This document shows, piece after piece, positions 1-64,000 of a stretch of DNA of 64,000 bases; positions within the stretch are counted from its first letter, which is position 1, and every line of letters begins with the position of its first letter. The translations under genes and the position numbers were made by a program. The notes under the pieces were generated by a model that had not been told where the DNA came from, ran no database searches, and was given only the letters and a program-made list of their open reading frames with translations. This DNA is from Dictyophora rubrovolvata (taxonomy: Eukaryota; Basidiomycota; Agaricomycetes; Phallales; Phallaceae): NCBI GenBank assembly GCA_029959195.1, contig CP114124.1, positions 2,303,102 through 2,367,101 of the forward strand. The letters run 5' to 3'.

Positions 1-1772
1 ACCAGCTCTATAAAATCGCGTCGGCACGAAACAGGCGAATGGCAGGTGGAGTGACAATGTGCGTGATATGGTTTTGGACGATGTATTGAAGGAAGAGAGC
101 GGGAATGCGAGTGAGAGTGAGCGTTGCCTGAATTGTGCGTGCCGCCGTTATTACCATGACTTAAAGCGCAGCACCAAATTTTGACACCACTCCCTCCTCC
201 GCCACCTGTTATTGAACAACGCACGTTCCCAAGATTGGTGATAAGACTCGTTATGGCCTGATGACTTTGTTCTTTCCCAAGGGCGAGTTTCTGGACGTCG
301 CACGAAGAGAGTGTCTGCGTTTGTGCTGGCATTCCATCGAATATCTGAGAGAAGGTGAGGCGTGATAAGTCGTAGAGTGCTGAAGGGAGGAGTGAAGGAG
401 CGTTTGTGCTCCGCGCAAGGTTTATAACGGTCTTTGTAAATTACTTCAGCTTCATCGTGCTCACAAATTTTGAAAAAAAAAAAAGAAAACCTAAGCACGC
501 ACAATTGGATGTGGATATCTTCCCTCAGCGCCCGAACCCGTCAATCCCGTTCCCGTACTGCACTCCCGCTGTCCAGTTCCAACTATAGTAGATCCAGTAG
601 AGCCACTCCATGCCAACCCTCGATCTTCTCTCAAATCCCAACCTTGCAATGTCGTGGGCCATGCCTGGTGAAGATGCTCCAGCGCTTTGGACCGCAAATT
701 GTCAATGAGGTACTTGTGAGCCAGACGTAAGACGCCTGATACAACAAGGAAATCGGCGGGTGAATTATCTGTCCATTGTCTGTTGATATCAACGAGGACC
801 AGATTAGATTTGATAATAATTAAAGAAAAAGAAAAAAGAAAACGTACGGTCCATCGTATAAGGCATGTAGAAGACTTGCCACGTCGCCAGATGAATCATG
901 CATGTCTATAACATCACATCTTTCGATACGCTCAGCATTCGCTTCATCAATGTCGGTTGCTGCATCGTCCGTATCACATGAATAGTGGAATTCATTATAA
1001 TCAAAATTCTCAACATCCACATCGTTTGATCTGTCACCACCATTCTCGTAATCACTGGACGTCGCAAGTGGACTCGAACCCATCGAAAATACGGCCTTGA
1101 CAGTCAAAGTAGAAAGCTTGCGCGATAGCGAACCCATCGTTCTCAGCTCTGAGCTGTCGACAGCTGGTTCCTTGACGAAGTCTACAGATTTCGATATTCG
1201 GTGGTGCTTGGCTGTACATAGTTTTTGTTTTTTTTTGTAAATGAAATCGAATTTAATCGAATTCAAAATGATTTTCCTCACCAATTCGCTGTTGCCAAGA
1301 CGATGATGAACCTGATGAACCTTGTCCTTCATTCAGGCCCTGGCTGTGCCTCAGTACCAGTGTCCGCGTCTGTGCCCGTGCCCGGGGTGGCTGTGGTATC
1401 GCAAACATGTTTTGAAAAACTTCACTATGACGAGCTAGGACTGCTCTATGGACTCGGAATAGTGTTGTAGGATTTTGAGCACGCAGTACAATACTACCAT
1501 CCTCGAACCTAACGACAGGCGCCATGGTTGTCAGAATGAGTCTTTCAGCTTCAGCAGGCTGCTGGTGAAACGTACCATAAATCATGATGCCTTAAAACCG
1601 ATTGTGCAGTATGTCCTTGAGAGGATCCTCCATTTTCGTCTTCATCTGAAGTTAACGATGTCGTCAGTGGCGGTGGACTCGGTACGTGTGAATGAGAAGC
1701 GGTGGTACCGCCTGCCTGTGAGTGAAACGAATCAAGCTGATACGTGCCTAGGCTGGAATTCGTTGGACTCAT
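1..1772 (-). CDS. BTB/POZ domain protein, 3' end beyond window
   Basis: This is a fungal BTB (POZ) domain protein, a probable protein-interaction or cullin-3 adaptor scaffold. The start is the ATG at 1772; an upstream GTG is not a credible fungal start. Exons read 1772-1576, 1508-1282, 1211-848, 779-503 and 431-1, all in one frame, with introns of 67-71 bases. The first splice joins HHDLW to FEDGSIVLRAQ, the normal opening of the fungal BTB fold (DLWF.DG..VL.A), followed by LFRVHRAVLARHSEVF. A long acidic insert (near 900-1200) separates this from SLLHALYDGP, then FLVVSGVLRLAHKYLIDNLR and, in exon 5, LLPSALYDLSRLTFSQIF. These are the usual C-terminal helices of Agaricomycete BTB proteins. The frame is still open at base 1, so the last residues lie outside the window. 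The partner is unknown. The family call is firm; the biological role is inference. Confidence 0.88.
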
Positions 1773-3011
1773 AGTAAAAACGATGTTGTCAAGATGAAAC
1801 TGCAGCACTTGGAAGATGAGAACAAAGCCAGGGAACTGAGGCTCGTCAGCCCTTTATCGTAGTGGATGTCCACAAAAGTTCTCGCGTGCACGGCATCTTC
1901 GGCAGAAACTGCCGGGGTTTTGTCACGTACTCTCAACGCGAATGTTACCTTTACTCACTGCCATCATAAACAGCCTTTCATCGCTTTTTTTTTTCAGATG
2001 TGATGGAATTATTATCAGTGTGGATTTCTCCTTTCTCGTATGCATACAGTAAGGAACTGGCTTTTGGAACCTCCGTGTCAATTTTTGTGTCACCTGGACA
2101 AGCTAGTCCTGTGATTCAGAATTCCAGATATATTCAAACTCAAGCCAGCTGACAAACAGCCTTGACAGCCCGAGTTAGCGTCGTAATCGAACTGTCAAAA
2201 AGAACCTTAAGCACAGTTCCTTATCGTTTAACTTTACGTGCGCTAAGAATCTGAGTTCCTTGCCTTTCAATTTTTAACGTTCAGGTTGTTACATGATTAG
2301 AGTTGTTAAGAACATGAGCATCGAAATCCTGGTTGCGCCTACCTTAAGGATCCTACGAGGCGTACAATTGCATGAGGGAGGTGCACGAGTTTCCACCGCT
2401 TATTTGACGCTGTTAGTCTTCGTGGGATCATGTATAAAGGATAGAAGCAAGCACAGCCACAGTTGCACCTCATGAGAACAGAACGGTACTTTGTGTCTCG
2501 GAAGGCACTGATACTTTGTAGTGGTCCTACACTAGTCAACGCCACCGCCGAAGAGTGACGACGCTGGGCCACCCCGACCACGAATGAGGTCATTAGCATC
2601 ATGGGCAGGGGGCGCGCTCGAGAGAAAGATGGAAAATGTCGAAGATTTGAGGTAAATAGGCGCAATCAAAGCTGGTTGAAAGCCCTAGCGGCGGGAATAT
2701 CATTTAGTAAGTATTTGGTCAGAATAAGAAGAGAAAAGGTCCCCGTCAACTTTTCCATGCCAGGAAAAGACAAAGGGGCTAACCGGTGTGACTATCTTCC
2801 AGTCACATCACGTGCTGTGCCAAAGCTCGACATGTGTGACATGTCGGCGGTCGCTGGTTCGAACTTCGCCCCCGCAGCTGCACCTTGCGTTCACGACTCA
2901 GTATACCGTCCAGAATTTTTACATCGCCAAATTGTCGAATTAGCATCTTTCTTAATGATTTTCCCTGTCTAACAATTACCATCGCTTCTCTTATAACACC
3001 CTATACCAACT
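1773..3011. other. Intergenic, BTB to GDSL gene
   Basis: This is the divergent upstream region between the BTB gene (-) and the GDSL gene (+), about 1.2 kb. Short open frames near 2293-2972 have no recognisable motif and no convincing splice partners. I see nothing else. Confidence 0.5.
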
Positions 3012-4215
3012 ATGACAAATCTCCGTCGCCTCACCGCTTTTTGGACCCTCGCCCTGAATATCTTGCCACGTACATCAAGCATCAGTGTTCCAAATGCAAT
3101 GCCAAAATTGGTGGTTTTCGGGGATTCAATTTCTGATAATGGTAAAAAGCCACATTACCCAGGCCAAATCCCCACATCGCATGATGTTGGACTGACTGAC
3201 CTATCATAACTTTGTTTCGATTTCGAAAAGGTAACGCTTGGAAAATCAGTGATTACACTTGGCCTTCCGATCAAGCCTACTATAATCACACCTTCAGCAA
3301 TGGACCTGTATGGGTTGAATACTTGGCTGAAATGCTCGGTTTGGAATTAGAGGATTACGCTGTTGCAGGAGGTACGATTCGCTTTCTTACTGTCATAGCT
3401 AATTGATCGATAAAGATAATTCCAGCTACGAGTGATAACACTGTCGTGCAGGGTTATACAGGCCCATTCGGGAACATCACTGTGCCATCGCTGGTCAATC
3501 AGTTCAGCTCCTTTTTACGGAAGCACGGAAACAACCGGGTTATAATATCAGAAGATCTATATATCATTCTCATAGGAGCTAACAATATTCTGCTGGGAGA
3601 AGAGTACCTTAATGTCCCGACTACTGTACACATCATCGTTGAACAATTATTTCGCATGGGTGAGTGACGAGAGAGAGGGAAATGGGGAGTGTCCCATCAA
3701 ATTGACACCCCTTCTAGGAGCATCCAGAATCTTGATTGCCATCCCCCCCGACGTAGGCCTCCTCCCATATAAAGCATTCATACCTGCAGAAACGTCCAAA
3801 AAGCTCTCCGACCTATCCAAAGCGCTTCAAGCCTCCCTGTACGGGCTTCTCTTCCAGCCGCCTTTGCCCGCCAGACCTGTATATGTCGATTTTTTCTCTC
3901 TATTCAACGAGATCATGACTGATCCGGAACTGTATGGTTTCTTGCCCCAATCGGTCAACGTAAGTTGTCTGCGTGGCGCGTACGGCGAGGTTCCCCACCG
4001 GACTTTGTGCTCTGATCCGGGGCGATACATATTTTGGGACGAGTACCATGTAAGTTGGTAGTCCAGATCTGGAAGATTTCTTCCTTTCTTTACTTGATGT
4101 CTTCCAGCCGACTACGGTCACTCATCGAATTATGGCTTTGAAGACTTGCGCATTAATCAAATCCAATAGAGAAGACACATGTAACAAAATCTCGTCCCGT
4201 CGACGGCCAGGCTAA
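3012..4215 (+). CDS. GDSL/SGNH esterase, CE16 acetylesterase-like
   Basis: This predicted SGNH-fold hydrolase resembles fungal carbohydrate esterase family 16, which removes acetyl groups from plant oligosaccharides. Exons 3012-3141, 3231-3371, 3426-3659, 3718-4049 and 4108-4215 give about 314 residues. Block I is LVVFGDSISDNG (nucleophile Ser in GDS), near residues 35-46. The block with the conserved Asn is ILIGANNIL, and the C-terminal catalytic dyad is FWDEYHPTTVTH (Asp and His). The DEYH|PTT junction falls exactly on the last splice, which supports the model. The N-terminus (MTNLRRLTAFWTLALN) is a plausible weak signal peptide, but a start at the internal MPKLVVFGDS cannot be excluded. 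The short Arg-rich tail after the His block is unusual but remains open to the stop. Secretion and substrate are inferred from the family. Confidence 0.86.
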
Positions 4216-5304
4216 TGGGGTATCAGGGTAGGCTGTTTCTAATACAAAAAGCCAAATCTCTTCAAAGCTGTCTCACTGACCGGTCTCGGCTATCCTTGAC
4301 CAGGGGAGTATTTGAGGGAAAACTCATGAAATCAAATGACTGTACATATATATAAATTTGTAGCTTAAAACAACCTCAACCTCTGGTTGATATATTTCGC
4401 AGGTTCCGCTCGGACATAAAACTTTTGACACTGGTTCCACGCTTCAAGCCTCGAAGGATGAGCAGTGCTTGCAGCTCATCTAATTGTAACGCAGGATGAA
4501 GGGTTGATGTTATCGTATATATAGATCACAACTAGAACGAATCGTCAAACGACAACAGATAATCGGTGAAACAGCTAGCGAAAACTACTCTGACATCATC
4601 CCTTTTTCTACCCACCGCATGTGTGTCCAAGGATTGCCACGTTTTAATCTCCACGTAGAAGATCTGCCCCAATTCGACGAGTTCAAGTGCGGAGACAGCA
4701 TCCCACCGGTTGACGATTTCAACCCTTTATATTACTAGTGTTCACAGGACAAGCCTGGACCACTTGATTTTTCTTTATGGAGCTCCGTATTCCGCCCCAT
4801 ATACATATTTATTTGCGCTTAGAAACAAAAGAAGGATGTATGGATCGCAATCGGACAAAAGGAATGCTCTTCCTTTTCAAATATATAATTGTATTGCTGC
4901 TGTGTACATATGGGCCGTTTTTAGAGCACCACTCCTTAATATAATACGCGGCCATGATGCATCACGCACTCTCCGTTCGGAAACAGGGCTTCTGCATCCA
5001 ACCCTGCCCGAAAGAAGATTCGTCTTGAATGTATTAATAACCACCAATACATATAAAAATGAATGGACGCACTAGTTCAATACAATTTCTTCATTTCTCT
5101 TCGCTCTCCATACGACTGAACTTTATACATATATATTATTACATCCATATTCATCTATTATATATACTCGCCTTCGTTTCCCACAAACATCAATCGGACA
5201 ATTTGCATTCCTCTGTTTCCTTCCTTCTCTTCTTAAAAAGATCTCACACAACCTCACCAACAACACTTCCCTCTCTTTACTATCTCCCTCAACTGACAGG
5301 AAAA
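4216..5304. other. Intergenic with pyrimidine-rich leader
   Basis: About 1.1 kb of AT-rich sequence with scattered TATATA runs. The last 120 bases before 5305 are rich in C and T, as is common in front of fungal start codons. No gene is supported. Confidence 0.5.
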
Positions 5305-5690
5305 ATGTTTCCTTATCGTCGAGCACCAAATGCTCTATCAAGCACTTCCATGGTGACCATCACCTCGAGCACCCCGACCGTCGTGAATAACGTTTCCCCG
5401 TCGGAGACAGCTCTGCGGCCATCTCGTTTCAATTCTAGTTCCAGATTCGGGAGTAGTACGACCGATGTCCCTCGTCATCTGCGACCACAATCATTACCAT
5501 TCCTTCGTGCGAGTACGTCCTAACCCCCCGCTGATCAAGAGACGATTACATATATAAGTTTGATCACTTCGTAGAAGCCAAAATCTCAAAGGCTCTTCGA
5601 CGACTCTGGAAATGGTTAATCGAGTTTTTCACCCTTACAGGCACACACGCTACACCGTGGATCGAGTACGGGATAGCTGGTTTCATTTAG
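5305..5690 (+). CDS. Unrecognised small protein, two exons, 107 residues
   Basis: I do not recognise this gene. The ATG at 5305 follows a long C/T-rich leader. Exon 1 (5305-5512) encodes a Ser/Thr/Pro-rich stretch. A GTACGT donor at 5513 and a GTAG acceptor at 5574 define a 62-base intron. Exon 2 (5575-5690) continues in frame with an amphipathic basic-aromatic segment (KISKALRRLWKWLIEFFTLT) and ends TPWIEYGIAGFI-stop. Without splicing the frame ends at 5523, so the intron is what gives the protein its hydrophobic tail. There is no signal peptide and no paired cysteines. It could be a small membrane-associated or organelle-targeted protein. Coding status is inferred from splice signals and leader composition, not homology. 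Confidence 0.5.
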
Positions 5691-7276
5691 TTCTGTCTTG
5701 ATTATACTGCAGTGAGCATCGCCTTTTACACCCCATCAGCTTTAAACGATACCACAGATCATCTCCAGATTCAATCCACGAAACTTATTCGTCTCGTACG
5801 CTAAAAGTGTTTTTTAATACCGGTGCTATAGCCCATTCAGTCCCATCGACTCCGTCGTACGTTCATTCACATGGCACCTCGGATGACCCGCCATCCCCCT
5901 TATAAGGGATCACTACATGGCTGAATCCGAACTGTCGAATCATCGAATGTAGCACAATATTTATTTGCTATGAAATCAACGCCCACGATCTGGTCACAAC
6001 GCCTTGCAACCAAATTTCCTCAGTCGTTGATTTACAATATGACCTTACCTTTGTGCAGCTTATATCCAAACCCAAAGCCTATCCTTTCATACCCCATCAT
6101 CATTATATAATATTATTTATTCCCTTTCAAAGAGGGTCGCACGGTTATTTGGTCATAGGGTATTTGCTTTGAAAACAAAAAGTCACAATCATCAACCAGA
6201 TGGCAGAGAGCTACTCAATTAAGAATTGGGGTCATATATATAAGTTCTTGATAACTGACCGGATCTTATAAGGATCATCCAACCTGCAGAACTCGTGGCA
6301 CCCAGCAAATCAACTGCACTAGGGTCGCCTATTGGCGCTTATTACAGCCATGTCATTGATGGACTCGGCGCACTCGAAAGTCAACGGTTTCCTCCGGTTC
6401 GTTTTCAAATGAGTTCGTCTTCTCCATGGTCATATGCATGATCTTTGTAGGTCAGTTAGACATTTCGGAAAAGCCGTAATAACAGCCGGTATATGGTCTA
6501 GGCGCCTATCCGACATCTCGAAGTTATGTGAACGCATCATATTTAGTTCTGACCGCAGCAGAACGTCGAAGTTGATGTTGTGTTTATCACCGGGGAAAAG
6601 TGGGCCAACTGATCAACCGAAATTGATTTTCCGGAGTCCTGAATTCGCTAGGATCCACATGCATATCATACCCGCTTGTTTGCAAAGTTTAAAGCGCTAC
6701 TAGACTTACATATATAGACGGTGCAGACCCTTCAGCTCCCAACAACGCTACACGGTCTGAAGCACATACATGAGTCGTATTTGATCTATCACGTAATAAC
6801 TTGAAGTAAGCCCATATTCTGAGTTCAGGTACTGATGGAACTTTCGAAGAAAAGCCACCCCATAACTCAAATAATTGACTGTGAAACAGTAGAATATTGA
6901 CTTATACTGCATAGCGTGTAACGGCATCTTGGGAAACTCATGACCAATATTGTCAACGAGATTACCGAGTGGTAACGGATATGTGGCGAAATGGTACCCT
7001 TAAATAATCGCTGTGTCTCTCGCTCACTCGTATACCTCGTGCACTTGATAATGACAAGTTACAATGTTCAAAAATGTGCTATTAAATCAATATTTCTAAA
7101 CCTTAACAACATCTTTTCCAATTGACGTGTAGCACAAGCATAACAGACTCTCTTCTCGGAACAACATGAGCTTCGTGCGATCTTCGGAAAAAATTGCCAA
7201 AAACAAAATGAAAATGTCCAATGTCCACATGCATAAAAAGAGAAGAATGATGCAATAGAAAAAATGGAACACATGT
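5691..7276. other. Intergenic, no gene seen
   Basis: About 1.6 kb. An 89-codon open frame near 6434 has no motif and no obvious splicing partner. I see no RNA gene or repeat. Confidence 0.45.
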
Positions 7277-7780
7277 TTACAATCCACAGGCAGAAGCAGC
7301 TACTTGAGTCGCTGTAGCACTGATACGACCCAAGAATTCAGCTTGGCCGTTAGTTAGCGTGTTCAACGCTGCTTCGGCGATGTTGAATCCATTCAATGCA
7401 ACATCAATAGCCAACACTAAACAAAGCCATGTTTTATCAACACTCAGGGAACCCAAATATTATATCGTAAACGGCAACTCACCATTGATACTTTTTCCGT
7501 TGAACGTTAACTCCCAACATGTCCCACAATTGGGGCTATCAAACCCAGCAACGGCTTGCGCACCTCCTATGTTGGGGAAAGAGGGCAGGGAACCAAATGT
7601 AGTGAATCCCTTGGTCAAGAGCCCATTTGGACCGTTGCTGCAAGCAACAGTTGCGAGACTGCCACTAGCGTTGTCGTAAGTGTTATCGAATGATACGGAG
7701 ACTGTGGATTGAGCCTGAGTTTGGACTACGAAAGCAGAGAGGATGGCAATGCTAGTAGCGAAAGTCGAGAAGGATTTCAT
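7277..7780 (-). CDS. Cerato-platanin family secreted protein (copy 1)
   Basis: This is a small secreted cysteine-rich protein of the cerato-platanin family, an expansin-like fold that acts at the fungal wall and can be recognised by plants. Exons 7780-7483 and 7416-7277 with a 66-base intron give 145 residues. The signal peptide is [24 protein letters not shown]. Family blocks are [39 protein letters not shown] and [12 protein letters not shown]. Four cysteines (ACSN, NCGTC, SACGL) give the two expected disulphides. The length is normal for the family. It is divergent from copy 2 with an intron in the same place, so the two are paralogues. A TATA box lies about 75 bases upstream. Confidence 0.95.
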
Positions 7781-7852
7781 CGTATATTGGCCTGGGCTTC
7801 TGTGAAAGTAGTGAGAATGCTACTAATGTCGTTATTCTCGAGATATGAGAGG

Positions 7853-7860
7853 TATATATA
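7853..7860 (-). promoter_or_regulatory. TATA box of cerato-platanin copy 1
   Basis: TATATATA lies 73-80 bases upstream of the ATG at 7780, a normal distance for a strongly expressed secreted fungal protein. Confidence 0.6.
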
Positions 7861-8985
7861 CTCTATTTCCCCACCGTGTGTGAGTTCGTTCTTCTCTGCT
7901 TAGCATAGGAGAACAGGTAAAGAGGTTGAACGGCCGTAGTGGCCGCGACCACTGCTGGCACTGGCACCCTCGTGGAGTAACGGAAAAAGAAGTTTATGAC
8001 ATGAAAGAAAAGGTGAAAAGGTGAATCCGTGTGGCAAGCCTCACATGTTATTTGCTCTCGCTTACTCCTGGGTTGAACCAGAAGCAGAGCCGGAAATACC
8101 GTTCTGTCCCTTGCTTGGTAGTTTTAACGCGCGCTAGGTTCGAAAGATGAGGGTACCGCCTAAAATCTGTCTAAGAGCCGGCGAATTTGATTTTTTTTGT
8201 CACCAGAGCATGTACATAAGTCTTAAACATACAATCTAAATCAATGAATTTGCAGTGGGCAATGCAATGTACGCACACTAGTCGTTCAAACTCCGGGGCA
8301 CCACTCTGGCGTTATATCACATTTCTTCTTATGAATCCCACGTTCTTCAGCTTATGCTTCTTCTTCTTATTTACGCGGGAACTACTTAACTTAAAGTATC
8401 CAACGAAGCTACAGCTGACGAAGTTGAGATGATTCATGGAAAAAAGTTCAAAAGGATCAAAACGTTAGTCGCACGTGATATCTGTGACATTTGGGCCACC
8501 TGGCATTGTTCGGCTTGCATCTATTTCCGGAACGTCGGCCATTTATTTCACATTGGATTTCAAACGTTTACCTGCATCTACATCAGTCATTTTGACATTT
8601 GCATCCCTTGGCCTCAAATTGTACTTGGGAAGCTAAATTAAATCAAGTCATCATGTCCTTGTCAGCCTCACTTGCGATGTGGCCGTAGTTCCGACTGAAA
8701 ACATTCAGCTTATGTAAAGTGCTCTCAATTATTATTTACATTACATTTGGCACTGGTATCAAATTACGATAATATAATATAATGACAGATGTATATGAAG
8801 AGTCATGGACTAGCAGCAGATCTTATCTAACAATTGGCTGTTCATTTCAGTTTGTCAACTCTACCTTAGATCTCATGATCTTTCAACGGTACTTATAGTT
8901 CAATTTCCTCAAGCCCAGATCTCAAGGTTTAAAGTTCAAGCACGTTCAAGGCTTAGGCTGAGGCTGTGCTCTCTCTCCTGCCTGT

Positions 8986-9011
8986 GCAGTCTGGTTGAGC
9001 AGTCTGGTTGA
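8986..9011. repeat. Perfect 13-base tandem duplication
   Basis: GCAGTCTGGTTGA occurs twice back to back, about 225 bases upstream of cerato-platanin copy 2. It may be a replication-slippage duplication; no function can be assigned. Confidence 0.8.
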
Positions 9012-9152
9012 ATTCCAATTCTCCTAACTTGCCAACGGCTCAAGTTGAGATAGAATCTTGCACCGGTACTCTAGGGTGCCGAATACTCCACTAAGACTAA
9101 GCACTATAGAGCCACTAGTTTATTATTTGTTGAATGAAATAATCCTGAAATG

Positions 9153-9160
9153 CATAAATA
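9153..9160 (+). promoter_or_regulatory. TATA-like box of cerato-platanin copy 2
   Basis: CATAAATA lies about 75 bases upstream of the ATG at 9235, mirroring the spacing at copy 1. Confidence 0.5.
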
Positions 9161-9234
9161 GAGACCTTTCTGAGAGCACTTTCCTCAGTTCGATTCTTGA
9201 ACAATTGTACAGTCTCAAGTTCAGAAACACAAGC

Positions 9235-9737
9235 ATGCGCGCATTCACTCTCCTCTCACTCGCCCTCCCCCTCTTTGTCACTGCACTCCCTAGCAGCTCG
9301 GGTCCTGTTCCTTTCACTGCTAAAGTTACCTTCGACAATACATATGACAATCCAGCTGGAAGCCTCAACTCCGTCGCTTGCAGTAATGGTCTGAACGGTC
9401 TGGTAACCAGAGGGTTTACGACTTTCAGCTCTTTGCCTACATTCCCTAACATCGGTGGCGCGAGTGCTGTTGCTGCATGGAACAGCACCAACTGTGGATC
9501 ATGTTGGTCTTTGACACTCCAAGGGAGAACTGCTATAGGTAAATTAAATTGTATTTTTCAAAAAAAAAAAAACAGCTTTCACTGAACCTTTTTCGTTTGA
9601 TAGTAACGGCTGTCGATACAGCTGGTGTTGGCTTCAATGTTGCTGAAGAAACATTGAACTTCTTGACAGGCGGACTTCAGCCTGGTTTTGCCGAGGTGAC
9701 GGCCATACAAGTCCCTGAATCTCAATGTGGACTGTAA
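9235..9737 (+). CDS. Cerato-platanin family secreted protein (copy 2)
   Basis: Exons 9235-9538 and 9604-9737 give 145 residues, the same length as copy 1. The signal peptide is MRAFTLLSLALPLFVTALPS. Conserved blocks are TFDNTYDNPAGSL, ACSNGLNGLV, GFTTFSSLPTFPNIGGA, NCGSCWSLTLQG and a C-terminal SQCGL, keeping the four cysteines. The single intron (65 bases) falls at the same residue and phase as in copy 1, so the genes arose by duplication followed by inversion. The mature sequences differ at many positions, so the duplication is not very recent. The role (wall-associated, chitin-oligomer binding or elicitor-like) is known for the family and not shown here. Confidence 0.95.
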
Positions 9738-11150
9738 ATGGGGAATGATGAGATAATTTAGCGTTTTAGCTGATGATGATAATTCGTATTCGTTGTTACT
9801 CTATGTTCTTCTGGTCTCTGCTTCTCGATGAAATTAAACTCCCAGTTCCTTAATTATGTAACTCAATATTTCAATGGACTTCTGAACCTTTAAATCTTTT
9901 TCCTCCGAAGTTTAACTTGTAAAGTTCTATATTTGGGGAGGTTCCTTGAGGCGTGCGTAAAGTTTAAAGTTTTGAACGCAGGTGAATTTATACACTGTCA
10001 GTCGAACGTCGCTGACATCGGTTAATACGGTGAACAGTGGTAGCCTAGTAGGTAGGTGGACAATATCATTGGTTATGTATTTGGATAGTTTGAGCAAACG
10101 GCAGCCTATATTCGAGATATAACCGCCGTGCATTCGAAGATCAGAAGTTGATGTTAATTTTAGAAATAGGATAATATTCAGAGCAGATCAGAGAGTGAAC
10201 GAAAAACGGTGTGACCCCGAGTAAATTTTTATATTTTACCATAGCACTTATCTCAAGTTTGTGTAGAATTGAGCTTGAATACTAAATGCGTAAGTCCAAA
10301 ATTAATCACTTTGCGTCGGGGTCTGGCATTGAAATGTAGGCGATCACGATGTGCGAGTACGTACTACGAACGACTCATATTCGTGGGTCACTTTTACTTT
10401 TACTTAACCACGAATCATACACCTTTTAATTTGACACCACTATAACTTTCCGATGATTCTTTTGCTTGTAAGTATCCAAAACATACCAGAACTTCCCTCC
10501 TTGTATGCTATATTTTCTCAATCCCCGTGGATTCTTGCAAGTTTCTATTATCAATCAAAGCCCATCTACTACAGAATCGTCTCATTGACGTTACACGGTA
10601 ACATTGACGAACCATCAATGTTCAAGGCCAACGTTGCTTCCCTCAAGGATAATACATTGAATAGAAATGATCGATCTTAACTCGCTTTCCTGGATCGGAT
10701 TAAAGTAACACCCAGACGCTCTCCGAGCATTCTTTGATATTCCAAAATATGCTCTCCTTAGCTCACCAGAGCCGATGGAACCAAATGGGGGGTAAGATGA
10801 TAGAAGTTTATGTAACTTGCCCATTGTCTTCTCAGTGAAGCGGATCGATCTGAAAGGGTGGCGAGAAGGACCTACGATGATCGCAACCCCATAACCGCAT
10901 CACTGGATCATTCATTAGAGTTCTTTAGTCTTAAAATAATGGCAAGCGCGGGTCACCGGGACGATAGTAATTTCGGGCGCTAAACCACCGCAGCGCAGCG
11001 CGAACACTCAAAAATTGAATATGGCGATATTGGATATTCGAAACTTGAAGGAATGTGCCAGAAATTCAAAGATAAGCATGGTCTAATGAAACATAACAAC
11101 AGAAGGCAAATACAGTGATATAGGGAATGCAGCAAATGGATGGGTTAGTA
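9738..11150. other. Intergenic, no gene seen
   Basis: About 1.4 kb between cerato-platanin copy 2 and the 3' end of the PX gene. Short open frames at 9927-10133 and 10453-10824 show no motif. I see nothing I can support. Confidence 0.45.
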
Positions 11151-12098
11151 TTAGGACATAACCCATTGTCTGACGGCCGAACAACCGCCTACGTCTGGAT
11201 GTAGTAATACGGATGATAACCAGTGTTGCAACCTTCTTCGACGACCTTCAAGGAATGCAGGGCGATACCGAGCTTTTAAATGGATAGGCATCACGATCAG
11301 GCTGGTGGTTCCACAACGTGAGAGAATTTACTTACCTAGGGGTGATTTGGGAGGTAGTGACGGTACGTTGTGAACCAAGTCCTTCTATATGAATTGAAAA
11401 TTTTTACGTTAAAAAGGAAATGGAACTTGAGATACTTACAGGTAGGCTCTGTCGTAATACGTTGGCTAACTGCACAAAATCGCTATAACGCTTGATCATA
11501 TGAAATGTCGTTCCCTAGTCATGTTGTCTAAATCCGAAAGCGGAATTGGAGCGAGGGCACCCCACCTCTTTTGTGGTGACAGCGCAATCATACACTACAA
11601 ATATATCAATCAATACTTGTCATATTTAAATAGGCGTGGACAGCCCCACATCAGTTGAGATATAATTACTGACCTACATAAGCGCCACCTAATTTGTCGC
11701 CAACGTTGGACCATCCGGTTATACGAACATCACGAGTGAACCCGGAGCTCTCGCCTAAACTATCCCCCAGCCAGATTTCTCCAGAAATGAGAGAGCGAGA
11801 GTCAACTGTGTTTGGGGATTTAGACCTGACTGGGGGGATCTTTTTATGTCTCGAAGAGTCAGCATTGATAGCACCTTTGAATAGTATCACTACATACTCG
11901 GAAATCACGCCTATTTAACTCATCATAGAGCGCAGACTCTTCTTCGACGTCGACCCCAATCTGAGGTATGACAACTAGAAGGCTTTTACTATTCGCAAAC
12001 GGGTGTGAAAGCGACGAGGTAGATGGTGTAGGTGGTAATTCGCAGCTTTCTTCTTCAGAGCTTGTTATTGTTGACGAAGAGTAGGATTGAGGTCGCAT
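11151..12098 (-). CDS. PX-domain protein, YPT35-like
   Basis: This is a small phosphoinositide-binding PX-domain protein. Spliced exons 12098-11909, 11829-11674, 11594-11566, 11514-11440, 11384-11336 and 11272-11151 give 206 residues in one frame. The first donor (GTGATT) is my best choice and is the least certain. The N-terminus is Ser/Glu-rich and disordered. The PX core runs from DVRITGWSNVGDKLGGAYVV through YDCAVTTKEGTTF to the signature IKRYSDFVQLANVLRQSLP and LPPKSPL, the proline-rich loop. It ends RYRPAFLEGRRRRLQHWLSS.LLHPDVGG, which matches my memory of fungal Ypt35-type PX proteins that end right after the domain. The likely location is an endosome, vacuole or contact site. Membrane lipid specificity cannot be read from sequence alone. 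Confidence 0.85.
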
Positions 12099-13374
12099 CT
12101 GGGAGTGATGGAATGGGCGGATGACCGGCGAAGGGTGAAAGACAAGAAAAATAGTTTAATTAGGTAAGCCAATGTTCACATGCCGAAGTATTCTGAACAC
12201 AGCTTGCGGCAACGTCAAAAGCGCAGCGCGCCAGACAGTCGGAATGTGACTATATAAACACTCACAAGAGGCGTAGTTTTGACGCGCGAACCTTTCCTTA
12301 CACCAAAATCAACGTTGTTTCATATTCATGTTCAAGTGTTCGTAAAGTATGTTTGTCTGAAATATGCCTGTAAAGGTAAGTTCTCCTGCCTTTTCACGTT
12401 ATACCATCTGATCTTTGTCAACTCAGCCACACACTCTCGATCTTTACTTGTGAACTTTTTCTTGTGTTATTTGGCCCGTCTCTGCCCGCACAGATCATCT
12501 ATTATTTCATACTGAATGCGGTTCTGGTGAAGGCCCAGAAAAAAACCAAATTGGTGATTGGCAACGTTTTAAGACATGTGCCTTCTTGATAAAAGTGATG
12601 GTACCATGATGGGTGTTGCCTAACAGAACAAACTTTGGTTTCGTTGTATTTTTGTTTGGACGGAATAAACTGGTTCTATTATTTTGGTTATGCTATCTTG
12701 AGTTTTGAGCGCTGCCGTAATTACATTTAAGAGAAGACGGTGAAGATCGTCATCTTCGACCTCTTGGGTGCTGTTGTTGGGGTTCGGTTTTGTTCGTATT
12801 GGTCTGTAGAATCTTGAGCAATAGCTTCGTTAGTCCCACTCCAGCCGGGATATTAAAAAGACCCGACCGTCTTCTTCCGAACTCCGAGCTACTTCGGCTT
12901 AACGCAACTGTATGATAAAGTTGTATGTCGTTCAAGGGTGTTCGTAAAATCAATCAAATTGTGGATCCTGCTCATAACGACCCGGTGCCAGGGAAATGAG
13001 GGAAATGGGGTGCATTCTGTATGATATATTTGTGTTGCGACTGTAGTCGTCGATTTTCTTTGTTCAGCTTTTCCATTTACCTGAAAGGCCAGAAGATTTT
13101 GAGGGTAGGGAATAAAGATACGAAACCTACTACTATAGTATGGTATGAGAATAAGAGCTGACTCAGCCGAGTGCTCAAGACCTGATTACTAATGAGTTAA
13201 TTTTTTCCATGCCGAAACGGTGGAAGATTTTCTCTTTCAACTGATACTCCACCAGAGTGCCCATTAACATTACTCAGCTATCTGTCCGAACTTGTCCGAA
13301 TCGGGTGTATATATACGGCACGATTTCCCATCATTTTACTTTCAACGATTCGATATCTGCCTTGCCCGACTGTC
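12099..13374. other. Divergent promoter region, PX and SDR genes
   Basis: About 1.28 kb between the two start codons. A TATATATA box lies at 13308-13315. Short open frames at 12279-12515 and 12750-12953 show nothing recognisable. Confidence 0.5.
13308..13315 (+). promoter_or_regulatory. TATA box of the SDR reductase gene
   Basis: TATATATA lies 60-67 bases before the ATG at 13375. Confidence 0.6.
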
Positions 13375-14796
13375 ATGCCCTCACTCAAAGCTGGAGAAAA
13401 AGTTCTCGTTACCGGTGCCTCTGGCTACATTGCGACGTGGATAGTGAAATATCTACTCGACAACGGATTTCATGTAAAAGGAACAGTCCGTTCCGAGGAG
13501 AAGGGAAAGTATCTTCAAGACCTGCTCAAAGAATATGGTGATCGCTTTGAGTACATCGTAGTTGAAGACATGACCGCGGTAAGGATTGACAATTGTCTCT
13601 CCTCTTCTTCCACCTAAATACCATTCGTAGGATGGCGCATTTGATGAGGCCGTGAAAGGCGTGGATGCTATTGAGCATACAGCCTCTCCATTTCATTTTA
13701 GGGCCGAAGATCCTGATGGTGCGTGAAAAGTTGTTATTTTACTTCAGGAGGAAAGTTTATTCATCCGCCAGTCCTGATCAAACCCGCCATCCAAGGAACA
13801 ACAAATATTCTCGAAAGTGCTCTCAAGCATTCGTCAGTATTCTCTTAGTAGTCAACCACACCCTATAGCTGAAACTTTCTCACACAAGGCCTTCCCTAAA
13901 ACGGGTTGTTATTCTTGCATCAGTCGCGTGTGTCTTGGAGCCAGTTCCGAATGGCCAAAGGGTTTTCACCGAAAAAGATTGGAATCAAGTTTCCGCCAAG
14001 GAGGTAGAGGAAAAAGGGAAAGACGCTCTTCCGGTGCATAAGTATCGTACTAGCAAGGTGTTCGCAGAAAAAGGTCTGAGAGTTGTACAATCTCTATATC
14101 TTTTTCAAATAAACTAATTTTTTTATCAGCCGCTTGGGACTTTGGGAAAGCAAATGCCGAGAAAATCTCATGGGACATTGTTTCGCTTAATCCACCATTT
14201 GTAAGTTATTGTTTGATTACATGCACCGTGTTAAATTCGTACTATTACCACGTTAGGTTTGGGGAGTAAGTAGTCTATCTGCATCTCAAAATCATATTTA
14301 AATCATTCACACCACCCAGCCACCGCTGCAACACATTCCGAATTCCGAGAGCTTGAACACCTCTCTCATCGATTTCAATAAACTAATTACTGGAAAGATG
14401 AACGCTACTGCCACACATGTTGGAAACTGGATAGACGTTCGTGACGTTGCAGAGGCTCATGTCAGAGCATTAACGACCCCCAAAGCTGGCGGAGAAAGGT
14501 TCATCATAGCCGCGGGTATGTACCACATATTTTTTGTATTGATACTCTTGCTTATTTTCATAGGCCCTTATTGTTGGCAGGATGTCCTTGATGCCATTCA
14601 TGCAGAATCTGAAGATTCGTCAGAGGCAGCTCTTTTTGCAAATGTTCCTCAAGGCAATTCAGGAGCGGGCAAGAACATACTCCATGCCGCTCTGATGGAC
14701 ACCACCAAAGCAATGACAATCCTCGGTCTCAAATATCACAAGCTTGAGAGGACCGCTAAAGATACTGCTAAGAGTCTTTTGGCACGACAATGGTGA
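13375..14796 (+). CDS. Extended SDR NAD(P)-dependent reductase (dihydroflavonol-reductase/GRE2-like)
   Basis: This is an NAD(P)H-dependent epimerase/dehydratase-type reductase. Relatives (yeast Gre2, plant dihydroflavonol 4-reductase) reduce aldehydes and ketones. Eight exons (13375-13578, 13631-13718, 13748-13832, 13889-14073, 14130-14200, 14257-14265, 14320-14515, 14564-14796) sum to 356 residues. The Rossmann glycine motif is VTGASGYIATWIV (residues 13-25), and the catalytic pair is in YRTSK (Tyr and Lys). IEHTASPF, VVILASVACV and WDIVSLNPPFVWG are standard blocks. The VWG of the last block is encoded by an isolated 9-base exon at 14257-14265. The third intron is only 29 bases between 13718 and 13748, which is short even here, but both borders restore the family sequence. 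The substrate cannot be assigned. Confidence 0.93.
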
Positions 14797-15582
14797 AACC
14801 TTAGAGTACTAGTCGACTTTGTTAAATGCACGTCAAATATCAAACATTGGTTTGAACCAGAATGTAATAAGAGCTTTATGAACTAATTCATCTTCCTTTC
14901 ATATATGAACCATGTTCAATCCCATACGGCTGATCTGGTAAGACCGCATGAAAGGTGGTCATTGGAGAAAGTTACTGTAATGAAAAAAACAAATACTGGT
15001 GTTGTTCCGTCGTCGGATGGCCAAAGTATGTCAAATGGTGTATTCATTGACTTTCTAGAGTCGCTGTTTGATCAACATTAATCAATACACCGATGCCTTG
15101 GACCAGAACCTCCGGTGAATGAATTGCTTGGCTCCATCGATATATTCCGAGCCACGGGGTGATCAACTAGGCATTCTCTTTATCTTTCCATGCTGCAGCA
15201 GTTACCAAGACGCGGCAAAAACCTTTCAGAGATCGTCGTTACTTGTGCTTCTCGCATCACCATTGGAGGGGAAGCCTGGAGAAGTGGTTCTGTACGCAGT
15301 AGATAACAGAGTTGATCCTTTAACCTGAGGTTATTAAGATACAAAACTTACCCGAGAGGTGTTGGTTGTCTTGAAGAAAACACTACGCGTTGTTTGTGCA
15401 AAGAGTATGTTACGCGTTACGCAACTTGTGACTCGGCGCGCGAACTCGGAAAATTCCGTGCCGCGCTTCCACGGCGTTACGACGTCTTCCAGAGTTCCAG
15501 TCGGCAATTTTGCGGTTTATACCACTGCAGCAAAATGTACACGCCAAGCAGATTTATCTCGATTTGGAATCATAAAGTACGC
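14797..15582. other. Intergenic upstream of hydrolase pseudogene
   Basis: About 0.8 kb. A 69-codon open frame near 15119 shows no motif. The region may contain unrecognisable remains of the 5' half of the pseudogene that follows. Confidence 0.4.
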
Positions 15583-15960
15583 GACTAGAGTACAACTGCC
15601 TCAGCCCGTTCCATTTACTATGGGCCCATGGACAAATCCTTCTCACGATTCATCAATTGTGTTTCAACCAGAACGCTTATCCCTTGACGTTAGATTTATG
15701 TTCTTGGTAAGACAGACTCCTTTTATCTACGCCCCAGCTGTAGTCCACGGGCCCGTAACGAAGATGAGAGGACAATCCGACTTGCCGTAATTCCCGGAGT
15801 GTAACTCGGAACACTGAGCCGGATTTCTTTTCTAACTCGAGGGATGTTACTGTGGTGAGTACTATTTTCTCCGGTGAATTCTCTCTTTTTATTCGACAAA
15901 ATATCTTCACAAACCAGGAATTGGACATGCTTTGGACGCTGGTTTATGTGCCTAATTTGT
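15583..15960 (+). pseudogene. Decayed 3' fragment of secreted alpha/beta-hydrolase
   Basis: This stretch aligns with the last third of the intact hydrolase immediately downstream. It shares SSIVFQPERLSLDV against SPIVFQLDVLTLDV, then FLVRQTPFIYAPAV against FLTKQIPFVYTPAV, then GPVTKM.GQ.DL against GPVTEMVGQFDL. The intron donor (GTGAGTA after a TTACTGTG block) and GIGHALDAG against GTGHALNAE are shared as well. A stop follows the QSDLP block, and frame changes occur between the remaining pieces. The 5' two thirds, including the nucleophile exon, are missing. The fragment lies in the same orientation about 240 bases before the live gene's start, so it is the upstream member of an old tandem duplication. 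Confidence 0.85.
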
Positions 15961-16168
15961 AGAGAAAAATACAATCCGATTTGACCTGGACACAATTACC
16001 CGCGCTGCAGAAGGAAACTTTTCGAAAATTGAAATTTCAAGTTGTCGCGATATAGCGGAACAGAATTTCGAAAGTCCTTAACTAGCTTCACTGAGCGCTT
16101 CTAGTACCCGATTGGCCGACTACTCAGTCCACGTGTGGTGGCGTGATGGTATACGCAAGGGTCTTAAG

Positions 16169-16176
16169 TATAAATA
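16169..16176 (+). promoter_or_regulatory. TATA box close to hydrolase start
   Basis: TATAAATA lies only about 22 bases before the ATG at 16198 and 28 before the in-frame ATG at 16204. If it is used, the mRNA would start almost at the start codon, favouring the second ATG or an upstream start site. Confidence 0.45.
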
Positions 16177-16197
16177 CAATCGATGTTCATTCATATA

Positions 16198-17550
16198 ATG
16201 CAGATGTTGTCAACTCCTTTCATACTCCTATCCAGCCTAATTATCAATGCCCTCCTCCCTGGCATCGCTCTCGCCTCAGCCTGTTCATGCAGCTCTGGAT
16301 TCGTGCCAATATCAGTTAATGTCTCTGTCCCAAGGGATCCTTCCACGGAGAGTTTGAATACAACGGACCTGGTGCAACTACGAAAGACATTTGACATATT
16401 TGGAGAATTATGCCAACCGTTTGCATCGTCCAAATTCAACGGTTTGTCGTTCCTTCAAGCATGTTGCTTCTTCAGCCTATTTTAAACTAAATTATCCACA
16501 ACCAGACGATATACAAATCTTACTTCACGGTCAAACGTACACCCACGCATACTGGGATATCAATTGGAACGGATATCAAAACTATTCTTATGTTCAATTT
16601 TCCTGCCAAAATGGAATCACATCCTTTGCTTATGACAATATCTGTGCCGGCCTTTCTTCAAAACCACAATCTGAAGAATGTCAGCTCCCGTCTGCAGCTG
16701 CAGTTGCATCATCTATTGCACACATAGCCAAAAGTGGTAGACTCGCTCAGGTTCTGACAGGACAGGTGAAAGAATTCAAGAAGGTTGTTGGATTGGGTCA
16801 TTCTCTTGGTTCGGTGGTTATGAATTATGCAGCCATAATAGACGGAGCTTCTTCTCCATTCGACGCACTTGTCTTGACAGGTTTGATCTATTGCTAACAC
16901 ATTCGCACAATCGCTCAACTCACCTTTAGGTCATATCCACGACCTTGCTTTCATGTTAGTTCACGTTATATTCATTGTTGAGCGAGATATTAAACCATTT
17001 ATAGCGAAAATCCACCATCATACAGCTCAATCGCTAACCAAGCAAATCCAGTTCGTTTTGGAAACCTAGATCCAGGGTATGTAACAACGACTGCTGCATC
17101 TCGCTCAATTTACTACGGCCCCACGAACAATTCTTTTTCACCAATTGTGTTTCAACTGGACGTCCTAACCCTTGACGTCGGGTCAAAATTCTTGACAAAA
17201 CAAATTCCCTTTGTATATACCCCTGCTGTAGGATTCCGCGGGCCGGTAACAGAGATGGTGGGACAATTCGACTTGCTGCATTGCATACCAGATGGAGGTC
17301 CTTGTGTTCAGGACGTAATTCAGAAATCTGAACTACCTTTCTTTCCTGACTCGAGCAATGTCACTACGGTGAGTAACGAATGCATCCTTACTATGGAAAA
17401 TTAAATCGGATTGACTAATACATACAACAGATTGTCATACCAGGGACTGGACATGCTCTGAACGCAGAATACTCTGCATCGCTGTCCTTCCGTATTATGA
17501 ATGGTTTATTTTCGCAGTATGTAGAAGAAAATCCAGCCTATCTCAAATAA
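16198..17550 (+). CDS. Secreted alpha/beta-hydrolase
   Basis: This is a fungal secreted alpha/beta-hydrolase of the AB_hydrolase_1 type; such proteins are usually annotated only by fold. Exons 16198-16441, 16506-16880, 16930-16954, 17005-17368 and 17431-17550 give 375 residues. The signal peptide is MQMLSTPFILLSSLIINALLP; an in-frame ATG at 16204 would serve as well. The oxyanion region is ILLHGQTYTHAYW, the nucleophile elbow is GLGHSLGSVV (GxSxG), and the catalytic His is in IPGTGHALN near the C-terminus. Six cysteines suggest disulphides, in keeping with secretion. The 25-base third exon and the split FN|DDIQILLHG junction both restore family sequence. A decayed duplicate lies just upstream. 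Substrate is unknown: ester or amide hydrolysis is inference from the triad. Confidence 0.9.
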
Positions 17551-18196
17551 ATACATCAAATGTACAAAAAGACCCTTCTCATGCCTATCCCCCTCAAGCT
17601 CTAAATTTCCCGGAATACAATTATACAGTTTATTCGTCGTGCTATTTAAAAAAAACTAAACGTCCAGACCTTGTAGTAGGCTACTAGCCGTTCCAGCAAC
17701 GCACCAGATATCGCAGCGGCGGCAACCAACCAAAAAGAATAAACGAGTCTGAACCGGCCGCGAGTCTGTTTTCCTGACAATGGTGCCCAGTGCAGATCAT
17801 ATTTTAGGAATGTTGACGGTTGGCCGTCTAGGAAGAGTGGCTGTAAAAGAACTTTGTTCTTATAATTATATGCTATGGCGTACGACGGTACGGCTAACAA
17901 TCGTATGTCATACAACACGTCACGAGATCAATATTGTTATTCACTAAAAAAAGTGAGTATGGAAAAGTTTGGGAATTATTTATTAATTTTGAACGAGATT
18001 CATCGAGGTTGCATACTTGTGCTAATAGTTTTTTTTGCCTCAACATTGAAAGCATTGATTAACTCGAAGAGTATCAGCGATTAAGGTATTCAAGTGGAAT
18101 TTGGCATGAGGCGTAATAGATTCATTGTGTTTGTCATTTTTAGTTCCTAAGTGGTGAATTTATATAAAAATACTTCATGAGTATGTAATGCTCATG
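17551..18196. other. Intergenic between convergent genes
   Basis: About 650 bases between convergent 3' ends. A 90-codon frame on the minus strand (17646-17918) has a hydrophobic stretch but starts with GTG and has no ATG, so I leave it out. Confidence 0.5.
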
Positions 18197-19776
18197 TCAG
18201 TTGAACCTCTCCATCTTGAGTATGTATTTTCCCGCTCTGCGATCGCTTTGATAATCCTTCAACATTTGCTCAAAATCTTCTAGGAGATAAGTGTTTGTCT
18301 GAACTTCAACCCCTAAACCACATCTTCAGTCGGAACTTATAACTATCTGATCTGATATGCATCTTACCACACTCAGCGACCAAGGCAAGCATTTCGCGTG
18401 TTTGCGCCGGCGTTCCGAGCGTTGCGCTCTTCAACGTAAGGTTACGGAATATCACATCCGTATAATGAACGTTCTAGTGAATAAACTAAAAGCTTTAGGG
18501 ATATAAGACTCAGGTTCTTACAATAGCATGTTGTGGTCTCCAGTTTAACAGTCATCAGTCGGTGACAGCGCAGGTTTCGTTTGTTGAATAAGATACTTAC
18601 ATGCCAATTCCAACGACTATTCCATGCTTCCCGGTCAGCTTAATTGCCAAATCAAATGCAGCGTTCGAATCTGCGACCACAATCGAAGCATCGACGTTCT
18701 CAACGCCATGCCCTGCAAGATACGAATGCAAGCTGTCGCTCGAAATTTGAGAACTGTTTATGCAAACGTCCTAATATAAGAGATCAACTTCCAAAAATGG
18801 GTTGCGTCGAAAAAAAAGACTTTACGACGTACAGGTGCAAACTTTGCTTTCTGTATAAGATCGAGGGGTGCCTGGCGAACATCAATCGCGACGACGCAAT
18901 ATCCCAGACATTTGGCAAGCTGGACACCTATATGACCTAACCCCTGTATTGAAATAAGAGATGGAGTTGTGTCTTTTAAGATACTGGAACTTATACCCCA
19001 ATGCCAATGATTGCGACAGTCTGCCCCTTCTTTGCGCCAGCTTTCTTAAGACCAGAATACACAGTTGAGCCAATTTAAGATGTCGGTTAAAGTTTACCTC
19101 AGTCTTATCAATTCAATAACCCTCACCTGCGCACATCAGCCCTGCCCCCGCGTCATATCCTATCCCGTCAGGAAGTTTTATGACAGACCAAGCATCGGCC
19201 AAAATATACTCAGCAGCTGTCCCGTTTATAGTAATACCCCTTAATTTCAGGCTCGCACAATAGTTTTGATATCCTTTGCTGCAGTCTGAACACATTCCAC
19301 AGGGGTCTTTGCACGCCATTACCCCTACTCGGTCGCCTATCTAGTATATTGTTGCGTTTCAGCATAGACCTGCGTGGGTTTGAGGGCTCGAGTTGCATAC
19401 TACATGCCTTGAAATTCTCTGGGTCAATCCCACTTCCAACATGCACAATAACCCCCGCTCCTTCATGAAACGGAATCATAGGTAGACCCGTCCCTCCTGT
19501 GGGGAGCTCGCCTGCTTCTGCACCCAACTCAAGATTTTGGATCATAAAATCGCCGTGACAGTATCCAGCCGCAACGGTTTTTATCAGAATTTCGTCTGGT
19601 TTCAGACCACTATATCCCGCGTTATTTAAGCCGCTGGAGTCCCGCCGATTTTCATTCGTCGATATAGGAAGACTCATGGAATGGGTTAAAGTATAAGGAT
19701 TTTTATATGCAGTCAACAGTAGTGCGGACATAGTTCGTGGTAACGGCGGAGACGATGCATCTTGATGTGGTTCCAT
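18197..19776 (-). CDS. Zinc-type alcohol dehydrogenase (MDR family), irregular introns
   Basis: This is a medium-chain zinc alcohol dehydrogenase that oxidises primary alcohols or reduces aldehydes with NAD(H). Eight exons (19776-19408, 19340-19127, 19070-18997, 18943-18833, 18770-18601, 18537-18522, 18473-18368, 18312-18197) give 391 residues. Catalytic zinc ligands are seen in AAGYCHGDF and PFHEGAGV; the structural-zinc lobe is CKDPCGMCSDC plus a later NYC. The Rossmann motif is GIGGLGHIGVQLAK. Two introns are odd. The one at 19341-19407 starts with GC instead of GT. The one at 19071-19126 has no AG at the only position that keeps the frame and rebuilds CAG|STVYSGLK (it ends ATTG). A 16-base exon lies at 18537-18522. 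It is a distant paralogue of the gene at 47771-49093. It is probably functional, but the acceptor defect leaves a pseudogene possible. Confidence 0.82.
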
Positions 19777-21374
19777 GAAAGGCGGTCTTTGAGATACACC
19801 GTTATTCGTTATTTACAGTGTGAACGTTCCAACTCAACTTATCTCATAGAACTCTTTTCACATGAGTGCCTATCATAACCAATAGAATTACTTCAATGTC
19901 GCGGATCTAAAAAGTCCTCTTCGTGGGTGTTCTCTCGTCTTAAATTAGAACATATGACTTGGGATCCGACAAGAACCAGACACGCACGTCAACAATAATC
20001 TCGATCTAGCTGTTTTAGCTTTGGTACCCACGCCCCCTTTTCAGCCGTCAAAAATTAATGGCCCCTCTGTTCTCAATCATGTTGCAGGTTTTTAGAACAT
20101 GTATAGTCCGTCAAGCCAATATTAGTTCTAGTTTTTGATGTAAACCGAGAATATTGCAGTGTGGTGGGACCATTTCTTCTCGCTGGAAGGAATGCGAGCA
20201 TGTATATCGACAATAAATAATATTCCCTTTATGATTTTTTCGGAACTAAACCATGTCATTTGTGGGCTCTTCAGCTTAAATCCCCTCTAGCTTTTCCGAT
20301 AGGCGTCATTTTTCACAAAAGGGCGCCGGGGCCACCGATCAGAGGAATAATGTCCACTGCGCTTTTTGGGGCGGGTTTTCTTATTGATTTATGACTGAGG
20401 TGCATCGTTTGCTTCTTTGATCAAGACTCCCTGCAATCTGATTCTAATTCCCGACTGTTTTAATGTTAATTTTAGTTTGATTATGAAAAAGACTGCCAAC
20501 ACACAGTACGAGAGCTTGTGTCATTTCCTGAAGTTTTTTTATAGCCAAGCCAAGACAGACAGTAAAGCAATGTTCAATTGATCCACTCGGACCATGGCAA
20601 ACCAGGAGAAAAATAACCCAGAGGCCGAAGCTTTTGCGACGTGTCCCGTTACCCAACCCATTCCGGCACGTTTATTTACTTGCGATATCCATTAAAGGCA
20701 CCATTTAGCCACCCAATTAGTTCTGCCCCCTTTTAACTGTCTCTCCCGAAACCATTTTCTCGCCCTCGGGACTGAAATTGTTTTATATGAATGCTCCAAG
20801 TCTCAGCAGTTCGTTACTTTCAAATTGCGCAAATTTGCGCGAGATAGCGCAGTATCATCTAGAAGCCACGTGTGGTACTTTGAAGCGTCCATACTCCCTG
20901 GGTGACACAAGCTCTGGAAACCACGTCCGATTCATCCAGAAGACATGATGTAACTTTCTACAGAAAGACATGCTCAATGTTCGTTCGTTGCTGTTGGGGC
21001 TCTAGATGTTTCTATTGCGTGCTTGCCTTCAAATTTCAATGTAGAAACGTGTAATGCCCTCTTCTATCTTAACCCACGCACATGGATATCGTTCTTCCAA
21101 GACATAACTAGCATTGTTCTGCGGAAATATTGATTGAGCAAGACATCGAAATCAAAACGGACGTATATGGCCTACCAAATATGAAAGTTTGAACTTTGAA
21201 GAAATACGTATACATTACAAATCAGAAACCTCTTAGACACAAAACCATATGGCTGAATGGTACTAGTCGCGTTTTTCAGTGTCTCGTCAAGTCCCAGTGC
21301 TTGAGTCTGGGTTGGAATATTTGATATACTTATGTAACATTCCCAGGCCATTGGTAACTTGCAGTGTCAACAAA
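19777..21374. other. Divergent intergenic region, ADH and DUS3
   Basis: About 1.6 kb between two start codons. The 70-codon frame at 20444-20656 (-) has a secretory-looking hydrophobic start but no further support. No repeats or RNA genes seen. Confidence 0.45.
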
Positions 21375-23956
21375 ATGCCATTACTTCCTGGCGTCGCGCC
21401 TGTTAAGCCCGAGTACATACTCATCGATTGAATAGAGAAAGATTTCATAGCTGAAGCCTTTTCAGGTTCATTATATCATTGAATGCCCCCGTACCAGACG
21501 ACGGTGTCGCTGAAGGGCAGGATATTGAGCAAAACCAGGCTAACCGAGGCGATATCGATGAGGATGAAGGGCAAGAACCGCCAACTAAAAGGCAGAAGCT
21601 TTCAGGAGCTCAGCGTAAACAGCTAGCGAAAGAAGAAAAGAAGAAAAGTAGAGGAGCTAACAAGAATCGGAGATTTGGAAAAGTGACGGAGGATGTGGAG
21701 TTATGCTGGAAACTTGCATCCGGGACGCAATGCGGATTTGGAGAACAGTAATGCACTTTAAGCTTTGTTATTATACCTGACCCCCTGTTTGTTTGTACAG
21801 ATGTCGCTTTACACATGATATCAAAGCTTACCTGATGAGGAAGTCCAGAGACATTAAGCTTACTCCGTCCTCTTCCCTGTCCGCGGAACCGCCGTATGTT
21901 ATCCCTCCAGAAACTGGTCCTACCGATCCCGAATTCCCATCAGTCGACTTCACAACTTCTTGTCCAATTTTCGAATCGACTGGCGTATGCAACGTAGGTT
22001 TAAAATGCAGATTTCTCGGAGGTCATGCTAGTCGAGTAGACTTCGGGCTTGGAATAGCTCTGGTAAAGGACGAACAAAAGCAAGCTGAATCGCAAGAATC
22101 ATCTGCTGAGCGGAATTTCTTAAAACCTGAAACAGCTAAAGCATTAAGAACTAAAACGGTGGGCATACTCTTCGTAGTTCAGATGGACTGATAACTGAGT
22201 ACTCGTCCTGCACCCAGTACCTCACGCCAATTGCGACCGAATATTTGACGGCACTGGAAAATATCAAGCCAACCACAAAGCATGTTAATGAAATCCATGA
22301 AACAGACAGTTTCATCCCAACAATGAATTTCGATGAATCTCAAGCTTCTTCTCCGGATGCGATATTACGGCCCATCGAGAAGAAACGTTTGGATTGGAGG
22401 GGGAAAACATGTAAGTAATGAATATTCACCGCATCATAATCGAATGACATCGCTCTAGATCTTGCGCCTCTCACTACCGTCGGAAATTTGGCACGTATAC
22501 CACCTTGTTTACAACGATGTACCCTACTAACACACCTTCTGTAGCCGTTTAGAAGACTATGCGTCAAAATGGGAGCGGATATCACATGTGGAGAAATGGG
22601 TTTAGCGACCTCATTTTTATCTGCTTCCAAGGAAGAGTGGTCTCTCGTCCGTCGCCATCCGTCTGAGAAAATATTCGGTATTCAATTGGCTGGAAATAAA
22701 CCTGCGACTTTGGTACCAACGGCCGAAATGATGGCCAAAGAGTTTGGTAGCAATTTGGATTTTGTCGATCTTAATTGTGGTTGTCCCATCGACCTCGTAT
22801 TCAAATCAGGTGCTGGTTCAGCATGTGAGTACAAAGCTATGGTCGAGATTCTCTCACTTTCTTCTTCAACAGTACTTGATCGGGTCAGTAAACTAGGAGA
22901 AATATTGATTGGGATGAATCGTGCTTTGGGCGAGATACCTCTAACTTTGAAGATCCGAACTGGAGTCAAAGACAACAAAAACACTGCACACAAGCTAATG
23001 CCTAGATTAGCCCAAGAATGGGGTACCAGTGCCATAACAGTACGCTTGAGCCTATTTCGTCATTCACGTGTTTAATATACCACCATTAGATCCATGGTCG
23101 ATCACGACAACAACGGTATACCCGTCTCGCGGATTGGGATTACATCAAACAATGTGTCGATGCCCTCCGCGGGGCTTCTCAAGACGATGATTGTACGTAT
23201 CCTTGACTTTTATATACCTGGTAATCAGTCTCGCACACGTCCTTACTGAAAATGAAGTACCTACCATCCCAATTTTTGGAGGGGGCGACTGTTATTCGTC
23301 CGAAAGTTATTGGTCTGCTATCGGTAATACGGGAGTAGACGGTGTCATGATCGCTCGGGGAGCTTTGATCAAACCTTGGATATTCACCGAAATCAAAGAG
23401 AAGAGAGAATGGGACATCAGTTCTCGGGAAAGGTTGGATCTTATACGGCAGGTATATCATGTTTTATCAACATCTGCCAAACTTTTACTTACGCTCAATG
23501 TCGTAAGTACGCCGAGTTTGGTTTGGAGTAAGTGCAAACCTCGATTTCAACCTTTTTCTCGTGTCTAATCAATGAATCGCGAATACCAGTCATTTCGGCT
23601 CTGATACGGCCGGGGTAAACAAAACAAGACGATATTTATGTGAAGCGCTGTCTTTCCAATACCGATACATTCCGATCGGCCTTCTTGAACGACTTCCTGG
23701 TAAAATCAATGAAAGACCCCCACTGTTTCGAGGGCGAGATGAATTAGGCGCGCTTTTTTCTTATCCATCATTGTAATGCTTAACAGCCTGACGTTCTTTA
23801 TATTTCATTTTTACTACAGAAACCCTGTTAGCTAGTGGGAATAGTAACACCTGGGTGAAAATTTCGGAAATGTTCCTAGGTCCCGCCCCGGACAGCTTCA
23901 CATTCATCCCCAAGCACAAAAGTAACGCTCATGGCGAAGACGAGTATCAGGGATAA
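21375..23956 (+). CDS. DUS3: tRNA-dihydrouridine(47) synthase DUS3
   Basis: This flavoenzyme reduces uridine 47 of cytoplasmic tRNAs to dihydrouridine using FMN and NADPH. Twelve exons from 21375 sum to 653 residues. The first exon (21375-21412) joins through a 53-base intron to [15 protein letters not shown]. Two CCCH zinc fingers follow a basic linker: [20 protein letters not shown] and [16 protein letters not shown]. The TIM-barrel block begins [16 protein letters not shown], then [22 protein letters not shown] (active-site Cys), [30 protein letters not shown] and [11 protein letters not shown]. The C-terminal domain ends [28 protein letters not shown]. Domain order and length fit the fungal enzyme. 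Two introns (22491-22544 and 23748-23819) must begin with GC to restore GNL|PFRRLC and RDEL|ETLL. It is convergent with the karyopherin gene, 256 bases apart. Confidence 0.96.
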
Positions 23957-24070
23957 TTATAATCTAATTTTGTATGCTGTTTGAAATGCCGACATTTTAA
24001 CCCTGTGAAAATATTTTGAATACGTGGTATAGTATGCATATGATCATATGCCATTAAACAGGATCTAAAG

Positions 24071-24106
24071 AAAAGTAACAAGGAAAGTAACAAAGAAAGT
24101 AACTAA
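24071..24106. repeat. Short tandem repeat, three 12-base units
   Basis: Three near-identical units of the form GAAAGTAACAAR lie between the convergent 3' ends of DUS3 and KAP123. Confidence 0.75.
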
Positions 24107-24212
24107 ATTCCATGTGCAAATCGGATAGAAAGGAACGAGTACGACGGAGAAGAGAGAATAATGGAATCTAAAGGCATAAGTCGTAGTGGTGGGACTATTG
24201 TCGTCTGTGTAT

Positions 24213-27200
24213 CTAAGTACTAGGAAGGAAAATTGTCAGCCCAGCAGCGGCAACTTTATCCGGCATTTGGCTGTTGAATAAGACTAGCACTTCTAATAGA
24301 CCCTGTCGAATCTCGTCGCCTAATTGATCTGGTCCGTCAGGGTTAAGGACATAGGCGAATACCGCCAAAAGCTGATCGACAAATGGAAGAAGCGCGGGAG
24401 AATTTGTATGGATTAGGTGGAAGAACATGCGGAATAAAGGCCGATTTTCAAGGTGATCATGCTTCAATGGTAGGGCCGACAAGATAACGTGCAATACCTG
24501 CAAAAGAGAAAATCAAACATTACTTTGAGAATGCGAGCGAGAGATTTACCTGGTCGAGAGGTACCGCGGAAGTATTTTTCAAAATCATACGCGAGACGGC
24601 GCCTGTAGCATTGTCTCGGGCATTGAAGCGTGCTGACGGAGATCCCTCCGCGACGTCGAAGAGGGGGCGTAAGGCGCTCAACAAGTTCATGTATTGCGAT
24701 GAAAGATCGGCCTCTGAGTTTTCAACAAGCATCCCTGTAGCGAATGCACCATTGCTTTGTACTTGATGATCTGAATCAGAAAGCGCGGAAAAGAGCATGT
24801 TAAGGATAGGCTATACCGACATTAATCAGAGATAATGCGATTACAAGAAGTCGACGGGACAAACCTCAGTAAACGGTGTAATGGCACTCTTCATTCCGCC
24901 TATGATTTCACCAATACATCCAACTGTTGAAGAGCGATCACTAATGGATCTGTTTTTACCCTAAAGGAGTGGGAAAAGAATAAGTACATAGTATCAATCA
25001 ATATCAAGGAGCATGATGGCGTACGTAGTACTTAGCAATCATTGGGAAAAACTTCTTGAATGGCTCTGTGAATTGTTCACCCAAAACGCTAGCAAGAGCA
25101 GCCACCACATCAGCTGCAGCACTGATAAGCATAGAGTCTTCTTCAGCTTGATCCTCTGGTTGGTCATCTGTTTCTTCTTGATCCGGATCCATTTGGCACA
25201 CGGCCTTTTGTTCTAACACAGTGGTAACCAATTCGAATATTTGATCAAGGTCTAGAGCAGCGTTTAGTGCATATTCTAAATTGAACAACACGATACCCTA
25301 CAAGGCTCAACAAGGGCGGGTCCCATTTCGTTGATAGTTTCAGCCAAACCGACGAAGAGTGTGGAAGCAGACGCTCTAAATACAAGATATTAGTATTGCA
25401 GCTACCAATAGTGATGTTAAGTGAGATGCAATAAAAGTCAGATATATATCGCATTCGTCTCATATGTCCATAGGACACTCGAAGTGAGCTGAGTTATACG
25501 AGTTATCTCATCATAAAGGGCGAAGGCTACGAAAGAAATTAAGAAATAAGCAAAGCAATACGTACTTCTCATCTTCTTCGTTAGCTGCTTCAAAAATCTT
25601 TGGGAATATGTGGCGGACCAATTCGATTACTTTGTCGTGAAGAGGTACCTTCTAAATAAGACATCAGCCATGATCGGTTTAAGAACCGGTGTTACATACC
25701 GCAGGCAGACCAGCAACCCAATCGGAGGGCTCCGAAAGTTGATAGAATACCTGGCAGATTGAAAACAAGGAATCGTAGGCCGCTTTCCGTACCCCATCAC
25801 TGTAGTGTTGAACAAGACTCAGAAGTTCGAGCACGACGCTCTCGACATAAGGAAGGAACTGGTCGCGAGTTGCGACACAGATAGAGCCAACAGCACTGGC
25901 CGCATTTTGTTTTTCGATGCAAATTGCAGAAGAGGTTTTGAATAGTTCATCTACATCAAGATCGAGGGTGTCAGATACTGGGATGGCATTTGACGACGTC
26001 TCTCCGCTGAAAGATTGATCTGGGCTGGCTGTTTGAGAAGGTTAGACGAGGTTAGGCCGATCCTAAAATTGACCACGTACAAGACTCATCGAGCGCGTTT
26101 TCATCTTGCTGAAGGCTTTTAATGATGGCAGGTATGACTTGAGGAAGATATTGAGAAAACTCATCGCCGAAGACATCCGCCATGATGTCAAACGTTATGA
26201 AGCTGCATTCGGATAATCTAGGATTCCCTGCCTGCAAGAAAGCAAAGGCTTGGCCCATGAGGTCGGGAAAGAATTGTCTGAAGGTGTCCTTGCCAACAGC
26301 TTGAGCGAACGTCCCAACAGTGTCCATAGTAATGCCTTTCAGTTCGACTTCCTCGGCGGAGTCTCCAAGTAATAAGAAACGTCGGATCTTCATAACAGTT
26401 GTCTCGAAATATGGGATGAATCGCTCCTTTCCGGAATGGGCGGCACTCCCGATAGCACCCATAATAACAGCTTGAATGTCAATAGGTGATGTATCCAGTA
26501 ACGTCACAAGACGTTCCATGATAGGATTCAGGTAAGGGTCTACATCGTTTGGCAAGATCTCGAGCATACTGTCCAGAGCAATACAAGCATACTTCTGGGT
26601 CGAGGGATCATTGAGAAGTTCAAGGATCGCAGGCATTAGAACAGCATGACGTGAGGAACAATCGTCTTCACAATGCTCGCAGAGACACCCAATGGCGGTA
26701 CAAGCGGCTTTGCGTACATCAACGTCGCCGTCGGCAAGACCACGGTCAATGACGGCCCAAACACCTGCAATGTTTTGAGAGAGATATTCGGCAATTCCTT
26801 CGACACAGGTGCCGAGCATCATCAAAGCAGCACGGCGATGACCTGCATTGGAGGAAACCATGTATCGCTCAAGGAGGGCTTGCACGGGTGGGTAGACTTG
26901 AGAGGCAGGTAGTGACAATGCCAAAACATCCATAACCCGGAGAGCACTCTGGAAAGCCAGTTTAGTTATTATTCTATTCAAAGCTAGAGTTGAATCATAT
27001 CTTACTCTTGAAGGCGATTCATCGTCCGGATCTTCAGGGACAGGTTCTGCCGCAATGGGTAGAAGTGCATCAAGAATTGGGCCGGCGAGATTGTTACTCT
27101 GGATTTTGGTACGTTTGCTAGAAAAGGGTAAGGAAGAGCTTTGGATTCCACCAAGAAGCGGCATACTATTTGACAGTCCAATTAAGGGCATTAAGGGTCA

Positions 27201-28408
27201 TGTTACGTATTTCTTCTTGTAATGCTATATTTGAAGCATATTGGAGAAGGAAATGAACCAACTGAGGAACGTGTTTTGATAGAAGAGGCGCTTCCTACAG
27301 AGCATTAGTTACGGCAAACATCAACAATGAATGCAAGCATACTAGAATTAATAGTGTATCAAAGATATCGAAAATATCCCTTGCACCCTTTTCATCTCCG
27401 GCCTCCATAACTTGTCCGAGAACATTCATCATACTTGGCAAGACTTCTTGATATTGTTTCTAAACCAGATGATTATCAGAAATAAGCCATCACGTGAGTT
27501 AAGGTACATACTACTGCATTTTTCTCGTCGATGTCAATATATTCAGCTAACAAACCAAGGGCTCTAGAAATTAAAGATTACCCCCGATTGTCGCATTAAA
27601 GGTTTAGGTTCATACCTAACAGAGATAACCCGGACTTCTAATGAGTCGTTGTCATGGGCAAGGGCGCTGAAGAGTTTGAAGAAGTCAGGAAGTTGTGGTT
27701 GAAGGTCAGGTCCAGCTTTTTCAAGGATTGCACATAAAATGAACGATCCAGTTTCACGTTGAGAAGCCACATTAGACGTTGCGGCCTGGGTTAGGGATGG
27801 TAATAGGGTCGGCCAGGTTCCGACAGGGAACTCGATCTCAGCGATGGCAGCGATGACACGTGCAGCTGCATGGCGGACAAGCTTACTGCAAGGTATTAGA
27901 TGCGGTTGAAACGAGCTGCAAATATAGTGCCGTACTTTTGTTCATTGAAGGTCAGTTCGAGGATTTTATCTTTAATGGTCTGGCGAGTATCAGCTGGGAC
28001 AGATTCCCAAAGCGAATTTTGACCGGGAGCTGTGCGTTTTCGTAGCTCAACTGCTGCTAATTGACGAATCTACATGAGATGGCGAAAAAAAATGAGAATA
28101 CTGCCTGATAAGGGAAAGGGTGTACTTGCGTTGATGTGAGGCGAAGTAGCAATTATCTCGAAAAGGGCAGGGATACAGCGACTATCACGATAGTAATCCC
28201 GTGAAAGAGTGGCAGTAGCCTGAGTTAGAAGATATTCAATTCTCGGGAAACGTAAGATCGCGTGAAGTATCGAACATACAGCTTTTATGACATTTGTATC
28301 AGGTGCTGTTGTTTGTTGCAAAAGACCATGCAAATTTTGAACGAAAGAAGGCTAAAGGATGTTTTTTTAAATGGTCATGATTCAGCAATCATTGAAACGT
28401 ACATCCAT
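24213..28408 (-). CDS. KAP123: Importin-beta karyopherin, KAP123/importin-4-like
   Basis: This is a HEAT-repeat nuclear import receptor that binds RanGTP and carries ribosomal proteins and histones into the nucleus. The start is the ATG at 28408 in a 6-base first exon (28408-28403). This splices to 28351-28280 (PSFVQNLHGLLQQTT), then to SRDYYRDSRCIPALFEI and IRQLAAVELRKR, the importin N-terminal domain. HEAT repeats follow: KLVRHAAARVIAAIAEIEFP, AGHRRAALMMLGTCVEGIAE, VRKAACTAIGCLCEHCEDD, QKYACIALDSMLE. The C-terminus (GAVSRMILKNTSAVPLDQV, then HLENRPLFRMFFHL) matches yeast Kap123 as I remember it. The intron at 28070-28129 has a GC donor (AAC|GCAAGT). Most introns are 50-65 bases. Other importins (Kap121) share the fold, but the C-terminal match favours Kap123. 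Confidence 0.9.
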
Positions 28409-28811
28409 AAGGTGAAGAAGAAAGGGAGATGGTCGTGGTACGAGCGTAAGGAACCAAAATAAAATTTTTGAGCGGAATTTTACTTGTTCACGCTTCCTAA
28501 TAAATGGCGCACTCAGTTAATGCTCTTACATAAGCACATCGAACTACGTAGTACGTACGATAGAAAGCAAACTTCTACTGAAAAAATATCGAGACTCCAG
28601 TGTCTATTCCTGTCGACCAATTTACCAAATTTGAAGGTATTTACTGTACATAGTGAATACGTAACCAATAAGGTATAAAGCGTGATTAGAAAACAAGAAG
28701 TGGGCCGCGGCTATATCCTTAAGTACATCGGACGACTATGAGTTCTACCTTGGTTAATTATTAGAGCGAAGGGTAAAAAAACAATGATTTTGTTTTGTTG
28801 AACATAGACAA
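28409..28811. other. Intergenic, karyopherin 5' side and DHODH 3' side
   Basis: About 400 bases between two minus-strand genes, acting as promoter for the karyopherin gene. Nothing else seen. Confidence 0.5.
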
Positions 28812-30495
28812 TCATGGAATAACTCCGGGAGGAGGAATAACTTGAAGTGGTGCGTCGATACGACCTGCCTTTCGCAAGCTTTCTGATTCACCTATGGCTG
28901 CCATAGCCTGTCCAGAATTTTGTTGTATATCGTCGCCAGCAGGAAAATATCTAACCTCAACTTCGGTTAATCGCTTTTTTAAACTTTCAGCCTCCCGAAT
29001 GAGAGCCTGAATATCGGACGATGAGCCGGTAGTAGTCGTGACCAGTTGCGAGGGAGATTTCCATGACAAACGACTAATTGCCTGGCAGGATACATCGACC
29101 CACGTTGTATTCAAACGCCTGAGTTCATCGGTCAACTCATCTTTGATCCTTCTGACAGTTCCGACGCCACCGTATCCAAATGAAGTATATACTTGCACGG
29201 CAGAGGCACCCGCACGAGCAAACTCTAATGCATCAGCACCAGAGGAAACCCCACCCGCACCAATAATGGGTATGGAGGACGGCAGTTCAGAACGCAATAT
29301 AGAAAGGGCTTTCAATGATAAAGACTTCAGCGGCGAACCAGATAAGCCTCCTATCTCGTCCTTGTGTTCTATCAAGAAAAGAGCAAGCGTTCGAAACTAA
29401 TCAAGCATGTCGTGAAAACAATAACTTACCTGATAATAAAGTATCGGGTCGCGATATCGTTGTATTACTAACAATGACACCATCTACCCCACTGTTCCGT
29501 ACGACCTCGCCTAAATCGCGTATAGCTTCTTCCGTCAAGTCTGGAGCAATCTTGAGCACCAACCTCGCTCTGTGTCCTGTACTTTGGGCAGTGAAATCTC
29601 GTTCTTGCTTTGCACACCGAAGTAATTGCTCAAGTAAGCCTCGTCCTTGCAATGATCTCAGCCCAGGAGTATTCGGTGATGAGACGTTGATGACAAGGAC
29701 CGGTACTAGAGGCGCAAATACACGTATTCCTGTTAGGAAGTCGGATATAGAGTCCGGAGGGGAGTTTTTGTTTTTGCCTAAGTTAACAGATAAGAGCTGA
29801 GTCGAGTCCGCATCGGGATGTTTTTGATTGTGGGCGGCCAGGCGGGACGCAAGGAACGTGTGGCCTTTAGAAGGGAAACCATAACGATTGACCACAGCCT
29901 TATCATCTGGAAGATGGAACACCCGAGGTTGGGGATTCCCTGGCTATGTAAATTTAAACTATAGTCACATTCGGGAGATAGACCAACGCACCTGCGGCTT
30001 CGGTGTAACGCTTCCTACTTCAACCCACCCGAAACCGAGGCTGAATAGGCCGTCTATGACCTCCCCGTCTTTATCAAATCCAGCGGCCAGCCCAATTGGA
30101 TTCGATAGTTGATTCCCCCAAAGCTACAAGAAGAATAAGTAAAAGAGAAAGATAGAGTTTAGCCAGTCACTCACCTCAAGAGCGAGTCGTTCATCGTCCA
30201 CACCACGGTCTTGAGGAGCCCAGCCGGAACGTAAAATTTTGATCGCTAGCTTGTGTGAAGTTTCCGCATCGACAACATTTCTCAATATCGGCGTAAAGAA
30301 ATAACGATGAATAGCAGAGCGCGAATCGAAGTAGTAAACAAGGAATAATGTGCCCCCAGCTACCAGAGCAGCCGCAGATCCAAACCGCAGAACTGGAGAT
30401 GATTTTGAGCTTGAAAAGAATATGGACCGAGTACTAGGAGGAGTAAGATTTGTTCGCGCTTTGACGAATAGTCTGGACGAGAGACGGAAGCTCAT
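28812..30495 (-). CDS. DHODH: Dihydroorotate dehydrogenase, class 2, mitochondrial
   Basis: This catalyses the fourth step of pyrimidine synthesis, dihydroorotate to orotate with FMN and ubiquinone at the inner mitochondrial membrane. Exons 30495-30175, 30123-29992, 29943-29430 and 29368-28812 give 507 residues. The N-terminus is a basic, Ser-rich presequence followed by a membrane segment ([16 protein letters not shown]), as expected for class 2. Signature blocks are [53 protein letters not shown] (class 2 active-site Ser), [26 protein letters not shown] and [15 protein letters not shown]. After the usual end ([14 protein letters not shown]) about 110 extra residues follow, including a short predicted coiled segment ([20 protein letters not shown]), ending PPPGVIP. 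The extension is open and in frame in the last exon, so it looks genuine. Its purpose is unknown. Confidence 0.95.
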
Positions 30496-30831
30496 GAAAG
30501 CGAGGGTTGCTGAGTCATCAAGTTACTCGGAAGGTTGCTTACTAAGATTTATTGGCCATTTCTAGTATCTACTAATCGAACTATCTACGAGGCCGGGGGC
30601 ATCGCGTCTAAGAAATAACATTATGGAATTTGTTTCATCAAGAAGAAACGTGACACCAGTACTAGTAGGACTCATCATTGGAAGGCAGGATGTGTTGATG
30701 CTACCCACGGGATGCTATGATTTTTATGTTTGCGTTACCTACCAAGTTTTAACTTGTTAATTGTTTACAGGATGCACATTGTATTCAACACGAGCCAAGT
30801 ACATTGAATTCAATTACGTGGACGGAAATAT

Positions 30832-32086
30832 TTACAACTTTGCACCAGTACATTCATTCAAAAATGATTCAAGAACACCAATCCAAACTTCCATATCGAA
30901 GTACTCAAACCAAAGATGCCCGAAATTATAACTAGGAGCCTGGCCCCGTTTCGACCCTATGGTCACCAGCTGTGCATGGGGACACGCTCGCAAAATCTCT
31001 TCAGCAGAGTTGAATGAAGCAGAGTGGTCGTCCGTGCCATGAATGACCAGAATCTTTATGGATGGGTCTGTATACTTCAGTTCATCCACGAAAGTGAATT
31101 TAGATAGCTGAAAAAGGACCCGGATCTCGTTAGCTGAAAGTGTCGGCGAGTAGTATGGCTTACAGTTCTACGCTGCTCCACTTTGATGATCATTTAATAG
31201 CCGTAACACATCCGAAATGACTAGACCTACAAATAATGTCGAAAGGACTGTAGTTGGTTATTGAATTGTCATAGTAGACTTAACTCGAATGCTTACGGGT
31301 TGATTACAACATTGTCCTTCAATACCTTGAGTCGCACCTTATTTTCAGGCGCGGCGATCCATTTTGGACTGAGGGACAACTCCAACATTTCGCTGAGATA
31401 TGATTTTATCTGATTTTCTGACGAAAATTCGTGTCCATCGTTACCGACGTTCGCTGTTAACAATCGTTTCCTGTAATCTTTCATTGGAACAGAGGATGCA
31501 TACGTTGCAGTGAGTAAGGCATGATGAATACGGAAAGGTAATTCATAGGGATTGGTGGGATGCCTGTGAAAAAGCAAGATCTGTTGCAAAAGTACGCATG
31601 TTCTGGTGTAAACTGGCGTCACTGGGGCTTGCTTCAATTTTCCTACCACCCATAGAATACCCTAGAACATCGATATCCGTCCATCCAAGCCTTTCTATGA
31701 GGGTAACATCTCTCGCTAATAATTCAATGCTGAACCTGTCACGAGCCTTGGGGGTAGAGTGCGTCGATAAGCCCATTCCCCTTAAGAAAACCGATTGGTC
31801 ATAATGGAAAGTATTCTATAAAAAAAAAGAAAGACGGACCTATGGTCAAATGTCAAGACTTGGAAAAAAATTTTGTTTCAGTTCAAAAAATTCAGAGTAA
31901 CAAGGTTTTACCAGTCCGTTTTGTGCTGAAATGAGGCAATAGCCGGGACCAATCGACTTGGGTGCAGGCCGCGCCCACGATGAGAACAAGCGGCAGAGCC
32001 TGTTTCTTGACCAGACGTTCTCTCCCGTGTACAGTGTAAGCGAGTTTGGCACCATCTGCCAAAATCAAATATTCGGGCTTGAACAT
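30832..32086 (-). CDS. Alpha/beta-hydrolase, paralogue A
   Basis: This is an intracellular alpha/beta-hydrolase, one of three paralogues here (others at 34457 and 55533). The start at 32086 (MFKPEYLILADGAKLAYTV) aligns with the other two; an in-frame ATG at 32170 would add a non-conserved leader. Blocks in order are LPLVLIVGAACTQVDWSRLL, a tiny exon VLTFDHR, GMGLSTHST, the nucleophile elbow VLGYSMGG, FRIHHALLTATYAS, SPKWIAAPENK, the acid region ILVIHGTDDH and the catalytic His in FGHLWFEYFD. After the elbow, the intron acceptor used by paralogues B and C is not present. The only frame-preserving acceptor I see leaves a 34-base intron, below the usual minimum. So this copy may use an ultra-short intron or may be failing. 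Substrate unknown. Confidence 0.78.
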
Positions 32087-32701
32087 TGAACTATTGTGTG
32101 GCCTGGAGTTACACTTGTGCTTATTTATACCCCCACGCACCACCTGAATGAATGCGACAGCTTGACTCATTCATGCGCTATATGATACATGGTGTAAGGG
32201 TCGGTGCCCGTGTGTAGCGAGACGACGTCACCATTCGTTTGTCGTCCTTGAGGTATTTTTAGCTCCTTTGTGCGCATTCGCGCACTTCCATCTTCCTTTA
32301 TTTATCCCTCCTTTATGTTCCTTCCTTTATGCTCGTTTTCTTTGTCTGTAGTACATTCACTTTTATTCTATAAAAGTCTCATGTACATACAGAGTTTCAT
32401 TGTAGATCTATCTGATATTTATTTTATATCCTCTGCCACTTTCCTCGTGCGACGTTCGCGCAGGTTTACAATGGTGAGTTTGACGTGTCCGACAGATCTT
32501 CTTTGAATTAATCCAATACGAATTTCCAGGCTTTCAGCCTCAGTTTAAATCGATGTCTTCGTTGTATATCATGGTCAACATACTCAATTTATTTGGACAC
32601 GTGCCTGACCGGGATGAAAATTTTTTTAAAAAAAGCTTTTATAACGGCAAACACATTTTATTGTTACAAATTAGATTTCCGAGCGGTCTTTATTCGATTT
32701 G
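32087..32701. other. Intergenic with pyrimidine-rich tract
   Basis: The stretch 32270-32460 is strongly C/T-rich and leads to an ATG at 32469 followed at once by GTGAGT, a start-codon-then-intron layout. The possible continuation is weak and is discussed as a finding. Nothing else is supported. Confidence 0.4.
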
Positions 32702-33685
32702 TTATTCGATGGAAAGGCTGTAAGAACTTGTTGTCAATGTAGCATTGCCGCTCGTCGCTTCCGTGCCAGCCTGTGCAGTAACGAGATACTGAGAAGACGA
32801 AACGCCCTCATGTTGAACCAAGTACTGTGGGTGTTGTCAGTTGCATAAATCAGGAATATAAGAATTCAAATAAGACATGCCTGGAAGAATGGGAATATAT
32901 CGGCATTAAAGCTTGTTACTGTTCCAGAAGTAGGCAGGAATGAAAACACATTGTTCGCGCCATTGGAACCGCTGTACAAATTCCATGTGTGTCCCCCCAA
33001 GCTGATACTAGATGCAACGGGGACAGGTTGTCCGTTTGAACCGTACTGCGCCGAAATGGGTCCTGCATTGAAGTTCGCAAGCCAAATCATAATTTCGTTG
33101 ACGTTTGAGCCTCCTGGAGAGTTAGACGTGAACATGTCAAACGCTACGTCAGCCACAATTGATGTGGATGAAATGGACCAGTCCCAAACAGCCTTTTTCG
33201 TAGTGAGCCAGATACGCATTAGCAAATGCCAAAAAGAGTGGTTAAACGTACAGGCATCTTCTTGATTGCACTGAGTTGTTTGTTGATGCCTGTGTTGAGT
33301 TGTATGTTAGTGAAGCTCTTCACACCGGTTCCGCCAACCCAGTCAGAAGTAACCTAAAGAAACAATTGTGTAATCCTTAAATAATAATACGAGAGATTGT
33401 GCAGGTTTATCTGACCTTCCAGGATACGGTATTCCCATTAAGACTGACAATTTGGGCACAATCCGTACCAGATGTCGCACCAGAAGCACCCCACTGATCG
33501 AGGAGAAGCGAGTAATTGCCAGTCGTGACGGTATCCCATTGGCCACAGTGCTGGATCGTTTAGTGTGTTGTTATGAGAACAAAAAAAATACTGACCAAGG
33601 AAGTGTCGATATTTTGTTTGATTGGAGATGATCTAACTAGTCTGAGCACGAGGGGGAAAAGGCCAAGAATAGCAAATATCTTCAT
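32702..33685 (-). CDS. GH12 endoglucanase / xyloglucanase
   Basis: This secreted glycoside hydrolase family 12 enzyme cleaves beta-1,4-glucan or xyloglucan with retention. Exons 33685-33596, 33550-33416, 33353-33252, 33192-32881 and 32824-32702 give 253 residues. The signal peptide is MKIFAILGLFPLVLRLVRSS. Family blocks are HCGQWDTVTTGNYSLLLDQW, SGTDCAQIVSLNGN, VKSFTNIQL, WDWSISS, AFDMFTSNSPGG, the nucleophile Glu in NEIMIWLANF, GPISAQYG, GHTWNLYSGSNG and a C-terminal QYLVTAQAGTEATSG with the second catalytic Glu in GTE. Size and order are standard. The last intron (32825-32880) must start with GC (CAG|GCATGT) to join FFQ to YLVQHEG. It sits between two hydrolase paralogues, with no evidence that they act together. 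Confidence 0.94.
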
Positions 33686-34456
33686 AGCTGCTGAAGTGTT
33701 GTGATGAAGGGGTCTGAGTTCAGAAATAAAGGTCTTATTTAAACATGAGAGTCATTTCCGAGATTTCAACTGGAATCTGCTAAATTCATCTTGGTATTCG
33801 AATAAAAGCCTCGTGACCTCACTAGCAGTCTGCTCGCGTAACTTCTCGAACATGAAGTCTAACCTATGAAGAGCATTCATGTTGTTTTGTGTGGAGCGAA
33901 GAAATGAAAATAGCATACATCGATTGTGGCGCAGTTATGACAAACATTATAACTGGAACGTCTAGTTTCGGAACCAGTAGTCACGTATAAAGTCAAGATT
34001 AGCCTATTTCGCGGTGAATCATCATACAACGTGGCGCCATGCAATTTGGATGATTTGATGTTGTCGTTTCCGAAATTTTATGTTTGACGTATTTAATATC
34101 GAAAATTGACCGCGATCCACTAAAGTGACGGAACAGTGGCCAAAAGGCTGCCGGCGAACTTGAAGGAGTCAAAGAGAAAGTTGCGATCCATGCTTACGTA
34201 ATGTGGTTACCGTCTTGCTGTCCTCAAGTTGTCTGATATCTCTTCCAAGGTTCAATTTTTTCAATTTTATTTCAGACCCTTACCTTTGGTGGTCTTTGCG
34301 CTAAAAGTGATGGAATCTGCGGTGGCCCCGTACGGCGTAGACTCTAGAGACTGAGAATTGTCATCACGTGGTTACGGATTGTCGTCGCCGAAGGCAGTTC
34401 TAAAGAGACGAGTCCTTATTCGCATCTCTGACAGCTTCCAACAGATCAAACTGATC
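33686..34456. other. Divergent promoter region, GH12 and hydrolase B
   Basis: About 770 bases between two start codons. No gene or repeat is supported. Confidence 0.5.
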
Positions 34457-35728
34457 ATGTCTACGCAGAGGTACTTCGACCTATCAGATGGCGCGAAACT
34501 TGCCTATGATATTTATGAGGAGGAGCATCTAAATAACAAAGAGACCAAAACCCGTCCACTTGTCCTTTTCGGCGGTGTTGCTAGTACCAAAGATGATTGG
34601 GCGCGATTACTACCCCATCTTAGTAAAACACGAACTGGTATATTTGTTTGTTTGGTCTTTGTCACACATTGAATAGCTGACGAATTAATCGTCATTTGTA
34701 TCAGTTTTGACGTTTGATTATAGGTTCTCAATTAATTGTTATTATCCAGTTTCAAGTTATGAGTCTAACACATTTTAGAGGAATCGGGTTATCTACATTT
34801 TCTACTCCTGAGAAAGCTGATAAATTCGATATTGAATCATTAGCCCGGGACGCGGTTGCTCTCATCGAGAGTTTTAAATGGCCAGAAGTCGATATCGTAG
34901 CGCTTTCTATGGGTGGTATGTTTGATCAAAAATAGACTTCAACTTCTCTAAATCCAAAGTAGGCACAGTCCTGCAACAGATGTTACTTTCTCATGTGCAT
35001 CCTACTGCTCCTTCCCAATTGCCTTTTCGCATTCGCCATGCAGTTCTTTCCGCAACCTTTGCATCCCCCATTCCTCCGGAGTATCACCCGAAACCTCTTC
35101 CCAAGGCGACTGGAGTCGGCAATAGCTCAGGCACGGGGCCTGAGGATCCTGTCCGGCCGCTCCTTGAAGCTTCTTTAGGACCTAAATGGATCGCCGCACC
35201 GGAAAATCAGGAAAGGTTCAAGGTGTGGCTAGAGAATTCTCTTAAGAATAGGTATGTTTTAGAAATGCATCCTCATGTTACTTGTGTATAATCAAGAAAC
35301 GAAATATTAGACCCTTCCCGACCGTGAGTGAGTATTCTTTATCTTTATCTTTTCTTGGTTTTAAATGACCCTGGAAATTATTCACCAGTGAGACAGCGCA
35401 AAATGGTAAGTTATCTTCTCGATCACCTAAGAATTATTGTGCACGCACGATCTAACGAATTCTATCCTTTCAGATCGCTAAATTCTCTTTTGTTGACAAC
35501 CTGGCGGCCATTGAGTTAAACACAGAAGTCCTCGTGATTCATGGGGTGGACGATGTTGTTGTTCCGTTTTGTATGGCGGAAGAAATTCTTCGGGCATGCC
35601 CACAGGCGCGACTTGTATCTATAGGCTCCAAGCGAGGTCAGGTTCCTAGTTATTCATTTGGACATCTCTGGTACGAGTACTTTGATGTGGATGTTTGGGT
35701 TGGAGTTCTGGACGTCTTCTGCGGGTGA
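34457..35728 (+). CDS. Alpha/beta-hydrolase, paralogue B
   Basis: This is the second copy of the three-member hydrolase family. Seven exons (34457-34637, 34705-34723, 34779-34915, 34963-35251, 35311-35327, 35389-35405, 35474-35728) give 304 residues. Three exons are only 17-19 bases long, yet each keeps the frame and rebuilds the family sequence (VLTFDYRGIGLST; PTVMRQRKMIAKFSF). The N-terminus is STQRYFDLSDGAKLAYDI. The nucleophile elbow reads VALSMGG: the first Gly of GxSxG is Ala here, unlike GYSMGG and GISMGG in the paralogues. The Asp region is VLVIHGVDDVVVPF and the His is in FGHLWYEYFD. No signal peptide, so probably cytosolic. An activity cannot be named; the Gly-to-Ala change is tolerated in some alpha/beta-hydrolases. 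Confidence 0.88.
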
Positions 35729-36013
35729 ATCACAGCTTTTTGTACTTCCGACTAACTTATTTAATGGACTGTAGACTATCAATGCAATTGATTTCTAAAT
35801 TTTGAAACTTTGTGCTCATACAATCCATGAATTGTTTCCTGGTGGTGGCCCAAAGATATTATGCGGTGTACGTACTGAATCAGTCCCGTTAGTTTAAATT
35901 GACAAATACCCAGCCAAAGCTTTCTGAATAATTCGTCAAAAGTTTCATTGATAAAACTACTTCTACAGGCTCCTACGAGTGCATATATTCTCATACATAT
36001 GTATAATTTCATT

Positions 36014-37132
36014 TCATCCAAAAACCTTCCACCAAGCCTGTTCTTTCTTGCGTTCTATAACAGCAGCCCTGACTGCAGCCGTATAGTGCGGCAGTGTCCT
36101 TTTAGAGTAACCTCTCACAACACCTTGACGACGGAATATCTCGTCGTTATCCTCCGTTTCTGTCATAGAAGGGAGAAATGATACATATTCACCGCTGACT
36201 TCTGGGTCTTGCCATGCGACTTTCTTGGTACCTGTACAAAATTCGATTGCGGAGGCTTTCGTTGTCGTTGCATATACTACGTTGCTTCTGCAGTCCAAAA
36301 AAAAAAAAGATCAGCATTCAGGCAGTGTTTTTGGAATAAAAACAAAAAGCATACGAGTATATCTTTTCCATTTTCCTTGGTCTAGGATTTTTAATATCAA
36401 ATTGCCCCTTTAGTTGAGGTCTTTTCTTCAAAACCCGCGAGCGGCAGGCGAGGTCGCCTTTTTCAGCTTTCTCAAATGGTGGGGTAAAATTGGAAAAATG
36501 AACCCTAATTCAAAGTATGGGTGAATGTAAACTTAAGTAAAATGTGTTCTTAATCTCACTTTTCATCATTAGGTTCCGTGTCGAGCGAAGATCTCGTTGA
36601 TATGGTGGCCGTGTCACTGGGAGTCTTGCACCAAGATGACGTATTAGTAGTCGGAAAAAATACCTCATTCAGCTTTGACGAGCAGGTGTCTGACTTTACG
36701 GGAACTCCCTGGGACACATTGGTGTGATAGGACAGAGGATCGTGTTCATTAATAACGATTTCACTATGCAGCCGCCCACGTTTGATTATTATACCATTGC
36801 AACTGAAATATTTTGCAGACTTACCCCTTTTCCCCAAGTTCTGTGGATGAAAGCAAGAGGTCGCCCGACTTCAAAGTCTTACTCTGATATGGTGGGCAAG
36901 GGGAATTGTAGGTAAGCGAAGGAAGGTTATTCAACCCTGATTCAGAACTTGGCACTGCGTGGGTATTAGCAGAGAGCAGTGTTGTCGCCTTCGCTGATGA
37001 TAGTAATTTTTTCATAAATTCATGATAAGGTTTCGAGGCTTCTTTTTTAGAGAATTCTGTGTATGAATTTTCATCAACTTTGAACCGAAAACGTCCTGGA
37101 ACTTCGACATAGTAAGGAGAGAACGTAGCCAT
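36014..37132 (-). CDS. Unrecognised protein, three exons
   Basis: I do not recognise this protein. Start at the ATG at 37132 (MATFSPYYVEVPGRFRFKVD). Exons 37132-36825, 36763-36560 and 36287-36014 keep one frame and give 261 residues. It is polar and Ser/Thr-rich with no membrane segment, no signal peptide and no paired metal ligands. The C-terminal third is better ordered (IEFCTGTKKVAWQDPEVSGE, then RRQGVVRGYSKRTLPHYTAA and a basic helix ending EQAWWKVFG). The second intron (36288-36559) is 272 bases, four to five times the local norm, and may hide a small exon I could not define. The codon-frame joins are clean, so the gene is likely real. Confidence 0.6.
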
Positions 37133-37430
37133 TTCAACTTGAGTTTAAGAGAAGGAAGGATAGAGTAAAAGGGGGGCAAAGTGTATAATTAGTGAAGAGA
37201 CAGTCAGGTGAGAATGTTAAGTGTATTGTAGCAGGATGCTTTTTATTCTCTTACGGCACTTCGTCTTGGACCTTTGTTCAACATAGTGGACGAGCATGGG
37301 ACGTGTGATTGAATAATGTCCACAACGCTAACGCAATATTATGGACACTGGACACTGGCACATGGACGAAGTATGGATATACGTTGCAACATGTTCCGTA
37401 ATGGAGTGACCTACACCCATAGGCCTCCTC

Positions 37431-37898
37431 CTACGCCTTCCCTTTCCTCGAGCCCTCCTTCCGTCGGCCAATTTGACGGGGAAATGCATGGACGGCCCTT
37501 CTCAGCAGTCTACGTAGCTTCCATTTTCGTCTACTTCGATGCCGAGACGGCGCCGGCCTGAAGAATGTCCTCATGTCCTCTTGTGTGGCCACACTACTGG
37601 GGCGTTCTAGCATACTAAATAAAGGAGATAGTTCAACGTTGTTCATAAAAGCTCTTTGAAAAGACAAAACTCACTCAAGAGGATAAAATTCCCAATCATT
37701 GTCATTCGCATTAGTTGTATCAGCGAGAGATATCTCAATTCTAATACAACGCGGTGGGGCAACGATTTGACCAACCATCTCTAAGAATCGTAAACTTCGT
37801 CTTCGTTTGGACCTATTGTCGACGCCGGTTCTCGCAATTTCGGGTGTATATACATCTTCGTCAATGAATGTGCGGACACTGCGAAGGCTTTGTGGCAT
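37431..37898 (-). CDS. Unrecognised small basic protein
   Basis: Exons 37898-37675 and 37614-37431 join through a 60-base intron (GTGAGT to TTTAG) to give 135 residues. The first exon carries SLRFLEMVGQIVAPPRCIRI. The second is very basic at its end (SRRKWKLRRLLRRAV then GRRKEGSRKGKA), so it would bind nucleic acid or acidic partners if expressed. No family recognised. Support is the intact frame across a good intron only. Confidence 0.42.
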
Positions 37899-38421
37899 TT
37901 AGAGGAGTGAAAAAGCAATCAAAGAGGACTGCTACAAATCGGGGGCGTACAAAGCTAGTTGAGATATTGATATTTTACTCGGATTGCCCTGGCTATATCT
38001 TCTCCGACCTCTTTTGTTTGACCAGCATTACCGATTGCAGAAAAACAACGACCGTCGGGGTTGACCGCTCTTCAGTCTCTTCAGTCGTGCCGGTCAGCCT
38101 GGAGTCATTTCGAATGGCAGCCGAGTTGATAATTGGCTGATAATTGATTCACGTTTATTATGCGGTTGAAAGGAGAACCGAGCGCGTCCTTTTTTTTCCG
38201 TTTGTTTTGCTGAGATTGCAATGGGCGAGAGCACAGCAATTTTATTGTTTACAACTCGGTTCGGAGTTTGAAATAAAAAAACATTTCGCCAGGGCTACAA
38301 TAAAACAAACAGAAAACGCGTACTACTAGCTCAACTTCGCCTGGACAAAAAGAAAATGACGAACAGAATGGTCGATAAACCGATAATCGACGATTCATTA
38401 GAAAGGGGTGTACTTCAAGGC
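37899..38421. other. Intergenic, no gene seen
   Basis: About 520 bases between two minus-strand genes. Nothing supported. Confidence 0.45.
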
Positions 38422-38658
38422 CTATCGCTCAAGTTCGGTATTTATGTACGGTGTCAATTCTCCTCGATAATATTCCATTAGCCACTTCACAGCCCTTGTC
38501 GCTAACGACATTGACCCAGGTAGTGATGAAGCCACTTTCAACTTTTGACCAGATTCTGCGTTCAACATTTGCTGTTTTTCAAGCAGCGTCAAACCGTGAC
38601 CCCAAGATATAGCGCTGCGCGTGAGCAATACGTATACACCGGTATGTGATGTGCCCAT
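38422..38658 (-). CDS. Small uncharacterised protein, 78 residues
   Basis: A single-exon frame with ATG at 38658. The sequence looks like a folded, helical protein rather than random translation: VYVLLTRSAISWGHGLTLLE, LNAESGQKLKV, ATRAVKWLMEYY and the end TPYINTELER. It begins 90 bases after the stop of the P-loop gene on the same strand. It may be a separate small gene or the last part of a gene whose upstream exons I missed. Function unknown. Confidence 0.45.
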   Translation of the reverse strand: MGTSHTGVYVLLTRSAISWGHGLTLLEKQQMLNAESGQKLKVASSLPGSMSLATRAVKWLMEYYRGELTPYINTELER

Positions 38659-38748
38659 GTTGCTCGTGAAACTTGTAACATTAGATATGTTATGTCATAT
38701 ATACTGAAGTCCACAAGCTAACGTCAGGTATTGCATTCATTTTTGTCG

Positions 38749-39532
38749 TCAAATGTGGGATAAATATTGTGGTTTTGAGTCGTGAACGACTTTCTCACTG
38801 TCTATTTTATTTTCAGCAACAATCTTTCGCAAACTACACCGAAGTTCCTCAGTAGTCCGTAACATATTTTTAGCCACTGATACATACTGGGTATCCACCA
38901 TTGCAAGTCTGATTTGAAGATCCCTGGAAGACTCGGAAATTCTAATGCAAGGAATATTGAAACGTTCAATCATTCGCTGCATTCTATGAGAATATCTTTC
39001 CGGTTCCTCCAAAGATCTCACTCCATCATCATACACCCATTCTTTCACAAAAGGTAGCAGAACTTAGAGTCGTGTAAGTGGCAGAAAACTGGGTAACAAT
39101 AATTTTATCTTTCTCACCAAATAGAGAACTCCTATAGAACTGAATAGCTTGCTGCAATCCTTCGGATAACAATAATCTTCTCTCCATGACTGCAGCAGCC
39201 TCTGTCTCCTCCATTCCCGCGTAAACAATCGGATCCAGCGCCGATCTATCACTCAGAAATAAGATAGGCGACTCTTCTGTCACATCCCTATCCGCATTTT
39301 CTCGTGCCATCCTCTCTGCATTGAGCTGCCCGTCCAAGATCGCTTTCTGCATATCGAACGTCCCAACATCCTTCCTGCTAAATCCTTGTGTTCTCATGAC
39401 CGTACGCGCAACTTCTTTAATGTGACGAGAAGCAGGAATTCTATAATGATGTGCGAGCGCATCGCATGTCGTCGTTTTACCGCTGGACGAAGGCCCAACT
39501 ACAAAGACAGCTCTAGGCCTGTATGTCTTCAT
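38749..39532 (-). CDS. P-loop ATPase / nucleotide kinase-like (AAA_28 type)
   Basis: This is a small P-loop NTP-binding protein resembling the ATPase half of NadR-like kinases. The start is the ATG at 39532; the TTG two codons upstream is not used in fungi. Exons 39532-39118 and 39062-38749, joined by a 55-base intron, give 242 residues. Walker A is VVGPSSSGKTTTCDALA near the N-terminus. An acidic strand ILFLSDRSALDPIVYAG may bind Mg. The splice restores LFGVLLPFVKEWVYDDGVRS, which links a hydrophobic strand to the conserved DDGVR motif. The end is hydrophilic. It is divergently arranged with the polymerase-helicase gene, only 213 bases between start codons. Substrate is unknown. Confidence 0.82.
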
Positions 39533-39745
39533 ATCCAATGACGGTGTTGTCTGTCGACGAACCTGAGAGAAAATAAAAACAGGGACTAGTCTATTCTCAG
39601 TTGTTCAAACTCTAAACTTAAATTCGAGTCACACTCAAGCGCTGCGGCACCACGAAGCTTCTGAGCACGAGATGATAAGCCCTTGGTGGTACTATTTATT
39701 TTCCGCGTCTCCATTGTTCCCAGTTCTTCCTCGGCTTTCAACACC
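39533..39745. promoter_or_regulatory. Compact bidirectional promoter
   Basis: Only 213 bases separate the start codon of the P-loop gene (-) from that of the RdRP-helicase gene (+). Both promoters and 5' leaders must lie or overlap here, so the two genes are likely co-expressed. No TATA box is evident. Confidence 0.55.
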
Positions 39746-42700
39746 ATGACAGTCGTCCTCAGAGAAAACCCGGATCCAAACGATGATGCCTGGAGCTTTA
39801 CAAACGTTGCTATTCCCACCTCTAAGACCACCTCTCAGAATCGTCAAATGGGGAAGATGATCTCATTCAAAAACACCGGAATTACTCTGCAACTCATTGC
39901 GTTTCCCAAGAATCGGATCTTACATGGCGATGATCCATCAAAATTCATCCTAACCACATTTGGTGATTTCAGATTTCCTGACTCCGGACTTTCCGTTACG
40001 AGGGATTATATGATCAACCTATTCAAAGCTGGATTGACTCTCAATGGCAAACAATATCGGTTTTATGGACATAGTAATTCTCAATTGGTGAATATCTGCA
40101 CTTCTCATTGAACGACTGAAGTAACTCTGGAATGCGTTTCCAGAGGGGACGAAGCTGCTTCCTAAGGGAAGCGCAAAACGATCAGGAAATTGATACACGG
40201 ATCTCACGCCTCGGCGATTTTGACAATATTAAGAATGCCGCCAAAAGTAAGTGTCATATCCACTCTACATATATTCACTCTATAATGATGAAGGTGCTCG
40301 ACCATTCTTAATTAATAGAGGCCAAACGCATCGGGTTATTATTTTCAGAAGCTTCCATTGACTGGACTCTTGACCCAAAACATACGAAAGACATTCCGGA
40401 TATCACCATGAACGGGCAGCTCTTTTCGGACGGGTGTGGACTAATTTCGCGAAAACAAGCCATGCTTTTGGCAAAACACAAGCAAATTCGATTTCATGGA
40501 AAGAACTATACACCTACTGTCTATCAGATTCGGTATGAATCTGTTTCGTTCACTGGATCTATCCACTGACATTTTTCGTAGATATAAAGGATATAAGGTG
40601 GAGAATATACGCGGCGTCATTGCTTGCGCTAATATAATTCATCTCAGTTGCGTCCTAATGCTGCATCCAGATCTCGATGCTCGACGCGAGGCACTGGTAG
40701 CCTTTCGTACTAGCCAGAAAAAGTTTACAGCAACGGGTGATAACATCTTCTCCGTCGTCGAATCCTCCGTTCCATATGCCTATGGTCGCCTTAATGACGA
40801 CATCGTGGTTCTTTTAGCAAGCCTGGGCGTCACAACAGAGCAATTTCAACGCAAACAACAGCAATATTTCGACTGGATCGCGAGATCATCTGTGGAGTGG
40901 GAGGTCGCCTTCGATTTTTTATGCAGTCTTCGCAATTTTGATCTGGCGGAACGCGTTTTATTGGACGGTCTGGACAACGACAAAGTCCAGAAGAACATTC
41001 AAGCCCTCCAAAATTCGGAGATCGCATCATTCAAAAAGAAGGATCACTATCGCACGAGGACAATCATTCACAAATCTAGGCTCCTCTTTGGAGTTTGCGA
41101 TCCCTATCAAGTTCTTAAAGAAGGCGAAGTGCACGTGCGGATCATGGAGCCACGGAAAGGAGCCACGACCCTTACGAACATTGACGTTTTAGTCGTCAGA
41201 AATCCTTGTCTTAACCCTGGAGACTGTCTTAAGCTTCGAGCAGTCTCTCATCCAAAATTGGCTCATTTAGTCGATTGCGTTGTCTTTCCAACCGTGGGTC
41301 GACGGGCAGCACCGTCCATGAGTTCTGGTGGCGACCTTGGTATTTCATCCCGTATCTACTATTCAACTTAGTCTCATCAACTGATAGATGGTGACAAATA
41401 CTTTGTCATGTTCGATCCTGATATCATGCCTCCTAAAGTAGCGGAGGTATGATCCTGTCTATTGTTGGCGTCAAGCTGTTCTTTATTGATTATATGCATG
41501 TTCAAAGTCTTATACATACCCCGAAGGTAAACCGCCTCCTCCGAAAAATGTAGCACGAGAAGATCTAGCTCGTCACTTTGCATCATACAATGCGTATGTC
41601 TTGTTCTTCATCAATTAGCTACTATGTCATCATTGAATTTTACTAGGTCTGATCTCGCGAGAGTCTCCGCCTTACACAGAAAATGGGTCATCGCTAGTCC
41701 AGACGGTGCAATGAGTGCTGAATGTCAAGAACTGAACGCACTCCATTCCCTCTCCGTAGATGGCGGACGAATCAACATTCCAGACAGGTTGAAAAACCCT
41801 CCCAAACTCGATGGCAAAGGATACGTTCTTAACGTTCTCGCCGAAGCAGCACAAGAGTTTGCAGAGCGCTTCTTGGAAGTTAGAAAATCCACCATTCGTG
41901 AAATTGCGCAAAAAGATGCCCATAATATCCTATCGCAGTTTCTATCCACTGAAAGGCTTGGGGTGACAGAGTACGAACTCGCCTGCTCAGGCTTTAATTT
42001 GGCACAACGAAACGGCCTTAATCCACGCAATTACCTGTCTCATATCGATCTCGGGGCGTTGTCAATTTCCGAAAAGTATGCTCTTATTGTCCAGCTGGGC
42101 CTTTCTCCGGAGGAACAAGTATTGATTTGGAATAGGTGTATATCATCTCTCCTCTTTTTATGTTCTGGTCTAATTGTCTATGATCCAGCTTAGTCCGTTC
42201 AGATATCATCCAGCCTAGAGAATTGAATGACCGTAACCTAAATCAACCTCTTCGGTTTCAACGTCTTTACACTTCACGTATTCAAGGACGAGCCGCGTTC
42301 TTCGAGTATTTAACACAGGCTATGGAGGATTTCACACGGAAATTAATCATAATGAAGGTAATGCTTCTATACTCATTACAATTTGATCTCAATGTCGAGG
42401 GCCCAATAGACAGATGATCGATTTGCGGCGGGAATATTTGTTAAGGGAAGACTCAACGTGAATGAAGACGTTAGTTAATTCGCAGGGAAAGTTATGCATA
42501 TGCTGACACTTCCCCTTAACCAGGATGACATCGATGAAAACGTTGCCGTCTGTTCTTTTATGGCCAAAGCAGGCGGTGCTCCAACAACATACCGCCGAGG
42601 AACAAAAGGCTATAAAATTCACTTTGGAGAAAATATTTTCGAAGTTTTCAATCGCCAGCGTGCAGATACGTTTGTCTTTGCTACAAGATCTCCTCCAAGG

Positions 42701-45700
42701 ACTGGTGCCGACGTTGTGACTAGTATTGCTTTGCAAAAGATATCTGACAATATACGAAGGGTAGTGTATATTTAAGTTATGTTATCATTAACGTATTCTC
42801 ACCCGGCTCTCTCAAAGCAATTGGGACGACTTAACCGCACACCTGTCGTTGACATGGAAATTCACGTTATCTCCAATCGAGATCGAGTGGCTCACCAAGC
42901 CTTTGATCTACGTTTTGAACAGTGAAGCGACTTTTTTTTCGGTGTCACGGGCGTACTAAGTATTGATGTATTTTCACTCAGTGTTGAAACTACAGAATTC
43001 CTCAGACGGTTCGACCACAAACCCGTTCCATATACTCCAAACACGTTGAATTCGGTGGACTGGTCAAATTACCCTGCAACGCAAAAACAAATCTTCACGA
43101 CACCGAAAGAAATTGCTCAGACGCACATCGAACTGCTGGAGCTGAATGTACTCGAGGAACTTATGAACTTTGCCTATGAACGACGCGCTGAGGAGCAACT
43201 ATTCTGGTTATTCGAAAACCTATTAGAGCGAGATCACTCGAGAATTGCGACACACATTAGTCGGCATCCACCGCTGTCCTATGTGGTCCTGAAACGGCAT
43301 TTAGTGGAAGACAGCACTCTGCCTCCTTCATTAACTGGACTTGCATATATCCTTCTCCGAGGAGTCGTACGGTCCGCAAATGAATTGAAAATGGCGTCGT
43401 TGGTAGCCTTGGAAAAGATGGCTCAACAGATCAGAGATCTCGACTTTAGGCAGTATTCCGAACTACTTTGGTTGGCCTGTCTTTCTGTTCGACCTCGACA
43501 GCTAGTCCAAGAAGTGTTACTTGTATTACATGAATGTCGTCAAAATTCTGGAGAATCGGCTTTGATGAGATATGCTCACAAAGAAGCGTTGGCCATCGTT
43601 TTTGATCACGTCGAGGAAGCTGCAGATGAATGTCCAACGGATGATCAGGGAAGACCGACAAGACAAAAAACGGCCCCTGTGCGAGCGAAGCTTGTTCCAC
43701 CAAAAAAGAAGGACAATGCTGACACAGAAGAACCAAAATCACTTGTCCAGGACGACATTGTTTGTGCTCATATTCGAGTGGATGCACTTTCATCCATTAG
43801 AATACACTCGCACATTCGTCTACAAGTTGCTTCACCTGCAGAACACTCGGTCATACCACGTGCTGTCATCGACGGTATAGTAACGCATGCGGGAAAAGGG
43901 GAAATTATGCTGCAGGTTATGCATCCTCTGCCTCCCGAGTTCATGATTATGGATTGGAATATCTACACAGCCGGGAGTATTGCTACATCTCGAGCTATGC
44001 TGGACGCCGTTTTACGTCTTGTTGAAGAAAGAGGAGAATGCTGCAGTTTTTATAAGGTTATCACTGGTAGCCAAGGATCAGAACCGGCGGAAGAGGACCA
44101 ACCTCCGGAAAGTGTTGACGTTGAATCCCTATCAGCGGAGTACGTAGTAAAAGACACTCTAAACTCAAGTCAACGTCATGCCATCAACGTTGCCCTAGCC
44201 CAAAGGGATGGCATGACTTTGATTTGGGGACCTCCTGGTGAACCTGGAGAACGGAACCTTGTCATTTTTTTTGTCAACTGATTTTTCCTTTTCAGGTACT
44301 GGAAAAACTACGGTGATTGTGCAGATTTTGCAAATTTTCGTTCGTCAAGTACTGGAAGAAAACCACGAAGATAGCCCCCCCCGACGAATCTTGATGACAG
44401 CGTCGACTCATAACGGTATGAAACGAGTAATATTATACATATTATACCCGCTACTCACATTACAATTAAAATAGCCGTAGACAACGTTCTGGAAAGATTT
44501 CTAGCTGAAAATGAAGTGTCGAAGCTACTACGTACTGAACAAATTCTTCGAGTTGCGACTGACATCTCGAGAGTCAGCAAAGCGCACCAGAAGTATACCA
44601 TAGATGCACGAGTAGGAGGGATTGTAAACGAGGATTCACGGTTGCTACGGCAGGCAGAGAAAAGATTGAAAGAAGCCAGGCTCATCTTTACCACTTGTGC
44701 AGGAGCAGGACTCGGAATCATGCGAAAACTTGACTTTCCGATTGTATTGATTGACGAGGCATCGCAGATCACAGAACCTACTGCCCTGATATCTCTGGTC
44801 AAAGGCTGCCAACGAGCAGTACTAGTCGGAGATCAGTAAGTTGATTATTTTCTTCGATTCCAGGGACTGATGTTGATTACGTTTTGTGTTCAGTGTTCAG
44901 CTGCGCCCCACCGTCAAACCTATGGGCGCGATTCTACAATATGATATCTCGCTTTTAGAGAGGTTATACGCGGGGCCTCCGAATTCTAAAATTTCCCGTA
45001 CAATGTTAGAAGTATGTCTTTGCTCTGGCGTTGTTTGTATCATACACCTTCTAACATAGGTCTCGTATTACAGATTCAATATCGCTTTTCTGATGCTATA
45101 GGAAATTTCCCTTCCTCGCAGTTCTACGAAGGTCGCTTACGTTCTGGTCTGGTTGACAGGGGCTCAGATCCACGACTGACGGCATCGGTGTTTCCATGGC
45201 CTATAAACCCTGCGACCGGAAGTATAGTGCCAACAATTTTTGTTTCGTGTGCTGCTGAAGAAGACTATGGGAGATCCTCGAAAAGCAACGGTGGACAGGT
45301 GAAGATGGTGAAGGAGATCGTTTCTGTTCTTAGGACGGAACGCCAAGGATTGCCTGATGCTACTACAGCCACAGAAGTAGGATCAACATCCATTGCCATC
45401 CTTACGCCCTACTCTCGACAGGTAGCTCAGCTAAAGGCGGAAAATATACAAGATGTGATAATAAGCACGATTGATGGGTTTCAAGGGCGAGAGAGCGACA
45501 TTGTCATCTTCTCGACTGTCCGGTGTAACGCAGAAGGTGATATTGGCTTTGTCGAGGACGCGAGGCGACTGAATGTTGCGTGGACAAGGCCAAAGCTTGC
45601 CTTGATCATTGTGGGAGATCGCAGGACGTTGGGAACAAACAGTCCGCTTTGGGCACGAGCTATTCAATCGTGTGCATTGGTAGAAATTTCTTTGCCTCCC

Positions 45701-45715
45701 GAACCTGATAAATGA
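39746..45715 (+). CDS. RNA-dependent RNA polymerase fused to UPF1-like SF1 helicase
   Basis: Sixteen exons form one frame of 1,705 residues: 39746-40087, 40144-40246, 40319-40532, 40582-41339, 41388-41446, 41508-41593, 41647-42135, 42189-42357, 42410-42469, 42524-42760, 42818-42921, 42982-44237, 44296-44415, 44475-44835, 44894-45011, 45074-45715. Residues about 60-530 are a cellular QDE-1/RDR-type RdRP: YGHSNSQLRGRSCFLREA, LGDFDNIKNAAK, QLFSDGCGLIS, then the catalytic SGGDLDGDKYFVMFD (Asp 471, 473, 475), split by an intron inside DLDGD. Residues about 680-1270 are a linker and helical region. Residues 1280-1705 are the helicase: Walker A GPPGTGKTT, ASTHNAVDNV, Walker B LIDEASQ, GDHVQLRPT, LEIQYRF, DGFQGRESDIVIFSTVR and RLNVAWTRPK. 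The protein should copy and unwind RNA in silencing. The RdRP lacks the N-terminal extension of Neurospora QDE-1. Bases 40603-40653 are read through in frame, though a polymerase intron might be expected there. Confidence 0.93.
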
Positions 45716-45987
45716 ATTGGACATGGTGTGGTTTCTTGGACTTGGGACTTGTGTCATGAACGAGTATATTATGAAGGGGACACATTGGGACAGTCCTGAT
45801 TATCATGCAATATATATAATGAAGAGTCATAGTGTCTCATCCCCAGTCTCATGTAACCGGACAATACTGCCCTATCTCAAATGATAGTAAGTCACTCACT
45901 AGTCACTGGTTGAAGAGGTCAAAATAATCTCTTGATCATTGACACACGCCGGATGTGTGCAATTTCAAGGTAGTTGACTGCCATCGT

Positions 45988-46272
45988 TACAGCGTGGGCT
46001 TGACACTGAGCCAAAGCTGGTCTTTGATTGTTCTAATTTCCGATTTCGGTTTTATATTTACACTACAACTCCCAATGTCGAGTAATAATAGGGAGAACCA
46101 ATCACCTTCAAATCCTTCCTCTGGATCCAATTCCTCTGGGGTACACACCTATGACACGGTAAGTCTCTCATCATGCATATTAACACAGGGTCATCCAACA
46201 ATGGAACCGCTGCTCGGTCGATTGCATCCTCCTTCGGTGAAGGCTCTTTCGAGAACGTTGAGGACCACGTCT
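45988..46272 (+). repeat. Inverted repeat, left arm
   Basis: This is an imperfect match, in reverse orientation, to 46858-47158. It covers the leader, the start of the small Ser/Asn/Gly-rich gene, its intron and part of exon 2. Shared blocks include TACAGCGTGGGC, GGGAGAACCAATC and GGTCGATTGCATCCTCCTTC. Confidence 0.8.
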
Positions 46273-46301
46273 TGGGGTTGGCTTTACGGGACGCATCGTG
46301 A
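46075..46301 (+). pseudogene. Diverged inverted copy of the small Ser-rich gene
   Basis: It begins MSSNNRENQSPSNPSSGSNS, as the minus-strand copy does. A deletion at the exon 1 border means that neither possible donor (GGG|GTACAC or ACG|GTAAGT) restores the frame used by the intact copy. The matching downstream frame (SSNNGTAARSIASSFG) ends early at 46301. A different frame stays open to 46398, but it has no counterpart that looks like protein. It is most likely a decayed duplicate. Confidence 0.6.
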
Positions 46302-46783
46302 AACTATCTTTTGGGGTTGCATTCTTTTGTTTCCATGGTTCAGGCGTGTCGATGGCTTTTTGGATGGGTATCCCCTGCAGTTTGGTTTTACTTCCTAATT
46401 CTTTTATGTTACGTCTGTCTTGGCTTGGCTTGATTACGAAAAACTTAACACGCACGGGCTTTCGTACCGTGTGTCGGTTTTTTTCATAATTAGGTTAAAA
46501 TGAACATTCGAAACAATCAAGAGAGTTAGAATTAAATTAGACGCGGTATACATAAAGCAAGCTATCGATACAGTTAAACCATACAAGGAAAAAAGAAAAT
46601 CAACCCAAAACGCGGTAGTACGATCTGCTCATCACTGTGCGAGCTTCCGCCTCAATTTTTTTTTTTTGGTGGTCGGGAGTCATGACCAACGGCCAGGGAA
46701 GTCACGACTTGAAGCGGGAGATAGCACGAGTAACACGCGTTAGTCAAAAGGCAAACAAAAACGCGGCTTTTCTCCTAACCTAA

Positions 46784-47067
46784 TCATCTGTTTTGGGGCA
46801 GTTGTGCCAGCACCTGCCGTGGTGGCGGACGCTGGTTGCTGGAACCAGACCGAGCTCTCGTGGTCCCAACGTTCTCCTGAGAGCTTCCACCGAAGGAGGA
46901 TGCAATCGACCGAGCCGCCGTTCCATTGTTGGTTGAACCTGTGCGTTAGACGGATGAGGAGAGACTTGAAAAAGAACGAAGGTGGTAGGTGTGTATGATC
47001 TACCTTTGCCAGAGGAATTGGAGCCCGAGGAAGTATTTGAAGGCGATTGGTTCTCCCTACTCGACAT
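46784..47067 (-). CDS. Small Ser/Asn/Gly-rich protein, 72 residues
   Basis: No family recognised. ATG at 47067 in the frame MSSRENQSPSNTSSGSNSS. Exons 47067-47004 and 46938-46784 with a 65-base intron (branch CTAAC) give 72 residues. Exon 2 encodes STNNGTAARSIASSFGGSS and ends RQVLAQLPQNR-stop. The whole product is low-complexity, probably disordered and basic at the end. It forms the right arm of an inverted repeat with the copy at 46075. Coding use rests on the clean intron and the shared start, so it is moderately supported. Confidence 0.45.
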
Positions 47068-47158
47068 CGGGCGTAAACTAGTGTTGTAGAGTAAATATGA
47101 AATCGAAATCGAGGATTAAAACAGTCAAAGACCAGCTTTGGTTCAGGCCCACGCTGTA
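46858..47158 (-). repeat. Inverted repeat, right arm
   Basis: Reverse-orientation partner of 45988-46272, with about 585 bases between arms. A transcript across both arms could fold into a long imperfect hairpin. Confidence 0.8.
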
Positions 47159-47770
47159 GCAGACTATGAGGGAGGGGGAAAAGGTGTTCGTTTAGATGCA
47201 ACGGTACTTTTTATACTCTCATGACCACAGTTTAGTGTCCTACGAGCTGCAAAACCAATCATTGAAACCCAGCATAAAAGAATGGTCCATTGTGTCCACA
47301 TTATGTCCCAAGAAAAAGTTTTTTTTTTAGAGGGCCCGCAGACCCAAAACGCAGAGACGGAGGATGGGATATCATAAAGGCCAGTCTTCACAATCGTCAA
47401 ATTCGCAAGTACTTGTCTCGTCGTGTAAAAATCCGTGGCACCCCTTGTTATACAGCGCAATAGAATTGAAAGTCATTGTGAACTTTGGTGGGAGAAAGGA
47501 GCGGGAGTACAATGGAAAGAAACGCTGACACCGGAAGCAAAACTGCATATGTCACAGTCACAGTCACGTTCAGTCCCGTCTCAACGTCAAGCAGAAAGTT
47601 ATGGAATGAAAATATGTCCGCGTTGAGAAGCAAAGCTGTATCGAGTATCCTTCGGCCATATTAGCGATATTTTCCTATCTATTCTGCCTCTACTTCATAT
47701 ATCATTACCGCTCTTAATCATTGGACGCCGAGAAAAAGCCCAAAAAATCTTGTCCTCAATTCCTTTGCAA
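47159..47770. other. Intergenic, no gene seen
   Basis: About 610 bases. Overlapping short frames on both strands near 47164-47650 show no motif. Confidence 0.45.
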
Positions 47771-49093
47771 CTACTGGGAGACGCGAATAACGAGCTTGCC
47801 GGATAAACTGGCAGAGGAATAATCCTCCAATAACTTATCTGACTCGTGTAGACCATATACGTGCGTTTTGATTTCAATATCTGGTAACAAAACACAATTT
47901 TAATAGAATTACATAGTGCCGATGACTAGACGCACCTTTTTCTGCGACAAGATCAACCATTTCTTTTACGCTTGCCGTATCGCTCATGAACGTTCCTTTT
48001 ACGGTGATGTCTCGAAAAATAATGTGATTTGTGTGCACAGGCTGGAAAAAAAAAAAGACAATATGGGCCATTTTATGTTTCACACATCGCAATCTGAAAG
48101 CACAAAAACGCACAATAGGCTCAGCTGGAATCCCGACAGCGACAAATACGCCGTGCCGTCTTGTAATGTCCAACCCATACGTAAACGCCTCGTTGACATG
48201 CGTGGCCACCAAACATACATCTACCCCACCTCCACCAATGGCGTCCAATGCAGCTTTGACACCATGTCTCGAATCCAAAACCACATCCGGCGAATACTTG
48301 AGAGTTTTTATCATCTCCAATGGCGCATCTCTTGCATCGATGGCTACGACGCGCATTCCCATCGCTTTGGCAAATTGAACGCCTAAATGGCCTAATGCGC
48401 CAATCCCGACAAAGGCAACCGTCTGTCCGGGTCGAGCACCAGACACTTTGATGGCGCGATATATTGTCATTCCAGCACACATGAGAGGCGCGGCCGTTTC
48501 GAATGGCAGAGCATCGGGCAAGGGAACGACGAAACGTTCGTCGGCAAGCATGTACTCGGCAGCTGCGCCGTCCGAATAAATACCCATGAACGTCTTCTTA
48601 TCACAGTATACTCTCGCCCCTGGAATAATTCCCTTCTCGCTTAGTTGACAGTCGTAGCATTCGCCACAAGGATCACGAAAAGCAATCACACCAACTCTGT
48701 CTCCCACCTGTATGCATGCATACGGATCGGCTTTCCGAACGAAGAGGGTTCCTAGAAACATACCTTGAAGTCCCGCACCGCGTCGCCAATCTCGCACACG
48801 TACCCCACCCCTTCATGAGAAGCGACGAATGGCATCAAACTAGCTATGTGCATGTTTGACGGGTTCATTTTCGGTGGACAACGTATCATATCGTCGCTGT
48901 GACAGAAAGCTGCCACGGCTACTTTAACAAGAATCTGGTTTGGAGACTGGATACGCGGAGTTGGATGGTCGTGAACCAATTTGTACGGGGCGTAATGGGC
49001 GGTCAACAGAAGGGCAGCCATCGTGGATGGAGTTGTCTCATTCTTCTTCTGGGCCAGTTCACTCGCAGCGCCGACTGGTTGGGTTTCAGACAT
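47771..49093 (-). CDS. Zinc-type alcohol dehydrogenase (MDR family), copy 2
   Basis: This is a zinc alcohol dehydrogenase of the medium-chain family, probably NAD(H)-dependent. Start at 49093 (MSETQPVGAASELAQKK); an in-frame ATG at 49147 would add a leader. Exons 49093-48764, 48707-48114, 48041-47936 and 47880-47771 give 379 residues with ordinary GT-AG introns. Catalytic zinc ligands appear in VAAFCHSDDM and ASHEGVGYV; the structural lobe is DPCGECYDC with a later VYC. The nucleotide-binding motif is VGIGALGHLGVQFAK. The intron after DFK sits exactly where the paralogue at 18197-19776 has its GC-donor intron. The end is LVIRVSQ. The pair is only distantly similar, so substrate overlap cannot be assumed. 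Confidence 0.93.
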
Positions 49094-50332
49094 GGTGAAT
49101 GTGGAATCGTACGTGTCAATAGGGAGGAGGTTTTTAAAGCGAACCATTCATGTCTTCCTGCGAACTAGGTTTGTGCTCAGGCGCCCATCTACCGAGGAAA
49201 TCATTTGAAAATCATTAGTGGCCTGCGATTCGGATGCTGTGCCCTGTTAATCGGCAATAGTAACCGGAATGCGTACACTCGTATTTACTTGATACTCATT
49301 GGGGAGACGTTTGGGACGTATATAGATTAGAAGATATCTGCATAGATCGAAGCGTTTTGAGGAATGCGTGTGTCTATGTGCCCCCGAAGCATTTGGGCTG
49401 AAGAGAATGAATTAAGTTCTAATTGATATATCTGTGGGCTACCGTGGCTACATGTGAAATTTCTATCGAATGCACAGTGATATATACATAGTCTAATTTA
49501 TGTCAGCCGCGAATAGTAATACTACTTCTTGAGATCCGCACGATATCGAAACGCAAATCTATTGGTTATTTTAGGCACCCATGTATGCAAAAACATTATT
49601 GAAAGAAATAATTTAAATTTCAAATTATTCAAATTGTAACAAATATTACTCTAATTAACGGTGCATTCCGTTCCATTATAGAACCACTTGTAAAATATGA
49701 TACTTCACTTCAGAATCGTGAAGTGTTCATTTACATACATATTTACTCCGCCGTTGCAGTTACCACAAACAATATGTCTGAGCGTGGACTACAGTATTAA
49801 AACTCTGATAATTCTAACTCGTTCCATGAGCCTATTAATTAGTATACGGGTGAATTGAGAAAGGCGTACCGGTACCTAAAGAATCCGAGCTTCAAGCTTC
49901 AAGGCTTACCTGCACAAATGCTCACACTTGGTGGCGCTGTCTACTGGTTTTGGCACGGAGGTTCGTGTATCGTGGCGGCAATCTCATCTCGACTGTGGAT
50001 CGGTCTCACGATGGAGCGGGTGATATCCGAGTTGTGGCATGTGTAAGCGGAATGTGCTGACTGCAATGGATAGAACATATCGATGTTCGGTCGATGCGTT
50101 GTGTGCGTCCTGCACATCTATCCACGTATGCTGCATGGTAGTAAGTTATAACCTGCGTCATTCTAGTGCGGTGGCGTTCGCCGTTGCACGGCCACGTTTA
50201 CATCATGTGACATGTGACGCGAGGAGTGCTTCGGACATTCCCAATTCGTCCACACTGCACCACATCATCGTCACTGTGATCATCTCCAACATCGCTTTCC
50301 TTTTTGTCTTTCCTTTACTTTCTTCTCGAACC
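49094..50332. other. Divergent intergenic region, ADH 2 and CSC1-like
   Basis: About 1.24 kb between start codons, AT-rich at 49500-49850. A 63-codon frame at 49855 has no motif. The last 60 bases before the channel start are pyrimidine-rich. Confidence 0.5.
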
Positions 50333-53300
50333 ATGGCTACAATTCAAGACAGAACATTTAGTCATACTTACTCTGGTTTGAAGAATCAGTTTGCAGTGGC
50401 TGGTGTTTTGGCTGCAGCATGCTTGACAGGCTACGAACTCATGCGAAGACGGCGGAGAGGTCCTGGTCGATCTTCAAAGTATGGGGGAGAGCTGGGGAGT
50501 GTCGAGACCTGGGAATTTGGATAGTATGTTCGCCATCCGTGCTCTGTTTCTGCGTATCCAAGTGAACGATCACCTTCAGTCTATTCCAGGGCCGATGTTG
50601 GGCACAGTAAAAGAAATCTCTCAGCATTTTCTGCCTTAAGCCTGTCTCATTATATCATACAGATTTCCATCACCAGCACTGCCTAAACTTCCTCTACAAT
50701 GGATCACTCAAGCCATATCTTACCCAGAATCCAATTTACCCAACCTTATAGGTGTGGACGCTTCGACCTACATCCGCTTTATACAAGGTTGCAGTAAGTC
50801 ATTTGTACTCTTTTATTTCCCTTCTCTCTCATAAACAATGAACGCATCGTCTACCCAGGGCTTTTTGTATTATTACACACTTTAACCACTTTCCCCATCC
50901 TCTTCACAATTCATCTCGTCTTCTCTCCACCCAACATACCCATAAGCTCCATGGACAAAGCTTCCGTATCCTCATTGGTACCATCAGAACAACATCTGCT
51001 CTACATTCATGTCATTCTAGCTTATTGGATTGCCATAACCTGGCTTCTAAATCTTCTTTGGCTAGCTCGTGACACATTCCGTTTTCGCGCACAAGCCACC
51101 CAGGCCCTACGCGAGAAATACTCCACACATACACAGCTTACAACATCCCCACCACCTCTCAACGACCAAGAAGACGACGAAAAATTATTAGCCAGTCGCG
51201 GAATACGTCTCCGCACAGTAATGGTAACAAACATACCCGTCCCATTACGCAATGAAACGGATCTCAAAGAGTATTTCGAGTACTACCTCTCTCGCCATCT
51301 AGCTAATCCTCCAATCGCTTTCGGATTTTTCGCAAGAGTCGCATCAGTCTTATTCCAGCGCATTACGACTTCCTCTACCATAAAGCGTTTCAGAGCTATC
51401 CCTGATGACGCTGCTCCACTTCAACATGAGCCAAAGGCAGATGACGATCATCAAAACGCCGCATCGCATCACTCTTTTTCTCCACTCGTAGAACGCGTGG
51501 TTATCGCTAGAAAAATGACGGAACTGGCATCGTTACTCGAAAGACACGATACTGTCCTTAAAGAACTCGAGTATGCGCATATACGTCTAGCCCAACACGT
51601 TCTTCAGGCAGTCAGAGACGGTCTGGATACGGACAACCAAGAGCACGAGCCAACCAAAGAAGACAAGGAATTATACTCCAATCTTTCTCCATTCGTAAAG
51701 CAATTTCGTGTCCCGTCGTCATCGCCACAGCCTGTTAATTCCATTCTGACGTACTTTAAGCATGCGAGACAGTTTTTACGCAAACTCAAGCTTCAAAAGC
51801 GCAAAGAGGACGAAGATATCTCAGACGATCTCATGTCCGAAGCACTGGGAAAGACCTCAACAAACCATATCCATGGTACAATATGGGAAGCCCTGCACAG
51901 CCTTCCTCGATCATATTTGGATCCATATCAACCTCTCATCCGTCTCAATAAACTCTTCCTTGGAAAATCCGTCCCAGAGATAGATTATTACAATGGAAGA
52001 CTGACCTATCTCACTTCTCTAATCCACGACGACAAATCCCGCCCAATCGAAGATTACCAGCCTACTTCTACCGCGTTCGTCACGTTCTCTAAAATCGAAG
52101 ACGCAAGACGGGCCACTAAATTCTTGCAAACTCATCCACGTAATCCGTTGGCTTGTTTGGTTGTACCCGCTCCTGATGTGAGAGACCTTGATTGGGCTAG
52201 GATTATGAAGAGCTCGTTCACCGGTGAAGTATGTTCTGCGTCACATTGTTATGTTTCCCCAAAGTAGTAACGTCCGTTATTTTTTTTTCTTTTAGTTTAT
52301 TAAGGATTGGGTTATTGAAGCGGGGGTTTGGTGAGTCTTTGCGTAAAATGTCGCTTTTTCTTATCATTCTGAAAGGACGGTTTCCCAGGGCATTCACGCT
52401 CTCTTGGATAATACCTGTATGTCTCGTTTTTCAGGACTACTCTCCGCTCACGTGTCTCTAGATTTCACTACTCATTGGTCTAGTGAACATCCAAAATTTG
52501 AGCGTAGTCATACCCGGTCTAGTTTGTACCCCAGCTATGTACACTGACATTATAGACTGAACCAACCCCACTAGCAAAACTACTTCAACAAACACCCAAA
52601 CGACAAAGAAGCAATATCCTCTTTACTCCCTACAATAATATTCTCCCTTCTCACCATTCTAATACCTGTTCTGCTCTTCCTGATAGGCAAAAAGGGCCAC
52701 ACGATTGTCACCTCCAGCAAACTTCACGATACTATCATGACTCGATATTGGAAATTTCTCGTCTGCAATTTATTGATATTTTTCTGCGTCGGCGTTGGCG
52801 CTCTTGAATCGTTTTTACAATTTTTCAAGCATACTGTGGATATTATTCCTGTTATTGCCAGTAGTTTTCCCATTGCTGGTCCTTTCTATGTCGGGTAAGT
52901 TGTTTTGAGTCTTTGAAAGAGAGAAGCTTCTTTGTTGATTCAACGTTTCTAGATGGTGTATGTAATGGCTCTGTATTATTCTTCTCGCGCAAAACCTGAT
53001 TTATTTATTTTTTTCAAGTAATCCTTCAAACCGCCATTCACGGATTTCTCGAACTCGGTCTCTGTAAGTCTACAACTTAGCCTTTTATAACGCAAATATA
53101 ATTAACAATCCTCCCTCAGTCGGTGTGCGTACTAGGAAAAGAAAACATTTCATACTGCACTCACCTATAATCACAGCTTCCCCTCATCGTATACCCATCT
53201 ACCAAGGTCTCAAATACGCTTCGAAGAAGAGCCGAAGGCATCCGTCCCCGTACTTTCAATTACTATTGCAAGTCACTCTCATTCTTTGATTTTCGCGGGG

Positions 53301-55313
53301 CTCACTGTTTCTATTTGATAACAGATTGGCTTCCCAATCATTTATTAGTAGCCACCATCGTCCTTCTTTTCTCGTTACTCAATCCACTCGTGATACCCTT
53401 TGCATTAGTGTATTTTTGTGTCGAATCAGGTGTGTGTATATATGCCCTGGTTTCTTTACTTTTGAGACTTACCGAGGTCTTGTCTTGGATTAGTTATTGT
53501 AAAACATCAGGTGTGCACAGCGCGTTCGCCCCACAAAAACAAACACCCGTTTTACCTATTTATCTCTCCAGCTCTTACACGTTTATGCACGATCTTACGA
53601 AAATAATGGTAAAATATTGTTAATCCGTACGATACGATTTTCGCTAGATGGTTTAATCCTTGCGCATGTATGTCAATTTTTACGTTTCTAGTATATATTT
53701 TTGACTGAGCATGCCTAAGGTCGTTTTTCTCGCATTTTTGGTCGTGTTGAAAGAAACTCCCGAAGCAGCCTTTATTGGTATTCTATTGGTGCTCACTGTA
53801 TTTACGAAACTTGGGTACGTACACCGACTACGCGAGTAAATGGTAAGGTTGGCTAATTTTATGCAATCCCAGTGTTACACGAATTTGTCGTGCAAAGTTT
53901 GTTGAAGGAGATAAAGCCGAAGAAGACATTTTCAATGATAACAGCCGTAACGCCAACCTCTCGGAAAATGCCCCACCACAGAATTCTTCCAAAGAGGTAG
54001 AGACATTGTCGTCCATGGGACAACCCGGTGACGAGGCAAATGAACATAAGGCTATTGACCCATCCAATAAAACGAATACACTGGAACTGGGCCAATTCAT
54101 GACATGGAAAGAGCTTCCGAGGGGCGTTCAACTCAATTATGCATCCTACCCTCCCCGTCGGCAGTTCAATATCCACAGGCCTGTTAACCCGTTCCAACCT
54201 CAACGGCAATCTCCTGAGAAGAAAAACGTTTTGTCTGATAACGAGGGTAGTAAGCAACCTCTAACTGCAGAGCCTCAAGCTGATCCAATGTCGACATCAT
54301 CACTATCAGCACCTTTATCCAGCCAGAACGACCGACAACGGTCTACTAGCCATTCTTTAATCGTCACACCCCATCCCTCTTTTCCCCGCTGGGATGATTC
54401 TCCCGACCTGGATCAGCCATATGATAATCCCTTTTATCGTACTCCGGTGGACAACGTTTTATGGCTGCCGTGCAATCCGTTTGGCACCCTAGATCTGGAT
54501 GATACAGTCGATTTACACATCCCGCTTACGAGTTCCGGCAACCCGGACAAATTAAATCGTTGGTTAGAAGAAGTAGAAGAAGAAGAAGAGAAAGGAGAAG
54601 GTGGTAGCAGAGGCCATGGTCGGCTCACGGACTCTCCACGAATGTCACCAAATACACCACTGGGCGGCGGTGACGGCGAAGATGAACTCAAGAGACCTCC
54701 GCTCCGTGCCGGTTCCAGTCGAGCGAGAAGTAGTACTAGCAAATTCAGGCCGCAGCGACAATATACGGGAATGGAGAATATTTCAATGTCCTCAGTCCTA
54801 GTTGCACGTGCTAACGCGCTCAACGAAAAGGAGAATAATAGAGCGTTAGCGGTGGTGAAAGGTAATAATAGCAAACAGAAGTTGATCAACGGCCGGGAAT
54901 TACAGAATATTTTGTCGACGGAAAGTACTATTGCTGCTTCTAGCCGTTCACTGAACCCGAGACTACGTTCTTGGACTCATGATCCTGTACTTGAACCTGA
55001 CTTGCATGCCGAAAATGCTCTGTTGAGGGAATCGTTCCATTTGGTATCGCCGTCATCGACAGCGGGCTTAGCGGATGGAACGAGAGAACACGACCAAAAC
55101 ACAGGGAACTCGATATCGCTCGGTGAGGCTGTGCTAGGCGAGGTTGTGGCAGAAGAGCAGCAGTATGCTGCACAAAGGGTTCAGCGCGAGGTTAATGAGA
55201 AACGGACGTGGGAGAGGCTGTATAAACTACCTTCGTGGTGGAAGTGGTTTTTCTGGCGTAGTGGCGGTGGGTATGATCATGATCTAGGTCGAGAGACGGC
55301 GTCGATGGTTTGA
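50333..55313 (+). CDS. CSC1: CSC1/OSCA-like osmosensitive cation channel (DUF221)
   Basis: This is a multi-pass membrane channel of the CSC1/OSCA/TMEM63 family, mechanically or osmotically gated and permeable to calcium. Start at 50333 (MATIQDRTFSHTYSGLKNQF) with a first membrane helix VAGVLAAACLTGY. Short exons rebuild YLFQGRCWAQFPSPALPKLP and LIGVDASTYIRFIQGC, the N-terminal block. Two helices follow (LLHTLTTFPILFTIHL; HVILAYWIAITWLLNLLWL). The large cytosolic domain contains RTVMVTNIPVPLRNETDLKE and ends AFVTFSKIEDARRATKFLQ. Then comes the 7-helix pore region (IKDWVIEAGVWAFTLSWIIP, IIFSLLTILIPVLLFLIG, VCNLLIFFCVGVGALESFL, LLVATIVLLFSLLNPLVIPF). The C-terminal tail from about 53880 is long, polar and Ser-rich and ends in an aromatic WWKWFFW patch. 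Introns near 52930-53830 are dense, and I did not fix every border. Confidence 0.9.
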
Positions 55314-55532
55314 TGGAATGATATACATTACATTATATTCAATGTACATATGTACATGATGTCGTTCGGTGATTGCAATTTATGTGTATCATGTACGAGT
55401 GACCATATCAGACACTCAAATCAAGTTCAAGATTTCGAATTTCCATATTGCGATGGGAATGTAAATACATACAGACGGTTTACAATGAACAGCGGCCGTA
55501 TAATAAAAAGAGTGCAGTTGTGATTCTTCTTT

Positions 55533-56807
55533 TCATAGCCGGGCCTCAACGACAATGGATTCGTCGTCCAAAAACGACTCCAGTACTCCAACCCAGACTT
55601 TCACATCAAAGTATTCATACCATAAATGTCCAAAGGCATAACTAGGCACTTGACCTTGTCTGGAACCTATAGATACTAGTCGCGATTGAGGACATACACG
55701 GAGAATCTCTTCTGCCATACAAAACGGAATAACAATGTCGTCTATTCCGTGAATCACTAGAATCCGAGTGCTCGGTTCGATGAACCGCAGATCATCAACG
55801 AAAGAGAACTGAGTGATCTGAAAATGAAGTTCATCAAATCGTCTCCTAGGAGAATATTCCGGCTTTGATTACATACCATTTTGCGCTGTTTGACTGACGA
55901 CAATAGTTCGAAGATTATGTTGAATAAGATGTAGAAGGACTTACTTATAGTCAGGAACGGTCTAGCTTTAGGTTTAATCGTAATTGTAAGGGATGGGGGC
56001 AATTTTAAACAGACCTATTGACGATAGAATTATTCAACCACACGCCAAACCTTTCTTGGTTCTCCGGTAAAGCAACCCATTTAGGTCCTAATGAAGCTTC
56101 AAGAAAGGGACGTACGAGTTCTTTCTTCTGCTCGTCCGTTAGCATTTGACCGACCCTCTTAAGGAGAACGGGGGGTTCTTGGGGTGCCAGGGGAGATGCA
56201 AATGTGGCACTCAGGATGGCTCGACGCACACGGAAAGGTAATTCCCTGGGAGCAGTAGGGTGTCTGTGGAAAAGTAATAGTTGCTGTAAAAGAACGCCTA
56301 GTGTTGGGCAGGTATAGCAATATGTTTTAACGTGATCTCAATCGACCCACCGCCCATAGATATCCCAAGGATATCAACTTGCTGCCACCCAAAGCTTTGA
56401 ATGAGAGCAGCTACATCCCACGCCATTGATTCAACGCTAAGCTCATCATCATTTGCCGGATTAGAATACGTCGATAGCCCAATTCCTCTGGGAAATACAT
56501 TAATTACATTGAGGCTGATAAAAAATGACAAAAATACGAACCTGTGATCAAACGTTAAAACTCATATGGAATTGCAATGTTTGGATGGCATCAAAACAAA
56601 TGAAAGGGGGAAAGTCTTACTAGCTCGCGTTTTGCTGAGATCGGGTAACAATCGTTTCCAATCGACTTTGGTTGTACTGACACCTCCAATTAGAACGAAT
56701 GGTATAGCTCCTTTTTTGTTGAGATGGTTTTCTCCGTGTAGGTCATAAGCGAGCTTCGCTCCATCTGGCAAAGTGAAGTATTTCTGGGCGTCGTTTATTG
56801 GTCCCAT
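55533..56807 (-). CDS. Alpha/beta-hydrolase, paralogue C
   Basis: This is the third member of the hydrolase family, about 20 kb from the other two. Start at 56807 (MGPINDAQKYFTLPDGAKLA). Blocks in order are PFVLIGGVSTTKVDWKRLL, DHRGIGLSTYSNP, the nucleophile elbow DILGISMGG, an intron with a regular TAG acceptor, GVLLQQLLLFHRHPTAP, AILSATFASPLAPQ, LGPKWVALPENQERF, VKQRKMITQFSFVDDLRF, VIHGIDDIVIPFCMAEEILR (Asp) and FGHLWYEYFDVKVWVGVLES (His). A complete Ser-Asp-His triad and regular introns make this the best-preserved copy. It has higher identity to paralogue B than to A over the Asp-His region. Cytosolic; substrate unknown. Confidence 0.9.
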
Positions 56808-59656
56808 TATCCCTCAGGTAGATGAATTACTTTTGAAGTTCAGCTACCTAGTACTAGAGTGGCGGGAAGTTGCAATCATTCAGCTGATGGAGCAAAAGAC
56901 ATAAAACTTCAAATCGTGCGACAATCTCGGCTGGCCTATTGCCGCCTTGATATGATTGGTTGAGTTGTGGAAGAACGAGCTGCGCTGTCGTGCATGTCAT
57001 GTAACGCAGCCTTCGCAAAAACACTTAAATGTACATGGCATGTACTGACAAGTAGAAAAAGTGACCTGATCGCTCGTGGTATTCTTACTTTAAAAGCATC
57101 TCTGATTACCGCCTCACTCCGACATATTAATCTAGGAACTTATAAGAGCAATGTTCAAAACCAAAGGATGACCAAATACGTAACTGAGTGAGAGTACTTG
57201 ACCTTGTTTAGAATCTATACTCACTGGTTGAGCCGGGGGATACTAGATAGGCTTCCAGAAATTCTTCGAAGAAGCTGAACGGAAAAAATCGACTGTGTGA
57301 TTAACGGGGATCGTGAACAAATTAGGCATCAATATGTTGAAAGTTCACATGAAATACACAGGTAATCTATCATCTACAATCAGACGCTGCTTCACTTTTT
57401 TCGGATCATAGGGGTAAGGTCATCGAACCATTTTTGCTGTGTACGTAGCCTGCAAAATTAACTTTTTCTCATCGGGTTCGATGACTGTGTAGAGTCTCGC
57501 TGGCTGGCAAAACAAAAGTGTATTAATGGTGAACCGGTAGTTCGTTTTAGGGGTATCATGAATCTCATGGAATTGTCGTTCGATCGTCTTCTCGCGCCTC
57601 CCTCTCCGTTTTCCGTGTGATTGAGCTAAGAAGGACGTTCCTATCAGTGAGGCTCATCTTGAATCCAAGCAAACATCGGAGTATTGCGCTCATTTTTCTC
57701 GGGATCTATCGCGGAAGAATTTCCTCTAACGCTGTTCTCAATTAAAGACTCGAGCAATTCGGTAAAGCCGGAAATAAAACACGTACCTTTTTAACTCAGT
57801 TCATGAAAGAACTCGTGACTTTATCCAAATACATAGTATGCTTGGATTGGTTATCGTTAAACCCGCGAATAGAAAATTTAAACAGGTGATTGCGCGCTAT
57901 GAATTAAGCACACATGTGACGCGCCATTCTGAAACTCAAAAAAATCAATCGCAGGGACATTTCCCTTGATCCTGTTCACCACGTGGGATTATCTCCGGAT
58001 ACTCCAATTCACTGGCATAGGTACCACCGTACCAGTCAGCCGTCGCGGGCTCACGGAAATCCTGGCATAAATCTTTTCCCGTCGTCGTGCTAATAGTTGT
58101 GCTTTCCGGAGTCCGGCCGATTTAAATACACTCTTGCATATACGTATTACGAGACGGAGAAGATCACTCTCCTATTTCCTCCGTAATGATTAAGGTTTGA
58201 ATGGCATTGCTAAAGCACACTGAAACTTCATTCACTTCGTTTTCATTGATTTTGAAGCGATTAAACGGTCGGGCTCGTTCGATCATTTCTGCGCATAAAG
58301 ACTAAGGGGTACGGAAAGGTTGTGCCCTTTCGCCACGATTCGAGGTGTGTATGTATTAGTTTTGAATACATCCCAAAATGATCCGATCAGCCTGTTGGAG
58401 CCCTTCGTTTATATTTGCCCCCTCAGGTCTTCCGATTCGGAGACTTGGAACTCCACGCTTAGTTTCCTGTTGGTCTCTTTCTTCCTTCTTGGCACATCTA
58501 ACTGCCTGATAATAGCTGACAATAGCTGACAATTCGGTGTCGATAAAGGCTATCTAGACCCTAATTTATGGTGATCAATTTTCTTCTCGTTTCCGCTCTG
58601 CTTTTCCCTTTTTGACGTATGCGGACCTCGGACACGGGGATAAACGGGGATACGGGAATTCTAAATCCTAATTTGAGTTTCCAGAAGCCGGAAAGTTATT
58701 CAAAAACATTATCACGGCGACTTGCATTATTCCTATTCCTTATATTACCATCGATCTTGGGAGACAGCTGCGTGTAACTTTCGATGTTGATTATTGTCTT
58801 CCCGCATCTGAATGTATGTACTGAGACGTCTCTTCACAATGCCGAGAATGTTCCTTTGAATGGAATACTAAGCGACGTCTAATTGGTGAACAATCTATGT
58901 ACTGCAGAGAAAAATACTTGGGCCCGTGCGAGATAACGACGCCGAAAACAACTTCTGGCCGATGACAGCATGAAATATTTTTTTCCAATTAGCTGTCAGT
59001 ATGTAGTTTGGTTCATCGTTGGGCCTTGCAGTGGGAGAAATCGGAAAACAAAAAACCAAACATTCCTAAACAATAAGGTTTGAGAAGAAACTTTTCGCAG
59101 AAAAACTATATTTTAATAATTAAAGTGCTATATTTGATTATTTCTGGGTAATTATTTAATTCTCGAAAACAGCCAAATTTGGACGTTGTCCCGTTCCGTC
59201 ACCCGTCACTTCAATGCCAATCGTCAGCCACACTCCCACACTTCGCCTTTTTTTCTTTGAGTGAAAAGCCCATTTGCGGATCGTTTTCGTGCCGCCCGTT
59301 CTTTTCATAGAACACTGGCTCTTTTTTGAAGCACTTGTGACTTCTAAGTTGATTCGGATTTACACGATCTGTTGCATAAATAATAATAATTGCTGTTATT
59401 TTTGTCTAGATTTACGCTTTTATGACCCGTTTGCCGTGGTTTTCTCATTCCACTTTCGGTTGAGGGGTTTATTCTTTATGAAGCCGCTCACCGCCGTTTG
59501 TGCTAAGTGTTTTCCAGTCATCGGCAGACGTTCCCCCTTTATTTTGTACTCTCGTCGACTATCCTCTTCGAAGGCCCAGATTATGCACCCTACGATTTAA
59601 CCAAGTCACTACGTTTACTCTTCGATCTTATTTTTGTTGTTTATTAGAATCAATCA
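56808..59656. other. Long intergenic region upstream of Zn2Cys6 regulator
   Basis: 2.85 kb without a supportable gene, the longest gap in the window. Short frames at 56967, 58320, 58791 and 59274 have no motif. A 10-base unit AATAGCTGAC is duplicated at 58511-58530. The last few hundred bases (59220-59640) are T-rich, as in long fungal 5' leaders. It is probably an extended promoter and leader of the transcription factor. Confidence 0.5.
58511..58530. repeat. Perfect 10-base tandem duplication
   Basis: AATAGCTGAC occurs twice back to back in the long upstream region. Confidence 0.75.
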
Positions 59657-62503
59657 ATGTCGGGAACAGAAAAAAAATCACGTGTTCTTGGTTTTGGTTT
59701 ATCAAATCCAGACAAGCAGCGGGAGGGGGGAGGAGGAGGAGGAAGAATGGAAAAAAACAGAGATGATTCGGTGGAAATACAAGACAGATCGTATTCATCG
59801 TCGTACGAAGAAGATTCACAGGCGAATCGACACAACCAATCGAGATGCGAGCCGGAAAATAAGCGACAAAGGAAAAAGGAGTTTGAGGAAGACCATGAGA
59901 ACAGCGCACCAAGTGTGCAGGCAGCAATGTCAGAGGAAAGCAGTAGTAAGTACTAACTATTCAATGGTGTGCGCCCTTATTCACACACACTAGAGTTTTC
60001 CCTTACTTGCGTTCAAACTCTGCTGTAACGTTTTCGCCGACTTTAGAACAAAGTAGTAGTCCGCATCGTACCTATCCTTACCAACAACAGCAACAGCAGC
60101 ACTCTGGCAACTCTGAAGGTACTTGTTTCTGTTACGACTTATGCGACGGGTTCATGAATTAAAGTTATTTTCTTTTCGTCTTTCGAAATTTTTTTCAGGG
60201 GTGGCGCGAACATTCGCCGCCAAGGGTCGCGCTGTGAACGAGGTGGAACTCGGATCTTCGTACTCCCACTATCCTACCTCTGACACGCGAACAGAAGAGG
60301 GCGAAGCCAGTTATGAAACCAATTCACTTACCGGTCCAGGCCTCAGTAATAGGGGGTCTTCAGCTAGAGGACGTATATGGGAAACAGAAACCTACGATGA
60401 TGGCCGGAAAGGTCAAAACCGGGTGGGAGGCAATCTGGACTTCGACTTCATGCATCCATCATCCACACTCGTCTCCACATCTACATCCATATCGCCAGCC
60501 TCGTTCGTGCAAGGAAAAGGGAAAGAACATGTCTATCAGAGTTCATCACCTAAAAGAACGAGTCGCTCGGCTGAGCTATCTGTACCCATTTCCCAAGCCC
60601 GAGAAGGCAAAGAAGACTCTTATTCATCGACGTCCGCTATCGCTACCCTTCATCGCAGTCGAGAAGACGGTTCAATCGCAGGTGCATCGACATCTTCAAA
60701 TCCTTCTAATACCCTTCCTTCTATTTCACGTGTCGAAGGGAATTCTTCCACGCCCTCCGTACCTCGTGCGAGGAACAAATCCGTCTCGGGTTCGTCATCT
60801 GCTTCAGTAGTAACACCTGTTTCTATGTTCGTTGATTCTCTTTCCTTGTTTTTTTTTCTTTTTTCTTTCTGTTTTTTTTTTTCGTCTGCAATCCCGTTAC
60901 TCGGCCAGAGAAAACGTTCATCCTTTCACTCACTTTCTCCCGTAGGTATCGTGTGCCTCAAAATCAGTATTCGTCTGAGCCATTCATGAAAAGATCACCA
61001 AGCCCTTCAAATATTTCAGGCGATTATCGTGAGTCCAGACAAAAGCAGTCTTGGGTCGGAGCTACTGGCTCTACCACTGCCATGTCTTCAAACACCCGCG
61101 ATTCTTATCGACGAGATGAAGCTTCACGAGTGAGAACACCAGATAGAATGGGCCCATCCGGTGCTGACGATTCAATTCAACAAAGCCGCTCTCACGTATC
61201 CCGCTCACCGGACAGATCCTATTTTCAGAACGCTCCAGCGAGATCGGGTAACAGCAGTACCAACGCTACCTTACTAGGCACAGTGGCGTATCAGCGTCAA
61301 CAGGAAGTAGTTAAAGAACCTAGCCACCATTATTCCGAAACACCTTTATATTCATCAGATCATCTCAATTACAGAACTCAATCACCATTGCCACCGACAT
61401 ACGCCCGCCCTCGTTCTAGGGGCGCCGATAGGGTCGGGACATATCCATCACTAACAGGGCTTGCGAATTTTGAAAGGCAACAATTAACGAGAAGCAAGCA
61501 AAATGCTCAAGAAAGTCGTTCACTTGGAAGGTCCACCTCTAGTACGCCCCCAAGTTCCGAGAACAGAGACACACTTAGACAACGGCCATATACCGAATAT
61601 CAAAGACCGGAACCTTCCCGACAAGATGATAGCAGAAGGCTGTCCGTACAGGAGCAAGATAGGCATGAGAATATTATGGTAAACAACCGACTCCCCATCC
61701 GTCACACGTTTTGATTAATCCTAGCAGACAGAATCTACACACAGCTCGTCGGCAGGACGGTTTGGAGTTTTGAAGGGTGCTCATCGGACTTCCCTGGATC
61801 TTAATACAAATCCACCTTCAAAAGCTACATCCTCTTATTCAACGCCATCGACAACGTCTATATCTTTATCACCCGTGCTATCGAAATCACTGCCTTCTTT
61901 ACGGGAGACACTTGCCTCTCCGACAATGACATCTGAGCCTTTGCCTCAATCTCGTGGGACCGGCGCAGGGTCCTCTTCAGTGCGCCCGCCGCGAACAGTG
62001 TCAATTCCACCTGCTCAAACCATGTCGCGATCGGCCCCTGGAGGCCCTTGGCTATATGACGGCGAGGAACCTGATTTGGAAGAAGATGAGGGCTTTGGGG
62101 TAGCAGACGAAGGCGGACGGCCGAAGAAGAGACGACGAACTAGAGTTGCCTTGAGCTGCGCAGGTCAGTGGAATCCATTAAAAAAATTTTTTTTTGGTGG
62201 TCTCAAAAATGTTTTAGAGTGTAAACGGAGAAAGATTAAATGTGATAGGGCTCAACCATGTACGCCTTGTGCTCGCCGTGGGGATCAAAGTAATTGTAAA
62301 TGGGCGGTGATGGAAACAAAGTAAGAATTGTAATTGCTTTTCGGTTCTTATCGATGACCGAGCTTGGTCCGTGACCGTCTTTCTTATCCAGAGACGGCGC
62401 ACCCACAAGAGCTGAATTTGAGGCCTTACAAAGTCGAGTTATACATTTAGAACGGCTTCTTTATTCCGTCGCACCTCAGTTGAAACAAGGCCCTCAAAAC
62501 TAA
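59657..62503 (+). CDS. Zn2Cys6 transcription factor, C-terminal zinc cluster
   Basis: This is a fungal binuclear zinc-cluster DNA-binding regulator. Start at 59657 (MSGTEKKSRVLGFGLSNPDK). Exons begin near 59657, 60048, 60201, 60957 and 61730, with the last two covering the zinc cluster and the C-terminus; splices join SSK|QSSSPHRTYPYQQQQQQHS, GVARTFAAK and MYRVPQNQYSSE in frame. Most of the protein (about 700 residues) is Ser/Thr/Pro/Arg-rich and probably disordered, with a poly-Gln run near residue 110. Next is an acidic patch (GEEPDLEEDEGFGVADE), a basic stretch (RPKKRRRTRVALSC) and the six-cysteine cluster: CAECKRRKIKCDRAQPC then CARRGDQSNC. An intron splits the cluster after its first Cys. 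A short coiled-coil (EFEALQSRVIHLERLLYSVA) follows, and the protein ends QGPQN. No fungal-specific middle homology domain is seen. Confidence 0.9.
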
Positions 62504-64000
62504 TCAACAAACTATCTGTTTTATTATACATAGTGGCTTGACCTAGATTTTCTTGACGATGCCAAAGATTATGGTTCGTGACTGTATTATCATCCGCATA
62601 ATAATTCAAGCCTTTGTGCCTATATATACCCTTTTTTTTTCAAAGCTATATACACATGTATGAATATCGAGGTTTAATAAATAGAACTGTAGTCTCTTCT
62701 CAATACATACAATATCCATTGTTTCGAACTCTGTCGCACTGTTCACCAAAGTTCTTTCGGGCCAAATCGTCTCACGCACATACTCAGACTTGGTTCACGG
62801 TCGGAATCATAGCGGAAGAAATCCCCAAAAAGATTCCTGTTGATAACAAAGGGTCTGATTACCTTGTTTAGGGCAGCCATATGCATCCGAATTAAGTGCT
62901 CTTCTCCGAACTACGTGTTTTATTTCTCCCCTAATGATCACATTACACCTAAACTCCGACTAAAGTAACTTTTTTTCGCGAATTCTTCCATATGTAGTTG
63001 GAAGAATCGTATCCTAGGCGCGAGAAAAAAATGGCTGTTTCCCGTGGTACATATATAGCGATGATCGCTGAGCCGCTGATATCAAGGGAAGCTAAATTAG
63101 CGGATTTCCACGCCACAGTGCGCTGCCCACAATCCGGAGGTAGAAGAACGAGATTTGAGCATGCAAAGAATTCTGGTTGATGTAATACATAATCGACATG
63201 ATCTTTTGGATGTTCTGTCATTGCATTTTGTAGATAAAATAGAATTCAATTACCATGATTTTCAAACCGGAACCCATTGTGATAAACTCGGGTTCACTTC
63301 AACTGATATTAATTATATGTCGAGCATGTGTATCATAATTCAAATACCATCAAAGTTATCTTCAAATATTACTAAATCATGGAGTCTTTGTTTGGCTTTT
63401 TTTGAGGAGTTGATAGGGTTATTCAGACATGGTTTTACTTTCAATGACAGCCAAACAAGAACGAAGCTACCTTTTCGTAGTACTACGGGACTCGCCCCCC
63501 TGAAAGAAACACGAAAATCCAATGGGTCCTGGCTGCTTAACAGGCGTCTGACAACTCTGTTATCATTGTCGCACTGTAACGCATATAACTCCCTGTGAGC
63601 GAACAGTGAATTTGGAAGTAATTCACACTCCTTCCGTTCCTTGTGCCTGTGGAGTAACAATGATTATTAATAGTCAGATCCGTCGACTTGGAGCTCGTGA
63701 TTGTTTTTTTTTTATCACGAGAAAGATTCAAATGGTTGCGAGCGCCAGGCTTTGAAACTTGAAGTACACGACGTTTCCCTGCCATTTGCCTATTGACGGG
63801 TTAAAGATATTATGTGGTCTAAGGGATTTCCGTATCAAACATTCCGTTCAATCAGTCAGGTGTCCGGCCTTCAAGGTCCAAGAGTGTGATGAACTGGCAT
63901 TGGACCTACTAGACTGTGATCGTAATGTCAACGATGGCTCGGTGTTGGGGATGTATACTTAATGCACAGTGCGTCGTGAATAACTTGTCAACGGCTCGTC
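62504..64000. other. Right-edge region, no assigned gene
   Basis: About 1.5 kb. Overlapping open frames lie on both strands at 62949-63221 (-) and 63161-63598 (+, 145 residues). Neither has a family motif I recognise, a good leader or splice partners. Nothing else supported. Confidence 0.4.

What the first reader, a model, noticed from the sequence alone, without database searches (positions are those of the whole stretch)
39746..45715. RNA-dependent RNA polymerase and UPF1-like helicase in one polypeptide
All fifteen introns can be placed so that 5,118 coding bases form one frame with no stop. The polymerase keeps the SGGDLDGD catalytic site and the helicase keeps Walker A (GPPGTGKTT), Walker B (DEAS), QYR and the DGFQGRE and RLNVAWTR motifs. 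In Neurospora and plants the silencing RdRP and its helicase (QDE-3, SDE3) are separate genes, so a fusion would couple RNA copying to unwinding or RNP remodelling. I believe similar architectures occur in Agaricomycete proteomes but cannot verify that here, and I know of no biochemical account. The linker of several hundred residues (about 540-1270) is conserved-looking yet matches no domain I know.
Basis: partly seen in the sequence, partly recalled or inferred. Interest (0 to 1): 0.9.

Follow-up and report, generated by a model that had tools for sequence, protein, structure and literature searches.

The report
Fungal RNA-copying polymerase fused to helicase
A fungal gene appears to encode one long protein that joins an RNA-copying enzyme of the gene-silencing type to an RNA-unwinding motor; a protein of the same build has already been described in the mould Fusarium graminearum.

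Summary
Sixteen exons at 39746-45715 (+) join into 5,118 coding bases and 1,705 residues without an internal stop. The product carries a cellular RdRP domain (PF05183, E 7e-96, aa 84-566) and an SF1 helicase of the UPF1/SEN1/IGHMBP2 kind (AAA_11 E 1e-44, AAA_12 E 2.3e-42). Catalytic motifs of both halves are present. The bridging exons 8-11 score best in the predicted frame. No transcript was available.

Two points change. First, the architecture is published: Fusarium graminearum Fgrdrp5 has an RdRP domain plus DEXDc at aa 1277-1478 and PF13087 at 1475-1677 (PMC11237814, passages), within 11 residues of the positions here; its deletion lowers exonic siRNAs and ascospore discharge. Second, an IGHMBP2 profile reaches back to about aa 1169, leaving about aa 567-1168 unassigned.

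The polymerase is nearer to plant RDR1/2 than to QDE-1 and lacks some 360 N-terminal residues of RDR1. Better comparators than QDE-3 are S. pombe RDRC (RdRP + Hrr1) and Neurospora SAD-1/SAD-3. Most likely it makes dsRNA for siRNAs, with a motor that remodels or feeds the template (inferred). New member of a known kind.

The parts
39746..45715 (+). whole gene, 16 exons, 1,705-aa RdRP-helicase fusion
   Evidence: frame, splice sites; codon score; domains
39746..40087 (+). exon 1, aa 1-114; start codon
   Evidence: the open stretch begins at 39665; codon score about zero
40144..40246 (+). exon 2, aa 115-148
40319..40532 (+). exon 3, aa 149-219; motif SDGCGLIS at 40426-40449
   Evidence: PF05183 E 6.6e-13 on the ORF alone
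40582..41339 (+). exon 4, aa 220-472; bulk of the polymerase domain, first part of SGGDLDGD
   Evidence: PF05183 E 1e-44 on the ORF alone
41388..41446 (+). exon 5, aa 473-492; completes DLDGD across intron 4
41508..41593 (+). exon 6, aa 493-520
   Evidence: the one exon whose frame is not best of six
41647..42135 (+). exon 7, aa 521-683; end of PF05183 (aa 566 = base 41782) and start of the unassigned region
42189..42357 (+). exon 8, bridging
   Evidence: predicted frame best of six
42410..42469 (+). exon 9, bridging
   Evidence: predicted frame best of six
42524..42760 (+). exon 10, bridging
   Evidence: predicted frame best of six
42818..42921 (+). exon 11, bridging
   Evidence: predicted frame best of six
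42982..44237 (+). exon 12, aa 874-1292: unassigned stretch (helix-rich in a low-confidence model), a basic stretch KLVPPKKK at 43688-43711, then the helicase from about aa 1169 up to the first part of Walker A
44296..44415 (+). exon 13, rest of Walker A; first part of motif Ia
44475..44835 (+). exon 14, aa 1333-1452; Walker B DEAS
   Evidence: AAA_11 E 8.7e-21 on the ORF alone
44894..45011 (+). exon 15; GDHVQLRP completed across intron 14
45074..45715 (+). exon 16, aa 1493-1705 and stop; AAA_12 with the DGFQGRE and RLNVAWTR motifs
   Evidence: AAA_12 E 1.1e-41 on the ORF alone

Best explanation
The gene makes one 1,705-residue protein of the fungal RNA-silencing machinery: a cellular RdRP of the RDR1/2-like type joined through about 600 unassigned residues to an SF1 helicase of the UPF1/SEN1/IGHMBP2 kind. 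Shown here: one frame, both domains, catalytic motifs kept. Known from a protein of the same build (Fgrdrp5): loss lowers antisense exonic siRNAs. Inferred: the polymerase copies selected transcripts into dsRNA for Dicer, and the motor acts in cis on the same RNA. Helicases of this group walk 5' to 3' on RNA (general knowledge, not tested), so the motor would run toward the template's 3' end, where an RdRP starts, stripping proteins and structure and delivering that end to the polymerase; alternatively it would follow on the nascent strand. In effect it would be the polymerase and helicase subunits of an RDRC-like complex in one chain.
For: One frame with 15 GT..AG introns; predicted frame best of the three forward frames in 16 of 16 exons; the 2.4-kb bridge needs 5 introns against 12-20 in the 39 of 60 shuffles that have a path. 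PF05183 E 7e-96; AAA_11 1e-44; AAA_12 2.3e-42. PDB relatives: RDR1/RDR2 140-154 bits; UPF1/NAM7 about 150, a chain named 5'-3' RNA helicase-like protein 143-147, SEN1 124-130, IGHMBP2 (SMUBP-2) 127. TIGR00376 E 1.1e-77 on the helicase part, 262 bits, below its cut-off of 349. No AATAAA between 39.6 and 46.2 kb, hence none in the bridge, but none after the gene either. Same order of domains at nearly the same residues in Fgrdrp5, whose deletion lowered the share of antisense exonic sRNAs from 27.3% to 18.91% and 5'-U 21-25-nt reads by about 32% (PMC11237814, passages). Separate-protein precedents: an RdRP with Hrr1 in RDRC, and SAD-3 in meiotic silencing (PMC3759863, passages); ZNFX-1 co-precipitating with EGO-1 (PMC9276528, passages).
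Against: No transcript, protein or fungal relative's sequence seen. The intron test does not discriminate for 42.1-43.1 kb alone. The polymerase half is first aligned at aa 89 opposite RDR1 residue 451, so some 360 N-terminal residues of RDR1 have no counterpart; activity without them is not assured. The stretch VDGGRINIP stands against VDFAKTGAP in RDR1, and after QIRYKGYK there is extra sequence (alignments). Fgrdrp5 loss has the smallest siRNA effect of the three RdRPs sequenced there, and its authors also raise rRNA processing and NMD links. ZNFX1 scores 87 bits, less than UPF1, so the helicase may not be the Hrr1/ZNFX1 orthologue. Direction of the motor is not tested.
Confidence: 0.7

Rival explanations
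1. Two neighbouring genes: a short RdRP gene ending near 42 kb and a separate UPF1-like helicase gene starting in exons 10-12, wrongly joined.
For: In-frame ATGs exist in the bridge (for example aa 773, 852, 935); retaining intron 7 would end the polymerase ORF at 42193; the minimal-intron test is not decisive for 42.1-43.1 kb alone.
Against: No in-frame stop in any exon, predicted frame best of six in exons 8-11, little room for an intergenic region, and a published protein with the same order and nearly the same positions.
Confidence: 0.05
2. A fused protein whose polymerase half is degenerate, acting mainly as an RNA helicase (for example in RNA decay or ribosome biogenesis).
For: Missing N-terminal part, altered VDGGRINIP stretch and extra sequence after QIRYKGYK; in the Fgrdrp5 deletion ribosome biogenesis was enriched among changed genes.
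Against: SGGDLDGD and the other polymerase motifs searched for are kept and PF05183 scores 323 bits against a cut-off of 23.8; Fgrdrp5 deletion lowers antisense exonic siRNAs.
Confidence: 0.15
3. The helicase half is the RDRC-type Hrr1/SAD-3/ZNFX1 helicase itself, captured by the polymerase, so that the fusion replaced a separate partner gene.
For: Hrr1, SAD-3 and ZNFX-1 work with RdRPs or in RdRP pathways.
Against: By score the helicase is nearer to UPF1, SEN1 and IGHMBP2 than to human ZNFX1; no zinc-finger or ZNFX1 family is among the 25 Pfam families listed for the protein or matched on aa 490-1264.
Confidence: 0.2

Closest known systems
Fgrdrp5 of Fusarium graminearum (PMC11237814)
   Same: PF05183 polymerase plus C-terminal DEXDc (aa 1277-1478) and PF13087/AAA_12 (aa 1475-1677); here the helicase core aligns from aa 1266 to 1688 and AAA_12 lies at 1469-1675
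   Different: The paper names the helicase DEAD-like, whereas the motifs here are SF1 UPF1-like.
RDRC of S. pombe (RdRP, Hrr1, Cid12)
   Same: An RdRP working with a helicase in siRNA production (PMC3759863, passages)
   Different: Separate polypeptides and a third subunit; Hrr1 kinship of this helicase untested
Neurospora SAD-1 and SAD-3 (meiotic silencing)
   Same: RdRP and Hrr1-like helicase in one pathway
   Different: Separate genes
RDRs with N-terminal DEAD-box helicase (Dictyostelium, Phytophthora and related oomycetes, Hydra, Nematostella)
   Same: A helicase and a cellular RdRP in one chain (PMC4791657, passages)
   Different: SF2 DEAD-box helicase at the N terminus; here an SF1 helicase at the C terminus
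UPF1/NAM7, SEN1 and IGHMBP2 helicases
   Same: Helicase core, about 150, 124-130 and 127 bits
   Different: No UPF1 zinc-binding domain among the Pfam families listed; fused to an RdRP

Membership tests
Cellular RdRP (PF05183) | Significant PF05183 match | tested here: met
   322.6 bits against cut-off 23.8, aa 84-566
Cellular RdRP (PF05183) | DxDGD catalytic loop | tested here: met
   SGGDLDGD aa 468-475
Cellular RdRP (PF05183) | N-terminal part of canonical RDRs | tested here: not met
   PDB alignment starts at aa 89 opposite RDR1 residue 451 and the Pfam match at aa 83. PF05183 itself does not demand this part
Cellular RdRP (PF05183) | RNA synthesis | not testable with these tools
   needs purified protein
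SF1 UPF1-like helicase | AAA_11 and AAA_12 with the SF1 motifs (motif numbers recalled) | tested here: met
   alignments to UPF1/NAM7
UPF1 proper | N-terminal zinc-binding (CH) domain | tested here: not met
   not among the 25 Pfam families listed at E up to 1 on the whole protein
IGHMBP2 family (TIGR00376) | score above curated cut-off 348.9 bits | tested here: not met
   261.9 bits: relative, not member
ZNFX1/Hrr1 type | closest to ZNFX1 or Hrr1 in a tree | tested here: inconclusive
   ZNFX1 86.6 bits, below UPF1; Hrr1 sequence not available, no tree built
Fgrdrp5-type RdRP-helicase | PF05183 followed by helicase core and PF13087 in one chain, helicase starting near aa 1270 | tested here: met
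   against PMC11237814
Fgrdrp5-type RdRP-helicase | orthology by sequence | not testable with these tools
   Fgrdrp5 sequence not obtained; scans of viral contigs and genome contigs gave no relative of any kind
RDR with N-terminal DEAD-box helicase | SF2 helicase before the polymerase | tested here: not met
   SF1 helicase after the polymerase

The most novel reading that the evidence does not exclude
The protein is a one-chain, self-loading dsRNA machine kept across Dikarya: its SF1 motor runs 5' to 3' along a transcript to the 3' end and hands that end to the attached polymerase, so that template choice, RNP stripping and copying are one coupled reaction, which would explain how an RdRP lacking the usual N-terminal part selects templates.
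Probability: 0.2. Interest if true: 0.7.

Novelty: new member of a known kind. Interest (0 to 1): 0.4.

Why it matters
RdRP and helicase work together in small-RNA amplification in fission yeast and nematodes, and both are needed for meiotic silencing in Neurospora, but how the helicase helps is, as far as I know, unsettled. A natural fusion fixes stoichiometry and makes the question testable with one protein and two inactivating changes. In the passages I saw, the Fgrdrp5 paper labels its helicase DEAD-like and leaves its role for later work; the motifs here, with the shared PF13087, suggest that this class carries a UPF1-like SF1 motor, which points to different experiments (5'-3' translocation, RNP clearance).

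Tried and rejected
Paralogue in the window: tblastn with the product found only the gene itself and one chance-level match (E 0.67) at 16.5 kb. Relatives: the search for related loci in viral contigs with exon 12 (4 pattern matches, no relative), exon 4 (2, none) and exon 16 (no pattern match), and in genome contigs with exon 16 (59 pattern matches, no relative); these collections are viral and prokaryotic, so the blanks say little. Structure of exon 12 (418 aa, one sequence): mean pLDDT 35.3, pTM 0.23; no fold search was run on it because the model is not usable. Its helices over the first 215 residues are a hint only. PDB search of the linker: no match at E up to 10 for aa 568-880 or for exon 12 alone. 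Pfam on aa 490-1264 gave only the tail of RdRP (20.2 bits) and a chance-level DUF4230 (E 0.2). PHROGs: no match for exons 4 and 12, one family of unknown function for exon 16. Rfam at gathering scores and ARAGORN found nothing in the window. The idea that an unspliced intron explains the extra residues after QIRYKGYK was looked at by eye only; I found no removal that keeps the frame. Paper searches for the architecture gave no title about it; Fgrdrp5 was found by reading passages of a paper listed. Mushroom papers seen (passages) mention no such fusion: Sanghuangporus vaninii has four RdRPs of 807-1,198 aa with the RdRP domain, too short for this build; Ganoderma sinense has qde-1-like and sad-1-like genes, the word helicase does not occur; the Coprinopsis paper does not treat RdRPs.
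Full report
OBSERVATION. Exon 1 starts at ATG 39746 and exon 16 ends at the stop 45713-45715. Fifteen introns of 48-72 nt, each GT...AG, 10 of 15 not a multiple of three in length, leave 5,118 coding bases (stop included) and 1,705 residues without an internal stop. A codon score trained on the other exons of the model prefers the predicted frame among the three forward frames in 16 of 16 exons and among all six in 15 of 16; exon 6 is the exception (0.02 against 0.04), and exon 1 scores about zero.

IS THE JOIN REAL. The doubtful part is the bridge between the polymerase domain, which ends at aa 566 (base 41782), and the helicase core, which aligns to UPF1 from aa 1266 (base 44156). Allowing any GT..AG intron of 45-80 nt, the bridge can be read through with 5 introns; the reverse strand needs 11, and 60 dinucleotide shuffles need 12-20 where a path exists at all (39 of 60). 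Elsewhere in the window 154 tiles of the same length, both strands together, had a path (tiles without one were dropped before the count); their median was 13. The eight best (4-7 introns) start at 24.5-25.5 (-), 50.0-50.5 (+) and 59.5-60.5 kb (+), where long ORFs of the same strand lie. There the evidence is the codon score of exons 8-11, each best of six frames, and, most strongly, the published protein described below. No transcript evidence was available.

THE POLYMERASE HALF. PF05183 matches aa 84-566 with E 7e-96. By sequence the closest solved structures are plant-type RDR1 and RDR2 (140-154 bits; entries 7w84, 7w82, 7eu0 and 7roz, named RNA-dependent RNA polymerase and RNA-dependent RNA polymerase 2; 'RDR1, plant' for the first two is recalled); QDE-1 of Neurospora follows far behind (52-56 bits). 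The DLDGD loop corresponds to D1007, D1009 and D1011 of QDE-1, which lie in the second of its two double-psi barrels (PMC1750930, passages). Also present are SDGCGLIS, QIRYKGYK, NPCLNPGD and DCVVFP, which align with RDR1; their assignment to barrels is by analogy. The N terminus is short: aa 89 aligns with RDR1 residue 451 and the Pfam match starts at aa 83. The open stretch starts at 39665 and an ORF with an AAA_28 domain lies on the minus strand just upstream, so there is little room for more exons, though a distant one is not excluded. Relative to RDR1 there is extra sequence after QIRYKGYK and an altered stretch at VDGGRINIP (alignments); what these do to activity is unknown.

THE HELICASE HALF. 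AAA_11 and AAA_12 match with E 1e-44 and 2.3e-42. Among solved structures UPF1/NAM7 scores highest (about 150 bits), then a chain named 5'-3' RNA helicase-like protein (143-147), SEN1 (124-130), IGHMBP2/SMUBP-2 (127), DNA2 (100), ZNFX1 (87) and aquarius (39-47, the last a chain named pre-mRNA-splicing factor). With only aa 1089-1346 as query (one residue left out by a typing slip) the order changes: SMUBP-2 and SEN1 come before UPF1, so the exact subfamily is open. The NCBI IGHMBP2 profile gives 262 bits on the helicase part, below its cut-off of 349, and on the exon-12 protein it reaches back to residue 295, about aa 1169 (E 9.6e-05). So the helicase probably begins before the Q motif, inside exon 12, and the unassigned stretch is about aa 567-1168. 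No UPF1 zinc-binding, zinc-finger or ZNFX1 family is among the 25 Pfam families listed for the whole protein or matched on aa 490-1264. The PADLOC model MkoA also matches (240 bits; that it belongs to the bacterial Mokosh defence system is recalled), a sign of the same wide helicase family.

THE LINKER. Nothing significant in Pfam or in the PDB sequences matches aa 568-1168. A single-sequence model of exon 12 is unusable as a fold (mean pLDDT 35.3); it draws helices over its first 215 residues and few elements beyond. A lysine-rich stretch (KLVPPKKK, aa 1110-1117) resembles a nuclear localisation signal; that is my reading and was not tested. By length, the part after the DLDGD loop could include counterparts of the QDE-1 flap, neck and head; this is inference.

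WHAT IS KNOWN. Fgrdrp5 of Fusarium graminearum has the RdRP domain, a DEXDc domain at aa 1277-1478 and PF13087 at aa 1475-1677, and sits in its own branch of the tree of fungal RdRPs (PMC11237814, passages and outline). PF13087 is AAA_12; its limits differ from those in the window protein by 6 residues at the start and 2 at the end, some 1,475 residues into the chain. The authors deleted the gene: the share of antisense exonic small RNAs fell from 27.3% to 18.91%, 5'-U reads of 21-25 nt by about 32% (about 80% and 70% in the deletions of Fgrdrp2 and Fgrdrp1), and ascospore maturation and discharge were impaired. They call the helicase DEAD-like and leave its role open. An RDR with an N-terminal DEAD-box helicase is known from Dictyostelium, peronosporomycete oomycetes, Hydra and Nematostella (PMC4791657, passages). 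Separate helicases work with RdRPs in S. pombe (Hrr1) and act in the same pathway in Neurospora (SAD-3, homologous to Hrr1) (PMC3759863, passages); in C. elegans ZNFX-1 co-precipitates with EGO-1 (PMC9276528, passages). Agaricomycotina were found to carry 6.93 RdRP genes on average (PMC4290597, passages). Searches for the architecture in print were made; they cover an open-access library only.

MECHANISM. Shown: one frame, two enzyme domains with their motifs. Supported by the published protein of the same build: a part in making Dicer-dependent siRNAs. Inferred: the motor acts on the polymerase's own template. Helicases of this group move 5' to 3' (general knowledge), and a polymerase that reads from the 3' end would profit from a motor that travels to that end and clears it; the other option is that the motor sits on the nascent strand and separates product from template. 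The two options predict different behaviour of a helicase-dead protein, as given under next steps.

VERDICT. By sequence a real fusion gene, correctly read by the first stage, of a kind already described in an ascomycete. What is added here is the class of the helicase (SF1, UPF1/SEN1/IGHMBP2 kind), a shorter unassigned region, the RDR1/2-like rather than QDE-1-like polymerase, and the missing N-terminal part. The source organism is a fungus by its gene content (Zn2Cys6 and cerato-platanin domains) and short introns; phylum not tested.

Noticed in passing
45988-46269 and 46859-47158: Inverted duplication (75% identity over 313 aligned positions) starting 273 bases after the fusion gene's stop; as RNA the 1,151 bases 46000-47150 fold with -562 kcal/mol (no shuffles at this length). 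A read-through transcript would be a long hairpin, a possible Dicer substrate beside an RdRP gene.
   Followed up: partly
35163-35712 and 55579-56103: Inverted pair of about 550 bases, 69% identical: diverged paralogous genes or repeats.
   Followed up: no
15592-15785 and 17087-17276: Direct repeat of about 195 bases, 71% identical.
   Followed up: no
20435-20565 and 46409-46538: The spacer of the inverted duplication has a 73% identical inverted copy about 26 kb away, perhaps a dispersed element.
   Followed up: no
39029-39604, minus strand: Divergent ORF with an AAA_28 P-loop domain (E 7.2e-14); its first ATG (read by eye) lies only about 210 bases from the fusion gene's start: possible shared promoter.
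   Followed up: no
43766-45712 (fusion protein aa 1136-1705): The helicase part matches the PADLOC anti-phage model MkoA with 240 bits, so the same wide helicase family is found in bacterial defence.
   Followed up: no
50798-52267, 53847-55313 and 60117-62324: Long open stretches; the first matches PHM7_cyt and the ORF 61725-62324 a Zn2Cys6 domain, while those at 53847, 60117 and 60836 match no Pfam family at E up to 0.01.
   Followed up: no
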